Part shown: positions 1 through 64,000 of the stretch, piece by piece | How the letters are laid out: the number at the start of each line of letters is the position of its first letter | Position numbering within the stretch: position 1 is the stretch's first letter | Translations under genes and position numbers: made by a program | The notes under the pieces: generated by a model | Told to the model about the DNA's origin: nothing | The model's database searches: none | The model's input: the letters and a program-made list of their open reading frames with translations, nothing else | DNA from: Chloranthus sessilifolius | Taxonomy: Eukaryota; Streptophyta; Magnoliopsida; Chloranthales; Chloranthaceae | DNA length: 64,000 nt | Reading direction: 5' to 3' | Assembly (NCBI GenBank): GCA_021018995.1 | Contig: JAJIZI010000022.1 | Coordinates: forward strand, 1 to 64,000

Positions 1-622
1 TGGTCAATTAGGAGCAACCAAAGACCGTGACCGAGCATCCGTAGTTTCCTTGGATTAGCGGGTTACTATCGACATTTGTTGAGGATTTTCAAAATATCGG
101 GACCACTCACGAGGCTTACGGAAAGGCGCAAGGTTTGAATGAGTGAGGCATGCGAGAAGAGTTTTCAAGAACTCAAGAAGAGACTCACTTGACTCCGGTA
201 CTTAGCGATTCCTTGAGCGATGGAGGGTTCGCGATTATCTGACGATGCTTCATTATAGTGGTTTGGGCTGCGTGCTTAATCAACACAAAAAGGTGATAGC
301 GTATGGATCGAGACAGTTGAAAGAGCATGAGAAGAATTATCCGACACATGACCTGGAATTAGCAGTGGTCATTTTTGCACTGAAGATTTGGAGAAATTAC
401 TTGTACGGTGAGACCTTTGAGAACTTCACCGATCATAAAAGCCTCAGATATTTGTTTACACAGAAAGATCTAAACATGAGGCAACACAGATGGATGGAGT
501 TCCTCAAGGACTATGACTGTTCTATACAGTACCATCCAGGCAAGGCAAATGTAGTAGCCGATGCCTTGAGTCAGAAGGGTTCATATCAATTGGCTAGGTT
601 GATTTTGGGCAGGCACAGATAG
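1..622 (+). pseudogene. Chromovirus A RT connection and RNase H, broken
   Basis: The window opens inside pol. The first 200 bases match the RT thumb/connection of the complete copy at 38100-38300 (SFLGL, then GPLTRLT-like wording) with several frame breaks. From 245 an open frame gives RNase [14 protein letters not shown] with the catalytic Glu, FTDHKSL with a catalytic Asp, and VADALS with the last Asp. The first catalytic Asp lies in the damaged stretch just before 245. In the intact family this enzyme removes RNA from the RNA:DNA hybrid during reverse transcription. Stops and frameshifts make it non-functional. Confidence 0.85.
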
Positions 623-2132
623 AAGTTGTTTGAGGACCTGGCAGTGTATGATGCGAATACTGAGTCGAAAGCTACAGGAGCCTACTTGACTAATATATCA
701 GTGAGACCGGTGATATTTGAGCATATCCACGAGCTACGGATGAAAGACTTAGCTAACCAAGATTCGTTAAGATGTAACTAAAGGCATCGGATCAGTTCTC
801 GGTCAAGGTGGATGGTTCCTTATTGTTCAAGGGGCGGCTTTGCATTCTAGACAATGCCGACTCTGACGAACTATCCTTGATGAGGCTCACAAGTCAAGAT
901 ATGCTATCCACCCGGGAAGCATGAAAATGTATCAAGATCTGAAAAAGAATTACTGGTGGAGAGGCTTGAAACAAGATGTGGCAAAGTACGTGTCGCGGTG
1001 TTTGACATGTCAGCAAGTCAAGATCGATCATAGACACCCCGCAGGTTTATTGCAGCCTCTACCTATACTAGAGTGGAAGTGGGAATCGATCTCTATGGAC
1101 TTCATCGTTGGGCTGCCACGTACTACAAAGAGGTACAATGCCATTTGGGTAGTAGTCGATCGATTGACCAAGTCAGCACACTTCTTGCCATACAACACGA
1201 TGTACACGGCAGGAAGACTTGCAGATCTATACATGAAGGAGATCGTCCGTTTGCATGGGATTCCGAGTAGCATTGTTCTGACCGTGACCCATTATATACA
1301 TCGAAGTTTTGGAAGAAATTTTAAGGAATGGGAACATGATTAGATTTTAGTTCAGCATTTCATCCCCAGACCGATGGGCAGACAGAGAGGGTCAATCAGA
1401 TCATCGAGGACATGCTTAGGGCGTGTATGTTAGAACTGCAAGGATCATGGGATCAGCACCTGCCGTTGATTGAGTTTGCATATAACAACAGTTTTCAGAC
1501 GAGCATTGGGATGGCACCGTATGAAGCTCTTTATGGACGGCGATGTAGATCGCCCATCAATTGGGAGAAGCGGTGAGAAATTCATTTTGGGACCGAGATA
1601 CTTGAAGATAATGCCACCTATGTTGGATGATAAGGGCCAAACTCAAGCGGCTCGGAAGCGAGCAAAAAGCTACGCTGATATCAAGCGGACGAGTGTAGAC
1701 TATAAGGTGGGCGAACATGTATTTGTAAAAGTGTCACCAATGAAGGGGGTAATGAGATTTGGAAAGAGAGGGAAGCTAAGTCCCCGCTATCTTGGACCAT
1801 TTGAGGTTCTGGGTCGAGTAGGGGAAGTTACTTACCGCATTAGATTGCCACCATTATTTGATCAGGTACACAATGTGTTCCACGTATCGATGCTCAAGAA
1901 ATATCTTAATGGCCCTGATCACGTGTTGAGCGGCCAATCATTTGAGATGCATGAGGATATGACCATGATCGAAGAGCCGGTGGAGATTTTGGATCGAAAG
2001 GAATAGGTGTTGCGGACAAAAGTGATTCTGTTAGTGCTTGTTCGATGGAAGAATCATCCGGTCGAAGAAGCTACGTGGGAACGAGAGGCCGACGTGACAG
2101 AACAGTATCCAAACTTGTTTGCGATAGCTTGA
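623..2132 (+). pseudogene. Chromovirus A integrase with C-terminal chromodomain, broken
   Basis: A tether (623-880) leads into the HHCC zinc domain (about 880-1030, ending CLTCQQVK). The DDE core follows: the first Asp is in SMDFIVGLP near 1095, the second lies in a mutated stretch near 1280, and the Glu is in [10 protein letters not shown] near 1390. The GPF/Y module (LSPRYLGPFEVLGR) is near 1780-1830, and a chromodomain-like tail (VRWKNHPVEEATWE) runs to about 2132. Integrase inserts the cDNA; the chromodomain usually directs it to marked chromatin. Frame changes occur near 1345 and 1560, with an in-frame stop after ILDRKE at about 2006. The wording is close to C and F, which are later relatives. 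Confidence 0.88.
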
Positions 2133-2863
2133 GAGTCAAAATTGTATCACCGCAAGCATGTTTGCAGAGTCAAACCATATGTTGTTATCCAATGTCGATC
2201 TTTTGATCAATTTATCCAATAGAAACGATTTTTAATCCGCATAGTGTTCCTAATGCGATGTTGAATGCGTAGTCGAGATCCATCATAGCCACGAAATGGC
2301 TGTGAAGACATATTTCACAAGACCAGTGACCATCTGGTCATGTTTTACCAAGGAACCAAAAGAGACATAAAAATAACAAAAATTTGAAAATCTGATCAAA
2401 ACCGATTAATCAATTTTGGTCGATTAGTCGACTGGCATACACCAGTGAGTGGATATTGAATGGAGATACAGGAAATTAATAAAACGAAATTTCAATTAAT
2501 CGATTCGGGTTTCGATTAATCGATTTTGGATTTCGATTAATCGATATTGGAAATTCGATTAATCGAGTGACTTGAGAATTTTAGGAAAATTTGAAGAACT
2601 TTACGATTTCGATTAATCGAAGTGAAATTCAATTAATCAATTTTGGGATTTCGATTAATCGACTTAGAGATTCGATTAATCAATTGGCATGCACTGTGAG
2701 CTGGAAAAGTTGGAGTTGAAAGTGACCACGATTTTGATTAATCAAAATGAATTCGATTAATCGATTTTGAGTTTTGATTAATCGATTATTCGATTTAGCG
2801 CGGCTAGACTAAAATTTTAAAACTCGATTATTCGATTTTCGAAATCGATTAATCAAATCGGGC
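2133..2863 (+). repeat. Palindrome array (TCGATTAATCGA type) upstream of the aORF of A
   Basis: After the end of pol there is about 260 bp without visible structure, then a dense array from about 2395 to 2860. It holds about 13 copies of ATTAATC, mostly inside TCGATTAATCGA or TTGATTAATCAA, spaced 20-40 bp apart with T-rich linkers. The same motif forms an array in this element's own LTR (about 19595-20015). The array stops directly before a TATA box, so it sits where upstream promoter elements would. It does not code for protein in any consistent frame. Confidence 0.85.
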
Positions 2864-3104
2864 CTATATATATAAATCGAAGGGGGATTTCTCCCCATTT
2901 GAAAATTTGGGGTTTTTTTTGTTCTTGCGCGCCTTTCCTTCTTCCTCGTCGAGCGACTGTGCACCTAGGGTTTCTTGGAGTTTCAAATCGATTTCGAATC
3001 AAAATCGCTTGCGTTCGGATCGAATACCTAAGGTAAAACCCTAGATTTCGACTTTCTTTCCATTTCACACTATAAACCCTAGTTCTTGTTAATTTGTTAT
3101 CGAG
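2864..3104 (+). promoter_or_regulatory. Internal promoter and leader of the aORF of A
   Basis: A strong TATA stretch (CTATATATATAAA, 2864-2875) follows the palindrome array and lies about 230 bp before the ATG at 3105. The leader is pyrimidine-rich and carries plant telo-boxes AAACCCTAG at 3036-3044 and 3074-3082, plus an inverted one near 2965-2973. Telo-boxes are typical of promoters and leaders of well-expressed plant genes. An AAG|GTAAAA at 3030-3037 could be a splice donor. The reading as an independent promoter is inference; no transcript data are available here. Confidence 0.6.
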
Positions 3105-3991
3105 ATGCCGCCTCGAACCCGCTTAACCTCGAATAAAGCGGCTTCGAAGCTCCTAGTCCGGCGTAAGAACACCACACCGCCACCACCAACACCATCGCCC
3201 GTAAGAACCCCATCACCGTCGTCATCGGATACCACATTCGGTTCGACAAGCGGGTTTTCGCGCGAAGCTTCACCGCACCACCCATCAATGTACTCCAACC
3301 AAATGAATGGTGGGCGGCTAAGACCTTTGAGAACGAGTACATTATTGATGAAAACTTGTTTACCGACCCCAACGTCGAAGGCGAGACCAAATGGGCTAGG
3401 AACTATTTGGTCAAAGCGGGCCTTGGCAATCTTTTAAAGCCACTCCACGGGTGCTATTACCCTAGGCTCGTACGCCTATTTTACCAGGGCTTGGAGGATG
3501 GCCCTATCGATGACATGGTTACGACCAAGATCGAGGGTCGTGACTATACCTTCACCCGTCGCCATGTTCACGAAGCCCTAGAATGCTATTTGGACTTCGT
3601 GCCCGAGACCACCCTCTTCCCACCATTTGCGAAAGAGGCGAGATTTGAAGAGATTATGACTCGGATGACCAATGGGAAGAAGGGGTCCGGATCGTCCATT
3701 CGGAGGGTCGATCTATCCCAATATATGTGGATGCTTGATTCGATAATCAACTGCAACCTCTACCCGATGCGTCACGATACCGAGAGGGTGGAGTTGGTCC
3801 AACAGGCCTTGTACGCGGCATTCTGCGGCCGTTGGTTCGACGCCATCATGATTGTGTTGAAGGAGATGAGGTATATCAAAGGAAAATTGATGAAGGGCAA
3901 TCTGAGACCCAAGGAGAAAATGTTGTATGCTTGACTCATTTCGAGCATGCTAGAGTGCTACTCAGACGCTCCAGGGTACGCCATCTCGCCC
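3105..3991 (+). pseudogene. aORF of chromovirus A, 5' part (interrupted)
   Basis: The ATG at 3105 starts a basic, proline/serine-rich N-terminus (MPPRTRLTSNKAASK). Around 3295 the frame shifts and a folded-looking domain continues to 3934: EWWAAKTFENEYIIDENLF, then WARNYLVKAGL, YPRLVRLFYQGLEDG, and further on QYMWMLDSIINCNLYPMRH and CGRWFDAIMIVLKEM. The same blocks occur in C (41169-42503) and, more distantly, in the Athila-like element (7785-10077). The wording resembles the 'putative plant transposon protein' family (PF20167-like, from memory), of unknown function. A stop at 3932-3934 and the Athila insertion at 3992 break it; the gene resumes at 18118. It sits downstream of pol, in the env-like position, but I see no signal peptide or membrane segment. 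Confidence 0.75.
3987..3991. repeat. Target-site duplication of the Athila-like element, left copy (CGCCC)
   Basis: CGCCC directly precedes the left LTR and is repeated exactly at 18118-18122 after the right LTR. A 5-bp duplication is normal for Ty3/gypsy integration and fixes both element ends. Confidence 0.95.
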
Positions 3992-5857
3992 TGTTGTCGC
4001 TCCACATGTGCCTTTTTTATGTGTATTTTGAGAACGAATTAATGAATAATAAGTTACATAATTTTAAATTATGAAAGAGATATCAGCACATTGAGGGCTA
4101 ACAATAGCCTGCAAGATCAGGGCCAATTGTAGTAAGTTTTAAAAGTGAGTATATTAAAGATCGTCCACAGAGAATTAGTCTGAAAAATGAGATAGACCTC
4201 CAGATCTGTGCTACCAGATCTGGCTCTATAATTATCTAGAAAGCAGATAAAAAGAGAGTGTTGGGTTTTTGTCACGTTTAACTAAAAGCAAATAAAGAAA
4301 AGAATTATCTAACTGATCCAGATTCAAGTTGGGGAAGTGATTAAAATAAATCAAATGGAGAAATAATAACTTTCTGTGATTTCGCCTTTGAATTTTAATG
4401 GAGAATATGCAACTAAATAGAGTTGATTCAATCTTCATCATCCGCTACCAAAGACAGATGTAAGAGAAATAAATAATTAAGGAAGGGGTTTAGACTTATG
4501 GTTATGATCATCCACTTAAATGGTCACGGATCATCCAATAGTTGTTGACCTATCCTCAATTCGAGAACATGAACATCACCGCAAGTGTCACGTAACTAGG
4601 TTACCAACGCTAATTCGTACAGGGGTAATGAATCAAGGGAAATTGCATGCAAAGTAGTGCATCTAAAGGAGTCTAATGCACTAAGGTGATCAATAAGAAC
4701 CCTTGACATGAATCCAATGGAGAAAACACAGTTTACAGCAACCTTTTAAATTCAATCTTACAATTACAGAGCACGGCTTTAGAAAGCCCTTACAATTACA
4801 GAGCACGGCTTTAGAAAGCCCTCAGACTAGCAGTCTTGAATCCGATCTCTTTGGCGTTACAAAAGCACTCTCAGCAATTCTCAAAAAGCAAAAGAGAGGA
4901 AGAAATTACAAGGGGTACAGATAGACTATCTGACCGGAAGGAGGGAAATAGAAATGAAAACTCAAAATCTGGATGCCTCAATTGGGCAAATGTCTTCTCA
5001 ATTTATAGCTTTCCCTCTATCCTGCACAAGGCTGAATTGACCAATCAGAAGTGCTCAGATCTGTATTGCCCAATGGCTGTTGAGCACGGGGATCCAGATC
5101 TGTTCTGGCCAATGAAAATGCTCTGATCTGGTTCAGCCAATCAGGCGTTAGAAGCATCAATTCTGTTATGGGAATTCAAAAGTTTGTTTGAGCTTCTAGA
5201 AGTTCCCGCCAAGTGATTTCATCTTTGGGTTTTCACGTGGGGCGGAATATGCCTTTGGTTTGTGCTTGGAATCTTCCGGAATGTCTCTGGGCTTTTAATT
5301 ACATTGGGGCGCGTGCAGAGTTTACTGAAATGCCCTTCAAAGTGGCTGTAAATCCCCAGTATGCCATTTCGCAGAGGTTAAGGGTCTTTTCGCAAAGTAG
5401 GTTGGCTCCAGAAGTTCTTTTCGCAAAGCAGAAGTTCTTTTCGCAAAGCAGAAGTTCTTTTCGCAAAGCACTTCTCTTCTTTTCGCAGAGGTAAATCTTC
5501 TATTCGAGGAGTGTTTTCTTCTTTTCGCAAAGTTCAAAGTTCTTTGCGAATAGTAGATGTTCTTTGCGAATTGAACTTTTAGCTTCCATTCTTCTTTGCG
5601 AATGGATCCTTCTTCTTCTTTAGGTCTTTTCTTGCTCTTTTAGGACCTTTTTAGCCATTGCTGAGGCTATTTCTTCACTCCCTCTTTGAGCTTGACATGC
5701 GTTGTCAGCTTTTTGATCATTTTAGGATGGTTTTCGGATTTGGACCTGTCTTTTTGGTTAGCTGCAATATGAACACTAAAGCACTTATTTAGTCCTCTCA
5801 AGGGCCTTTCAAGGCTCATGTTTAGGGGTGAAAAATGGTATTTTTCACTACTTATCA
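3992..5857 (-). repeat. 3' LTR of the Athila-like element
   Basis: This 1,866-bp LTR reads TG...CA and matches 16231-18117. A TATA-like GCTATAAATT lies on the minus strand near 5001-5007. A tract of TTCGCAAAG / CTTTGCGAA repeats occupies about 5385-5580. Between 4385 and 4610 it differs from its partner almost only at CAG/CTG triplets (see findings). A 35-bp direct duplication (ACAATTACAGAGCACGGCTT...) is at about 4758-4822. Confidence 0.93.
5385..5600. repeat. TTCGCAAAG / CTTTGCGAA motif array in the left LTR
   Basis: Tandem copies of a 19-bp unit built on TTCTTTTCGCAAAGCAGAA are followed by inverted forms (CTTTGCGAATAG, CTTTGCGAATTG). On the minus strand the array lies upstream of the LTR TATA. 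The right LTR has the same array (17625-17845) with a slightly different number and wording of units. Related TATTCGAAAAG motifs precede this element's aORF at about 10400-10690. Confidence 0.8.
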
Positions 5858-5870
5858 CACCCCCAAACCT
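5858..5870 (-). other. Polypurine tract of the Athila-like element
   Basis: Read on the minus strand, GGTTTGGGGGTG directly precedes the 3' LTR start TGATAAGTAG. A purine-rich tract there primes plus-strand cDNA synthesis. A very similar sequence occurs at the equivalent place in element E (28861-28877). Confidence 0.85.
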
Positions 5871-7784
5871 AAGCTTTGCTAGTCCCTGAGCAAAGAAACA
5901 TAAAAAACAAAGTAAAGAGCCACTTTTGTAGGAAGCACAGGTGCATTTAGCATATGCAACAAGCCTTTTAAACCCCTAGGTGATCCCTAGAGGAGGAGTG
6001 AAGTCTCCTGAGGGTTTTCAGTGAAGGTACCCACAAACTTCTCCATGAAACAGTTAATATCAGTGCAATATTATCAAATGAGCAATCAAGGAGCAGGGTT
6101 AGTTACTCTTGAATCAATGATGAAACAGAAAATTTGATTATTGTTTGCACAGGAATTTAAACATTTATAAACCTCATGAATGTTTCAATATTTCCAATCT
6201 GTGAACAGTCATAGAAAATCATACAAATGTGCCAGCAGTAAGCTCATCCTATGGATAAAAATTAGGTTATAAGTCATACTTAAGGTGCTCAAGTTCCAAC
6301 CCAAACACTCACCAGGGTATACTCTCATGTGTTTTTGTTGAGGGGTTCATTTTCACTCAAGCTCAAGAGCGATTACATCTCCCAAATGGATCTGTAAGCA
6401 TGAGCATAGGCATGATTCTTAGGCAATGGCATCATTGACATCTCCTCACCATAGATTGGGTCACTTCTCATCTCCACATGACAGCTCACTCAACTTTGGA
6501 TCACAAGGGCTTTTAATCTAGGTTTGTTTGTATGGCTTATGGAGTGAAGTTTCAAGGAAAGGCAATTTGATCAGAGGTTTGAATTTGAGAACTCAGGAAG
6601 TGCGGAGATGGTTCATGACTCCACCTTTTGAGTTTAGCTTCTTTCTTCTTCTTTTCAGATTCACATTCACTGATCAGTTCTTTCTTTGATCTTGCATTTT
6701 TCAACGAAGGTCCCTTTTTTTTTTTTTTTGCCTTTCGCTGCAACTTTTCACATTGTTTGTCTTTTCTTTTCTCACCACCATATTGCCTGTTTTTGAGGTA
6801 TTTTCTCTTCATTTTCTTGATGTTGCCCAAATGGTCCATCTTTAGTTCTTTCTCCTTTACCTCCCAATTCTCGAGTGAGGGAAGGCTGAATTAGTTCCAT
6901 AGGTTCAGTGCAAGTACTTTTGGGTATTTTTGATGAAGAATTGTAGGATTTACTCAAATGGGGTACAAACAGGGGCGATTTTTCTTGGTTGGTTACTGTT
7001 AGGTTCAAGTCATCCAAAGAAGGCCTTGATCTTTTCCTCGGTTTCATGAGTGTCACATTACTTGTTTTAATTTGGAGTTTCCTAACTTCTAGTGGATCTA
7101 ATGCCTCAATCCTTTGAATCGGAAAAAATTGCCTCATCACTCTTCAACAGAGATGGAAAATATATGGGCTCGATTCTCACCTTATGGTTTTTCCTTGAGC
7201 TTTTAAGTATATCTTTACCTTTTTCTCTTCCTTTTGACTTACTATGTGCTGATACCAGTATGTTTTTATGGTGTAATTATCATGGAAATGTAGAATATCG
7301 CAAGGTTTAGAATGTCTAAATTCTTGCAAAGAAAATTTTAAAATTTCCACATTGTCATGATTCTTAAGTAAAATAATTCATTTCCGACATTACTTAGGTG
7401 ATTCTCATTGTCCTTAGGTTAACTATTCCTTGGCAGACCTGCCACACCCCCAAACCTACGAGGAGCAGTGTCCTCACTGGTTCAAAGGTGGTGGCATAGT
7501 CACAGTTATTAGGGGAAAACAGCAGAAAAAATAATAGCATGGAGAATTGCAGAAAGCAAATTGTATGAACCAGAAATTTTACAGAAAAAATAAAAGAAAA
7601 GAGGGGGGAAAGGGAGTAAGGGTGAGGGTTTATTTTTGTTTGTTTCAAGTAGGGAGCACATAATGAAAAAATTGCAAAATAATGTAAAAAACAATTAAGA
7701 GAAAATGGAATAAGAAAGAAAACAAATGGCAAAATTGAACGAAAGATTTATACATTGTATTTGAGACACAGTAGATGCAGACTT
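5871..7784 (-). other. 3' region of the Athila-like element with a basic reading frame
   Basis: About 1.9 kb lies between the aORF end and the polypurine tract. Two overlapping minus-strand frames (7140-6772 and 6839-6552) form one broken lysine-rich segment of about 190 codons (KKKKKGPSLKN, SECESEKKKKE). I recognise no family, and it may be chance coding in purine-rich DNA. A second polypurine-like copy (GGTTTGGGGGTGTGGCAGG on the minus strand) is at 7441-7461. The stretch 7500-7735 is homopurine-rich on + and gives only low-complexity hydrophobic frames. Nothing else is recognised; 5871-6550 shows no gene. Confidence 0.5.
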
Positions 7785-10077
7785 TTAATAACTAGGATCA
7801 AAGTCAGTATCATAGATGGGTTCTATGGGCTCGGAACTAGAGTCACTGTCAGAATCCGAACTAGAATCAGTGTTGGAATCAGAACTGGATTTTGGTTTCT
7901 CAGGAATGGAGTTCTGGAGTTCAGTGTACTCTTCTGACTTGATCTTTCTGGTGAGGCCAAGGTGTTTGGTCATGGTGGTTTTCTTCCGTTCTTGAGCTAA
8001 TCGAGCTTGGAGCATAGCTACCTTGTCTTGTGCTCACTTTGACCAATTGGAATGTTCGTCCCACCGGATCCCTCATCTTCTCTCTCAAATTGCATGAAAT
8101 GCTCTAATTTTTGATTTTGGCCTCATAAGGGGTTGGATGTAGGCCTCCAAATCAGCCCCTTCGCACATCCCTACGGATGTGAGGATTTTCTATCATGGCC
8201 TGGAGAGGGTGGCATATCTAGGGAGGGATGGAGTGGTAGGGGACTAAAGGGGTCCATTTGGGGAGGGGGGTTAAGAGAGGTCATTTGAATGGCTAAATCG
8301 AAAACAGGGGTGGTGAAGGGTCTGCTTTGGGTAGCTGTGAGGCAAAATGGAGAGCAGGGTAATGGGGGTAGGTGGTAATGGGGGATTAACGATTTGGATG
8401 AGCTCAAATGTGATCGATTGTCGCATTTGTTTGGAGCTGGGCTTGGATATTTTGGAGGTAGGTGAGGATCTGGGTGTAGGGGGGAGGAGGAGGGATAGGG
8501 GTAGGATCTAGCTCCATGGGGTCAAATAGGGGTGAATACGACTCTGTGGGGAAAGGTTGGGGTTGAGGTCCTGGGATACCTCAGTGTATGTCTTTGAAGG
8601 GTGTGGGAATGTGAGGAGCTTTGGGCGGAGGGGTGGAAGGGGATGGAGCAAGGATTGGGGTGGCTAATTCCTCTAGGACCGGGTTATTGTTGGGGGAGAT
8701 GGGTGGTGTTGGGATAGTAGGGGTGGTTGGTGTGGTAGGGGTGTCCAAAATAGGGATGATGGAAGGTGTGGATGATGAACCACCGGGATGGGGAGGTGTG
8801 GAGGAATAGGGAACCGTGCCATCTGTAGTCAGAGGAGGTGCACCAAGAGCTGGCTACCTCGGTTGTGGACTAAGTGCGACAAGTGGTGCAGCTAAAGAGC
8901 TGGTCACCACAAGGAGTTGGGCTTGTAAACTGGTAGGGGCTGGCAGAGGCTCAGGGGCTGGTTGTGGCTCCACAGCAATTTCCACTTCTGCAGCATGCCC
9001 ACCCCCACTTTCAGGGCTTGGTTCTCTGTCATGCTCGGAAGAACTAGCTCGCTCAAAGTGCTATGGGTTCAGAACAGGGGTGCCGAGCAGGGGCATGGGC
9101 TGGTTCTCCTACTTCCCTCATTCTTCTTAACATGGCCTGACTTGTGGTCCAGGCTTTCTTGCCAAAGTTGTGAGGAGTGAGTACCTCAAAGGGCTCTTCC
9201 CTATCAATGTCAAACTTGGCTCTTAAGAGGGCTGAAATTAGTCTTCCAAAGGGGAGGCCAGCAATTTTCTGTTCCTTCTTTACCTTGGCACTCACATCAG
9301 CCATTGCTTCCAGGATGAGCATGGGGGCATTGAAAAATTGCCCCTTAGAAAAGTGAAAGAGGGCTTCGAGGATAGGAGTTCGCCTCTCTTGGGTATGCCC
9401 AGTTACATAAAAGCTCCCTCGGAGTATGGAATCCATTAGCAGATATTGCGGGGGCAGATCTCTTCTCATTATTGATTGCCCAGAACTCACCATGCCTTGT
9501 GTCAAATGGGCAGCCATGTTTCTGAAAGAGGCGCGGGGTTGAATTGAAAAGGTATCCCCAGAGCATGCCCTATGTCCTCAGCTGTCACAGTTAGGTCACA
9601 GTTATCTATGAAAATGACTAAGGTTGGCACGTCTGCAACATCTTCAGTGACCTTTGTGAGGTTTTGATACCACAGTTTTATCATCCTTGGATAAGTTGTT
9701 TCTGGTAATGGGGTGAGGATAGTGCTGAGAGAAGCTTCCCTGAGGTAGCTTAGGGATGGTAGGCAATCAGGTTTGGAGGAGAAAAAAGTTTCATCCACCA
9801 ATAACTCAGGTATGAGCTTCTGGGCATCAATGAAGGGGTTAGGCAAAACTAAGTGAATGGGTAATGGGGGCAGCTCAGACTCAGGGCTTGAGGCAGCAGG
9901 GGTAGGCTCCTTATGGCGTATTTTCTTTCCTTTTTCAACCCTATCTGCCTTGTCCATTGAAAGCTTTCTCTTTGCAGACGTTTTTGCTTTGCCTTTGGCT
10001 TTTGGGGTCGATTTGGTTGCCTTCTTGACTGATGATTTGGGGAACATGGCAGCTAAGGATTTTTCAGTCTTTCCCAT
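7785..10077 (-). pseudogene. aORF of the Athila-like element (about 765 codons, broken)
   Basis: The ATG at 10077 (MGKTEKSLAAMFPKSS) is chosen because upstream codons in frame lack an ATG. A lysine-rich N-terminus is followed by the domain shared with A and C: YPRMIKLWYQNLT near 9670, and after a frame change near 9510, PPQYLLMDSILRGSFYVTGH and GQFFNAPMLILEAM. A long proline-rich stretch (about 9050-8400) leads to a coil-like segment (ILTYLQNIQAQLQ) and a serine/aspartate-rich acidic tail ending YDTDFDPSY at 7785. It lies downstream of integrase, in the env-like slot, but no membrane segment is visible. Frameshifts near 9510 and 9053 and scattered stops break it. Function unknown; a DNA-binding regulator is my inference. 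Confidence 0.7.
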
Positions 10078-10718
10078 ACTTAAAATGGAGGAAAACAAAA
10101 GCCCAAATACTGGCTACCACAGATCTAGAACAAAAAATTTTGAGCGAGAATGGATAGAAACAATACCGCGATCTAGGGTTTGTTTTTGGTAGTCGCTTTG
10201 TTGTCTGAATCGCCTAACCGATCGACTTTGATCTCTAAAATGGAACGCTCAAACAATTAGGAACAAAACGGCTGATATCCTTGAGGAGCTCGTGTGAGAA
10301 GCGAGTGAGCTAGGGTTTTAGTGGAGCGTCGCTCTGCAGAGAGTATTTGCAAATACAACGCTAACTTCAAAACGACTAAATATACTTGAAGCTAAAATCG
10401 CAAAGCACCTTTAAGTTTTCGAAAAGTTCCAAAAGAGCCCTTCTTATTACTTCGAATGGCAAAAGTGCCTTTCGACAAGTAGATAGCTTCGGAAGATTAT
10501 TTCAAAGGACTTAGCTTCAGAACCGTCTATTCGAAAAGGAAATGTTATCATAATCAACTATTCGAAAAGAACATCTTTGTTTTCGAGCAGTTCATTGCAG
10601 CTCCAGAATCTATTCGAATAGAACTTTGGACTTTGCGAAAAGTAATTTTTTCTTTTATGATTTGAACTTTAAGTGTAATTAAACTATGCGAAAAGGAAAA
10701 GAAATGAAACAGAGAAAT
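10078..10718 (-). promoter_or_regulatory. Internal promoter and TTCGAA-type motif array before the Athila aORF
   Basis: Between integrase and the aORF, on the minus strand, lie about ten TATTCGAAAAG / CTATTCGAATAG / TTGCGAAAAG motifs (10400-10690), a TATA-like TATATTTA (10377-10384) and a roughly 300-base leader with telo-boxes AAACCCTAG at 10310-10318 and 10173-10181. The motifs resemble the TTCGCAAAG/TATTCGAGGAG motifs of this element's LTR. This repeats, in an unrelated lineage, the layout seen before the chromovirus aORFs. Promoter function is inferred. Confidence 0.55.
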
Positions 10719-11989
10719 TTAGTAAAAACTATGTTGTACAAACATAATATACAATTTTCTACCATCAGATTTTGGAGATTCGTGATGATGATGGGCAAAG
10801 ACAAGCTCGAATGTTGTCAATGCATGGCTTGAGCCTCGACCATTTACCTTAATGACTCTTCCATCATTGGGGTCTGAAATTTCCACGCTCTCGAGGGGAG
10901 GCCTTGATGACGATGTATGGCCCTTCCATCGGATCTCAATTTGCGGAAAGAATTTAAGTTTAGAGTTGAATAACCATACCTTAGAGCCGGGTATGAACTC
11001 TTTTCTCATTAAACTCCTATCATGAAATGATTTGACTTTCTCCTTATACAATCTGGAGCTTGTATAAGCATCCATCCGCATGACTCTTCCAATTCAAAGT
11101 GAGTTGAAGTTTCTGTGATTACCAAAGAAGTTAGATCCATATTAAATGTTTTAATAGCCCGTAAAGCTTTGTATTCTAACTCTCTTGGCAAATGACATGC
11201 TTTGCCATAGACCGCCTAAAGGGGACATTCAATTGGAGTTTTGTAGGCGCTCAGATGCCCACAAAGCATCATTCACCTTAAATGACCAATCCTTTCTCTT
11301 TCTTTCTTTTTCCAAAATGTATTTGATTTTCTATTGGAAATCTCCACTTGTCCACCGTTTGTGGATGATAGGGAGTGGCTACTCTATGAGTGATGAGTAC
11401 TTTTCAATAGAGCTTCAAACGCACATGTTGTAAAGTGGCTCCCCATCACCGATGATGGCTCGGAAAACCAAACTGGAAAAATGTGGTCCTTGAGAAATTT
11501 CAAAACCACTTTGTGATCATTTGATTTAGTAGCTATGGCTTCAATCCACTTGGAGACATAGTCCGCTACTAAAATGAAGTTATTTCCATTAGAAGGAGGA
11601 AAGGGCCCATGAAATCTATTCCCCATACATCAAACACTCAACTACTGTGATTGGTCATGCGGGGCATTGAGTTTCTTTTGGAAATACCGCTTTTGGCGCT
11701 GCAAGATTTACATCGTAAGGCATCTTTAAAGATTGTGGGCCAATAGAAACCACATCGCAGAATTTTGCAATTGCTTTATTGTTAATCAATGGCCTCCACA
11801 GCTTCATGACACATTGACAATATGCCGTGGAATTCATGGTCCGGGACACACTTTCCGATCACTTGGTCCGCACAATTCTTGAATAGATAAGGGTCTTCCC
11901 AAATGAAATTTTAACTTGTGAGAAGAAAAGATCTTTATCCATTCGATTCCAATGTTGAGGAATCATCCAAGCCAAGAAGTTGACTATGT
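10719..11989 (-). pseudogene. Athila-like integrase, broken
   Basis: Reading down from about 11989, zinc-domain remnants (CHEAVEAI-like wording, then FYWP-equivalent FLLAHN) come first at 11850-11700. The core follows at 11626-11384: [21 protein letters not shown], then [11 protein letters not shown] and the region of the second Asp (SSVMGSHF). The C-terminal part is at 11191-10719: CHLPRELEYKALRAIK, RLYKEKVKSFHD and WLFNSKLKFFPQIEIRWKG. These are standard Athila integrase landmarks. Several frame changes and stops separate the segments, and no chromodomain follows. Confidence 0.85.
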
Positions 11990-13380
11990 TTGCAAACCAA
12001 GGATCGTGGGTATTGATGGCAAAAAGTTGCTCATCGAAATGATTCATTAATGGGTAAGCTATCATCCTCGTCGATTGAGAATTCGGATAAGTGATCACCA
12101 CCACATTCTCCACTCCTTTCTTATCCTTAATCAGATCAAACTCTGTAATAGGAGGATCCATCGATTAATAACTGGGCTTGGTATCCTTCTTAGACGGAAG
12201 GTACTTTAGGGCGAGTGGTCAAGAACACCACAATTTGTGAACCTAAAACATAAGACCTGAATTTTTCCAATGCAAACACAATGGCGGACTCTTTCTCGTT
12301 GTTGTGTAGTTGAGCTGGGCATCTATCATGGATCTGCTGGCATAAGCTATGACATGGGGAAGCTTATCCTTTCTCCGCCTAGGACAGCTCCTAGGGCATA
12401 GTCCGATGCATCACACATCAGCTCAAAGGGTCTTGAATAGTCGGGGACCGCAAGATGGGTCAAATCGACATTTCTTAAGGACCTCAAAGGTCATGCATTC
12501 ATCGGTAAATACAAAAGGTACATCTTGACACGATGAAATGACAGAGTGGCTTGGAAATTTCTTGAAATCTTTGATGAACCTCTATAAAATCTGCATGCCC
12601 TAAAAACTTCGATTTGCTTAACAGCCTTGGAGGAGGCAAATGTGCAATTAGATCAATTTTGCTTGGTCCACCTCTATGCCTTTATGGGAGACCACATGTC
12701 CTAGGACAATGCCTTGGTGACCATAAAATGACTCTTTCGACTTAGAACCAAATTGGTTTCTTCACATCTTTGCAACACCAACTTGAGGTGGTGTAAGCAT
12801 TGGGAAAAGTCGCTCCATAAATTGAAAAGTCATCCATGAAGATCTCCATGAATTGATCAATCATGGAAAAGATGGCATACATGCATCTTTGAAAAGTAGC
12901 AGGGCATTGCAAAGACCAAAGGGCATCCTCCTATAGGCAAAAGTGCCAAAGGCGGTGAAGGTGGTCTTTTCTTGGTCCTGTGGTACAGGATCTGGTTGTA
13001 ACCAGTACCCATCAAGGAAAGCAGTAAGCTTTGCTGCAAGCTTATCAAGAATTTGGTCAATGAAGGGAGGGGAAATGGTCTTTTCTTGTCATGGTATTCA
13101 ATTTTCTGTAGTCTATGCGGACCCTCCATCCACATTGTTTGTCCGGTGGACATAAGTTCAGATTCAAATTCTATAATATGATGCAGATTTCTTAGGCACC
13201 ACCTGTGGGTGCTACCCAAGCAGAATCAAATGGGGTAAATGACCCCAAAGATTGACATCTATGACTTTACAACTTCCTTCATAACCACCTCTTGCATGTG
13301 AGGATTCAGCCTTCTTTGCATTTCTCTGGAAGGCTTTGCATCCTCCTCAAGGTGGATCTTATGCATGCAAACAAATTGGT
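11990..13380 (-). pseudogene. Athila-like reverse transcriptase and RNase H, broken
   Basis: RT landmarks on the minus strand, in shifting frames, are RIDYRKLN near 13110, FAYRRMPFGLCNAL near 12910, the catalytic FMDD (12829-12837, intact) and GIVLGHVVSHKGIEVD near 12710-12680. RNase H follows with YYASRTLN-type wording near 12330, NNEKESAIVFALEKF near 12290, then DLIKDKKGVENVVV at 12140, where the last Asp-containing motif is altered. The intact enzyme would copy element RNA into cDNA. At least five frame breaks make this copy inactive. Confidence 0.85.
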
Positions 13381-14284
13381 TTATTCCTCCCAAATCAGCA
13401 ATGGTCCAAAATTGCTTTCTTGTGCTGTTTTAGAACTACTAACAGCTCCTCTTCTTGCTCCTTTGTGAGGGAGGAAGTAATAATAACAGGCAATGTTTGA
13501 TGATCTCCCAAAAATATATATTTCAGATTTTTGGGTAGCTGTTTGAGTTCTAATTCTGGTGAAATTTGAGAAAAGAAGGTAGCAAAGGTACCTTGGTAAC
13601 TTGTGGAAGAGGAGAGTAGCGGGTTTCAAGAAGGGGAACTTGATGATTGTTTGTGAGTGCCTTGCACAAAGTTGACTCCTTTGAATTTGATCTCCCTTTT
13701 CCTTCTTTTCCAATGGATCCCCAATCATTTTTTTCTTCTGTGGTGGAGTCTTCACCTGCAAAGACTCCTCCACAAGTTCATCCATGATGTCAACATGAAA
13801 ACACTCTTCGAGAAATTGAGGTTGGTTAAGATTATAAACATTCAATTTGACTTTCATATTACCAAAAGAAACTTCCATGATACCCGACATTGAATACAAG
13901 CATTTGTCAGAGCTGTGAATGGTCTTCCTAAAATGACAGGATGGAAGTGTCTTTTAGTGGTTCCATGTCCAACACCGAAAATCAGCAGGATAGAAGAATT
14001 TATCTACTCCTACTAGCACATCTTCAATCAATCCCAGGTTTTCTCTCGGATCTGTCGATTAGTTGCAACACCACTTGAGTGGGTTTCAATTCTCCCAAAC
14101 CTAGCTTCTCATATCTGAATAAGGAAGCAGTTGACACTAGCTCCCGGATCTAGCGTAGCTTTCTCGATGGTATGCTCCCCAATGATGCAGATTGTGGGGA
14201 TTCAGGATCTTGCATTTTAGGGGTGTTGCAATGGATAGCACTTGGTTGATTCTCTCCAGAAAGGCCTTCTTGGATAGATGTATC
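13381..14284 (-). pseudogene. Athila-like aspartic protease and protease-RT linker, broken
   Basis: The aspartic protease motif LDPGASVN is readable on the minus strand at about 14128-14160, after YAKFLKEV at 14335-14300. The downstream linker (13899-13381) has the Athila hallmark SGIMEVSFGNMKVKLNVYN, then a charged low-complexity stretch. The protease would cut the Gag-Pol polyprotein. Stops around 14080-13920 separate the pieces. Confidence 0.75.
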
Positions 14285-14887
14285 CTAGATTGCCTTTTGT
14301 GGGTGCACACCTCTTTGAGAAATTTTGCATAGCGAGGACTGTTTGATTGCATCAAGCAGAGGTAGATTAATTTTAACTTGCTTGAATGTCTCCATCATTT
14401 CCTTAATTTTTGTGTTTCCTTTGTCAAAAGGAGAAACTGACTTCATTGCATGAGGAAATGGGAGGTGAGGAACAAATCTCTCCTCCTCATCTTTTTCAAC
14501 AATTTTTTTATTTTTCTGTTTTTCATTTTTTTTTGTTTTCTGAGGTAAATCAACAACCTCATTGCTTTTATCATGCTGTTGTTCCTGCACTTGTTCTTCA
14601 TCTTTTTCCTCTTCACTACCCACTGTGTTGTTTATTATTCTTCCACTTCTCAAAGTAGTCACAGCTTTGATTTCCTCATGGCCATTTGAGGATTCTCCAA
14701 CCATGAACTGTCCCTTAAGATTGTTCACAGGTTGGCTGGGTAGTTTGCCCTCCTCTCTCTTACCTAATGAATTTGAGAGTTGCCCCAGAGTTTCTTCAAT
14801 TTTTTAATGCTCATGTGAAGGTTCACATTGAGATGAGTTCCAAGATTTTGAAGTGAACTCAAGACCCGCTCTTCAAAGGTCGTGGAT
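14285..14887 (-). pseudogene. Athila-like gag-protease linker
   Basis: The frame 14728-14285 reads EEIKAVTTLRSGRIINN, a typical Athila landmark just upstream of protease, then an acidic/basic low-complexity block (EEEKDEEQVQEQQHD, KKNEKQKNKK), PHLPFPHAMK and FKQVKINLPLLDAIKQ, which normally leads into protease. The remainder up to 14887 is broken. Confidence 0.75.
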
Positions 14888-15960
14888 CTAGGAGGGCAGG
14901 GCTGGTGCATCGTGCATGGCTTGTTGTTGGTTAGGCTCAAAATTTGATTTATTATAAAAATTCGATATGGTCGAAAGGTGTTTGAAAGGTAATTGATTTT
15001 GAATGGTAATTTGATTCCACGAGATTAGGATGAGATCTCCATGGGTAGTCATTCGATTGCATCTGTCCATAAGACCGAAATGAGCTTGTTCCATCATGAG
15101 TTGAAATTGTGATGCGAAGGACATTGATCAATTGAATGAGTAGGGACCGCATATCGTATATGCCTCCTCTACTCTTGACCCATTTGGAGCTTTAAATGAG
15201 TCCATCAGCCTATCAAATTTTGTGGTTAAATTATCCACTTTCCTTTCCAGCTCATTGACTTCATAAACTTTCCCTCTTGTGAATTGGGGATTATTTATCC
15301 TAGCTGGATTCTCAGTGTCCCTTGACAGAGATTCCTGCTGGGTTGAATTTTCTCCAATTACCTCAAAGAGGTCCCAAACCTCTTCAACTGTTTTCTGCAA
15401 GTAAGACCCTCCACAAGAGGCATCCACCATGTTCTTGCCCTTCTGATCAGTTCCTTGATAGAAGCTTTGAACCAGCCATTTAGGAATTTGATGGTGAGGC
15501 ATTGCCTTAATGATTCTTTAAACCTTTCCCATGCTTCATGGAAAGTTTCAGTTGAGTTTTGGGAGAAAGAGATGATGCTTTGTCTTAGTTGGCTGGTTTT
15601 AGTCATTGGGAAATATTTTGACAAAAATTGACATTGCAAATCATTCCATGATGTGATGCTGTTTGGTGCTAACATAGATAACCATGCTCTAGCTTTGTCC
15701 TTTAATGAAAAAGGAAAGAGCCTAAGCTTGGTTGCCTCTGGACCAAGTCCAGCTATGTTAAATGTTGTGCACAAAGCCAGAAATTCATCAATGTGTTTGT
15801 AAGGGTCTTCCTTACTCAATCCATGGAATGAAGGCAACATTTGGATGGTGGAGGACTTAATTTCATAATTTCCCTCCACTGTGGGAAATTGAATGCAAAA
15901 TGGGGAATTATAAGCACCAGGGGCAAAGTAGTCTCTTAACAATCTCTGGTCTTGGCCCAT
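14888..15960 (-). pseudogene. Athila-like Gag (retrotrans_gag domain), frameshifted
   Basis: The 15960-15358 frame holds a clear Gag capsid-type domain: FPTVEGNYEIKSSTIQMLPS, FHGLSKEDPYKHIDEFLALC, RLFPFSLKDKARAWL, QFLSKYFPMTKTSQLR and ETFHEAWERFKE. A frame change near 15490 leads into 15502-15128 (PHHQIPKWLVQSFYQG, then LERKVDNLTTKFDRLMDSF), the usual Athila continuation; a degraded C-terminal part follows to about 14888. I do not see an intact zinc knuckle. Gag would assemble the virus-like particle. The chosen start is the first frame-consistent Met (15960); the true start may lie upstream. Confidence 0.88.
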
Positions 15961-16207
15961 TTCGGATATACATGATGTATGTCGGTTTCTTAGGAGTCTT
16001 TCAACTTCAATTTAACGGAGAATCTCAGATTGAGGGTTCTCTGCCAAACATACAACTACTCGAGAGAGGAATTTGGTACAAGACAAACTGTTGAATTACG
16101 TGCTTTCCTTTCCTTCATACACCGTAAGTCGCATGTAACAATGTAATTAATAAATGACTGATAAATAAATGAAAATAAACATAGGTCTATCTATTTTAGA
16201 ACAAATT
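15961..16207 (-). other. Untranslated leader of the Athila-like element
   Basis: About 250 bases lie between the primer-binding site and the first Gag Met on the minus strand. No other feature is seen. Confidence 0.5.
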
Positions 16208-16224
16208 CCCCGGCAGCGGCGCCA
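16208..16224 (-). other. Primer-binding site, tRNA-Asp type (Athila-like element)
   Basis: The minus strand reads TGGCGCCGCTGCCGGGG six bases inside the 5' LTR. It is complementary to the 3' end of plant tRNA-Asp apart from one base, the usual Athila primer. Its presence fixes the orientation of the element. Confidence 0.9.
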
Positions 16225-16230
16225 AAAACT

Positions 16231-18117
16231 TGTTGTCGCTCCACATGTGCCTTTTTTATGTGTATTTTGAGAACGAATTAATGAATAATAAGTTACATAA
16301 TTTTAAATTATGAAAGAGATATCAGCACATTGAGGGCTAACAATAGCCTGCAAGATCAGGGCCAATTGTAGTAAGTTTTAAAAGTGAGTATATTAAAGAT
16401 CGTCCACAGAGAATTAGTCTGAAATATGAGATAGACCTCCAGATCTGTGCTACCAGATCTGGCTCTATAATTATCTAGAAAGCAGATAAAAAGAGAGTGT
16501 TGGGTTTTTGTCACGTTTAACTAAAAGCAAATAAAGAAAAGAATTATCTAACTGATCCAGATTCAAGTTGGGGAAGTGATTAAAATAAATCAAATGGAGA
16601 AATAATAACTTTCTGTGATTTCGCCTTTGAATTTTAATGGAGAATCTGCAACTAAATAGAGTTGATTCAATCTTCATCTGGCTACCAGCACAGATGTAAG
16701 AGAAATAAATCTGAATTAAGGAAGGGGTTTAGACTTATGGTTATGATCTGTCCACTTAAATGGTCACAGATCATCCAATAGTTGTTGACCTATCCTCAAT
16801 TCAGAACATGAACATCACTGCAAGTGCTGTCAGAACTAGGTTACCAACGCTAATTCGTACAGGGGTAATGAATCAAGGGAAATTGCATGCAAAGTAGTGA
16901 ATCTAAAGGAGTCTAATGCACTAAGGTGATCAATAAGAACCCTTGACATGAATCCAATGGAGAAAACACAGTTTACAGCAACCTTTTAAATTCAATCTTA
17001 CAATTACAGAGCACGGCTTTAGAAAGCCCTTACAATTACAGAGCACGGCTTTAGAAAGCCCTCAGACTAGCAGTCTTGAATCCGATCTCTTTGGCGTTAC
17101 AAAAGCACTCTCAGCAATTCTCAAAAAGCAAAAGAGAGGAAGAAATTACAAGGGGTACAGATAGACTATCTGACCGGAAGGAGGGAAATAGAAATGAAAA
17201 CTCAAAATCTGGATGCCTCAATTGGGCAAATGTCTTCTCAATTTATAGCTTTCCCTCTATCCTGCACAAGGCTGAATTGACCAATCAGAAGTGCTCAGAT
17301 CTGTATTGCCCAATGGCTGTTGAGCACGGGGATCCAGATCTGTTCTGGCCAATGAAAATGCTCTGATCTGGTTCAGCCAATCAGGCGTTAGAAGCATCAA
17401 TTCTGTTATGGGAATTCAAAAGTTTGTTTGAGCTTCTAGAAGTTCCCGCCAAGTGATTTCATCTTTGGGTTTTCACGTGGGGCGGAATATGCCTTTGGTT
17501 TGTGCTTGGAATCTTCCGGAATGTCTCTGGGCTTTTAATTACATTGGGGCGCGTGCAGAGTTTACTGAAATGCCCTTCAAAGTGGCTGTAAATCCCCAGT
17601 ATGCCATTTCGCAGAGTTTAAGGGTCTTTTCGCAAAGTAGGTTGGCTCCAGAAGTTCTTTTCGCAAAGCATAAGTTCTTTTCGCAAAGCAGAAGTTCTTT
17701 TTGCAAAGCAGAAGTTCTTTTCGCAGAGGACTTCTCTTCTTTTCGCAGAGGTAAATCTTCTATTCGAGGAGTGTTTTCTTCTTTTCGCAAAGTTCAAGGT
17801 TCTTTGCGAATAGTAGATGTTCTTTGCGAATTGAACTTTTAGCTTCCATTCTTCTTTGCGAATGGATCCTTCTTCTTCTTTAGGTCTTTTCTTGCTCTTT
17901 TAGGACCTTTTTAGCCATTGCTGAGGCTATTTCTTCACTCCCTCTTTGAGCTTGACATGCGTTGTCAGCTTTTTGATCATTTTAGGATGGTTTTCGGATT
18001 TGGACCTGTCTTTTTGGTTAGCTGCAATATGAACACTAAAGCACTTATTTAGTCCTCTCAAGGGCCTTTCAAGGCTCATGTTTAGGGGTGAAAAATGGTA
18101 TTTTTCACTACTTATCA
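16231..18117 (-). repeat. 5' LTR of the Athila-like element
   Basis: This 1,887-bp LTR starts, on the minus strand, TGATAAGTAG at 18117 and ends GACAACA at 16231. A TATA-like GCTATAAATT lies at 17241-17247, with the TTCGCAAAG/CTTTGCGAA array (17625-17845) about 400 bp upstream of it. The match to 3992-5857 is near-perfect except for clustered differences at CAG/CTG sites and in the array. Confidence 0.93.
17625..17845. repeat. TTCGCAAAG / CTTTGCGAA motif array in the right LTR
   Basis: This is the same array as at 5385-5600, with four or five direct GAAGTTCTTTTCGCAAAG-type units and several inverted CTTTGCGAA units. Unit number and spelling vary between the LTRs, as expected for tandem repeats. 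Confidence 0.8.
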
Positions 18118-18743
18118 CGCCCCACGAGGAGAGGGCAACGGATTGCGTGAAGCACTACTCCATCGCTTCATGGGGCTGTAGCTATCGGTTGTGGAAGAAG
18201 GCCCTACCCGTTCATGGGGCAACAATAGCACTACCACAGCAGGACCCTCCAGTAGGGGGAGCACCACCTGTCATTCCACCCGCTGAGGGAGCCCCATCAC
18301 AGACCTCAATGCCAGCTGGGAGGCAGCCCATAGTGCCTCCTACCACATCTGCTATGCCACCTTCACAGTCGGCGGCTGCCACACCTACATCACCCTACCG
18401 CCGCTGAGCAGCTCACCCAATGCCCATGATAGAGGATGTGTTGGACCGGATGGAGGCCAACAACCAAATGATGAACCGGTGCATGAACTTCTTGATGTAC
18501 CACACCATGCGGTATATCTACCCGTTAGATTATCAGCAGCGTCTCACGCAGGAGGAGGCGTGGACTGCGGGCCGGACCGCCTTTCACTTGGGTGCCGCCT
18601 TTCACGCGAGTACCTCTACTACTGATGCATCCGGCTTGGTGCCCCTACAGCCTGCTGAGATGAGCCAACCACCACCAGAGCAGCCAGCCCAGACAAAGCA
18701 GCCCGCCCCAGCAGTAGATCAGCCGGGAGAGGGGACGGCGTGA
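18118..18743 (+). pseudogene. aORF of chromovirus A, 3' part
   Basis: This continues the gene interrupted at 3991; the first five bases are the target duplication. It codes a proline/alanine-rich stretch (PPVIPPAEGAPSQTSMPAG), a stop at 18405-18407, then a conserved C-terminal segment (IEDVLDRMEANNQMMNRCM, then YHTMRYIYPLDYQQRL) that looks helical, and a PQ-rich end to TGA at 18741-18743. The segment matches C at 42285-42400 (MEANTRQMVENNHLLNRRL, then MRFMYPADY). Without the insertion the gene would be about 500 codons. The stop overlaps a GTGAGC donor-like sequence. Confidence 0.72.
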
Positions 18744-18995
18744 GCTTGAGTGAAAGATATTTCTTTTTTTATTGTAATTAAAACAATGTACATGCTCAAC
18801 TCTGTAAATTTTGGAAATTGATAATGAAATCTAAATCATTTTTTTGAGAATTTAATTGCATTCCTTTCTGTTTCTTGCACTGTGTGATGTATGTCATCTT
18901 TTGTGTGTGGGTACGTGACACCGCAGGGTGTGGGGTACCACACCAACGCACCTTTGGGTTATTTTCGAGGACGAAAATTCCTAAGGTGGGGAGAA
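18744..18995 (+). other. 3' untranslated region and polypurine tract of chromovirus A
   Basis: A short AT-rich stretch is followed by TTCGAGGACGAAAATTCC and the polypurine tract AAGGTGGGGAGAA (18983-18995), immediately before the LTR start TGTAATATCC. The GAGGACGAAAA phrase before the tract recurs in C, G and H. Confidence 0.85.
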
Positions 18996-19594
18996 TGTAA
19001 TATCCTAAAAGTTTGAGCGTTAAACAGTGACCTTGAGATCCGTGCCTGGCTGGTCGTAGGTTTGACCAAGTGATGGTCAAACAGTGGACTCATGAAGTTA
19101 TGTGCTAGTGTGGGATTAATGTAATCTAAGTGTAGTGTATGATGTTAAATTTGAGTCACATACGTCTATCTCTGGTGTATGCGCTTAACACCGAAACAAG
19201 AGAGAAGGATATAAGGCTTTAATAACCCTAGGATTCTTTGTTTGGTTATTGAAGAGAGAGTTAAGAAGAGAGAGAGAGAGAGAGAGAGAGAAGGTAATTA
19301 ATTACCAAGGAGTTATTGTGGTTGGATTGGAAGGAAGATTGAGCATTGATTGCCGGATTCAACGCGTTTGGGATCGTTGAAGCAAAAGCTGGAACCCTAG
19401 CCATCAAACCCCAACAAATCAATCCTTTAAAGGGTTTATTGAGGTAAGTTTCATTAGATTTCAATACATAAAGATGTGATGAGTTTACTTCAGTCAAGCA
19501 TAGTTAGAATGATAGATTAAAGACTAGAAAAGAAAGAAAAATAGATAAGAAAAAGATTTGGAAGAACAGCCCGAAAGGGGGCTAAATCTGGCCA

Positions 19595-20015
19595 AATCGA
19601 TTAATCGAAATCGAGATTCGATTAATCGATTTTGGTCTAGAAGTTGAAAAGTTAGGGATGCCCGATTTCGATTAATCGATCTAGAAATCGATTAATCGAT
19701 GTTGAAGGTCGATTAATCGATTTAGAAATCGACTAATCGATTGGGTACCTTCAGTGGCTGGGAAACAAGACTTGGGGAAATCGACTAATCGAGTTGAGAA
19801 ATCGATTAATCGATTTTGGATTTTGATTAATCGATTTGGGATCGACTAATCAATTTCGGACTTTCGACTACTCGATTCTAGAATCGATTTAACAATTTTG
19901 GGATTTTCGATTAATCAATTTGGGATGGATTAATCGATTTTTGATTTCAATTAATCGATTAATCGATTTGGGGTTCGATTAATCGATTTTGGAAATCGAT
20001 TAATCGATTTTGGCA
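19595..20015. repeat. TCGATTAATCGA palindrome array in LTR A
   Basis: It holds about 13 ATTAATC and three or four ACTAATC sites, mostly as TCGATTAATCGA, every 20-35 bp. It is the same motif as upstream of this element's aORF (2395-2860). It lies between a splice-donor-like and an acceptor-like site. Confidence 0.85.
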
Positions 20016-21079
20016 GTTTCACTTGACTTTCTAGTTTGACCTTGAGGTTCATGGAGGGTCTAGGACCTTCTCTATTGCATCTTTAGTGATGTATTGCATG
20101 TGTTGTGATATACCATAGGTGGTACGTGTGAAAGCAAGCACAAGGAGCCACGTGGGACCTTGAGGCTTGGACCTTCAGAGACCTGAGGTAGGGAACACCT
20201 TGAACATGTACTTTAATTGCAAGAGCATGTATGTAGTGATATAGAGACCAATTTGAAAATGCTTTAACTGTAAAAATCTTTTAAAAAATGGGTGTGTGTG
20301 TGTGTGACACCAAGAAAATGATCAAGGCATCAGTGTGATGCGAGTAACTGAGACCAAGTAAGTTAATGAAAATGAGGCATCCCCAGGGGAAGAGAAAGTG
20401 ATAAAGGCATCAGTGTGATGTGAGTAATTTAGACATCCCAGGGATGTAAATAAGATTGAATAACTATTGTTAAGCCCTAACTAATATAAGATAGCATATT
20501 TAAACGGTGAACAACTATATGTAAAGCACATGTTATTTTTGTTATTTGAGGTTTAATTAGAATACCCCACCGACGTAGCGGGATACCCATGACTGACGCA
20601 GCAGGATATCCGTGACTGGTACGACGGCCAATCCGTACACCAGTACAGAGGTTTATCCGTACACAGTAAGCACATCCCAGGGATGTTGAGATGAGATTTA
20701 ATCCCGCAGTCTATTGAGAAAGGGGCTTGGGTAGTATTCTCAGGGAATACATATAACAACTGTCTATTTAGGCGACGATGGTGGGTATTCCATTGGGGCT
20801 CGATGCTATATTACATGGGGATTACTTAAGTTGAAGATTTAAGTTTTGCTTTAGGCCTGTTCGGTGTCGTTCATGATAAATTAACAGTAAAGTAAAACAT
20901 GCAAACTACCAGTAAACTTGAATGCAAATTGTCATCTTTAAACTGTTTTCTAGCAATTGCATAGACATATCATGCTTTGAATATCATGGAATATATGTGA
21001 GATTTTGACTTATATGTTCATTATGTCGTTCCCTATTGAGCTAGGATGTAGCTCACCCCTTTAGACTATACGTCACAAG

Positions 21080-21182
21080 TCCATTATTAGTAGCGGCCGA
21101 GGCTTCGGGAGACGTAGATCCGGGTGATTCGGATTACGTGCCTGGGGATGAGTTGGAGCCCCCTCCTGAGGACTTCTTCTAG
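21080..21182 (+). other. Conserved acidic mini-exon in LTR A
   Basis: After a pyrimidine-poor acceptor-like site (CGTCACAAG) an open frame encodes AAEASGDVDPGDSDYVPGDE, then LEPPPEDFF and stop. The same peptide, in the same phase relative to the acceptor, occurs in LTRs B, C and D, with related ones in G and H. The ATG-less frame suggests a last exon rather than a stand-alone gene. Confidence 0.5.
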
Positions 21183-21559
21183 GAGGCTCTGCTGAGCGCT
21201 TTGAGAGAAAGTTTTGTGTGCATATTCGTACGGTTTGGTATGTCAAGCCTTTATTTTGGATAAACAATGTAATTATACTTCAATATGCTTTTTGGCGAAC
21301 CATCTGGGGTGACCTAGGTTTATCACCGATGGTTCGGGCCTGTCCTTGTGTCCATACATTGGCATGGAACGAGAACTGCTTTTGAGCTCTTTCATTTAGA
21401 GAATAATATATTATTAATGCATGTTTTCATTCAGTTCATACGCCTTACTTGATTGGTTTTGGCTTGTTATACCAATGTTCCGTACATAGTTTTGGGGCAC
21501 GGTCTAGAGGATCATGCTTATGGCACGGGTTTCGGGGTGCTAAAATCTGGGCTGTCACA

Positions 21560-23152
21560 AGAAATATCGTGGATATTTTCATTGGTAGCTTATAAGAGAA
21601 GGAAGGTTAGGAATACCAAATACCTCTTCTCTTTGCTCTGAATCTTTGCCTGCAAGCTAATGCTAGAGAACTCCCTCTGTGATACCTGTGTGAGAGAAAT
21701 CCTAAATTCTAGATACTCGGACATAGAATGTCAAGGGATCGATGTGTGTACGTCGAATTTGTTCGGAAGGCAATACACGTCGGTGTGTTGACTTGGTGAT
21801 ACACCTTTGGTTCATCGGAGAGCTTGAATCAATAAATTCTTGGATCCCGAATCTAAAACCCACTTTGAATCGAGGATGCTGTGAACCAAGAAGCAAGCCA
21901 TTAAAGAGGTGAGTTATTATGGATTTTTAATAGTGTGGATGCCTTAAAATATGTGTATATGAAAGCTTGAATGATTCGTGGGGAATCATAAAGACTATGG
22001 TTGAAATAAGATAAAAATCAACAAAAGGCATTTATGATAGAAACTGTCTTTTTTGATCGATCAAATTGAGTATTTGATCAATCAAATTATAATCTGCTCG
22101 ATCAAATTTGAGAGTTGATCAATCGAATTGTATAAACCCCCTATAGAACAGGATGGTGAAATTGAAGAAGTTAATGCCCGATATGTCCGATCGATCAAAT
22201 TGGGGATTTGATCGATCAAATTTGGAACTGATCGATCAAACAATAAAGTGATCGTTCAAGTGTGAACTGATCGATCAATTGAGAAATTAATCAATCGAAC
22301 TGTAAAATTGATCGATCAAATTGGGGATTTGATCGATCAAATTTTATAAATACCTTATAAAACAGGAGGTCTATTTTCTGAATTTTAAACCTTGAAAATC
22401 TGATCTATCAAACATGAGAATTGATCGATCAAATTAAAGATTCGATCGATCAAATAGGGAGATTGATCGATCGAATTTCCTATGTTCTGTACATGTGAAA
22501 TGTTGGTTTCCGATCGATCAAACATGAGAATTGATCAATCAACTTATGAATCTGATCGATCAAATAGGGAGTTGATCGATCAAATTCCTCTATTTTGTCT
22601 GAAAAGAATTAAGGGATCCGATCGATCAAATGAAGTGATTGATCGATCATATGTGATTCCGATCGATCAAATAGGAAAATTGATTGATCGAATTCCCTGT
22701 TTTGGACTATTTTAGTTTTCTGGAAAAGACACTGCTGGACAGTGTACCAATTAGTTTTCTGACACTTCTGACACTTAGTACACTATATGTATGGTCTAGG
22801 TCAAGACCAAGACATTTTAAAAAGCTTTGGATTTGCTTAAAAAGACCTGATCTGAGGTAGCGGAAATTCAACTTAACTTGTATCTGATTATGACTGCATG
22901 GTTTCTTAGCTTCTATATCTGATTTTTTCTATTTTAAAAGCTTGTCTAGTATATAAATGAAAGCTTTGTTATATTTGTTCTCTCCAATCTAATTCCTATC
23001 ATCTGTTCTCTACAAATTCTGATTTCTGTATTTGTACTCTGATATCTGATTCATGTCATCTGTTCTCTGTAAATTCTGATTTCTGTATCTGTACTTTGAT
23101 ATCTGATTCCTGATGTTATGTATATGTATTGATTTAAAATTCATGTGACGAA
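21560..23152 (+). repeat. LTR D, left fragment
   Basis: This is a chromovirus LTR of another subfamily whose first few hundred bases lie left of element A, outside the window, which indicates that A inserted into it. A donor-like GAG|GTGAGT is at 21907-21915, and a dense TTGATCGATCAAA array spans about 22050-22690. Runs of TCTGATTTCTGTATCTG-type repeats occupy 22900-23110. It continues at 25652 after solo LTR B. Confidence 0.8.
22050..22690. repeat. TTGATCGATCAAA palindrome array in LTR D
   Basis: About 20 copies of a GATCGATCAAA-type dyad (with variants GATCAATCAA and GATCGTTCAA) lie in 640 bp. Position in the LTR matches the TCGATTAATCGA arrays of A and B, but the core motif is different. 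Confidence 0.85.
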
Positions 23153-23744
23153 TGTAATATCCCAAAAATTTGCGTTAAACGATGACCTCGAGATCCGTGC
23201 CCGACTGGTCATAAGTTTGACCAAGTAGGAGTTCACAAATTGACTAGAGAGGTGATGAACGGATGTGATGTGAAAATGATGTAAGTGTGTGGAGTGAGGA
23301 TAAATGAGAATCACTTACGCTTATTTTGGGTGTATGTGCTCAACACAAGGAGAGTAGGGATATAAGGGTTTAATAACCGTAAGCATTATCTTGAGTTGTT
23401 GAAGAGAGTTAAGAAGAGAGAGAGAGAGAGAGAGAGGGGAGTAATGAGGGTTGTTGAACAAGGAGTAAATGCAAGCTAAGGGAGGGGGATTCGAACAACA
23501 AACGCCGGATTCGACGCGACTTGGATCCTTTGGAGCAAAAGCTGGAACCCTAGCCTTTCCAACCTCTAGATCCAATCAAATTGGGATTTGATTGAGGTAA
23601 ATTTTGTGAATTAAATGCATAGATTATAGAAGTTTAATTGTAGTCAAGAATACTTAAAATCATAGGATAAAGGCTTAGAAAAAGAAAGAAAAATAGGTTG
23701 AAGAGGATTTGGAAGATCAGCCCGAGAGGAGGCTGAATCTGACC

Positions 23745-24165
23745 AAATCGATTAATCGAAATGGGAGTTCGATTAATCAATTTTGGTCTGGAAGTTGAAA
23801 AGTCAAGTAAGCCCGATTTCGATTAGTCGATTTGGAAATCGACTAATCGACTGGGTACCTCCAGTAGCTGGAGGAAAGTAACCTGGGGAAATCGACTAAT
23901 CGAATTGAAATTTCGATTAATCGATTTCGGATTTCGATTAATCGATTTTGTGATTTTGATTACTCGAGTTGAGAATCGACTTCATTAAGTTAGAGACTTC
24001 GATTAATCGATTTGGGATTGATTAATCGAATTTAAATCTTGATTAATCAATTTTGAGAATCGATTAATCGATTTGGATTTTGATTAATCGATTTTGAGAA
24101 TCGATTAATCGATTTGGATTTTGATTAATCGATTTTGGGAATCGATTAATCGACTTTGACAGTTT
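23745..24165. repeat. TCGATTAATCGA palindrome array in solo LTR B
   Basis: At least 12 ATTAATC sites, several of them in the alternating pair TTTTGATTAATCGA / GAGAATCGATTAATCGA, occupy the position equivalent to the array in LTR A. The motif is the same as in A. Confidence 0.85.
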
Positions 24166-25189
24166 TGCTTGACTTCTTAGTTTGGCTTTGAGGTTCTCGG
24201 AGGGTCTTGAATCTTCTTTGTTACATACTTAGTGATGAGTTATATGTGTTATGTTGTACCATAGGTGGTACGTGTGATCATGAGCACAAGGAGCCGCGTG
24301 GGACCTTGATGCTGGGAAATTCAAAGACTTGAGGTAGGGAACACCTTGAACATGTACTTCAATTTACAAGAGCATGTATGTAGTGATATGTAATTTAAAT
24401 CGAAAATTGTTCTAGTTAAGAAAAGTTTTGCGAAAAGGGTGTGTGTGACATCAAAAGTGTAACTAAGAATAAGACATCCCCAGGGAATGAGAAAGTAACA
24501 AGATAGCAAAATGATAAGAATAATTGGATGCATCCCAGGGATGTAGACAAGATTGAGTAACATCCGATAAGGCCTAACTGATATAAGATAGCACACTTAC
24601 ACGGTGAATAACTATATGTAAAGCACTTGTTATTTTTGTTATTTGAGGTTTGACCAGGATACCCCACCGATGTGGCGGGATACCCATGACTGACGCGGCA
24701 GGATATCCGTGACCGATACGGCGGCGAAATTGTAAGCCAGTACGGAGGTGTATCCGTACTCAGTAAGCACATCCCAGGGATGTTGAGATATGAATGAACC
24801 CCGCCGCCGATTCCCAGGGAAGAGGGGCTTGGGTAGTTTTGTATTCCCAGGGAATACGTAATAACAACTGTCTATTTAGACGACGATAAAGGGTATCTCA
24901 TCGGGGCTCGATGCTAAATTGCTCGGGAATTACTTAAGTTGAAGATTTAAGTTTTGCTTTAAGCCTTTTCAATGTCATTCATGATCCAGTAAAAGAGATG
25001 TGAAAACTGTAAACTGTTATTAAAAGTGAATGTAACTTACCATCTTTTCAAATCATTTTCTCAGTAATTGCATAGATCCAGCATGCTTAGAATATCATGG
25101 AATATATGTGAGGTTTTAACTTATATGTTCACTGTGTTTGTTCCCTATTGAGCTAGGATGTAGCTCACCCTTTAGACTATACGTTGCAG

Positions 25190-25293
25190 GTCCAGTACTA
25201 GCAGCCGCGGAGGTTTCGGGTGATGTGGATCCTGGTGAGTCGGACCACACGCCCTTGGACGTGTTGGAGCCACCTCCAAAGGACTTCTTCTAG
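25190..25293 (+). other. Conserved acidic mini-exon in solo LTR B
   Basis: After GTTGCAG (acceptor) the frame reads AAAEVSGDVDPGESDHTP, then LEPPPKDFF and stop at 25291-25293. It is the counterpart of the exon at 21080-21182, with substitutions that keep the frame and most acidic positions. Confidence 0.5.
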
Positions 25294-25651
25294 AGGACTC
25301 TGCTGTGCATTTTGAGAGAGTTTTGTGAACTTGATTTGGTACGGCTTGGTATGTCAAGCCTTAATTTTGTTTAAACAATTTAATTAAACTTTGAGACTAT
25401 TCTTTTGAGCAAACCATCTGTGATGATTAGCTATCATCGATGGTTCGGATCGGTTCTCCACTTATGCAGGAGCATGAGGGTAGAACTGTCTTTTGGTTAT
25501 GTTGATATAGTGATTTCGCATTTATATTAAATGTTTTCTTTTGTCGTATTGTTGTTTGATATACCAATATTCCGTGCATAGCTAAGGGGTACGGTCAAGA
25601 TGATCGTGCTGATGGCACGGGTTTCGAGGTGTCAAAATTTGGGCTGTCACA

Positions 25652-26630
25652 ACGAATCCCCCTGACGTGGCAGGTTACCTACAACTGGCACGACCGAAAA
25701 TCTGTGTATCTGATTTGTAAACCCCCTAACACCAGTTGCTCTCCTTTGAAGAGGCTTTATGCAAATATCTGAAATTGTTCATTAAACGATGATGGTCGGG
25801 GTTACCCATCGGCAAATATCTGGCTACCACGTGCTATATTCACAGGAGTTATTTAAGTATAGAATTTAAGTTACTAAATCTGTATGCATGCATCTGACAA
25901 CTCTGAAAATATAGTCTGTTTCTGAGATTCTGCATCTGTTCTGTTCTCTAAAGTTTTGCATCCGATATCTGTTCATTCTGTCTGCATTCTCTGATTTGAC
26001 CATCTGTCCTGAGTTATGTTCTGCAAACTATGTTTTACATTTTAGATACAATTTACTTGAGTTTCTTCTATTGAGCTTAGATGGTTAGCTCACTCTGTTT
26101 GTATATAATAGGTTCTGAGGCTAGGGCTCCCGACATTGAGAGTGATCCCAATTATCAGCCCGAGGCGGAGGCTGAGGCTGTGGAGGAGGACGCTGACACT
26201 CCTGTTGACGAGTTTTTTAGTAACTTGGGTATTAGTTTTATATTTTGGGATCTGTACATGTATTTTTGGATTATCTGTGTGCCTCGTGGCTACCTTTCTG
26301 TATTATTTACTATAGAGGTTTTACTTATAGTTTTATACATTCTATAGGAACCACTATTGGGAACCATTGTTTTGAGTGATAGATGTCTATCACTAGTGGT
26401 TCTTCTTGGTTCCCTTTTGAGAATGTATATTCTTTTAATTTATATATATGTATTGTTTTGTTCCTTTATTTCTTTTAGAGCCTTATATGATGACTCGATC
26501 TGCCACTTTAGATAGTGTCTGCTCTGATTTCCGCTAGACGAGTAGACACTCTTTGGTTTGTTCAGGGGATCATCCAGAGTTATGATCCTGATGGCACGAG
26601 TTTTCGGGTGCGAAAATCCGGGCTATCACA
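25652..26630 (+). repeat. LTR D, right fragment
   Basis: The continuation of 21560-23152 after the B insertion ends CCGGGCTATCACA at 26630. It contains an acceptor-like TATAATAG at 26104-26111 followed by an acidic frame (APDIESDPNYQPEAEAEAVE, then DTPVDEFF). Here one T is missing from the run before the usual stop, so the frame reads on to about 26345. It is not clear whether D is a solo LTR or part of a larger element, because its left end is outside the window. Confidence 0.8.
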
Positions 26631-26668
26631 AAAATAGGGGGATTTCATCGAAAATCTTTTTCCTCCAT

Positions 26669-27074
26669 TGTGACGACTCAAACCCACATGCCACAATATT
26701 GTCAGATTTTGGGCTTAGGTCCCCGCACCAATTTTTTTTCTGGCATGGGCTTAAGTCCTCACCCAAAACGCGTCATGACATATAGCGTCCGCAATCACAT
26801 ATAGCCTAGGGTCAGGACTTTTCCCTATCTGATGTGGGACTTCTTACAATCCCCCCACCTTATAGAAGAGTCGTCCTTGGCTCTGATATCATTCTGTGAT
26901 GACTTAGACCCACATGCCACAATATTGTCTGGTTCTGGGCTTAGGTCCCCGCCTCGGTGTTGTTTCTGGCATAGGCTTAAGTCCCCACCCAAAACGGGTC
27001 TTGACATGTAGCGTCCGCAATCACATATAGCTCAGGGTCAGGACTTTTCCCTATCCAATGTGGGACTAATTACA
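26669..27074 (-). mobile_element. Complete TRIM element, 406 bp, target duplication TCCAT
   Basis: Two 180-bp LTRs (26669-26848 and 26895-27074), each TG...CA, flank only 46 bp. On the minus strand that interior holds a primer-binding-like ATGATATCAGAGCC next to the right LTR and a polypurine stretch AAGGTGGGGGGAT next to the left one. TCCAT occurs exactly before (26664-26668) and after (27075-27079). The LTR includes CACATGCCACAATATTGTC and a GATGTGGGAC box, a phrase common in plant terminal-repeat retrotransposons in miniature. It contains no 5S-like sequence, so it is not Cassandra. Its GTCGTCACA|GA end and tRNA-Met-type site suggest it uses a chromovirus machinery; that is inference. Confidence 0.88.
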
Positions 27075-27079
27075 TCCAT

Positions 27080-27390
27080 CCCCTTCCCTCTTTTTGTTGC
27101 GTGAGAACTCTATCTCTTCCTCACTCTCCTCTATTTCTCTATTTCTCTCTCTCCTCTATCTGTCTCTCTTTTGATGAAAAAATTGAAATAAAATCAATTG
27201 GGGAAAAAAAAACATAAAATAAAAAAATGAAAAATAAAAAAGTAGAAAAAAATAATAATAAAAAAAAATTTAAATCAAATTAAAAATAAAATAAAATAAA
27301 TAAAATAGAATAAAAAATTAAAAAATTAAAAAATTAAAAAATTAAAAAATAATAAAAATAGATAAAATAATAAAATAATAAAATAAATTA
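27080..27390. repeat. Pyrimidine-rich then A-rich low-complexity DNA
   Basis: The 27080-27170 stretch is CT-rich (TCTCTCTATTTCTCTCT-like); 27175-27390 is an A-rich AAATAAAAT-type tract. The CT part matches the character of 46009-46274 and 49852-49980, which look like the remainder of one split tract. No gene is seen. Confidence 0.75.
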
Positions 27391-28860
27391 AATGGGTGCA
27401 GAGTACGAGGTCGTTCCCATGAGGATTTTAAATAATTTTTTTTTTAGGGAATAATTATCAATCGCAGAACTCCCTAGAATTATTACAATATTAATCTAGC
27501 CTAACACGTTTGATGTATGTAAAAGAATAATAAACTAATCAAGATCAAAGGAAAATGCGAGGTTTAGGATATTAATTCCTCACATTCTTGGTTATCATCC
27601 ATGAGTTCAGATCTAAAGGGTAGAATATTAGAGACGAAAATAACAAAAATATTAAAATCAATTAAAACTTTATTAATGATTAAAATAATTAAATCGGTGT
27701 AAAATTCTAAGTTAATAGTTTTCCAAATCCACAAATGAAAAGAATCAAAACATTCAATGTATTAAAAATAGATCTAATCACAATGAATTAATGATTCAGA
27801 TTTTTGCATTAAAAATAAGATTAGGGTAGTCAATCATAGATTTAAGATCACGAGAAAAACATGACTAGCGCCCATATCTCAAATTGATGATTAAATTCTA
27901 AAAACGGTAAAAACATATAGGTATAGAAATCATAAAGATGTCTACTAACCTTTCAACCACAAATCTAACTTCATAGATGAATCCCTAAGATGAGATTCAT
28001 CAGATCCTAAGTATCAAAGAAATTAGCCACATATTTCAATAAGAACAATGCAAATAAATGAAATAATTGAAATAAATTTCATTATAATACCAGAATTTAT
28101 CGTCAAAATGAATCCAACAACGGCTTTTATCAACCTGCTACAATCTTCCTCTCCAAAAAGAACTACTCTATTTTCTAGATCTAGAGAACTCATAAAAGAA
28201 AGCTATAAAACTAAAAGAAGGCTAGAAAACTCAATAAAAGACCTAAAAATGTAAAGATGGCTAAGAAAAATAAAGATTTCAAAACTAATGTATAAAAAAA
28301 GAGAGCTCCCTAACCCTAACTCTAATTTTACCTTTTATAGGGCTCTTTTTCTAATAATTTTTTCCCCCAATTTTGACTAATTTCGGGCCCTAAAAACATA
28401 AAAATTTGGCCCAAAATCGATCGATCAATTTTCCCAAATTTTTGTGAAACTCTGCCCATTTGAAAATCGATCGATCAATTTTCTCAGATTTTCGTGAAAC
28501 TTTGCCCAACTCTTCAATAAACACAGCCTCAATATTTTGGCCATAACATTTTATTTCGAACTTGGATTGACGCAATTCTTACGACGAAAGATGACGAGTT
28601 TTACAACTTTTGGTGAAATAGCAATTTCACGAATCTAATATTCTAAAGGTCAAAATTGAGTTGCAAGTCGGGATAAGTTCTAGATGATCCAAGGTTGCGC
28701 GAACTTGATATTATTTTCTGAACTCTTAGGCTATTTTATGCTCAACTTATCTCCAGACCTATAAATCACTAAAACTACACAAACTATATTAAATAGCTTT
28801 CATCGGACAATAATCTATAAGTTTAAGAAATCAAATATTAATGTTTTTTAATACTTATCA
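27391..28860 (-). repeat. Left (3') LTR of element E
   Basis: It starts, on the minus strand, TGATAAGTATT at 28860. A strong TATA box (CCTATAAAAGG, 28331-28341) has two copies of AATCGATCGATCAATTTTC upstream of it (28413-28432, 28462-28483, as read on +). It matches 32117-33073 and 45515-46008. Its far end is truncated into the A-rich tract. Confidence 0.85.
28331..28341 (-). promoter_or_regulatory. TATA box of LTR E
   Basis: The minus strand reads CCTATAAAAGG about 520 bases from the LTR start, with the GATCGATC dyads 70-150 bp upstream. The equivalent in the right LTR is at 33057-33067, next to the C insertion. Confidence 0.65.
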
Positions 28861-31740
28861 CACCCTCAAACCTATCCTTTGCTAGTCCTCATGCAAAGAC
28901 AAGGAAAAATATAACAAGAAAAATAAATTAATATCATAAAAGAAAAAATTAAAAGCCACTTTCATAGGAAACACGATTGCATTTAGCGTATATAACAAAT
29001 CTTTAAACCCCTAGGTAATCCCTAGTGGAGGAGTTGTGTCTCCTAAAGGATTACAGTGAAGTTACTCGCAAACTTTTAAAATTTTCAAACCATCGATAAA
29101 ATTGAAATTTCAAAACATAGTTTTCATATATATTTAATTTTAAAGCACAAAACTGTTAATCAATTCAACATGCGAATTCTCAATTCAAATATAAATGTCA
29201 TGCCAATCATACTAGTATCCATTCAAATTAATCTAATGTTTTAATTTTTAGATAACTCATCCATTCATGCCTAAACATGAAGTGTGTCCATACCACAACT
29301 ATAATTCATCTCTCTTGGAAGCAATCCAAACCGTAAACCATCGGATCCCATGTTTTGACTCAATCCTCATAATAAATATACTCTCAACAATAGAAGGCCC
29401 GATGATGGGTAAATTTTCACACATATGTGAGAGATCAAAACAAAGTAAATGAAAAAGTCTCATATAATAAAGGAAACATGATGTAATCAATGAACAACTA
29501 AGAATCTCATAAGAATGATACTTGCATATTCTAAGCATGTCACATCAAGTACCATAGATGTAGTATGTTTACTCTTCACAAGGCAGCTAACAAAACAAGA
29601 TCAGATCATGAAGGCCTTTTCTTCGGTTGTAATGGAGCATAGGTAAGGGATAGGAAAGAAAAGAAGTTGAGATTCAAAACTTCTGATAAATAGGAAAAAA
29701 ATTAATTTATGATTTTTTTCCTTTTTCTTCACTTCCTTTCTAATTTCTCTCTTCAAAATATTTTTTTTTTCTCTTTTCTCATTTCCCCCCCTTCCCTTTT
29801 TTTTTTTGAAAAACCTCATATTTTTCATTCAATTTTTTCTTTCAATTTTTCTTTTTCCCTTTTTTACTAATCTTGTTGTCATACACTCTCAGTAAACACC
29901 ACAACTCGGTATCTGTCCACATACTCTCCTTTCATTCATTCTCATCCCTTGTTCCTAATTTCTCAAAAATAAGATGGATAAAGCTAAATTTTCAGAAATA
30001 ATGTAGGGGTAAAGGTTAACGTGGCTTAACGGAGTACTAGAAGGATAAACTCATACGGGGTGAAACATTTTAAACACAAACGGGCCAATGGTGGCCTTCA
30101 ATCATATCATCAAACGATGGTAAACTTGCCTATTTATTTTGAGCAAATATCAAACATGTTTTTGTACATTGATGTGAAATTTAATTTCATGTAAACTCGC
30201 AAGTCAAAACAAACATATATGAGATTAAGGAAAAATTATATTGAATTCAAAGAAAAACTCCGAGTTTATGTAAGCACTCATCAACGATGGATATTTAACT
30301 CTAAAAGCACACCGAGCTTAGTCTTCACTAAAAACCTAAGATTCAAAGTTTAAAATAGTTCCTTGATTTCTAAATCCTAACTTGATATAATTGCACAAGA
30401 TTTTAAGCATGAATATCTGAATTGTCCAAAAAAAATTTCACATTAAATTTTAGTATTGTAGATACAGACATTCAAGGTATGACATCAATATTATTAAAAT
30501 TAAATTTACATGCATCATTAATTAAAGTTTGAAAATTATAGCAAAATAGCATGTGATGGTTCATTTTTTTTTATGGGATTTAAGGGTATCAAAATAGTGA
30601 TATATCAAAATAAAGCACCGGCCGACCAAAAGATGAATACATGCAAAATAAAGACCATGAAAATGACAATAAACTACCCCAAAGCTAAATAAAATAATGT
30701 CCTTATTGTTGATTGACAATAAATAAACTATTGGGCGAAGGTGAGAAAACATACCTGGAGTATCAATTTAAGGCTCGTGAAAGCACATGAAAAGGGGAGA
30801 GATAGGAAAATTTCACCCAAACCTGCATGAAAATATACTAGTACAAACCAACCTTCCAATCGAGAAATATATGTATATATCCAAGCATCTTCACCCCACA
30901 AAAAAAATGTCAACAATAGCGAGGAGATTATTAATATTAACATGTGAAACTAATGTACAAGGTGTAATGACATTTCGAGTCTACCAAGATCTTAAATCTG
31001 GATGAAATTTTTTTGAAGGACCAGTGATTTATTTAATAGTCCCTTTATTTCTTTGATCAGAGACTGGGCTACAGCCTTATACTGTGCCCAAGTTTCACGA
31101 CTATGATCCATCTCTAACCTTCCAATCTCTACCCTGTACTTGACATCCCAATGATCACACTCCTGATTCAAACCCACTAGCCTTTTTGGGCCTTTTGTTG
31201 ATTGCTTATGTATTCAACAAATGGACAATAGATTAGAAATCTCTCTTTCTCCCCCAAACTAAATTCACATTCATTAGAAAATGTTATGTCTCCCTTATCA
31301 GGTGCTGTAAGGGTGTCATTTTTTAACTCTTACGACTCAATTTGATTCTCAATTCTCTCCTCGACATCAATATAACTACATTCCATTGCCTCCTCTCCCC
31401 ATGCTCGTTGTGCCACTCTCAAGCGTAGTGAGCAATTGGTCATGCTCATATTTCTGATGAAATCAAAGGGGTCCTCTTAGAGATGTTCTTCATTCAGATC
31501 GATGTCATTAAATGACTCCTCTATTTCATCCTCATTTTGCAAGAGCTTAGCCAACTGACTAGAAAGTGATTGATTTATGGTGTGCATAAAATTTTTTTAA
31601 TATTCTTCGGAGTAATAAGAAGTTTAAGTTGCTTCATAAGGTTTTGTGTCTTGAAAGTATTGAGTTTGCTGTGAAAACTCATACGAGAAGTTGTCACGGT
31701 AAGAATTCTGATCAAATTAAGGCATCATATTATACATTAG
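28861..31740 (-). other. Interior of element E, no gene recognised
   Basis: About 2.9 kb of AT-rich sequence begins, next to the left LTR, with a polypurine tract (minus GGTTTGAGGGTG, 28861-28877). It includes T/C-rich runs (29690-29870) and short frames without recognisable motifs. A minus-strand frame at 31177-30992 (WDVKYRVEIGRLEMDHSRET) may be degraded gag-related sequence, but I cannot assign it. A polypurine-like TTTGGGGGAGAAAG (minus) is at about 31243-31256. RT and integrase are absent. Confidence 0.6.
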
Positions 31741-32039
31741 AGATTGATTAAACTTTCATATGTCATTGGGTTGACTCTGTCAGTCACAGGTGTTCCAAAC
31801 AGGATTTGGGTAGACTTATTCAGAGTAGAGATTAGGATTGTTAAGGGGACACATAGGTGTAATATGCATCGGATTTTCACAAATATCACATGATTCAGGA
31901 TTGAATCCTTGCATTGACATGATTTTACCGATGGCACCGATTTTTTTTTTTTTTTTTTTAAAGACAAGTAGAAATATTGATTTAAATCTAGAAATTTTCT
32001 AAGACTGATTTTTAAACCCTAATATTTTCTATTTGCAAT
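31741..32039 (-). pseudogene. Gag remnant with CCHC knuckle in element E
   Basis: On the minus strand, directly after the primer-binding region, a frame reads MSMQGFNPESCDICENPM followed by HITPMC. This fits a CX2CX4HX4C zinc knuckle; a stop follows after YSE. A longer broken reading continues into about 31330 with glutamine/asparagine-rich and acidic stretches. Zinc knuckles bind genomic RNA in Gag. The position near the 5' end without the capsid domain indicates an internal deletion. Confidence 0.6.
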
Positions 32040-32056
32040 CCCCGGCAGCAGCGCCA
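32040..32056 (-). other. Primer-binding site, tRNA-Asp type (element E)
   Basis: The minus strand reads TGGCGCTGCTGCCGGGG next to the right LTR, two bases away from a perfect plant tRNA-Asp complement and one base from the site at 16208-16224. Confidence 0.85.
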
Positions 32057-32062
32057 AAAACT

Positions 32063-33073
32063 TGTTGTGATATTTTAAATGTGTAATACTCACAAGTATA
32101 CGAATCGTACCATAGATAATGGGTGCAGAGTATGAGGTCATTCCCACGAGAATTTTAAATAGATTTTTTTTAAGGAATAATTATCAATCACAAAACTCTG
32201 TAGAATTATCACAATATTAATATAGCCTAACACATTTGATGAATGTAAAAGAAGAATAAACTAATCAACATCAAAGAAAAAGGTGAGATTTAGAATACTA
32301 AATCCTCCCATTGTTGGTTATCATCCATGAGTTCATATCAAAGGGTAGAATATTGGAGACGAAACTAACATAAAGATTAAAATCAAATAAAACTTTATGG
32401 AAGAGTAAACCAATTAAATCGGTGTAAAATTTTAAGGTAATACTTTTCCAAATCGACAAATGAAAGGAATAAAAAATTCAATGTATTAAAAATAGATCTA
32501 ATTACAATGAATTAATGATTTGGGTTTTTATATTGAAAATCAAATTAGGGTACTCAATTATAGATCTAAGATCATGGGAAAAGCATGACTAGCTCTCATA
32601 TCTCGAATTGATGATTAAATTCTAAAAACGGTAAAAGCATATAGGTGTAAAAATCATAAAGGCATCTACTAACATTCCAACCATAGATCTAACTTCATGG
32701 ATGAATCCCTAAGATGGGATTCATCAAATCCTAAATCTCAAAGAAATTAACCACACATTTCAATAAGAACAATGCAAATAAATGAAATAACTGAAATAAA
32801 TTTCATTCTAATACAAGAATTTATTGTCAAAATGAATCTAACAACAACTTTTATCAACTTGCTACAATCTTCCTCCCTAAAAAGAACCACTGCTTTATGT
32901 TCTAGATCTAGAGAACCCATAAAAGAAGGTCGTAAAACTCAAAGAAGAAGGCTAGAAAATACAAGAAAAGACCTATAAATGTAAAGACGGCCAAGAAAAA
33001 TGAAGATCTCAAAACTAATGTAGAAAAAGAGAGAGTTTCATGTAAGTCTAATTTTACCTTTTATAGGGCTCAA
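32063..33073 (-). repeat. Right (5') LTR of element E, left fragment
   Basis: It begins TGTTGTGATATT on + and runs to the insertion point of C. It contains the LTR TATA box (33057-33067, minus). It continues at 45515-46008 after the C insertion; together about 1.5 kb, like the left LTR. Confidence 0.85.
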
Positions 33074-35405
33074 TGTAACGCCCCAAAATTTCGAACCTTG
33101 AATAGTACACTGGAAGTGTGCCCAATCGTCGCTTGTTGAATCGGGTCAACATTGACTTGGTTGACTTACTTGGTTAACAAGTTAGATAGGGCATGTGTGA
33201 AATATGGAGTGTGTGTAATAAGAGTTAGTTTGATTGAGTCATATATACCTAGTTAGGTATGTATGCTTTGCACCCCAAAATGAAATGGATTATAAAGAAT
33301 AGGGAGAATTTATTTCTCATTAGCTTTGGGTTGTTGAGAATTTAAGAGGGGATGAATGAGAGGAGGGTGATTATGCTTGTGTCTTAAATGTGTGTGATTG
33401 AGGGTGGATCAGAAAGATTCACGAATTTAAGGCTTTAAATCGACAAGGGATCGGAGATTTGGGGTTGTGAAACCCTTGTGATTTAATGAGAGCTTGGGAT
33501 CAAGAGATCTGACCAAGTAGAAAGATAAGCTTAAATTCTTTTATGAAATTATAGATGTTCTATATGAATTTGGCTCACTATGTATGAAGAATGAGTCCCA
33601 CAAGTTGAAGAATGAGTTCTAGATGTTGAAGAATGAGTTCTAGAGTTAGAACTCGATTACGATATGATGTTGGCAAAATCGATCGAACGGAATTAGTGAT
33701 CGCTCGATCAATTTTGTCAAAGAAAAAGAACTATAGTGTTGTATTTATGAGGAAACCGATCGAACCAAATAATTTCGTTCGATCAATTTTTGAAAATCGC
33801 TCAATGATTTAAAGTCTCGATCAATTAGAAAATCGCTCGAACGGAATTAGTGATCGCTCAATCGGTTTTACTAAAGGGTAAACGAGGTGTGATTTAGGCT
33901 TTTGTTGGGTTTCTACTTCATGAACAAAGTGACTAGGCTTCTAAACCCCATGTTTTACACCATTTATGATACGTTGCATGTGTTTTGGCCATACCTAGGT
34001 TGAGGACCTTGGGTGGTTAAGGCTAGCTCGGCTTGAGGAATTCATGGAATAAATTGTGCGTGAGGTAGGAAATACTCTAAACATGTACACTTGATTACTT
34101 AAAGCATGTATGTAGTGATGTTATACATATGCATGTCCAAAGCATAGTTATGTGCTTGTGTTTTTAAAAATGTTGAGTTAAGCATGCGAATATAAGATAT
34201 GTGTGTGTGTACACTAAATGAGAAATCAAGAAGCATAAAAAAAGTGACATCCCAGGGATGTATATGTGATGTGAGCATCTGGATGATGGCTATGAGTATG
34301 TGACATCCCAGGGATGTATAATCAATGTGAATATCCAGGTGATGTGAACTATATGAATGAGACTTGAACAAACTTTGAATAATTATATTTAGCACAATCA
34401 CACGATGAATAACTATATGTAGTTTGTACAATTGATTTAAGGTTTGGATAATACCCCCCCCACGCGTATACCCGTGATTGACTCGACAGATATCCATGGC
34501 TGGTATGGGATATCCAGACACCAGTTGACATCCCAGGGATGTATGTGAGTTTATGTGCCCCTCGCCTATGTGAAAGGGACTTGAGTTATGTTACATAAAA
34601 AATAATCTGAGTGGACGACGATGGAGGGTATTCCATCGGGGCTCGATGCTATATTGCTCGGGATTTATTTAAGTTACTTGATTTAAGTCATAAGACCAGC
34701 CATTTTACATTATGTGGGCAAGTTGAGAATAAGATAACATGTATAGTGTAACAGATGCATTCAATTCATTCTTCCAGTAATTCAAGTTGTTTTCTAACTG
34801 TTTTATATTGATGAAATCATGCTTTACTCATGTCATGGAATATGTGTGAGTAAAATAGCTTTACATGTTCAGATATATTTCCCTATTGAGCTAGGATGTA
34901 GCTCACCCTTTTTTACTATAGTCATAGAATCTGAGATAGCGGCTGCTTCTGGAGACATTGATCCAGAGGATACGGATTATGTTCCTATGGAGGAGTTGGA
35001 GTCCCATCTTAAGGAGTTTTTTTAGAAGACCCTTTGCGTACTTTGATATTTATTTTGAGAGAGTGATTGTACGGCTTGATATGTTCAGCCTTATTTTTGG
35101 GATAATATAATTATGTGAGATATTCTTTTGACGAAACATCTGGGGTGACCGTTGTTCCGTCACCGATGGTTCGGTTGGTTCTTTTGCTCATGCAGTAGCA
35201 TGAGATTAGAACTATCTTTTGGGTTATATATTTTTGGCATTATCTTATAAAATCAGAGATTTAGTTCAGCGTTAGTTTCTTTTATACATGCTTTACTTTC
35301 GAGTTGTGTGGATATATCAAGTGTTTCGCGTATGTATATGGGGCACGGCCTCGAGGGTCGTGCCGATGGCATGGGTTTTGGGGTGCCAAAATTTAGACTG
35401 TCACA
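33074..35405 (+). repeat. 5' LTR of chromovirus C
   Basis: It starts TGTAACGCCCC and ends GACTGTCACA. A TATA-like TTATAAAG is near 33291. A TCGNTCGANCGA-type array spans about 33660-33870, and dyads ACATCCCAGGGATGT lie at 34247-34261, 34303-34317 and 34528-34542. The acidic mini-exon (AAASGDIDPEDTDYVPMEE, then EFF, stop 35023-35025) follows GTAGCTCACCC wording shared with LTRs A and B. Confidence 0.92.
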
Positions 35406-35407
35406 GT

Positions 35408-35419
35408 TGGTATCAAAGC
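35408..35419 (+). other. Primer-binding site, initiator tRNA-Met type (chromovirus C)
   Basis: TGGTATCAAAGC lies two bases after the 5' LTR and differs by one base from the plant initiator tRNA-Met complement used by most chromoviruses. Confidence 0.9.
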
Positions 35420-35499
35420 ATTTTCTTTAGAATTTCTGACAAGTCTTAAATTTTGTTAGAGTATAGGGATCTTCTGCTAATGAAACTTTGGTTTCATGT

Positions 35500-36597
35500 T
35501 GCAGAGCATAACATCTTCTAGAGGAAAGGGTCTAGTAGCGACCAAAGGAACCCTCACGATGCGAAAGAGAGAAGAGGCGACGCAACGGATCAGATGGCGT
35601 TGGCCTTGGAAGTCGTGGCCACTGTAATGGACCAACAGATGTAGCAGATCGCACTATTGGTGGCCAATAATGCAAACTATTAGAAGCCGCCGCCACTACC
35701 TCCTCCAGCATTATTGCCCTTATCCTTCGTCGATTTTAGGAGATTGAGACCTAGTTTCTATGGGCAAACAGATTCATTAGAGGTTGAGAAATGGTTAAAT
35801 CAAATGGAGAAGCTTCTGCAGAGACTTCGTAGTACAGAGGATGAGAAGGTAGGCTAGGCTTCCTTCCAGCTTGAGGGTGATGCCGATCCCTAGTGAAAAT
35901 CGGTATTGAGAAAAAGAAAAATTGAGGACCCTCACCGTCTGTGGACCTGGGCGGAATCTGTTAAAGAGTTCAACAGGGAATACTTCCCCAAGTAGGTGAG
36001 AGTTCAGATGAAAAGAGATTTTGTGAATCTAGAGCAGGGAAGCATGACCGCAAGGAGAGTATAGTGTTGAGTTTATGTGTTTATCATGATTGCACTTGAG
36101 TTAGTGGGAATTAATGAAGGCCAGTAAGTTTGAGGAAGGTTTGAGGCCGAACGTCCAAGATAGAGTTTTCATATTCGAATTTGAAAATTATGTGGACGTG
36201 ATGGGAAAAGCAATTGTGGCGGAAAGGGATATCAATAATATGTATAAAATGAGGGATCAATAGGACAAAGGTATAGCAGTTCAAGGGAGAGTGGGTGATT
36301 ATGACTGTGAAATAAAAGTCGAGATTTACGGCACCAACTCCAGTTCCTAAACAACTTGCCTACACGAGTTACCCCAGGCCACCTATATCTACCTTGGCAA
36401 GACCTATCCGATACGAGAGCTCTACTACCACCACCGGAGTATCAGTTACTCAAGGTTTCTCACGGGCAGCTTCTTCTACACCAAATGAGACTTGTGCTAA
36501 ATATGACAAATCTCACAAAATGGCAGATTGTAGACGGGGTACTCGGGGGTGTTACAAGTGTGGGAAGATAGGCCATATGATTCGAGATTGTCCTTAA
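35500..36597 (+). pseudogene. Chromovirus C Gag, broken
   Basis: The frames from about 35540 give a charged N-terminus, then FRRLRPSFYGQTDSLEVEKW, a broken capsid-type domain (FNREYFPK, FVNLEQGSMT near 35965-36050), and FEEGLRPNVQDRVFIFEFEN. It ends with zinc knuckles: a degenerate one (CAKYDKSHKMADC, the second Cys replaced by Tyr) and an intact one (CYKCGKIGHMIRDC, near 36550-36592). Stops at several places and a frameshift near 36305 inactivate it. The start codon is uncertain. Confidence 0.82.
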
Positions 36598-36848
36598 ATA
36601 AACAAAGGGAGAACGACTTCTGCTTCCATACCAAGACCGATACAAGCAAAGAAGTCGATCGTCCAAGGAAGAGCTTATGTTGTTACTGGTCAGGATGCAC
36701 AGAACACCAATGATATCATACAAGGTGAAATTTTATTTGAAATGATTGATACATTGTATAGAATGCATTGAATTTTAAATTTTAGATAGAGAAGGTGTAT
36801 CTATATAAAAATTGTTGATCTAGTTGATTTCATGTCTTGATATGATGC
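36598..36848 (+). other. Gag-protease linker of chromovirus C
   Basis: A 250-bp linker without open frame. It contains one of the places where C and F differ mainly at CAG/CTG triplets (36680-36705). Confidence 0.5.
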
Positions 36849-37304
36849 ATGAGTAGGCTGCTAAAGTTCATGTGCTCTATAGGTACTTTACAAGTTTATG
36901 GGAAGGGAAGTGATATAGCATATGTGGCTAGAGTGTTGATAGACCCAGGGTTTACCCATTCATTTATTACTCCTCAATTTGCAAAGAAGATAAAGGTCAA
37001 CCCAGAGATATTGGATTTTATCTTGGCTGTATCTATTCTGACAGGAGAATCGATTAATACGGACTTGGTCTGCAGGTCGGTGGTAATAGCCATCAGAGAT
37101 GGGGATGTCTTTGAACTGGCAGTGAATTTAGTTCTGTTGAATATGCAAGGATTCGACGTGATCCTTGACATGGATTGGTTGTCAGCTCATTATTCAATGA
37201 TAGATTGTAGGAACAAAGTGGTTATCTTTAGATCAAACACGAGGAGATCATTTCGATTCGTAGGGATGAGAGTGAAGTTTGTGCCGTTAGAGCCGAGCGC
37301 TTGA
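36849..37304 (+). pseudogene. Chromovirus C protease region
   Basis: The open frame holds the retroviral-type aspartic protease: [18 protein letters not shown] carries the active Asp (DPG rather than the more usual DSG, and Phe where Ala is common). [20 protein letters not shown] is the standard downstream block. The protease would release Gag and Pol proteins. A 13-bp deletion near 37280, relative to copy F (55561-56409), shifts the frame before RT. Confidence 0.85.
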
Positions 37305-38640
37305 TGAAAAATAGATGCAGTGGTTACTTGGCACTTTTGAAGGAAGACAAGGAAGGGAAGAACGTTATTTCTGAGATTTCAATTGCGTGTGAGTTTGAAG
37401 ATGTCTTTCAGAAAGAATTGCCAGGATTACCTTCTGATCGAGAGGTGGAGTTCGTTATCGACTTAGCACCTGAAACGGAGACTGTTTCCAAAGTACCATA
37501 CCGAATGGCTCTTGCCGAGTTGAAAAAGTTGAAAGAGCAGTTACAAGAGCTCTTAGATAAGAGATTTGTAAGACTGAGTGTGTCTCCTTGGGGAGCACCG
37601 GTCTTGCTTGTAAAGAAGAAGGATGGGTCGATGAGACTATGCATCGACTATCGTCAGCTAAACAAATTGACCATAAAGAATTGATATCCTTTGCCTAGGA
37701 TTGACGATTTATTTGATCAGCTACAAGGAGCGAGATATTTCTCCAAGATCGATCTGAGATCGGGATACCATCAGCTGAGAGTCAAGGTAGAGGACATCCA
37801 GAAGACGGCATCCAAGATGCAGTACGGACACTACGAGTTTTTAGTAATGTCGTTTGGGTTGATGAATGCACTGGCGTCGTTTATGGATTTGATGAATCGG
37901 GTGTTTAAACTACACCTGGACACTTGCGTTGTAGTATTCGTCGACGACATTCTGATATATTCAAAGTCGATGAAGGAGCAACAAACTCGAACACCAACTG
38001 TATGCCAAGCTCAGTAAGTGCGAGTTTTGGTTGGAGAAAGTCAGCTTTTTGGGACATGTCTCAAAAGAGGGTGTCACAGTAGATCCAACTAAGATCGAAG
38101 CAGTGATACGATGGGAACAACTAAAGATGGTAACAAATATCCGTAGTTTTCTTGGTCTAGTTAGGTACTATCAATATTTTGTGGAGGGGTTTTCAAAAAT
38201 ATCAGGACCGCTTACGAGACTCACAAGGAAGGATGTGAGATTTGAGTGGATTAAAGCGTATGAAAAGAGTTTTCAAGAACTCAAGAAGAGACTCACTTCC
38301 GCTCTAGTGCTAGTGATTCCTTCAGGCAGTGGAGGGTTTGCGGTGTACAGCGATGCTTCACATAGTGGTTTAGGATGGGTGCTCAACCAAAACAAGAAAG
38401 TGATTGCTTATGGGGGGTCGAGGCAGTTGAAAGATCATGAGAAACACTACCCGACACATGACCTAGAACTAGCAGCGGTCATATTTACATTAAAAATTTG
38501 GAGACATTATTTATGTGGTGAGACCTTTGAGATATTCACTGACCATAAGAGCTTCAAGTACCTATTTACACAGAAGGAATTAAATATGAGGCAGCGAAGG
38601 TGGATGGAGTTTCTCAAGGACTATGATTGCTCCATATAAT
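37301..38640 (+). pseudogene. Chromovirus C reverse transcriptase and RNase H, broken
   Basis: [22 protein letters not shown], then a stop at 37682-37684 where a Trp/Arg-type residue is expected before [13 protein letters not shown]. After that come [12 protein letters not shown] (first catalytic Asp), [17 protein letters not shown], and FVDDILIYS with the catalytic Asp pair intact (about 37935-37965). A frameshift near 38015 leads to [18 protein letters not shown]. RNase H from about 38340 has [14 protein letters not shown] and FTDHKSF, and after a stop at 38637, IIADALS. Copy F shares these lesions, so the parent was already dead. Confidence 0.9.
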
Positions 38641-40256
38641 ATCACCCAGGCAAAGCTAATATTATAGCAGATGCCTTGAGTCGTAAGGGTTTGGCCCAGT
38701 TAGCTAGCCTTGTGATGGGGATGCACAGTTAGAAATTGTTTGAAGATCTTTCATTATATGATGCAAAGATTGAGGTGCAGGCTTCAGGAGCTTTCTTAGC
38801 CAACATTACAGTGAGACCGATGATCTTTGAGCATATTCACGAGTTACAGATGAAAGACCCAGAGTTAGTCAAGATTCGACAAGGAGTGATTAAGGGCACC
38901 AGACTGGATTTCTCTATAAAGGAAGATGGCTCCTTGCTATTCAGGGGACGCCTTTGTATTCTAGTTGATGTTGATTTGCGGTAAACTATTTTAGACGAGG
39001 CCCATAAGTCTAGATATGCAATTCACCCTGGTAGTATCAAAATGTATCAAGATATGATGAAGAGTTATTGGTGGAGAGGTTTGAAGCAAGATGTAGCCGA
39101 ATACGTGTCAAGGTGTTTGACATGTCTGCAGGTGAAAGTAGACCATAGACACCCTGCTGGATTGTTGCAACCTCTACCTATACTAGAGTGGAAGTGGGAA
39201 TCAATCTCCATGGATTTCATCATGGGATTGCTACGGATAGCAAAGAGGTACAACGCTATTTGGGTGGTAGTTGATCGACTGATCAAGTCAGCTCACTTCT
39301 TTCCCTGCAACACAATGTACACGGTAGGAAGACTCGTGGATTTGTATTTGAAGGAGATTGTACGTTTGTACAGGATTCCCAGTAGCATCGTCTCTGATCG
39401 TGACTCGTTGTATACTTCAAAATTTTGGTAGAAGTTTCAAGAAGGCATGGGTACTCGATTGGACTTTAGTTCGACTTTCCATCCGCAAACCGATGGGCAA
39501 ACAGAGCGGGTGAATCAGGTAATAGAAGATATGCTCAGAGCATGTATGCTTGAATTGTAAGGATCATGGGATCAACATCTACCGTTGATCGAATATGCAT
39601 ATAATAATAGTTTTTAAGCGAGTATTGGAATGACACCTTATGAAGTTCTCTATGGAAGGCGGTGTAGATAGCCTATCAATTGGGAAGAGACCGACAAAAA
39701 GTTTATATTGGGTCTGAAATTACTTGAAGATAACGCCATTATTGTTCATATGATAAGAGAGGGACTTAAATCGGCTCGGAGCAGACAGCAGAGTTATGTC
39801 GATATCAAAAGAATGAGCGTGGACTTTACTGTTGGGAATCATGTGTTTGTAAAGATATCGCCCATGAAAGGTGTTATGAGATTTGGGAAGAGGGGAAAGC
39901 TAAGTCCCCGTTACCTTGGGCCCTTTGAAATTTTGGGTCGAGTTGGTGAGGTAGCCTATCAAATTGGATTACCTCCTTTGTTTGATCGGGTACATAATGT
40001 GTTTTAAGTATCCATGCTCCGAAAGTATGTAAGGGACCCTACACATGTCTTGGGAGATCAGCCGATCGAGATACATGAAGACATGACCATGATAGAAGAA
40101 GTGGCTCAGATTTTGGATAGAAAAGAGTAAATTTTACGCATGAAAGTTATCCCTTTAGTGCTTGTCAGGTGGGGAAATCGTCCGACCAAATAAGTGACTT
40201 GGGAGCGAGAGGTGGAAATCAAGGAGCTATACCCCCATTTGTTCGAGAAACATTAA
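38641..40256 (+). pseudogene. Chromovirus C integrase with chromodomain, broken
   Basis: A tether leads to the HHCC domain (39000-39135, CLTCLQVK). The DDE core has SMDFIMGL (about 39210), SDRDSLYTSKFW (about 39395) and [10 protein letters not shown] (about 39495). The GPF/Y module LSPRYLGPFEILGRVGEV is at about 39900-39950. The chromodomain-like tail (VRWGNRP, VTWERE, YPHLF) ends at 40254-40256. Stops near 38730, 38982, 39429, 39558, 39615, 39674, 40005, 40128 and 40190 are all shared with copy F. The chromodomain aligns with that of A. Confidence 0.9.
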
Positions 40257-40877
40257 ATGACTAGTGCAATGTATAGTGCACATTTAAAAAAAAAAAATTC
40301 TTGTAATTCATATGTTGACCTCTCAAATTTTGAATGATATATGTAAAACCAAACTAATATGTATTAAAAGATAGTTGTGAAATTGATGCATAAATGGTTG
40401 ATAGGTTGCTGTCTAAATTGTGGAGTGTTGGGTTGGTAAATAAGGAATTTGATGAAGAAATTGATGAGTGATGCATGTTGGTTAGTTCTATATGCATTTG
40501 ACCTATGACTTAGGTATGAAAATTTGATGTATGAACTTGCATTATAGGTAAAATTAAGGGTTGTTCTATCAATAGATGTCAAAGGCATGCATATGCAGCC
40601 TTAACTCAAGAGAACAAAACCGTTCGATTGAAATTCAAAAATCGTTCAATCGAACTGCAAAAAGCTAAAACATGTGTATCTGTCAGAAATCGTTCGATCG
40701 ATTCAGAAAATCGTTCAAACGAAATCCTTGGGCCAGTGAGAGTGAAAAAGGCTGGCAGGTTAAATTGGAGAAATCGTTCGATCGGAATTAGTAACCGATC
40801 GAACAAAAATTTGGGGACTGCATTAAATAATCGAAAACTGATCGAACGATTTTAAATCGTTCGATCAATTTCGCAGC
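40257..40877. repeat. Spacer and TCGTTCGATCGA dyad array before the aORF of C
   Basis: From 40257 to 40610 no feature is seen. From about 40615 to 40868 there are about ten dyads of the type AATCGTTCGATCGA / AATCGTTCGAACGA / GATCGAACGATT. The last is a 27-bp near-perfect inverted repeat (40840-40866) centred on ATTTTAAAT. The same motif type makes the arrays in this element's LTRs (about 33660-33870, 43750-43985) and differs from the A/B motif. Confidence 0.82.
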
Positions 40878-41168
40878 TTATATATAGGGCATGCGATTTT
40901 TTCATTTCACAACAAAAGTTTTTTCTAGTTTTTTTTCCTTGTTCTCTTGGGAGGTTCTAGGGCTTGATAGTGGCACTCGACATTGGTGATTACCGGCACC
41001 TTTCGAGCTCGGAGCTTCACACGATCACCTCCCAGTAACATCAAGAGATAAATACTAACCTCTCGCAAGTCTTTGAAATTTGAAATTTGTGTCCTCCCAT
41101 ATCCTAGGATTAGTGATTTGGGGCAAAACCCATGCCCCATTTCTTGGAAACTTTGTGGTGTGGTTGTA
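40878..41168 (+). promoter_or_regulatory. Internal promoter and leader of the aORF of C
   Basis: A TATA box (TTATATATAG, 40878-40887) lies 12 bp after the last dyad and about 280 bp before the ATG at 41169. The leader is T-rich at first, then mixed. Placement parallels 2864-3104 in A. Promoter activity is inferred from layout only. Confidence 0.6.
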
Positions 41169-42503
41169 ATGGCTCTTAAGACTCGCCAAACGATGACGAG
41201 TACCGCTCCTAAGAAACACCCGACACAAGCGGGTTCCTCGTCACAACCACCACCGAAGAAACCCATAGCACCAACGGGTTCTTCATCGCGACCAATTACA
41301 CAATCCCAACCACCACCACAGAGACGTGGGCAGCCCACTGAGTGGTGGGCTGATAAGGATTTTGAGCCGAAATGGGTCATTGACCCAAAGATTTTTGCAA
41401 AGCATGAAGAGACGCTTTGGGCCTTTAACTACATTTCCACAGCAAGATTGACCGATATACTCCGACCGTGCAAAGAGAACTTTTGTATTGTGAGGCTATT
41501 TTACCAGAATATGGAGGATATCACTAACCCCGACCATCCTTAGAACTAAAATAAATAATAGGCACTACGAGTTCATTTATGACGATGTGGTCGATGCCTT
41601 GGAGTGTTTTCACACCTATAACCACGAAGACATTGCATTGGCAGAGCCTTTTCCTACCCTTTTGGACTACAAGTACGTAGCGACTGAGATGCCCATGGTA
41701 GGGTATGATCCGGTTACTCAATTAAACGAGTTGACTTACCGCGCAAGCTATGGATGCTCGATTCCATTATCCATTGCAACTTGTATCCGTTGAGGCATAA
41801 GACTGAACGAGTAGGTGAAGTCCAAATGGCGCTATTTTGGCTTTCAGTGGCCGATGGTTTAACGCGCCACGTGTCCCTCTTGAGGGAATGAAATACGTGC
41901 GGAAGAAGATGTTAGAGGGGGCTAAGAAACCAGTGGAAGATATGCCCTATGCTCGCCTCTCATCTCGCTCATGGTTGAGGACTATGCCGGCGATGAGACG
42001 TACACCCTTTCAAAGAATGAATCGAAGCTGACGGAAAATATACAACCATACACTATGATTGATTGGAACCGAACATATGTGAAATTATCAAGAAACCAGC
42101 AGTAGAGGCCCAACCACAGCCTGAACCGTAAGCCCAAGACCAGCCACCTCATGATACTTCTATTCCGGATGAGCCGGCTGCTACCTTTCCACTTCAGCAG
42201 CGTGCTCGGCGTCGTACGCAGACCCATGCACCTCCACCTCCTGAGGGTGCTCCTACGCCGACCATTGCTGACCTATATGCACTCATGGAAGCAAACACAC
42301 GTCAAATGGTGGAGAACAACCACCTACTCAACCGTCGATTGGATTACTATGACGCCTTGCACGCCGAGGAGATGCGCTTCATGTACCCCGCCGATTATTT
42401 TCAACCCATGGCGGCAGCTCAAGCATGGTTCCCGGAGGCGTCGAGTTCGGGTGCAGGAAACCGTGGTGAGGACGGGGATCAGCCCGGTGGTGAGGCAAGT
42501 TGA
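41169..42503 (+). pseudogene. aORF of chromovirus C (about 445 codons, broken)
   Basis: The ATG at 41169 (MALKTRQTMTSTAPKK) starts a basic, proline-rich N-terminus. The conserved core follows: QPTEWWADKDFEPKWVIDPK, then LWAFNYISTARLTDILRP and VRLFYQNMED. After frame changes near 41545, 41790 and 41850 come LDSIIHCNLYPLRHKTERV-type wording, FSGRWFNAPRVPLEGMKYVR, a proline/glutamine-rich linker, and the C-terminal helical segment (MEANTRQMVENNHLLNRRLD, then MRFMYPADY). The stop is at 42501-42503. The order matches A (3105-3934, 18118-18743). Donor-like GTGAGG sequences occur at 42466 and 42490 in phase 1. Function unknown; the element-encoded regulator idea is inference. Confidence 0.75.
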
Positions 42504-43167
42504 TTGGTGTTTTAGGGATTTTAAATGTTTGGAATGGTCAGATGTAAATTTTGGATATTGTAAATATTTAAAACAAGTACCAAGGACATGTGTCCTTTTA
42601 AACAATCGTGGCATGGTTGCCACAAAATATGTAATTAACTTTCTGGTAGGCTTTCTATGTTTTCCTATATGGGTATATATGCGATGTTGTTGATATGGGT
42701 TAGTTAGTTGGGTCTCTATGTGATAGGTGTTGTTGTGTTTGGTTTAAATGGGTGTGCAAATATCTAGTGGTGCAGGTGATTCCATGTTCTCTATAGTTTG
42801 ATGGGTGTGAATTAAAATTGTACTCGATTTGTGGATCGTGCAGGGTTATGCATGATGCATATATCACTATTTTGTTATGCAGGTGCGTAAATGGGCTGCA
42901 TCCCCTATTTGTTGGGTAGTCCAGCTACTCAATGCTTGTTGTTGTGCATGATGTATCTACCTTGTAGCGTTTTAATCGTGGTTTTGATTGTAACTATAAT
43001 GGTGGTTTTGTCGTAAATATAATCTGTGATGTGTTATCCAGTGTTACAGGTTATAGTTTGATTTATTAGGTCTCTTGAGGGTTGCGGTTTCAAACCCCCC
43101 AAATCCCTTGAAATTGGGAGAACCCTTGGCCAATTTTCGCGGACGAAAATTCCCAAGGTGGGGAGAA
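42504..43167 (+). other. 3' region and polypurine tract of chromovirus C
   Basis: About 650 bp without a coding frame ends in TTCGCGGACGAAAATTCCC and the polypurine tract AAGGTGGGGAGAA (43155-43167), identical to that of A, directly before the 3' LTR. Confidence 0.85.
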
Positions 43168-45514
43168 TGTAACGTCCCAAAAATTTTGAACCTTGAATAG
43201 TGCACCTCGGGAAGTGTGTCCGACTGGTCACTTATTGAATTGGGTCAACATTGACTTGGTTGACTTACTTGGTTAACTTAAGATAGATAGGCCATGTGTG
43301 AATGTGGAGTGTGTGTGTAATAAGAGTTAGTTTGATTGGGTCATATATACGTAGTTAGGTATGTATGCTTTGCACCCAAGAATGCACCCAAGAAATGAAG
43401 GAGATTATAAAGAATATGGGGAATTTATTCTCATTAGCTTTGGATTGTTGAGAATTTAAGAGGGGATGAATGAGAGGAGGGTGATTATGCTTGTGTCTTA
43501 AATGTGTGTGATTGAGGGTGGATCAGAAAGATTCGCGAATTTAAGGCTTTGAATCGACAAGGGATCAGAGATTTGGGGTTGCGAAACTACCCTTGTGATG
43601 AATGAGAGCTTGGGATCAAGAGATCTGACCAAGTAGAAAGGTATGCTTAAATTCTTTTATGAAATTATAGTTGTTGTATATGAATTTAGCTCACTATGTA
43701 TGAAGAATGAGTTATAGATGTTGAAGAATGAGTTCTAGAAGTTAGAACTCATCGATTTTTGGAAATCGTTCGAACGATTTAAAGTCGTTCGATCGATTAG
43801 GAAAACTGTTCGAACGAAATTAGTGATCGTTTTATCGGTTTTGCTAAAGGGTGAAAGTAGGTGTGAAGGATTTCTAAGGAAATCGATTGAATGAAATAAA
43901 AATTCGATCGATTTCGAACAATTTAGAATCGTTCGATCGATTTGGCAAACCGTTCGATTGATTTAAAATCGTTTAATCGGTTTGGGCTGATTTAGGCTTT
44001 TGTTGGGTTTCTATTTCATGAACAGTGATTAGACTTCTAAACCCCATATTTTACACCATTTATGATACGTTGCATGTGTTTTGGCAGTACCTAGGTTGAG
44101 CCGGACCTTGGGTGGTTAGGGCTAGCTCGGCTTGAGGAATCTATGGAATAAATTATATGTGAGGTAGGAATACTCTGAACATGTACACTTGATTACGAAA
44201 GCATATGTATGTAGTGATGTTATATGTATGTACATGCGTTCAAAGCATAATAATATGCTTGTATTTTTAAAAATGTTGAGTTAAGTATGTGAATATAAGA
44301 TATGTGTGTGCATGTGTACACTAAATGAGAAATCAGGAAGCACAAGAAATGTGACATCCCAGGGATGTATATGCGATGTGAGCATCTGGATGATGACTGT
44401 GAGTATGTGACATCCCAAGGATGTATAATCAATGTGAACATCCAGGTGTTGTGAACTATGTGAATGAGACTTGAACAAGTTTTGAATAATTATATTTAGC
44501 ACAATCACATTGTGGATAACTATATGTAGTTTGCACAATTGATTTAAGGTTCGGAGAATACCCAACCAACGCGGCGGTATACCCGCAATTGACTCGGCAA
44601 GATATCCGTGACCGGTACGACGGGATATCCGTACACTAGTTGACATCCTAGGGATGTATGTGAGTTTATGTGTCCCGTCGCCTATGTGAAAGGGACTTGG
44701 GTTACATTACATGAAAAATAGTCTGATTGGACGACGATGGAGAGTATTCCATCAGGGCTCGATGCTATATTGCTCGGGGATTATTTAAGTTACTTGATTT
44801 AAGTCATGAGAGCAGCCTTTTTGTATTATGTGAATAAGTTGAGAATAAGATAACATGTGTAGTGTAATGATGCATTCAATTCATTCTTTCAGTAATTCAA
44901 ATTATTTTCTAACTGTTTTATATTAATGACATCATGCTTTACTCATCTCATGGAATATGTGTGAGTAAGATAGCTTTACATATTTAGATATATTTTTCTA
45001 TTGAGCTAGGATGTAGCTCACCCTTTTTGACTATACGTCACAGGTTCTGAGATAGCGGCTGCTTCTGAAGACGTTGATTCAGAGGATACGGATAACGTTC
45101 CTGTGGAGGAGTCGGAGCCCCCTCCTGAGGAGTTCTTTTAGAAGACCCTCTACATACTTTAATATTTATTTAGAGAGAGAAATTGTATGGCTTGGTATGT
45201 CCTGCCTTATTTTTGGGATAATGTAATTATGTGAGATATTCTTTTGACAAACCATCTAGGGTGATCATTGTTCCACCGATGGTTCGGATTGGTTCTTTAC
45301 TCATGCTGGCATAAAATTAGAACTATCTTTTGGGTTATATATTTTGACATTATCTTATAGAATTGGAGATTTAATTCAGTGTTAGTTTCTTTTATACATG
45401 CTGTACTTTCGAGTTGTGTGGTATACCAAGTGTTCCATGTATGTATATGGGGCACGACCTCGACTGTCATGCCGATGACACGAGTTTCAGGGTACTAAAA
45501 TCTGGACTGTCATA
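43168..45514 (+). repeat. 3' LTR of chromovirus C
   Basis: It starts TGTAACGTCCC and ends GGACTGTCATA (the last CACA changed to CATA). It carries the same landmarks as the 5' LTR: TTATAAAG near 43405, donor-like AAG|GTATGC near 43641, dyad array 43750-43985, CATCCCAGGGATG-type dyads near 44353, 44410 and 44641 (partly mutated), acceptor CGTCACAG at 45036-45043 and the acidic mini-exon 45044-45141. Confidence 0.92.
45044..45141 (+). other. Conserved acidic mini-exon in the 3' LTR of C
   Basis: After CAG the frame (two leftover bases GT, then codons) reads SEIAAASEDVDSEDTDNVP, then EESEPPPEEFF and a stop. Compared with the 5' LTR copy it keeps frame and acidity. It lies downstream of the aORF, so it could serve as that gene's last exon. 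Confidence 0.5.
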
Positions 45515-46008
45515 GTTTTTTTTCGAAATCCTAATTTTTTTCCCCAATTTTCACTAATTTCGGGCCTTAAAACATATAATTCAGCCCAAAATCGATCGAT
45601 CGATTCGAAAATCAATTGATCAATTTTCACAAATTTTCAGAAACCCGACCCAACTCTTCAACAGACAGCCTTGGTATTTTGGTCATAAAATTTTATTATA
45701 TGCTCAGATTGATGCGATTCTTATGACATTGGAAAGAAGACAATGAGCTTTACATTTTTGGGTGAAATAATAATTTCATGAATCCAAAATTTTAAAGGTA
45801 AAAATTGAGTTGCAAGTTGGGATAAGTTTTAGATGATCTAAGGTTGCGCGAATTTGACGTTATTTTCTAAACTCTTGGGCTATTTTATGCTAAACTTATC
45901 TCAAGAAGTGTAAATCACTAAAACTACACAAATTATATTAAATAGTTTCATCAAACAACAATCTATAAGTTTAAGGAGTCAAATATTAACGTTTTTCAAG
46001 ACTTATCA
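45515..46008 (-). repeat. Right (5') LTR of element E, right fragment
   Basis: The remainder of the E LTR after the C insertion ends ACTTATCA at 46008 (minus-strand start TGATAAGT). It holds the GATCGATC dyads (45587-45628) that sit upstream of the E TATA box, now 12.4 kb away from it. Confidence 0.85.
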
Positions 46009-46274
46009 CTCTCTCTCTCTCCTAGCTCTCTCTTACTATTCTCATAATCTCTCTCTCACCGAATATTTCTCCCCAGTTGCTCTCTCTTCTCCATTCTCTC
46101 TCTCTAATTTTTAATTTATTGTGTATTGTGTACACTACAGATAGTGCTCCCCTTTCTCTTTCATAATCTCTCTATCTGAATTTCTCTCACAAAATATTTT
46201 TTTTAGATATCTCTTTCTCTCTCCTAATCTCGCTTTTTAAATTTATCTACTCTCTTCTAATCTCTCTATATTTC
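46009..46274. repeat. CT-rich tract between E and G
   Basis: TCTCTCTCCTAAT-type pyrimidine-rich sequence, similar to 27080-27170 and 49852-49980. It is probably one original tract split by insertions. No gene. Confidence 0.75.
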
Positions 46275-46630
46275 TGTCACGATCCAAAATTCTACCCCAT
46301 CCCAAGAGCCTAAAATTTTATGTTATGACCCGCATGCATCCCAGATACGCTAAACTGATATATACATAATCAAAATTCTCACACTAACATGATTTCACAA
46401 AATTCGTGAATCCAATAGTATAAAGATGGAGAATCTGAACATAAATAAATAATGAATAAAAATAATACTGAACCAATGAAATAACTATTAATAAAAGGAA
46501 AATAAAGGTCAAATATAAATCAAAAGTACGGGGCTAACAATAAATGCCTAATGACAAATGATAACTATACTAAATAAAAAATAAACTTTATAAAATAAAG
46601 ATCCTAATCTCTATACCAAAACTAGCGCTA

Positions 46631-46788
46631 TCAATAATTGGCACTAGGATCGTAATCAGCACAAAGGTCCTGCTAGTGTCCTGTAGTGTCACCCTCCCAA
46701 GGCTCCTGGTACTCAACGTCCATGAGGTCAATAAAGTCAGCGTCAACAGGATCTGGATAACCGGTATCCATGTCGTCGATAAAATCAC
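46631..46788 (-). other. Acidic mini-exon in solo LTR G
   Basis: Minus strand: acceptor TTTTTAG then GT and DFIDDMDTGYPDPVDADFID, then VEYQEPWEGD and a premature stop; the frame otherwise runs on to YDPSANY. H (63292-63135) has the same peptide with DADFIDPMGVEYQEP. The phase at the acceptor matches A-D. Confidence 0.5.
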
Positions 46789-47460
46789 CTAAAAAGAGTA
46801 AATGCTACGAGGGTTTAGTTGCTAAACAATGCGTAACTCAGTGGATACACTATCAATCCACCCTACACTACTCAAGTGCATTGTGGGTGGATCTCGTGAG
46901 TGATAATAATAGTATGACAGTATATAAGAAATAAAGAAATATCAAAATCATACGTAACATAAAACTCATATCTTAACCTACATGCAAGATTATGATCTAA
47001 ACACACTCCAATTCTAATGTGTCTCACCATACTTCATAAACATAACATATTTTATTATAACGATACATGCGTCTGTACATCACATGTACGTACATTCTTA
47101 CTTCTGTTTCTTAATACGACCTGTGTCAAGATAGTTGCTCGAGCCTATCATGTGAGAGTCACTATAGTAAAATACCACCCTCCAACATAACATAGCATAC
47201 TCATACTCATACACATACTAGTACTCATACACACACTCGTACTCATACACCCCATCCAGTCTCAAAGTCGTAACTCATAATGTAACTCATACATATTTGT
47301 ACATACTCATTGTCTTCTGAGAGACCCATCTTGACTGTAAACATTGTAGTCCTTATGGTGGCTACGTAAGGAACGCCACATACATATTTAGTTTCTTAAT
47401 TTTATGCTGACTTATACAACGATATCTAATTATATGTATATCTTATCTTATCTTATATAT

Positions 47461-47780
47461 TCTTTCTTTTCATATTCCTACAACCTTAATCTAGAGTAAG
47501 TCATGGTGCGATAAACTTTACTAATCACGCTTTTCAAGAGACATGCTCCGTAGTAACCTGGATATACTTCGTGTGATTGCCCATACTATTATAGAGGTAT
47601 CCATACATGGATGCGTATATTCTTTCTTTTCATATTCCTACAATCTTAATCTAGAGTGAGTCATGGTGTGATAAACTTTACTAATCACGCTTTCCAAGGG
47701 ACAAATTTCGTAGTAACCTGGATGTACTTCGTGTGGTTGCCTATATTATTATAGAGGTATTGCATCCGTACATGGATGCC
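47461..47780. repeat. 160-bp tandem duplication in G
   Basis: TCTTTCTTTTCATATTCCTA begins at 47461 and again at 47621, followed by about 160 bp of matching sequence in each case, with scattered substitutions. Confidence 0.85.
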
Positions 47781-48168
47781 TATAATCAGAGTTTCACGTA
47801 ATATTGAAAGGAATCCCATCATAACTAAGGCCTAAAGGTCAAGTGTCGTATCTTATTCCTTAACTTAATCGATCATATTAAAAACTCAAGGGTATAGGGC
47901 CACCTTATATGTCATCGTATACGAGGTTACACTGAATTCGCACTCACTCTACTCGTCATGATGTCTCATACCATCATGAGTTATAAGGTACATGAATACG
48001 GTGTGATCCCTGCTTCGATACCATCTCAGCGAATCACCACATCCAAGCGTAGGCATGATCTCATACATTGACATACATGACCTATTCTATCCATAAAACA
48101 TACCACATAAAAATTATAGAAATATAATCTTATCTTACTAGTGAATTGATTGGAATTCAAAGATACGT

Positions 48169-48170
<2 letters not shown>

Positions 48171-48218
<48 letters not shown>

Positions 48219-48220
48219 AC
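48171..48220. repeat. (CA)n(TA)n microsatellite
   Basis: About 15 CA dinucleotides run directly into about 10 TA dinucleotides. Confidence 0.95.
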
Positions 48221-48595
48221 ACATCAATGCAATTAAAATATGGGTGCAGTTCTTAGTGTATATGTAGTGAGAAACATGAAAGGTTCAAATTTCACTTCAC
48301 AGATGTCATCATAATCCTAAAGTTTCCATGCCATCGTGAAGATCATATCGAGATGATAAAAATAAATATATAATATGCTATAATCGGGTAAATGCATAAA
48401 AAGATATTGCGTTTTAAATTTAGATCTATTATGACCATCGATCGAAAACCCAATGTAAAGATTACTATACAATAGGCATTTTTTTATCATAATATATATC
48501 ATGGGTAGAATACTTGATACTCCGCCAAAACATAATGATAATTCAGAATACCGGACCATAAATCGGGTATGAAATTCAAGTCCACAACATCAAAA

Positions 48596-48865
48596 TAAGA
48601 ATATAGATTAGATTTTAGGGCTTAATTAATTTTAAATAAAACATGAATATAGTTTAGATTTTAGGGGAATGAGAATATAGATTAGATTTTAGGACTTAAT
48701 TACTTTTAAATAAAATAAGAATATAGCTTATATTTTAAGGTTGAATTAGTTTTAAATAAAACAAGAATATAGATTAGAATTTTATGGCTTAATTAGTTTT
48801 AAATAAAATAAGAATATAATTTAAATTTTAGAGCTTAATTTATTTATAATAAAACAAAAATATAG
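48596..48865. repeat. About 60-bp AT-rich tandem repeat, five copies
   Basis: The unit contains AAGAATATAGATTAGATTTT and CTTAATTAATTTTAAATAAA; copies differ by substitutions and one shortened unit. It lies inside LTR G. Confidence 0.85.
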
Positions 48866-49851
48866 AATTACAACAACAATATAGAATTGCAGTTTAATAG
48901 AAATGTAAATTACTAATTATACAGATATATTAGATTTACAAATAAACAGGTTCAATAGAATATACCAAATAAGCAGATCTATCAGATTTACTAGATATTA
49001 GGGCTTAATTAATTTTTTAAACTTGTTAATGCGCGATTGAGCGCACCCTACACGACAAGATCTGAGAAGAATAGAGGGGATAAATGTGTACCCACTTGTT
49101 GAAGCGTGAACGGTTGATCTTGTCACAGTTCGGGTTGAAGAGATCGATACCAAAAGCGTCGGTTCATCCAAGTTGTCTTCTCTTTCTTTCTCCTTCGATC
49201 TTGTCGATGGTTGAACGAGAGATTTGAGAAAAGGCTGGAGTGTTTTAAGAGAGTAATTTTGGCTGTAGAGAATAAAGAGCTGTAAGGTTTTATTTATAAT
49301 GGTAGCAAAGTTTAAGGTTAACTCTAATTCGGACTTTTCGTAAAAGATTTAATAAAATATAGTTTTTCATGCAAGAAGGTAGTCATGTTGTGAAAAAGTT
49401 TTGTTCCGGCGCTCTATGTAGGCACCGAAGTAAATAGTGTTTCTTTCTCGAAATTACGGTTATACCTCATAACTTGTTTCATCTCTTAAAACGGGCATAA
49501 CTTATTATATTTTTGTCGGAATTCAGGGTTTAGGGATGGAACCGTATCGACGAGCACTCCGTAACGAGTTTAAATTTGACTAAGAAAAAATGAACATAGG
49601 ATAAATATGATTTTTTTCTAAAAGAGGGTGGGTTCCGGTGTGGAGCGCTAACACCATGCACAATGTGCTACATCTAACTCCGTTAAAATAGTCAAAATGA
49701 GTCGGGTTGTAATATTCCCCTCCCGCTCCTTATAAAATTTTCGTTCTCGAAATTTATGTACCGGTGGTGATAAGCTATGGGTACTTCTCCATAGTCTCAA
49801 CTTCTCATTAAAAATCAACGATTCAACATTAGCAAAATCAAAGTCGTTACA

Positions 49852-51227
49852 GTTTCTCTTTTAATTTCTCTCTCTCTCTCTCTCTTAATTTATGTCTCTC
49901 TCCCCAAATTTCTCTCTCTCCTAACCTCTCTCTTTATCTCTCCTAATTTTTCTCTCTCACAGAATCTCCCTCACAATAGAAAGTTGGATTTATAGGATGT
50001 GTGAGATGTATGCTATTGATGGTGTTCCTTTTCTATTTTCTACGTATAATTACTCAATCCAAACACCAAAAAATAATGAATTCCTATGAATTTTCAAAGA
50101 GCAGAAATCCATTTGATCTACAAATCCTTTTCCTATGTTTTCGAAAAATTACCAAGCAGACCCTAAATATTTCAAAGAATTCTCATTGTAGGTGATTTTG
50201 AAATTTGTCCAAATGTACAGCCAATAGACTTCTTCCATACATTAAATTAGAACCATCTACGACTTATTTGAACAATTTATGTGGCAGCTTACACTAAAAA
50301 ATTTTGACTTATTTTTATTTTCACCCTCATTTTTTTTTTACTTTGGGATCATCGATCCGATCCGCCGACACCAATACGGATCAGTTTCAAGCTGACCAAT
50401 CCAATGACCGATTCTGATATTTGAAACCATGGTATCAACTATGTTGGAAAATAGATTGATAAAAGAGAAAACAAGGTTGGAAAATTGTATGTATAAATGA
50501 GGAAGAGGCTCGGGACTATGCGTTCGGATGCAGCCCTTACTATTTGAGCATCATGTGTCACCCATCACAAGGATCGGATGCCATGGAGATTTGGATAAGA
50601 TTTATTAGGTATCACCTACAAAATTGGGTATGATCCAAAACATATTGATCATTGAAAATGTAGTCAAAGGTACTCAAAATCAATGCACCAAATTGATTGG
50701 GCGTCACTTTATCTTTGACCCATCAAAAGGAGGTAAAAAAAAGTCACAATTTATATATATATATATTAAAATTACGTGTCCCATGGTTGATCAACTTGAA
50801 ATGGGTGTTGTTTTGGGTTTGATCATCCCACATGGCATATGATTTGGTGTCTGGGCGCAACCCTCCAGGGTTACCTCCGGACGCATATGCCCTATTCTCA
50901 ATTTGAAAATATGATAACAAAAAGTCTGTGAAATTAGACTCGTAGCGCATAGTCAGATAATTGCTATCTTTAAAGCATTTTCCGCTCCTTCCTAAAGTGA
51001 GTGATCAAGTTTGCAAAAGGCTCAACGAGCTCAATCTCTTGAATGTGGTCCATTAATTTGCAATGATCCTCTACAAGACTGCAATGGTAGAGGATCAACT
51101 CAGAAAACTCAATCTTTTGAAAGAACAAAAATAAAAGTACAGGAATTTCAAACTAGTATATAAAGAGATTCATATAAATTCAACGTGTCTTGATCTATGT
51201 TTAGAGATTTCCTTTTAAGGGACTTTA
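49852..51227. other. Intergenic DNA: CT tract and unassigned sequence
   Basis: 49852-49980 is CT-rich. The rest is AT-rich sequence without a coding frame I can support. 50345-50445 resembles the right end of the GTATCGG/CCGATAC MITE family (ends CCGATTCTGATATTTGAAAC). A short (TA)n is at 50753-50766. Nothing else is recognised. Confidence 0.6.
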
Positions 51228-52101
51228 GAAAAAGAGGACCCATTTCAAAAAGTTTTATGTTATTATACTGGAAAAGAAGTTTTTAGGTAAAAGAGATTTC
51301 ACAGAAATCAAGTTTTAAGGAAATCTGAGATGCAAAAAGTTTCCCATGTGTGATAGGCCTTATACATATGAAAATACTAAAGTACTATTGTCTTCTCCAA
51401 GAGATGAGGTCAATTTTCGGTTCATCTTCTCCTGCACTGATGAGATTTTGGTTCATCGTCTTCGGCGCCGATGAATTTTTGGTCGCTCTTTTTCGGTGCT
51501 CGAAAAAAACTAAACAACGCCGGCGAAATTTTGAGTCGTCGATTTTTTGTTCATCTTCTTCGGTGCCGATGAGGTTTTGATTCATCGTCCCCGACACCAA
51601 TGAATTTTTGGTTGCACTTTTTCAGCGCTTGAAAAAACTAATCGGCACCGAAAAATTTTGGGTCACCGATTTTTGTTTCATCTTCTCCGGCACCAATTAG
51701 GTTTTGGTTCATCGTTGCCGATTAATTTGTTCGAGCGCTGCAAAAGTGCGAGCAAAAACTAATCAGCGCCGAAGAAGTTTTGGGTCGCCGATTTTTGGTT
51801 CATCTTCGGTGCTGATGAGTTTTTTCGAGCGCCGAAAAAGAGCGACCAAAAACTTATCGGTGCCGGAGTTGATAAACAAAAACCTCTTTGGCGCCGGAGA
51901 AGATGAACTGAAAGTCAACCGCATCTTTTAGAGAAGACAAGGGTACTTTAGTATTTTCACATATACAAGGCCTCTCACAAATGAGAAATATTTTGCATCT
52001 CACATTTCCTTAAAGCTCTGACTTCCATGAAATCTCTGATACCTAAAAGCTTCTTTTCCAATATAATAGTCTATAACTTTTTGAAATGGATCCTCTTTTT
52101 C
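51228..52101. mobile_element. Fold-back element with inner 127-bp tandem repeats
   Basis: Imperfect inverted arms of about 200 bp (51228-51430 and 51885-52101) start at AAAAAGAGGACCCATTTCAA and its counterpart ending CCTCTTTTT. Between them a 127-129-bp unit repeats four times (TTCATCTTCT at 51421, 51550, 51677, 51801), with GGTGCCGATGA / GCGCCGAAGAAG wording that itself pairs in inverted fashion. This fits Foldback-type DNA transposons or an inverted-repeat locus. Frames through the repeats are just translated repeats. Confidence 0.75.
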
Positions 52102-52629
52102 TTATTCCCCCTTCCTTTTTGTAGATAGTCATGTAACTTTTGAAGCAGTCACTATTGCAGCTACTCCAATAGTCATATTTTGGACATTAAACCCTAATTT
52201 TCATGCTAACATTTTTTTCTTTTTAAATCCAACTAAAAATAAAATGTCAAAGATTTTATATATATAGTAGGAAACCATTTTTGCACTCTTCGAAAAGAGT
52301 TAGGTCAAATCTTGCATCGAGTGCAACCTTTATGTTTAGTTTCGACCATTGAGTTTGGAACTCTGAAATAGTTGTAAGTGATAAGTGAGAGGAAAGTGAG
52401 GATGACGTTAAGACATCATGCCACTAATGTGCTTGGCCAGGGGCGGACGCATGTATGGGTGAGGGCGGGCGGGTGCACGCCTGCACTGACTTAAAAAAAT
52501 AAATTGTGCCTTGGGTACCTCTATTTGCACCCATGTCACCTCTGAAATTACTCACGTCCTAGACACCTTGAAGACCATTGATTGTTTCAGATCAATGATG
52601 GAAATAGTGTTTCAGGCCAACATTCTACA

Positions 52630-52848
52630 GAACAGATCTTGAGATCATGGTTCACCTATCATACGGTAAATTTTTTATTCCATGTGTCACTGATCTCCAA
52701 AAAATGGCCTTAAATTGACATTTGGGCGTGATGTCTGACATATGATTCAGAGACCATTTTTTAGGGGAATTTGTGATACCTGAAATAAAAACTGACCGTC
52801 TTATATGTGCGCCATGATCTCAAGATCTCTTGTATGGAATATCAGGAT
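52630..52848. mobile_element. MITE-like hairpin 1
   Basis: ACAGATCTTGAGATCATGG at about 52634 is mirrored by CCATGATCTCAAGATCTCTT at about 52818. The 200-bp element is related to 53192-53391, with the same termini and an internal GTGTCACTGATCTCC region. Confidence 0.6.
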
Positions 52849-53191
52849 GAAACATGACCTCCATCATCTAATCCGGTTTAATTAATGTTTATCAAGGGAT
52901 CTAGGATGTGGGCGCAAACAATGGTACCCATTTTGCTTTTCTTATAGAATAAAAGATTTCTATTTTGCAATAATGTGGGGGTCCACTTTCTGGATCTTTT
53001 CTAAAGATAAAATTAAATAAAATTCAGCTGACTTTATTTTTGCCCACGATTGGAGCTAAAATCTGAAGGGACTAATGTATTTGCAATCCTTAAAATTCAA
53101 AATTCTTTCTTCTCAACTCAAGTTTTGCATGCAATAATCATTTGACTGTTTTGAATTTGATGATGAAAATAGGTTTTAAGCCTAATTTTTC

Positions 53192-53391
53192 ACACAAAAG
53201 ATCTTGAGACCATAGACTTGCCATCAAACATTACTTTTCTCTGTGGCACACATCCCAAAATATAGCGCTAATTTAGTGTGATGTGTGCCTCATTGCTTTT
53301 TAGTTACTTTATTGAGATTTGTGCCACTTAAAATAAAAAAAATTGACTGTCAGATGGCACGCCCATAGTCTCAAGATCCTTTGTGTGGAAG
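53192..53391. mobile_element. MITE-like hairpin 2
   Basis: CACACAAAAGATCTTGAGAC is mirrored by GTCTCAAGATCCTTTGTGTG about 180 bp later. It is the same family as the hairpin at 52630; a third, partial member may lie at 54620-54780, cut by element F. Confidence 0.65.
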
Positions 53392-53740
53392 ATTGAAGTG
53401 AAAAATGAACTCCATCGTCTAAGTCAAATCAATCAATTGTTGATGATCAAAAGATCGTATGAAAAAGATTAAACACAATGATCAAAAAATCATATGTAGG
53501 AAAGACCATCTAAGTCGTAAGATTTGAAAGCCATGATAAAAAAATCCTATGTTGAAAAAATTGGCACGAAACACGATTTTTATGATAATATATTTTTTAA
53601 TATTTTTTAAAATTATTAATATATATATTTATATATTTTTTAATCCCAACAATTTTTTCAAAAGTTATTTCGAAATGTATTGAAATTAAATCTAATTCAT
53701 CTTGAGCTCCGCCTAGATGAAAATTCTGATTCCGCCACTG

Positions 53741-54784
53741 CGCTTGGATAAAGGGTCACGATCCCACGAGGGTGAGCATGCGACTATTTATTTTTCATAC
53801 ATTGGCTAACATGTCTATTACCCTTAAAAATCAACTCATTAACTAAGGTAATAAAAAATTACGGTTTTACTAAATCACATATGAGCTAAAACTTTTGAGC
53901 AAAGTCCAGAACACAATCACTCTCCTTATAAGTTGTTGATTGGGAAAATTGGTCATTATTCAAGTTGAGGTATCAATTTCCAAGGGGTTGGAATCTGGGA
54001 CCTGCATTAGGAGCAGATAGGGATCCCGCAAAAACCACCATAGAGAGATTCAAATGCATACTAAACATGAAGCTAGGGCTGGAGATCAAGGAGAAAACAA
54101 CAATCCATATTTTCAGCATTTTTTGCCTTTTTGAGTATTACTAATCTCAAACTTTATAGTTATAACCATGGTATAAAAAATCGGCTGAGACCGATACGGT
54201 TTCTTGGAAAAACTAATACATATCGGCCCCAATACATATCGGTATCTCAACTCAGTATTGGTATCGGCAGATACGGTATTAGTTTTGGCCGATATCTCAA
54301 ATTTATTTTATTTTATTTTTTAAAAAACAAGGCCAATACGTATTGGTATCGGCCGAGTCGTATCGGTACATGGTGAACTAATACTTGCGTCTGATACCGA
54401 TTTTGACACCTTGTTTATGACTTCCGGAACTCTGTATCAAAATCCGTGAAAATAAAGATCAATCAACTTTGACTTGCTATTAGGAGTTTGTTGTATGAGG
54501 ATTTTTTAGGATAGTTTTATTTTCAACCCAGATTCTTCCTTCTCAAATTGGGTTTCACAATCTTAAACCCTTGATTGCTTTGAATCATAGTATGGAGGGC
54601 AATTATTGTCCCAAACTTCAACACCATAGATCCTGAGATAACGGGCTGACCATGAGACGGTCAGATGTTGATTTCCACATAACTCACATTCCAAAAAGTG
54701 AATATAACGGCAACATAAGAAACGTTCACCTTCACTTTTTGGTATTTGTGCCCCATGAAATTAACATCCCAACCATTTTATACA
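53741..54784. other. Intergenic DNA with a GTATCGG-rich MITE
   Basis: 53741-54164 shows no feature. 54165-54415 is a MITE-like repeat rich in CCGATACG / GTATCGG / GGCCGATA dyads, bounded by CATGGTATAAAAAATCGG and CCGATTTTGACACC. 54600-54780 resembles part of the AAGATCTTGAG-type hairpins. No gene. Confidence 0.55.
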
Positions 54785-54786
54785 TA

Positions 54787-55311
54787 TTATCATGATTGCA
54801 CTTGAGTTAGTGGGCATTGAATTAATGAAGGCCAGTAAGTTTGAGGAAGGTTTGAGGCCGAACGTCCAAGATAGAGTTTTCATATTCGAATTTGAAAATT
54901 ATGTGGACGTGATGGGAAAAGCAATTGTGGCGGAAAGGGATATCAATAATATGTATAAAATGAGGGATCAATAGGACAAAGGTATAGCAGTTCAAGGGAG
55001 AGTGGGTGATTATGACTCAGGAAATAAAAAGCTGAGATTTACGGCACCAACTCCAGTTCCTAAACAACTTGCCTACACGAGTTACCCCAGGCCACCTATA
55101 TCTACCTTGGCAAGACCTATCCGATACGAGAGCTCTACTACCACCACCGGAGTATCAGTTACTCAAGGTTTCTCACGGGCAGCTTCTTCTACACCAAATG
55201 AGACTTGTGCTAAATATGACAAATCTCACAAAATGGCAGATTGTAGACGGGGTACTCGGGGGTGTTACAAGTGTGGGAAGATAGGCCATATGATTCGAGA
55301 TTGTCCTTAAA
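54787..55311 (+). pseudogene. Gag C-terminal part in F
   Basis: FEEGLRPNVQDRVFIFEFEN is followed by an internal stop near 54974, then APTPVPKQLAYTSYPRPP, the degenerate knuckle CAKYDKSHKMADC and the intact knuckle CYKCGKIGHMIRDC. It ends at TAA 55309-55311. In contrast to C the frame is open from about 55002, because C has local changes near 36306-36325. Confidence 0.85.
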
Positions 55312-55560
55312 TAAACAAAGGGAGAACGACTTCTGCTTCCATACCAAGACCGATACAAGCAAAGAAGTCGATCGTCCAAGGAAGAGCTTATGTTGTTATC
55401 GGGTCGATGCATGTAACACCAATGATATCATACAAGGTGAAATTTTATTTGAAATGATTGATACATTGTATAGAATGCATTGAATTTTAAATTTTAGATA
55501 GAGAAGGTGTATCTATATAAAAATTGTTGATCTAGTTGATTTCATGTCTTGATATGATGC

Positions 55561-58500
55561 ATGAGTAGGCTGCTAAAGTTCATGTGCTCTATAGGTACTT
55601 TACAAGTTTATGGGAAGGGAAGTGATATAGCATATGTGGCTAGAGTGTTGATAGACCCAGGGTTTACCCATTCATTTATTACTCCTCAATTTGCAAACAA
55701 GATAAAGGTCAACCCAGAGATATTGGATTTTATCTTGGCTGTATCTATTCTGACAGGAGAATCGATTAATACGGACTTGGTCTGCAGGTCGGTGGTAATA
55801 GCCATCAGAGATGGGGATGTCTTTGAACTGGCAGTGAATTTAGTTCTGTTGAATATGCAAGGATTCGACGTGATCCTTGACATGGATTGGTTGTCAGCTC
55901 ATTATTCAATGATAGATTGTAGGAACAAAGTGGTTATCTTTAGATCGAACACGAGGAGATCATTTCGATTCGTAGGGATGAGAGTGAAGTTTGTGCCACT
56001 TGTGTCTGCCGTTAGAGCCGAGCGCTTGATGAAAAATAGATGCAGTGGTTACTTGGCACTTTTGAAGGAAGACAAGGAAGGGAAGAACGTTATTTCTGAG
56101 ATTTCAATTGCGTGTGAGTTTGAAGATGTCTTTCAGAAAGAATTGCCAGGATTACCTTCTGATCGAGAGGTGGAGTTCGTTATCGACTTAGCACCTGAAA
56201 CGGAGACTGTTTCCAAAGTACCATACCGAATGGCTCTTGCCGAGTTGAAAAAGTTGAAAGAGCAGTTACAAGAGCTCTTAGATAAGAGATTTGTAAGACT
56301 GAGTGTGTCTCCTTGGGGAGCACCGGTCTTGCTTGTAAAGAAGAAGGATGGGTCGATGAGACTATGCATCGACTATCGTCAGCTAAACAAATTGACCATA
56401 AAGAATTGATATCCTTTGCCTAGGATTGACGATTTATTTGATCAGCTACAAGGAGCGAGATATTTCTCCAAGATCGATCTGAGATCGGGATACCATCAGC
56501 TGAGAGTCAAGGTAGAGGACATCCAGAAGACGGCATCCAAGATGCAGTACGGACACTACGAGTTTTTAGTAATGTCGTTTGGGTTGATGAATGCACTGGC
56601 GTCGTTTATGGATTTGATGAATCGGGTGTTTAAACTACACCTGGACACTTGCGTTGTAGTATTCGTCGACGACATTCTGATATATTCAAAGTCGATGAAG
56701 GAGCAACAAACTCGAACACCAACTGTATGCCAAGCTCAGTAAGTGCGAGTTTTGGTTGGAGAAAGTCAGCTTTTTGGGACATGTCTCAAAAGAGGGTGTC
56801 ACAGTAGATCCAACTAAGATCGAAGCAGTGATACGATGGGAACAACTAAAGATGGTAACAAATATCCGTAGTTTTCTTGGTCTAGTTAGGTACTATCAAT
56901 ATTTTGTGGAGGGGTTTTCAAAAATATCAGGACCGCTTACGAGACTCACAAGGAAGGATGTGAGATTTGAGTGGATTAAAGCGTATGAAAAGAGTTTTCA
57001 AGAACTCAAGAAGAGACTCACTTCCGCTCTAGTGCTAGTGATTCCTTCAGGCAGTGGAGGGTTTGCGGTGTACAGCGATGCTTCACATAGTGGTTTAGGA
57101 TGGGTGCTCAACCAAAACAAGAAAGTGATTGCTTATGGGGGGTCGAGGCAGTTGAAAGATCATGAGAAAAACTACCCGACACATGACCTAGAACTAGCAG
57201 CGGTCATATTTACATTAAAAATTTGGAGACATTATTTATGTGGTGAGACCTTTGAGATATTCACTGACCATAAGAGCTTCAAGTACCTATTTACACAGAA
57301 GGAATTAAATATGAGGCAGCGAAGGTGGATGGAGTTTCTCAAGGACTATGATTGCTCCATATAATATCACCCAGGCAAAGCTAATATTATAGCAGATGCC
57401 TTGAGTCGTAAGGGTTTGGCCCAGTTAGCTAGCCTTGTGATGGGGATGCACAGTTAGAAATTGTTTGAAGATCTTTCATTATATGATGCAAAGATTGAGG
57501 TGCAGGCTTCAGGAGCTTTCTTAGCCAACATTACAGTGAGACCGATGATCTTTGAGCATATTCACGAGTTACAGATGAAAGACCCAGAGTTAGTCAAGAT
57601 TCGACAAGGAGTGATTAAGGGCACCAGACTGGATTTCTCTATAAAGGAAGATGGCTCCTTGCTATTCAGGGGACGCCTTTGTATTCTAGTTGATGTTGAT
57701 TTGCGGTAAACTATTTTAGACGAGGCCCATAAGTCTAGATATGCAATTCACCCTGGTAGTATCAAAATGTATCAAGATATGATGAAGAGTTATTGGTGGA
57801 GAGGTTTGAAGCAAGATGTAGCCGAATACGTGTCAAGGTGTTTGACATGTCTGCAGGTGAAAGTAGACCATAGACACCCTGCTGGATTGTTGCAACCTCT
57901 ACCTATACTAGAGTGGAAGTGGGAATCAATCTCCATGGATTTCATCATGGGATTGCTACGGATAGCAAAGAGGTACAACGCTATTTGGGTGGTAGTTGAT
58001 CGACTGATCAAGTCAGCTCACTTCTTTCCCTGCAACACAATGTACACGGTAGGAAGACTCGTGGATTTGTATTTGAAGGAGATTGTACGTTTGTACAGGA
58101 TTCCCAGTAGCATCGTCTCTGATCGTGACTCGTTGTATACTTCAAAATTTTGGTAGAAGTTTCAAGAAGGCATGGGTACTCGATTGGACTTTAGTTCGAC
58201 TTTCCATCCGCAAACCGATGGGCAAACAGAGCGGGTGAATCAGGTAATAGAAGATATGCTCAGAGCATGTATGCTTGAATTGTAAGGATCATGGGATCAA
58301 CATCTACCGTTGATCGAATATGCATATAATAATAGTTTTTAAGCGAGTATTGGAATGACACCTTATGAAGTTCTCTATGGAAGGCGGTGTAGATAGCCTA
58401 TCAATTGGGAAGAGACCGACAAAAAGTTTATATTGGGTCTGAAATTACTTGAAGATAACGCCATTATTGTTCATATGATAAGAGAGGGACTTAAATCGGC

Positions 58501-58981
58501 TCGGAGCAGACAGGAGAGTTATGTCGATATCAAAAGAATGAGCGTGGACTTTACTGTTGGGAATCATGTGTTTGTAAAGATATCGCCCATGAAAGGTGTT
58601 ATGAGATTTGGGAAGAGGGGAAAGCTAAGTCCCCGTTACCTTGGGCCCTTTGAAATTTTGGGTCGAGTTGGTGAGGTAGCCTATCAAATTGGATTACCTC
58701 CTTTGTTTGATCGGGTACATAATGTGTTTTAAGTATCCATGCTCCGAAAGTATGTAAGGGACCCTACACATGTCTTGGGAGATCAGCCGATCGAGATACA
58801 TGAAGACATGACCATGATAGAAGAAGTGGCTCAGATTTTGGATAGAAAAGAGTAAATTTTACGCATGAAAGTTATCCCTTTAGTGCTTGTCAGGTGGGGA
58901 AATCGTCCGACCAAATAAGTGACTTGGGAGCGAGAGGTGGAAATCAAGGAGCTATACCCCCATTTGTTCGAGAAACATTAA
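55561..58981 (+). pseudogene. Protease, RT, RNase H, integrase and chromodomain in F, broken
   Basis: An uninterrupted frame 55561-56409 joins protease ([11 protein letters not shown]) to the RT start, because F keeps 13 bp that C has lost. After that the same lesions as in C follow: stop at 56407-56409, frameshift near 56740, stops after DCSI, after the tether, within integrase (after SKFW, LEL, NNSF, RRCR, VHNVF) and in the chromodomain. Domain order and landmarks equal those in C at an offset of about 18,725 bp. It cannot make a working Pol. Confidence 0.9.
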
Positions 58982-59341
58982 ATGACTAGTGCAATGTATA
59001 GTGCACATTTAAAAAAAAAAAATTCTTGTAATTCATATGTTGACCTCTCAAATTTTGAATGATATATGTAAAACCAAACTAATATGTATTAAAAGATAGT
59101 TGTGAAATTGATGCATAAATGGTTGATAGGTTGCTGTCTAAATTGTGGAGTGTTGGGTTGGTAAATAAGGAATTTGATGAAGAAATTGATGAGTGATGCA
59201 TGTTGGTTAGTTCTATATGCATTTGACCTATGACTTAGGTATGAAAATTTGATGTATGAACTTGCATTATAGGTAAAATTAAGGGTTGTTCTATCAATAG
59301 ATGTCAAAGGCATGCATATGCAGCCTTAACTCTGTTATAAA

Positions 59342-59604
59342 CAAAACCGTTCGATTGAAATTCAAAAATCGTTCAATCGAACTGCAAAAAGCTAAAACAT
59401 GTGTATCTGTCAGAAATCGTTCGATCGATTTAGAAAATCGTTCAAACGAAATCCTTGGGCCAGTGAGAGTGAAAAAGGCTGGCAGGTTAAATTGGAGAAA
59501 TCGTTCGATCGGAATTAGTAACCGATCGAACAAAAATTTGGGGACTGCATTAAATAATCGAAAACTGATCGAACGATTTTAAATCGTTCGATCGATTTCG
59601 CAGC
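59342..59604. repeat. TCGTTCGATCGA dyad array in F
   Basis: This is a copy of the array at 40615-40868, with a few substitutions, one of which makes a site more symmetrical (TCGATCGATTTCG in place of TCGATCAATTTCG). It ends directly before the TATA box. Confidence 0.8.
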
Positions 59605-60051
59605 TTATATATAGGGCATGCGATTTTTTTTCATTTCACAACAAAAAGTTTTTCTAGTTTTTTTTCCTTGTTCTCTTGGGAGGTTCTAGGGCTTGATAGT
59701 GGCACTCGACATTGGTGATTACCGGCACCTTTCGAGCTCGGAGCTTCACACGATCACCTCCCAGTAACATCAAGAGATAAATACTAACCTCTCGCAAGTC
59801 TTTGAAATTTGAAATTTGTGTCCTCCCATATCCTAGGATTAGTGATTTGGGGCAAAACCCATGCCCCATTTCTTGGAAACTTTGTGGTGTGGTTGTAATG
59901 GCTCTTAAGACTCGCCAAACGATGACGAGTACCGCTCCTAAGAAACACCCGACACAAGCGGGTTCCTCGTCACAACCACCACCGAAGAAACCCATAGCAC
60001 CAACGAGTTCTTCATCGCGACCAATTACACAATCCCAACCACCACCACAGA
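59605..60051 (+). pseudogene. Promoter, leader and first codons of the aORF in F, truncated
   Basis: The TATA box TTATATATAG (59605-59615), the leader and the ATG at about 59898 (MALKTRQTMTSTAPKK) match C. The frame stops being homologous after QSQPPPQ at 60051, so the conserved core is missing and no functional product is expected. Confidence 0.75.
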
Positions 60052-60505
60052 TTTAGTGGAATAGGGTTGCACGGATTTTGAGGGCTGTAATATTTATTAT
60101 TTCACAGATTTTGAGGGCTGTAATATTTATTTTTCACGGATTTTGAAGGCTCTAATATTAGTTTTTTCGAATTTTGAGGGCTCTAATTTTTCGGAATCAA
60201 GATTTTAAAGATTTTTAGGGATCGATGCACCTGAAAACTGGAGCATCCCGATCTGCTGAAACAACTCTTTTTGAAAAATTATAAATGCTGGGAAATTTTT
60301 TTCAAGACAATTTTGCAGATAGCTTATTTTACCCAGATGTGACTGGTTAACGTGCTTCAGCCCCGCTGTGCGTGCAGCCAGTCACGCCGTGAAATATAAG
60401 CTGACTGCAAAATTGTCTATAAAAATTGTCCATGGCATAACAGTGTCCAACTTTTTTAGTATAGGGCCGAAATTTTTTATTCCCATGCCTTTTTTCCTAA
60501 TATTT
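60052..60505. repeat. Short tandem repeats and unassigned DNA right of F
   Basis: CACGGATTTTGAGGGCTGTA-type units of about 33-35 bp start at 60070, 60105, 60137 and about 60168. The remainder to 60505 has no supported feature. Confidence 0.65.
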
Positions 60506-61290
60506 TGTAACGACCCAAAATTTTTTACTTTCTTTTATTGGTATTCAAATAGTGCTTTATACCTTGCATGGTGTTAGTGCTCCACACCGAAACCTACCCT
60601 AATTGAGAAAATACACATTTTGATTTTTCAAAAGGTTTTATATTTAAAATTGTCTTTATTTGACACAAGTTGTGTAGTGGCCTAGTTGAAAGTCTTTGCT
60701 TATAGAATAAATGCCTATACACTCTTATTTAGTGCGACCGCTTAACACCGAATTTAGCTGTCACTCCATCTTCTTCTATAGTCACCTATTTTTTAAAAAC
60801 ACTCAAATCTCTTTTAAATCTCTTATGTGCTCTTTCACAAAGAACACAGATGTTTGACCCGAAGCGTCGATTTACATTTATAGAGATATTTATTTCTAAA
60901 AAGAAATAAATAGTTGTTAACAATTTCTTAATTTTCATTTGTTTTAAAAACACCAAAATCTCTTTTATAGCCACCTCTTTTCTAAAAACACCTAAATCTC
61001 TTTTAAATCTCTTATGTGTTCCTCCACAAAGAATACCGTGATATTTTTCTACGGTCAAATCGTGGTGGAAGAAGGCGGCGTAATCGTGGATGGACCATCG
61101 TGTAGACGCTGATCTCTATTGCTTTAATCACCGTCGATCCGCCAATCACGCTTCAAGAGGTGGGTACCCATCCATCCGTCTCGTCCTTCGCAGATCTCGT
61201 CGCGTAGGATACATTCGATTGCGTATCGACGGGTTAAATAAAAGGAATCTAAATTTCTTTTCTGGATAATAATGTTTTAAGAATAAATAA
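60506..61290 (+). repeat. Plus-strand LTR fragment, left arm of a long inverted repeat
   Basis: It starts TGTAACGACCCAAAATTTTT like a chromovirus LTR and matches, in reverse complement, 61541-62040. It contains an extra 190-bp internal duplication (CTCAAATCTCTTTTAAATCTC at 60804 and a variant at about 60991). No polypurine tract precedes it, so it is a detached LTR end. Confidence 0.75.
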
Positions 61291-61540
61291 ATGGCTAAAC
61301 GTTAATTGTGGTTGATTTGTTTTATTTGCTTTTATTTTGGTATTAAAAATCCTATTTTGGAATTCGGATTTGCTCAAAATATCAACGGGCGAATTTGCGT
61401 TTTAGTCATAGACGGAATGGTTTCTGGCACAAGATACCCAACTGCCTGTGACGTTGAAATTGATTGTGGACGGAGTATAATTATACTAACATACTGCTTA
61501 CCTATATTATTAAATTACAAGCAATAGTTACTTTTATTTT
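61291..61540. other. Spacer between inverted LTR arms
   Basis: About 250 bp of AT-rich sequence would form the loop if the arms paired. No gene recognised. Confidence 0.5.
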
Positions 61541-62172
61541 TTTATTTACTCTTAAAATATTATTATCCAGAAAAGAAATTTAGATTCATTTTATTTAACC
61601 CGTCGATACGCAATTGAACGTATCCTATGCGATGGGATCTGAGAAGGACGAGACAGATGGATGGGTACCCACCTCTTGAAGCGTGATCGGCGGATCGACG
61701 GTGATTAGAGCGATAGAGATCGGCGTCCACACGATGGTCCGTCCACGATTACACCGCCTTCCACCATGATATGACGATAGAAAAATACTACAGTGTTCTT
61801 TGTGGAAGAGTACATAAGAGATTTAAAAAAGATTTGGGTGTTTTTAGAAAAGAGGTGGCTATTCTATAAGCAAAGACTTTCAACCACTAGGCCACTATAC
61901 AACTTGTGTCAAATAAAAATAATTTTAAATATAAAATATTTTGAAAAATCAAAATATGTATTTTCTCAACTAGGGTAGGTTCCGGTGTGGAGCACTAACA
62001 CCATGCAATAAACGAAAGTAAAAAATTCTGAGTCGTTATATTCTCCCCCCCTTATAATATTTTCGTCCTTGAAAATTACGTGCCTACGGAGATGAGTTAA
62101 GGGTACTTCTCTGCAATCTCAGCTTCTCATCAAAAGTCAATTATTCAACATAAAAAAATCAGGGTCGTTGCA
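61541..62172 (-). repeat. Truncated 3' LTR of element H, right arm of the inverted repeat
   Basis: On the minus strand the LTR begins TGCAACGACCCTG at 62172, preceded by polypurine tract AAGGAGGGAAGGA (62173-62185). About 130 bp inside it lies a second polypurine-plus-start copy (AAGGGGGGGAGAA then TATAACGACTCAG, 62053-62034). The remainder to 61541 mirrors 60506-61290. Confidence 0.75.
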
Positions 62173-62830
62173 TCCTTCCCTCCTTAAACTTTTCGTCCTC
62201 GAAAATGAGGCATTGATTATAAACTAAAATCATCGTTTCTTTGTTAACCTCATCTGGAAAACTTTTATATTTTCGACACTTAATATTTGATATCCTCAAG
62301 GTAGGGTCCTCCTCTCTTTATGATGGTGGTCGACTCTAATTTATTAATTTATAAAATAATCTGATTTAACGTCACCAATTTCTCCGAACTTGTGGTATGT
62401 CAAATTTTAGTCGGATATTCACTTGATCAAATTATTGAAGTCGTTTCTAATATAACTTAGAATCTGCTATTCCTATAGTTGACATCTCAGATCATCTAAA
62501 ATCCTAAACAGTCAAATCTTCAAGGATTTATTTATCTAATTGCCCCTCAATTTAGAAAAGCTTCATCCATTATTTTCCAATCCGTATAGATCATTTCTAA
62601 TGTTTCTCACAAGTTCCTACCTATATAAGTCATTCATAAATAAATCTTTAAATACCAAATCAAACCGTAGGGTCTTCTATCATCAATGATCGAACTTTCT
62701 TGAGCCTAGTAAGTCCTCAAAAATATAAAGTCTAGGGTCTATTAGAATCATCATAACCTCAATCAAAATATTGTACTTATATACCGCATACAATCCTCGA
62801 GGAAGTAAAGCCCGAGCTCTAATACCACTC
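62173..62830 (-). other. Residual interior of element H with tRNA-Met primer site
   Basis: Only about 660 bp separate the polypurine tract (62173-62185) from the primer-binding site TGGTATTAGAGCTCGGGC (62827-62810, minus), which lies three bases from the 5' LTR. No coding sequence is visible. H is therefore a large-LTR, non-autonomous deletion form. Confidence 0.75.
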
Positions 62831-64000
62831 TGTCACGACCCGAAATTCTATCCTATCCTGAGGGCCTAGAATTCCGAGTTATGACCCGCACATATCTCGG
62901 ATATGCTAAGCGGACATACACCTAATCAGAGTTCTCGTGCAATAATGGTCCCACGAAATTCGTGAAATCCAACAAATAGGGTGGAATATAAATGCAATCA
63001 TAAATACTGAATAAGTGTGATAAAACCACAATCCACCAATAAAAAGTAAATCCAGTCGGAGACAGATTCGATCAAATAAACTATAAAATCCGTAATACTA
63101 GTATAAATAAAACTCAATACCAAATCCACAATGATCAGTAATCGGCACTCGAATCAAGATCAGCACCGTAGTCTTCCTGATAATCGGCAGCGTCGCCCTC
63201 CAAAGGCTCCTGGTACTCAACGCCCATGGGATCAATGAAATCAGCGTCGGCGAGATCTAGATGGCCGACGTCTACTCCACCAGCATAATCACCTGTAACT
63301 GTTAGATTATCGTGAGATGAGTTTACTCAGTCACGTAAACTCAGTGGGATACACCACCAATCCACCTCATACTACTCAGGTGCATTGTGGGTGCATCTTG
63401 TGAGTGATAAGCATAATATCTCAAAGCAAATAGCAGAAGAAAGAGAAAATTATATGCATATCGTGAAACTTATATCATATCATAAATGCAAGACCATAAT
63501 CTAGACACTAATATCCTAACGTACCTTATCATATCTCATAGCATATCATACCATGTCTTATTATCATTCTCACACATACGTCTGTACATCGCATGAGCAT
63601 AACTAATATACTCGTGAAATCCTAAATGACCTGTGCTAGAGTTGCTGCTCGAGCTACCATGGGAGGGTCGACAGTATCATACCACCATATCATAACGCCC
63701 TCGTGTCATACTCATACTCCATCATCCAGCCAATGGGGAGGCCTAATGGCCAAAGTCACTCATAACATACTCATACTCATAATTTATACTATCATATTTG
63801 AACTCAGGGTGATCGCCGTATATGCCACCGTCTACGAGGTTACACTGAATTCACACTCACCCGACTAAATCATGGGTCCCATTCCACCATGAGTTGTAAG
63901 GCATGTGAATACGGTGTATTTCTCGCTTCGATACCATCTCAGCGAATCACCACGCCCAAGCATAGGCATGATCTCATACACTCTCGTACTCAAGATCTAA
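62831..64000 (-). repeat. 5' LTR of element H, end portion, runs off the window
   Basis: The minus-strand LTR ends GGGTCGTGACA at 62831 and extends beyond 64000. It aligns with LTR G: the acidic mini-exon (63292-63135), GTACTCAACG-type wording, the CACAATGCACCTGAG region and the CCATCTCAGCGAATCACCAC block near 63936. Confidence 0.85.
63135..63292 (-). other. Acidic mini-exon in LTR H
   Basis: Minus strand: acceptor GTTACAG, then GT and DYAGGVDVGHLDLADADFID, PMGVEYQEPLEGDAADYQED, ending DSSADY and stop. It is uninterrupted here, while G has one stop. Differences from G in the best-conserved block are split between silent and replacement changes, so selection is possible but not proven. Confidence 0.5.

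Follow-up and report, generated by a model that had tools for sequence, protein, structure and literature searches.

We analyzed a 64,000-nt stretch of the Chloranthus sessilifolius genome (GenBank assembly GCA_021018995.1, contig JAJIZI010000022.1, positions 1–64,000, forward strand; hereafter, the window), in which self-comparison and reading indicate plant DNA carrying nested LTR retrotransposons; no host gene was identified. Element A, the 5′ end of which lies beyond the window, includes, in this order, pol (to position 2132), an array of short dyads, an additional ORF (aORF; from 3105), and a 3′ LTR (TGTAATATCC...GGCTGTCACA; 18996–21559, plus strand). Nested in its aORF is element N (3992–18117, minus strand), with CGCCC on both sides and LTRs that are 97.5% identical. 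To the right of A lies part of an LTR belonging to D, an older element (21560–26630, plus strand; left end beyond A); this LTR is split by the insertion of a solo LTR, B (23153–25651, plus strand), flanked on both sides by ACGAA and 74% identical to the LTR of A. Element C (about 33074–45514, plus strand) has a 5′ LTR at about 33074–35405 and a 3′ LTR at about 43168–45514, which are 85% identical to each other, and its insertion splits the right LTR of a minus-strand element, E.

The domains of A follow the order Integrase_H2C2, SH3_Tf2-1, and then Chromo (1.3e-6), all above the cut-off; with its Chromo domain behind the integrase pieces, A has the order of Ty3/gypsy chromoviruses, so A is not a Sirevirus. 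Element C was assigned to the chromovirus type through 75% similarity of the pol DNA. The primer-binding site of N (TGGCGCCGCTGCCGGGG; 16208–16224), a candidate for the tRNA-Asp type associated with Athila, differs from that of C (35408–35419), and N therefore probably belongs to another lineage. The interior of C is present in 2 copies that are 99% identical in self-comparison (36081–41322 and 54787–60051), although the LTRs of C are themselves 15% apart; the second copy has no LTRs in the self-comparison and looks like a later duplication.

The aORFs of A, C, and N are all broken. The first part of the A aORF (3105–3991, plus strand) is cut by N and contains a long open piece (3167–3931) in a frame other than that of the ATG at 3105, and the part behind N (18126–18743, plus strand) has an in-frame stop at 18405–18407. 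The C aORF (41169–42503, plus strand) is broken by frame changes; its first piece is homologous to the A aORF by direct comparison (E 3e-17; 32/74 identical), and the C-terminal ends of the two also align. N has a 3′ sense aORF (9056–10077, minus strand; ATG at 10077) with a strongly basic start and at least 1 frame change, both open pieces of which are homologous to the A aORF, again by direct comparison (E 3e-12, 33/112 identical; E 2e-13, 28/86 identical). All 3 aORFs are homologous, though A and C are of the chromovirus type and N has a different primer-binding site. When the aORF pieces were searched separately, the profile PF20167 (Transposase_32) matched A 3167–3931 with 32.7 bits (E 8.8e-8) and N 9056–9559 with 22.8 bits (E 9.7e-5), both under the curated Pfam cut-off of 45 bits, so that the aORFs are at most distant relatives of PF20167. 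The profile search gave no match to PF20167 in N 9505–10077 or in the pieces of C searched, and no known DNA-binding domain was recognized in the pieces of A, C, and N. Protein database searches found no relatives of the A and N pieces at E 0.001, scans of IMG/VR with the pol piece and with the dyad pattern produced no match, and a search of solved structures returned a single match with E 0.9; two aORF structure models had pLDDT values of 40 and 42, and values near 40 render both unusable.

With an aORF TATA box at 2864–2877 (plus strand) and the ATG at 3105, positions 2395–3104 constitute the pre-aORF region of A, as the initial annotation had stated. The region carries an array of the dyad word TCGATTAATCGA (2402–2856, plus strand; 16 sites at ≤2 mismatches), and arrays of the same word occupy the LTR of A (19597–20007, plus strand) and that of B (23748–24153, plus strand). 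At ≤1 mismatch, the 64 kb contain 42 copies of TCGATTAATCGA, every one of them within these 3 arrays (13 in 2420–2856, 15 in 19597–20007, 14 in 23748–24153, and 0 elsewhere), against a mean of 0.25 and a maximum of 2 in 100 shuffles, which bears out the earlier claim that the dyad array of A occurs both in the LTR and ahead of the aORF TATA box.

So that words were not picked by eye, every palindromic 12-mer (4,096) was scored in each array. TCGATTAATCGA was the top word in the pre-aORF array of A (score 35), the LTR array of A (41), and that of B (37), and TTGATCGATCAA was the top word of the D LTR array (22053–22691, plus strand; score 43). The top word of C, TCGTTCGAACGA, scored 7 in the pre-aORF array (TCGTTCGA[A/T]CGA; 40620–40868, plus strand; scored over 40610–40875) and 8 in the 3′ LTR array (43766–43980, plus strand; scored over 43745–43990). 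A different dyad had been reported at both places in C, and this was confirmed for the pre-aORF array and the 3′ LTR but not for the 5′ LTR, where the array (33679–33865, plus strand; scored over 33655–33880) is decayed, with GATCGATCGATC on top (score 4) and TCGTTCGAACGA tied for rank 2 (score 3). The word originally given for C, TCGTTCGATCGA, is an imperfect palindrome with a fit roughly equal to that of TCGTTCGAACGA. The second pre-aORF array of this type (59340–59605, plus strand) is a copy inside the 99% identical duplicate 54787–60051 and hence not independent evidence.

A third pair of LTR and pre-aORF arrays, absent from the initial annotation, is present in N and first surfaced as high-scoring outliers among 127 control windows of the palindrome scan. 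The pre-aORF array of N (CTTTTCGAAAAG/CTTTTCGAATAG type; 10380–10720, minus strand) lies between pol and the aORF ATG and has CTTTTCGAAAAG as its top word (score 11), and in both LTRs (left array copy 5340–5660; right copy 17590–17910, minus strand) CTTTTCGAAAAG is tied with CTTTGCGCAAAG at 12. The internal sites (CTTTTCGAATAG type) and the LTR sites (CTTTGCGAAAAG type) agree in one half-site but not in the second, which makes the match between the two arrays of N close rather than perfect. Across A, C, and N, the rank-1 word of the pre-aORF array also ranks first in an LTR of its own element (a rank held jointly with one other word in N), and outside the arrays of their own families the 3 words score 0–3, the A word reaching 0–1 in the arrays of C and the C word 0 in those of A. 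For comparison, 186 control windows of 300 bases outside all arrays, including those of N, gave 17,205 pairs; 4/186 windows reached a score of 7 and 11/17,205 pairs had a common top word with both scores ≥4, every such word being A/T-only. Thus, the proposal that the word has been switched between families and stays matched within an element holds in 3/3 readable elements, with the C 5′ LTR as the exception.

The dyads are regularly spaced. Among sites at ≤2 mismatches in A, B, C, and D (3-mismatch sites omitted), 58/83 distances between neighboring dyads are 19–22 bp, 21 bp being the commonest (32/83), and the spacers differ in sequence and length. Helical phasing over the long gaps of these elements was considered and rejected (22 gaps ≥30 bp; R 0.22 at 10.5). 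The CG-centered sites of N, comprising 11/12 CGs of the internal array and 11/11 in each LTR copy, lie 20–22, 31–33, 40–42, or 53 bp apart, once 17 bp, and are phased at 10.3–10.4 bp; this phasing was matched by 0/2,000 random placements per LTR copy and reached by 30/2,000 for the internal array, in a control that consists of random placement, leaves tandem duplication unmodelled, and includes 2 LTR copies that are not independent. The center of the last site precedes the aORF TATA box by about 14.5 bp in A, 16.5 bp in C (TATA 40877–40889, plus strand), and 15.5 bp in N, where the TATA-like box (TATATTTAG; 10376–10384, minus strand) was picked by eye and the last site is a good fit in one half only. 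The E LTR (minus strand; primer-binding site 32040–32056) bears TCGATCGATCRA-type dyads at 28417–28478 and 45588–45625, at distances of 50 bp and about 20 bp.

Within the LTRs, the array is ahead of the TATA box in N alone (LTR TATA 17239–17249). In the other LTRs, those of A–D, it is downstream of the likely TATA, which is at 19207–19216 in A and, in A, B, and C, 205–235 bases into the LTR (D also has a TATA, its LTR start being out of view). A splice-donor-like site (GAG or AAG before GT) lies ahead of the array in A (GAG/GTAAGT, 19443/19444, plus strand), B, C, and D, and is mutated in the C 5′ LTR. An acceptor-like AG, displaced by one base in A, lies close to the LTR 3′ end; behind it is a short, conserved, acidic frame that, by reading, ends in a stop in A (21081–21182), B (25192–25293), and both LTRs of C (34930–35025 and 45046–45141; all plus strand), whereas its counterpart in D, from 26114, runs on. 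In the LTRs of A, B, and C, to which the test was confined, dN/dS for this frame was 0.20 (A–B), 0.26 (A–C 5′), 0.35 (A–C 3′), and 0.19 (B–C 3′), B–C 5′ not being computable, whereas the C LTRs compared with each other gave 1.39; 9/10 between-family values for the two alternative frames exceeded 1. For individual pairs, the excess at third positions is modest (p 0.048, 0.068, and 0.006). Taken together, the frame-specific dN/dS and the third-position excess indicate that a coding stretch of 31–33 codons seems to be present in the LTR, possibly as a terminal exon. Toward its end, the C aORF has a donor-like site (about 42487) that would be in phase with the putative acidic exon, but A has none at the aligned place. 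Continuation of the open frame of LTR exon 1 into the acidic frame was rejected, given a stop in the relevant phase shortly before the donor in A, B, the C 3′ LTR, and D (by eye).

To assess the conservation of the dyads, sites were defined in one LTR only and identity was scored in the other. Between the LTRs of A and B, dyads are 94–96% identical and spacers 74% (gap columns set aside), a difference with Fisher p values of 1.4e-8 to 2.9e-7 across four choices and agreement among three aligner settings, albeit in a repeat comparison in which the aligner may favor dyad-on-dyad registers; five dyads picked for unique flanks in an A–B alignment were 59/60 identical. The 5′ and 3′ LTRs of C, whose divergence postdates insertion, gave no difference between dyads (36/58) and spacers (112/174). 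In alignment, the dyad pair that opens the LTR arrays of A and B corresponds to a pair in the C LTR, both dyads of which are altered. The observed/expected CpG ratio is 2.5–2.7 in the arrays of A and B, 2.2–3.1 in the internal and 3′ LTR arrays of C, 1.6 in D, and 0.9–1.3 in N, compared with 0.4–0.8 in the remaining LTR parts measured, an excess that arises partly by construction since the dyad words contain CG. CpG transitions account for 20/34 mismatches in A-type sites, consistent with methylation.

The overall layout is already known from Sireviruses (PMC2829016; this and the other accounts cited below are drawn on in part). There, palindromic words, one per element, are repeated many times in the LTR and again immediately before the env-like gene; copies in the linker are present in 9 motif-bearing carriers of the env-like gene (77/79 of them upstream of the gene) and absent in 4 elements without the gene, and six env-carrying Sireviruses have no motif. 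A, C, and N likewise combine a palindromic word in the LTR with the same word upstream of a 3′ additional gene (3/3, the C 5′ LTR failing), and the arrays of A, B, and C are CpG-rich, as are Sirevirus motifs. However, Sireviruses are Ty1/copia elements, whereas A and C are of the Ty3/gypsy chromovirus type; a CGG-CCG core is found in 12/13 Sirevirus motifs but not in the words of A, C, and N; and Sirevirus motifs in the LTR are upstream of the TATA box, a placement encountered here in N alone (PMC2829016). In the consulted portion of that account, we found neither helical spacing nor a test for selection, and no connection with the gene product.

Additional genes between pol and the 3′ LTR are also known from Grande, in which gene23 has its own promoter (PMC7264820), and from Retand, in which the product of the ORF TRP28 is predicted to bind DNA (PMC11963269). 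Unlike the aORFs considered here, both are antisense to gag-pol and have another domain, and the parts of these accounts consulted describe no matched LTR arrays. The 3′ sense aORF of sunflower Athila has a partial PF20167 match, as do the PF20167-like aORFs here, and a predicted nuclear signal, whereas the aORF of sunflower Tekay is located 5′ and matches no known domain; arrays are not reported for either in the part of the source seen (PMC11728184). Among the matches listed in our literature search, from which most subscription journals fell outside, we recognized no description of matched arrays in chromoviruses or Athila, and by title none of the matches to the dyad words concerned retrotransposons.

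Judged from the sequence, the arrays look like regulatory sites, the specificity of which changes between families, and it is highly probable that one and the same factor binds the LTR and pre-aORF arrays. We envisage the arrays as clustered sites for a dimeric sequence-specific factor that would act at two places, the LTR and a separate aORF promoter. This factor would be the PF20167-like aORF product itself, expressed from its own promoter, a dimer of which would bind the dyads of its own family, raising or maintaining its own expression and keeping that family's LTR active or free of silencing. Its binding specificity would drift from family to family, and a separate factor in each family would explain the switched words; the location of the LTR array behind the TATA box in A–D and ahead of it in N suits an enhancer or anti-silencing site. 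What points to the aORF product is the presence of homologous aORFs in what appear to be two lineages, together with switched words at similar spacing and the location of the arrays at the aORF promoter, so that its binding to the dyads is plausible. The initial annotation had likewise invoked a co-evolving DNA-binding protein; the matched words in 3/3 elements fit a single protein family with drifting specificity, but the aORFs have no recognizable DNA-binding domain. As a whole, including the identity of the factor with the aORF product, we regard this as the best explanation and give it an even chance of being right; against it stand the small number of elements, only three, with aORFs that are all broken, the Sireviruses in which motif and env-like gene occur one without the other, and the LTR of E, which has similar dyads without a readable aORF.

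Host transcription factors represent the strongest competing explanation, one that we consider possible but distinctly less probable. Each family would have recruited a different host factor to its LTR and aORF promoter, leading to expression of both in the same cells. Such recruitment would accommodate the dyads of similar type in the LTR of E, with no readable aORF, and it agrees with the Sirevirus account, in which the motifs mainly gave stress-related host factor sites and 4/13 motif-bearing elements have no env-like gene (PMC2829016). Host factors alone, however, do not predict that three elements with homologous aORFs would share one 12-bp dyad format and a spacing of about two helical turns while differing in the letters.

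Movement of tandem repeats between the two places by template switching or conversion, for which a binding protein would be unnecessary, appears improbable as the full explanation, even though some spacer words are shared. With dyads masked, the two arrays of A have 34 spacer 6-mers in common (shuffle mean 11.6, maximum 27) and 7 8-mers (mean 0.6, maximum 5), and those of N have 33 6-mers, equal to the shuffle maximum (mean 12.9, maximum 33), and 4 8-mers (mean 0.5, maximum 7). The spacer AATTAGTRA is repeated, by eye, in the LTR and internal arrays of C, and Retand often has family-specific tandem repeats between pol and the 3′ LTR (PMC11963269). By contrast, 6-mer sharing in C is within the range of the shuffles, both between the pre-aORF and 3′ LTR arrays (17; mean 8.1, maximum 20) and between the pre-aORF and 5′ LTR arrays (18; mean 13.8, maximum 28), and copying leaves unexplained both the retention of dyads above spacers and the termination of the arrays about 15 bp before the TATA box in A, C, and N. 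The common spacers do imply that copying may have helped to spread the words. Least probable of all is a role of the arrays as silencing targets or boundaries (CpG-rich islets) instead of sites for an activator; although the CpG ratios of 2.1–3.1 in A, B, and C (in words that themselves contain CG) and the CpG transitions in A-type sites would fit such a role, the location at the TATA box and the conservation of dyads between the A and B LTRs suggest a benefit to the element.

The precedent cited in the initial annotation for a self-encoded factor, the VANC proteins of VANDAL transposons, remains apt only for the mode of action, the layout being closer to the repeated motif of Sireviruses. VANC words differ between related VANDAL families, and coevolution with the element-encoded DNA-binding protein has been proposed (PMC5735166, PMC10398659); that system and A, C, and N alike have short words, particular to each family, arrayed in tandem in non-coding DNA. 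The carriers of VANC, however, are DNA transposons with the non-dyad motif YAGTATTAY, and both binding and loss of methylation have been demonstrated for them (PMC5735166, PMC10398659), whereas the dyads described here belong to retrotransposons. None of A, C, and N is a Mutator-like VANDAL transposon; all three are LTR retrotransposons.

The function of additional or "env-like" genes in plant retrotransposons is a long-standing question, and family-specific arrays matched between the LTR and the promoter of the additional gene suggest a testable answer, namely that in this gene the element may carry a switch of its own. A more general and tentative conjecture, which we think somewhat doubtful, is that PF20167-like "env-like" proteins encoded by plant Ty3/gypsy elements, Sirevirus proteins perhaps included, are self-recognizing transcription or anti-silencing dimers that bind family-specific 12-bp dyads at two-turn spacing in their own promoter and LTR, with the acidic, possibly activating, exon of the chromovirus LTR as part of the same system. 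If so, plant genomes would contain many natural pairs of DNA-binding proteins and sites, useful for studying how specificity changes and how silencing is escaped without activating rival elements.

Two further features of the window were recorded. The LTRs contain a candidate middle exon (20119–20187 in A and 24265–24333 in B, with counterparts in C and D), the borders of which, TAG/GT ... TGAG/GTAG, line up in A, B, both LTRs of C, and D. Finally, two large inverted repeats are located at 61066–61766 (arms of 249 nt, 88%) and 51311–52017 (arms of 198 nt, 83%).
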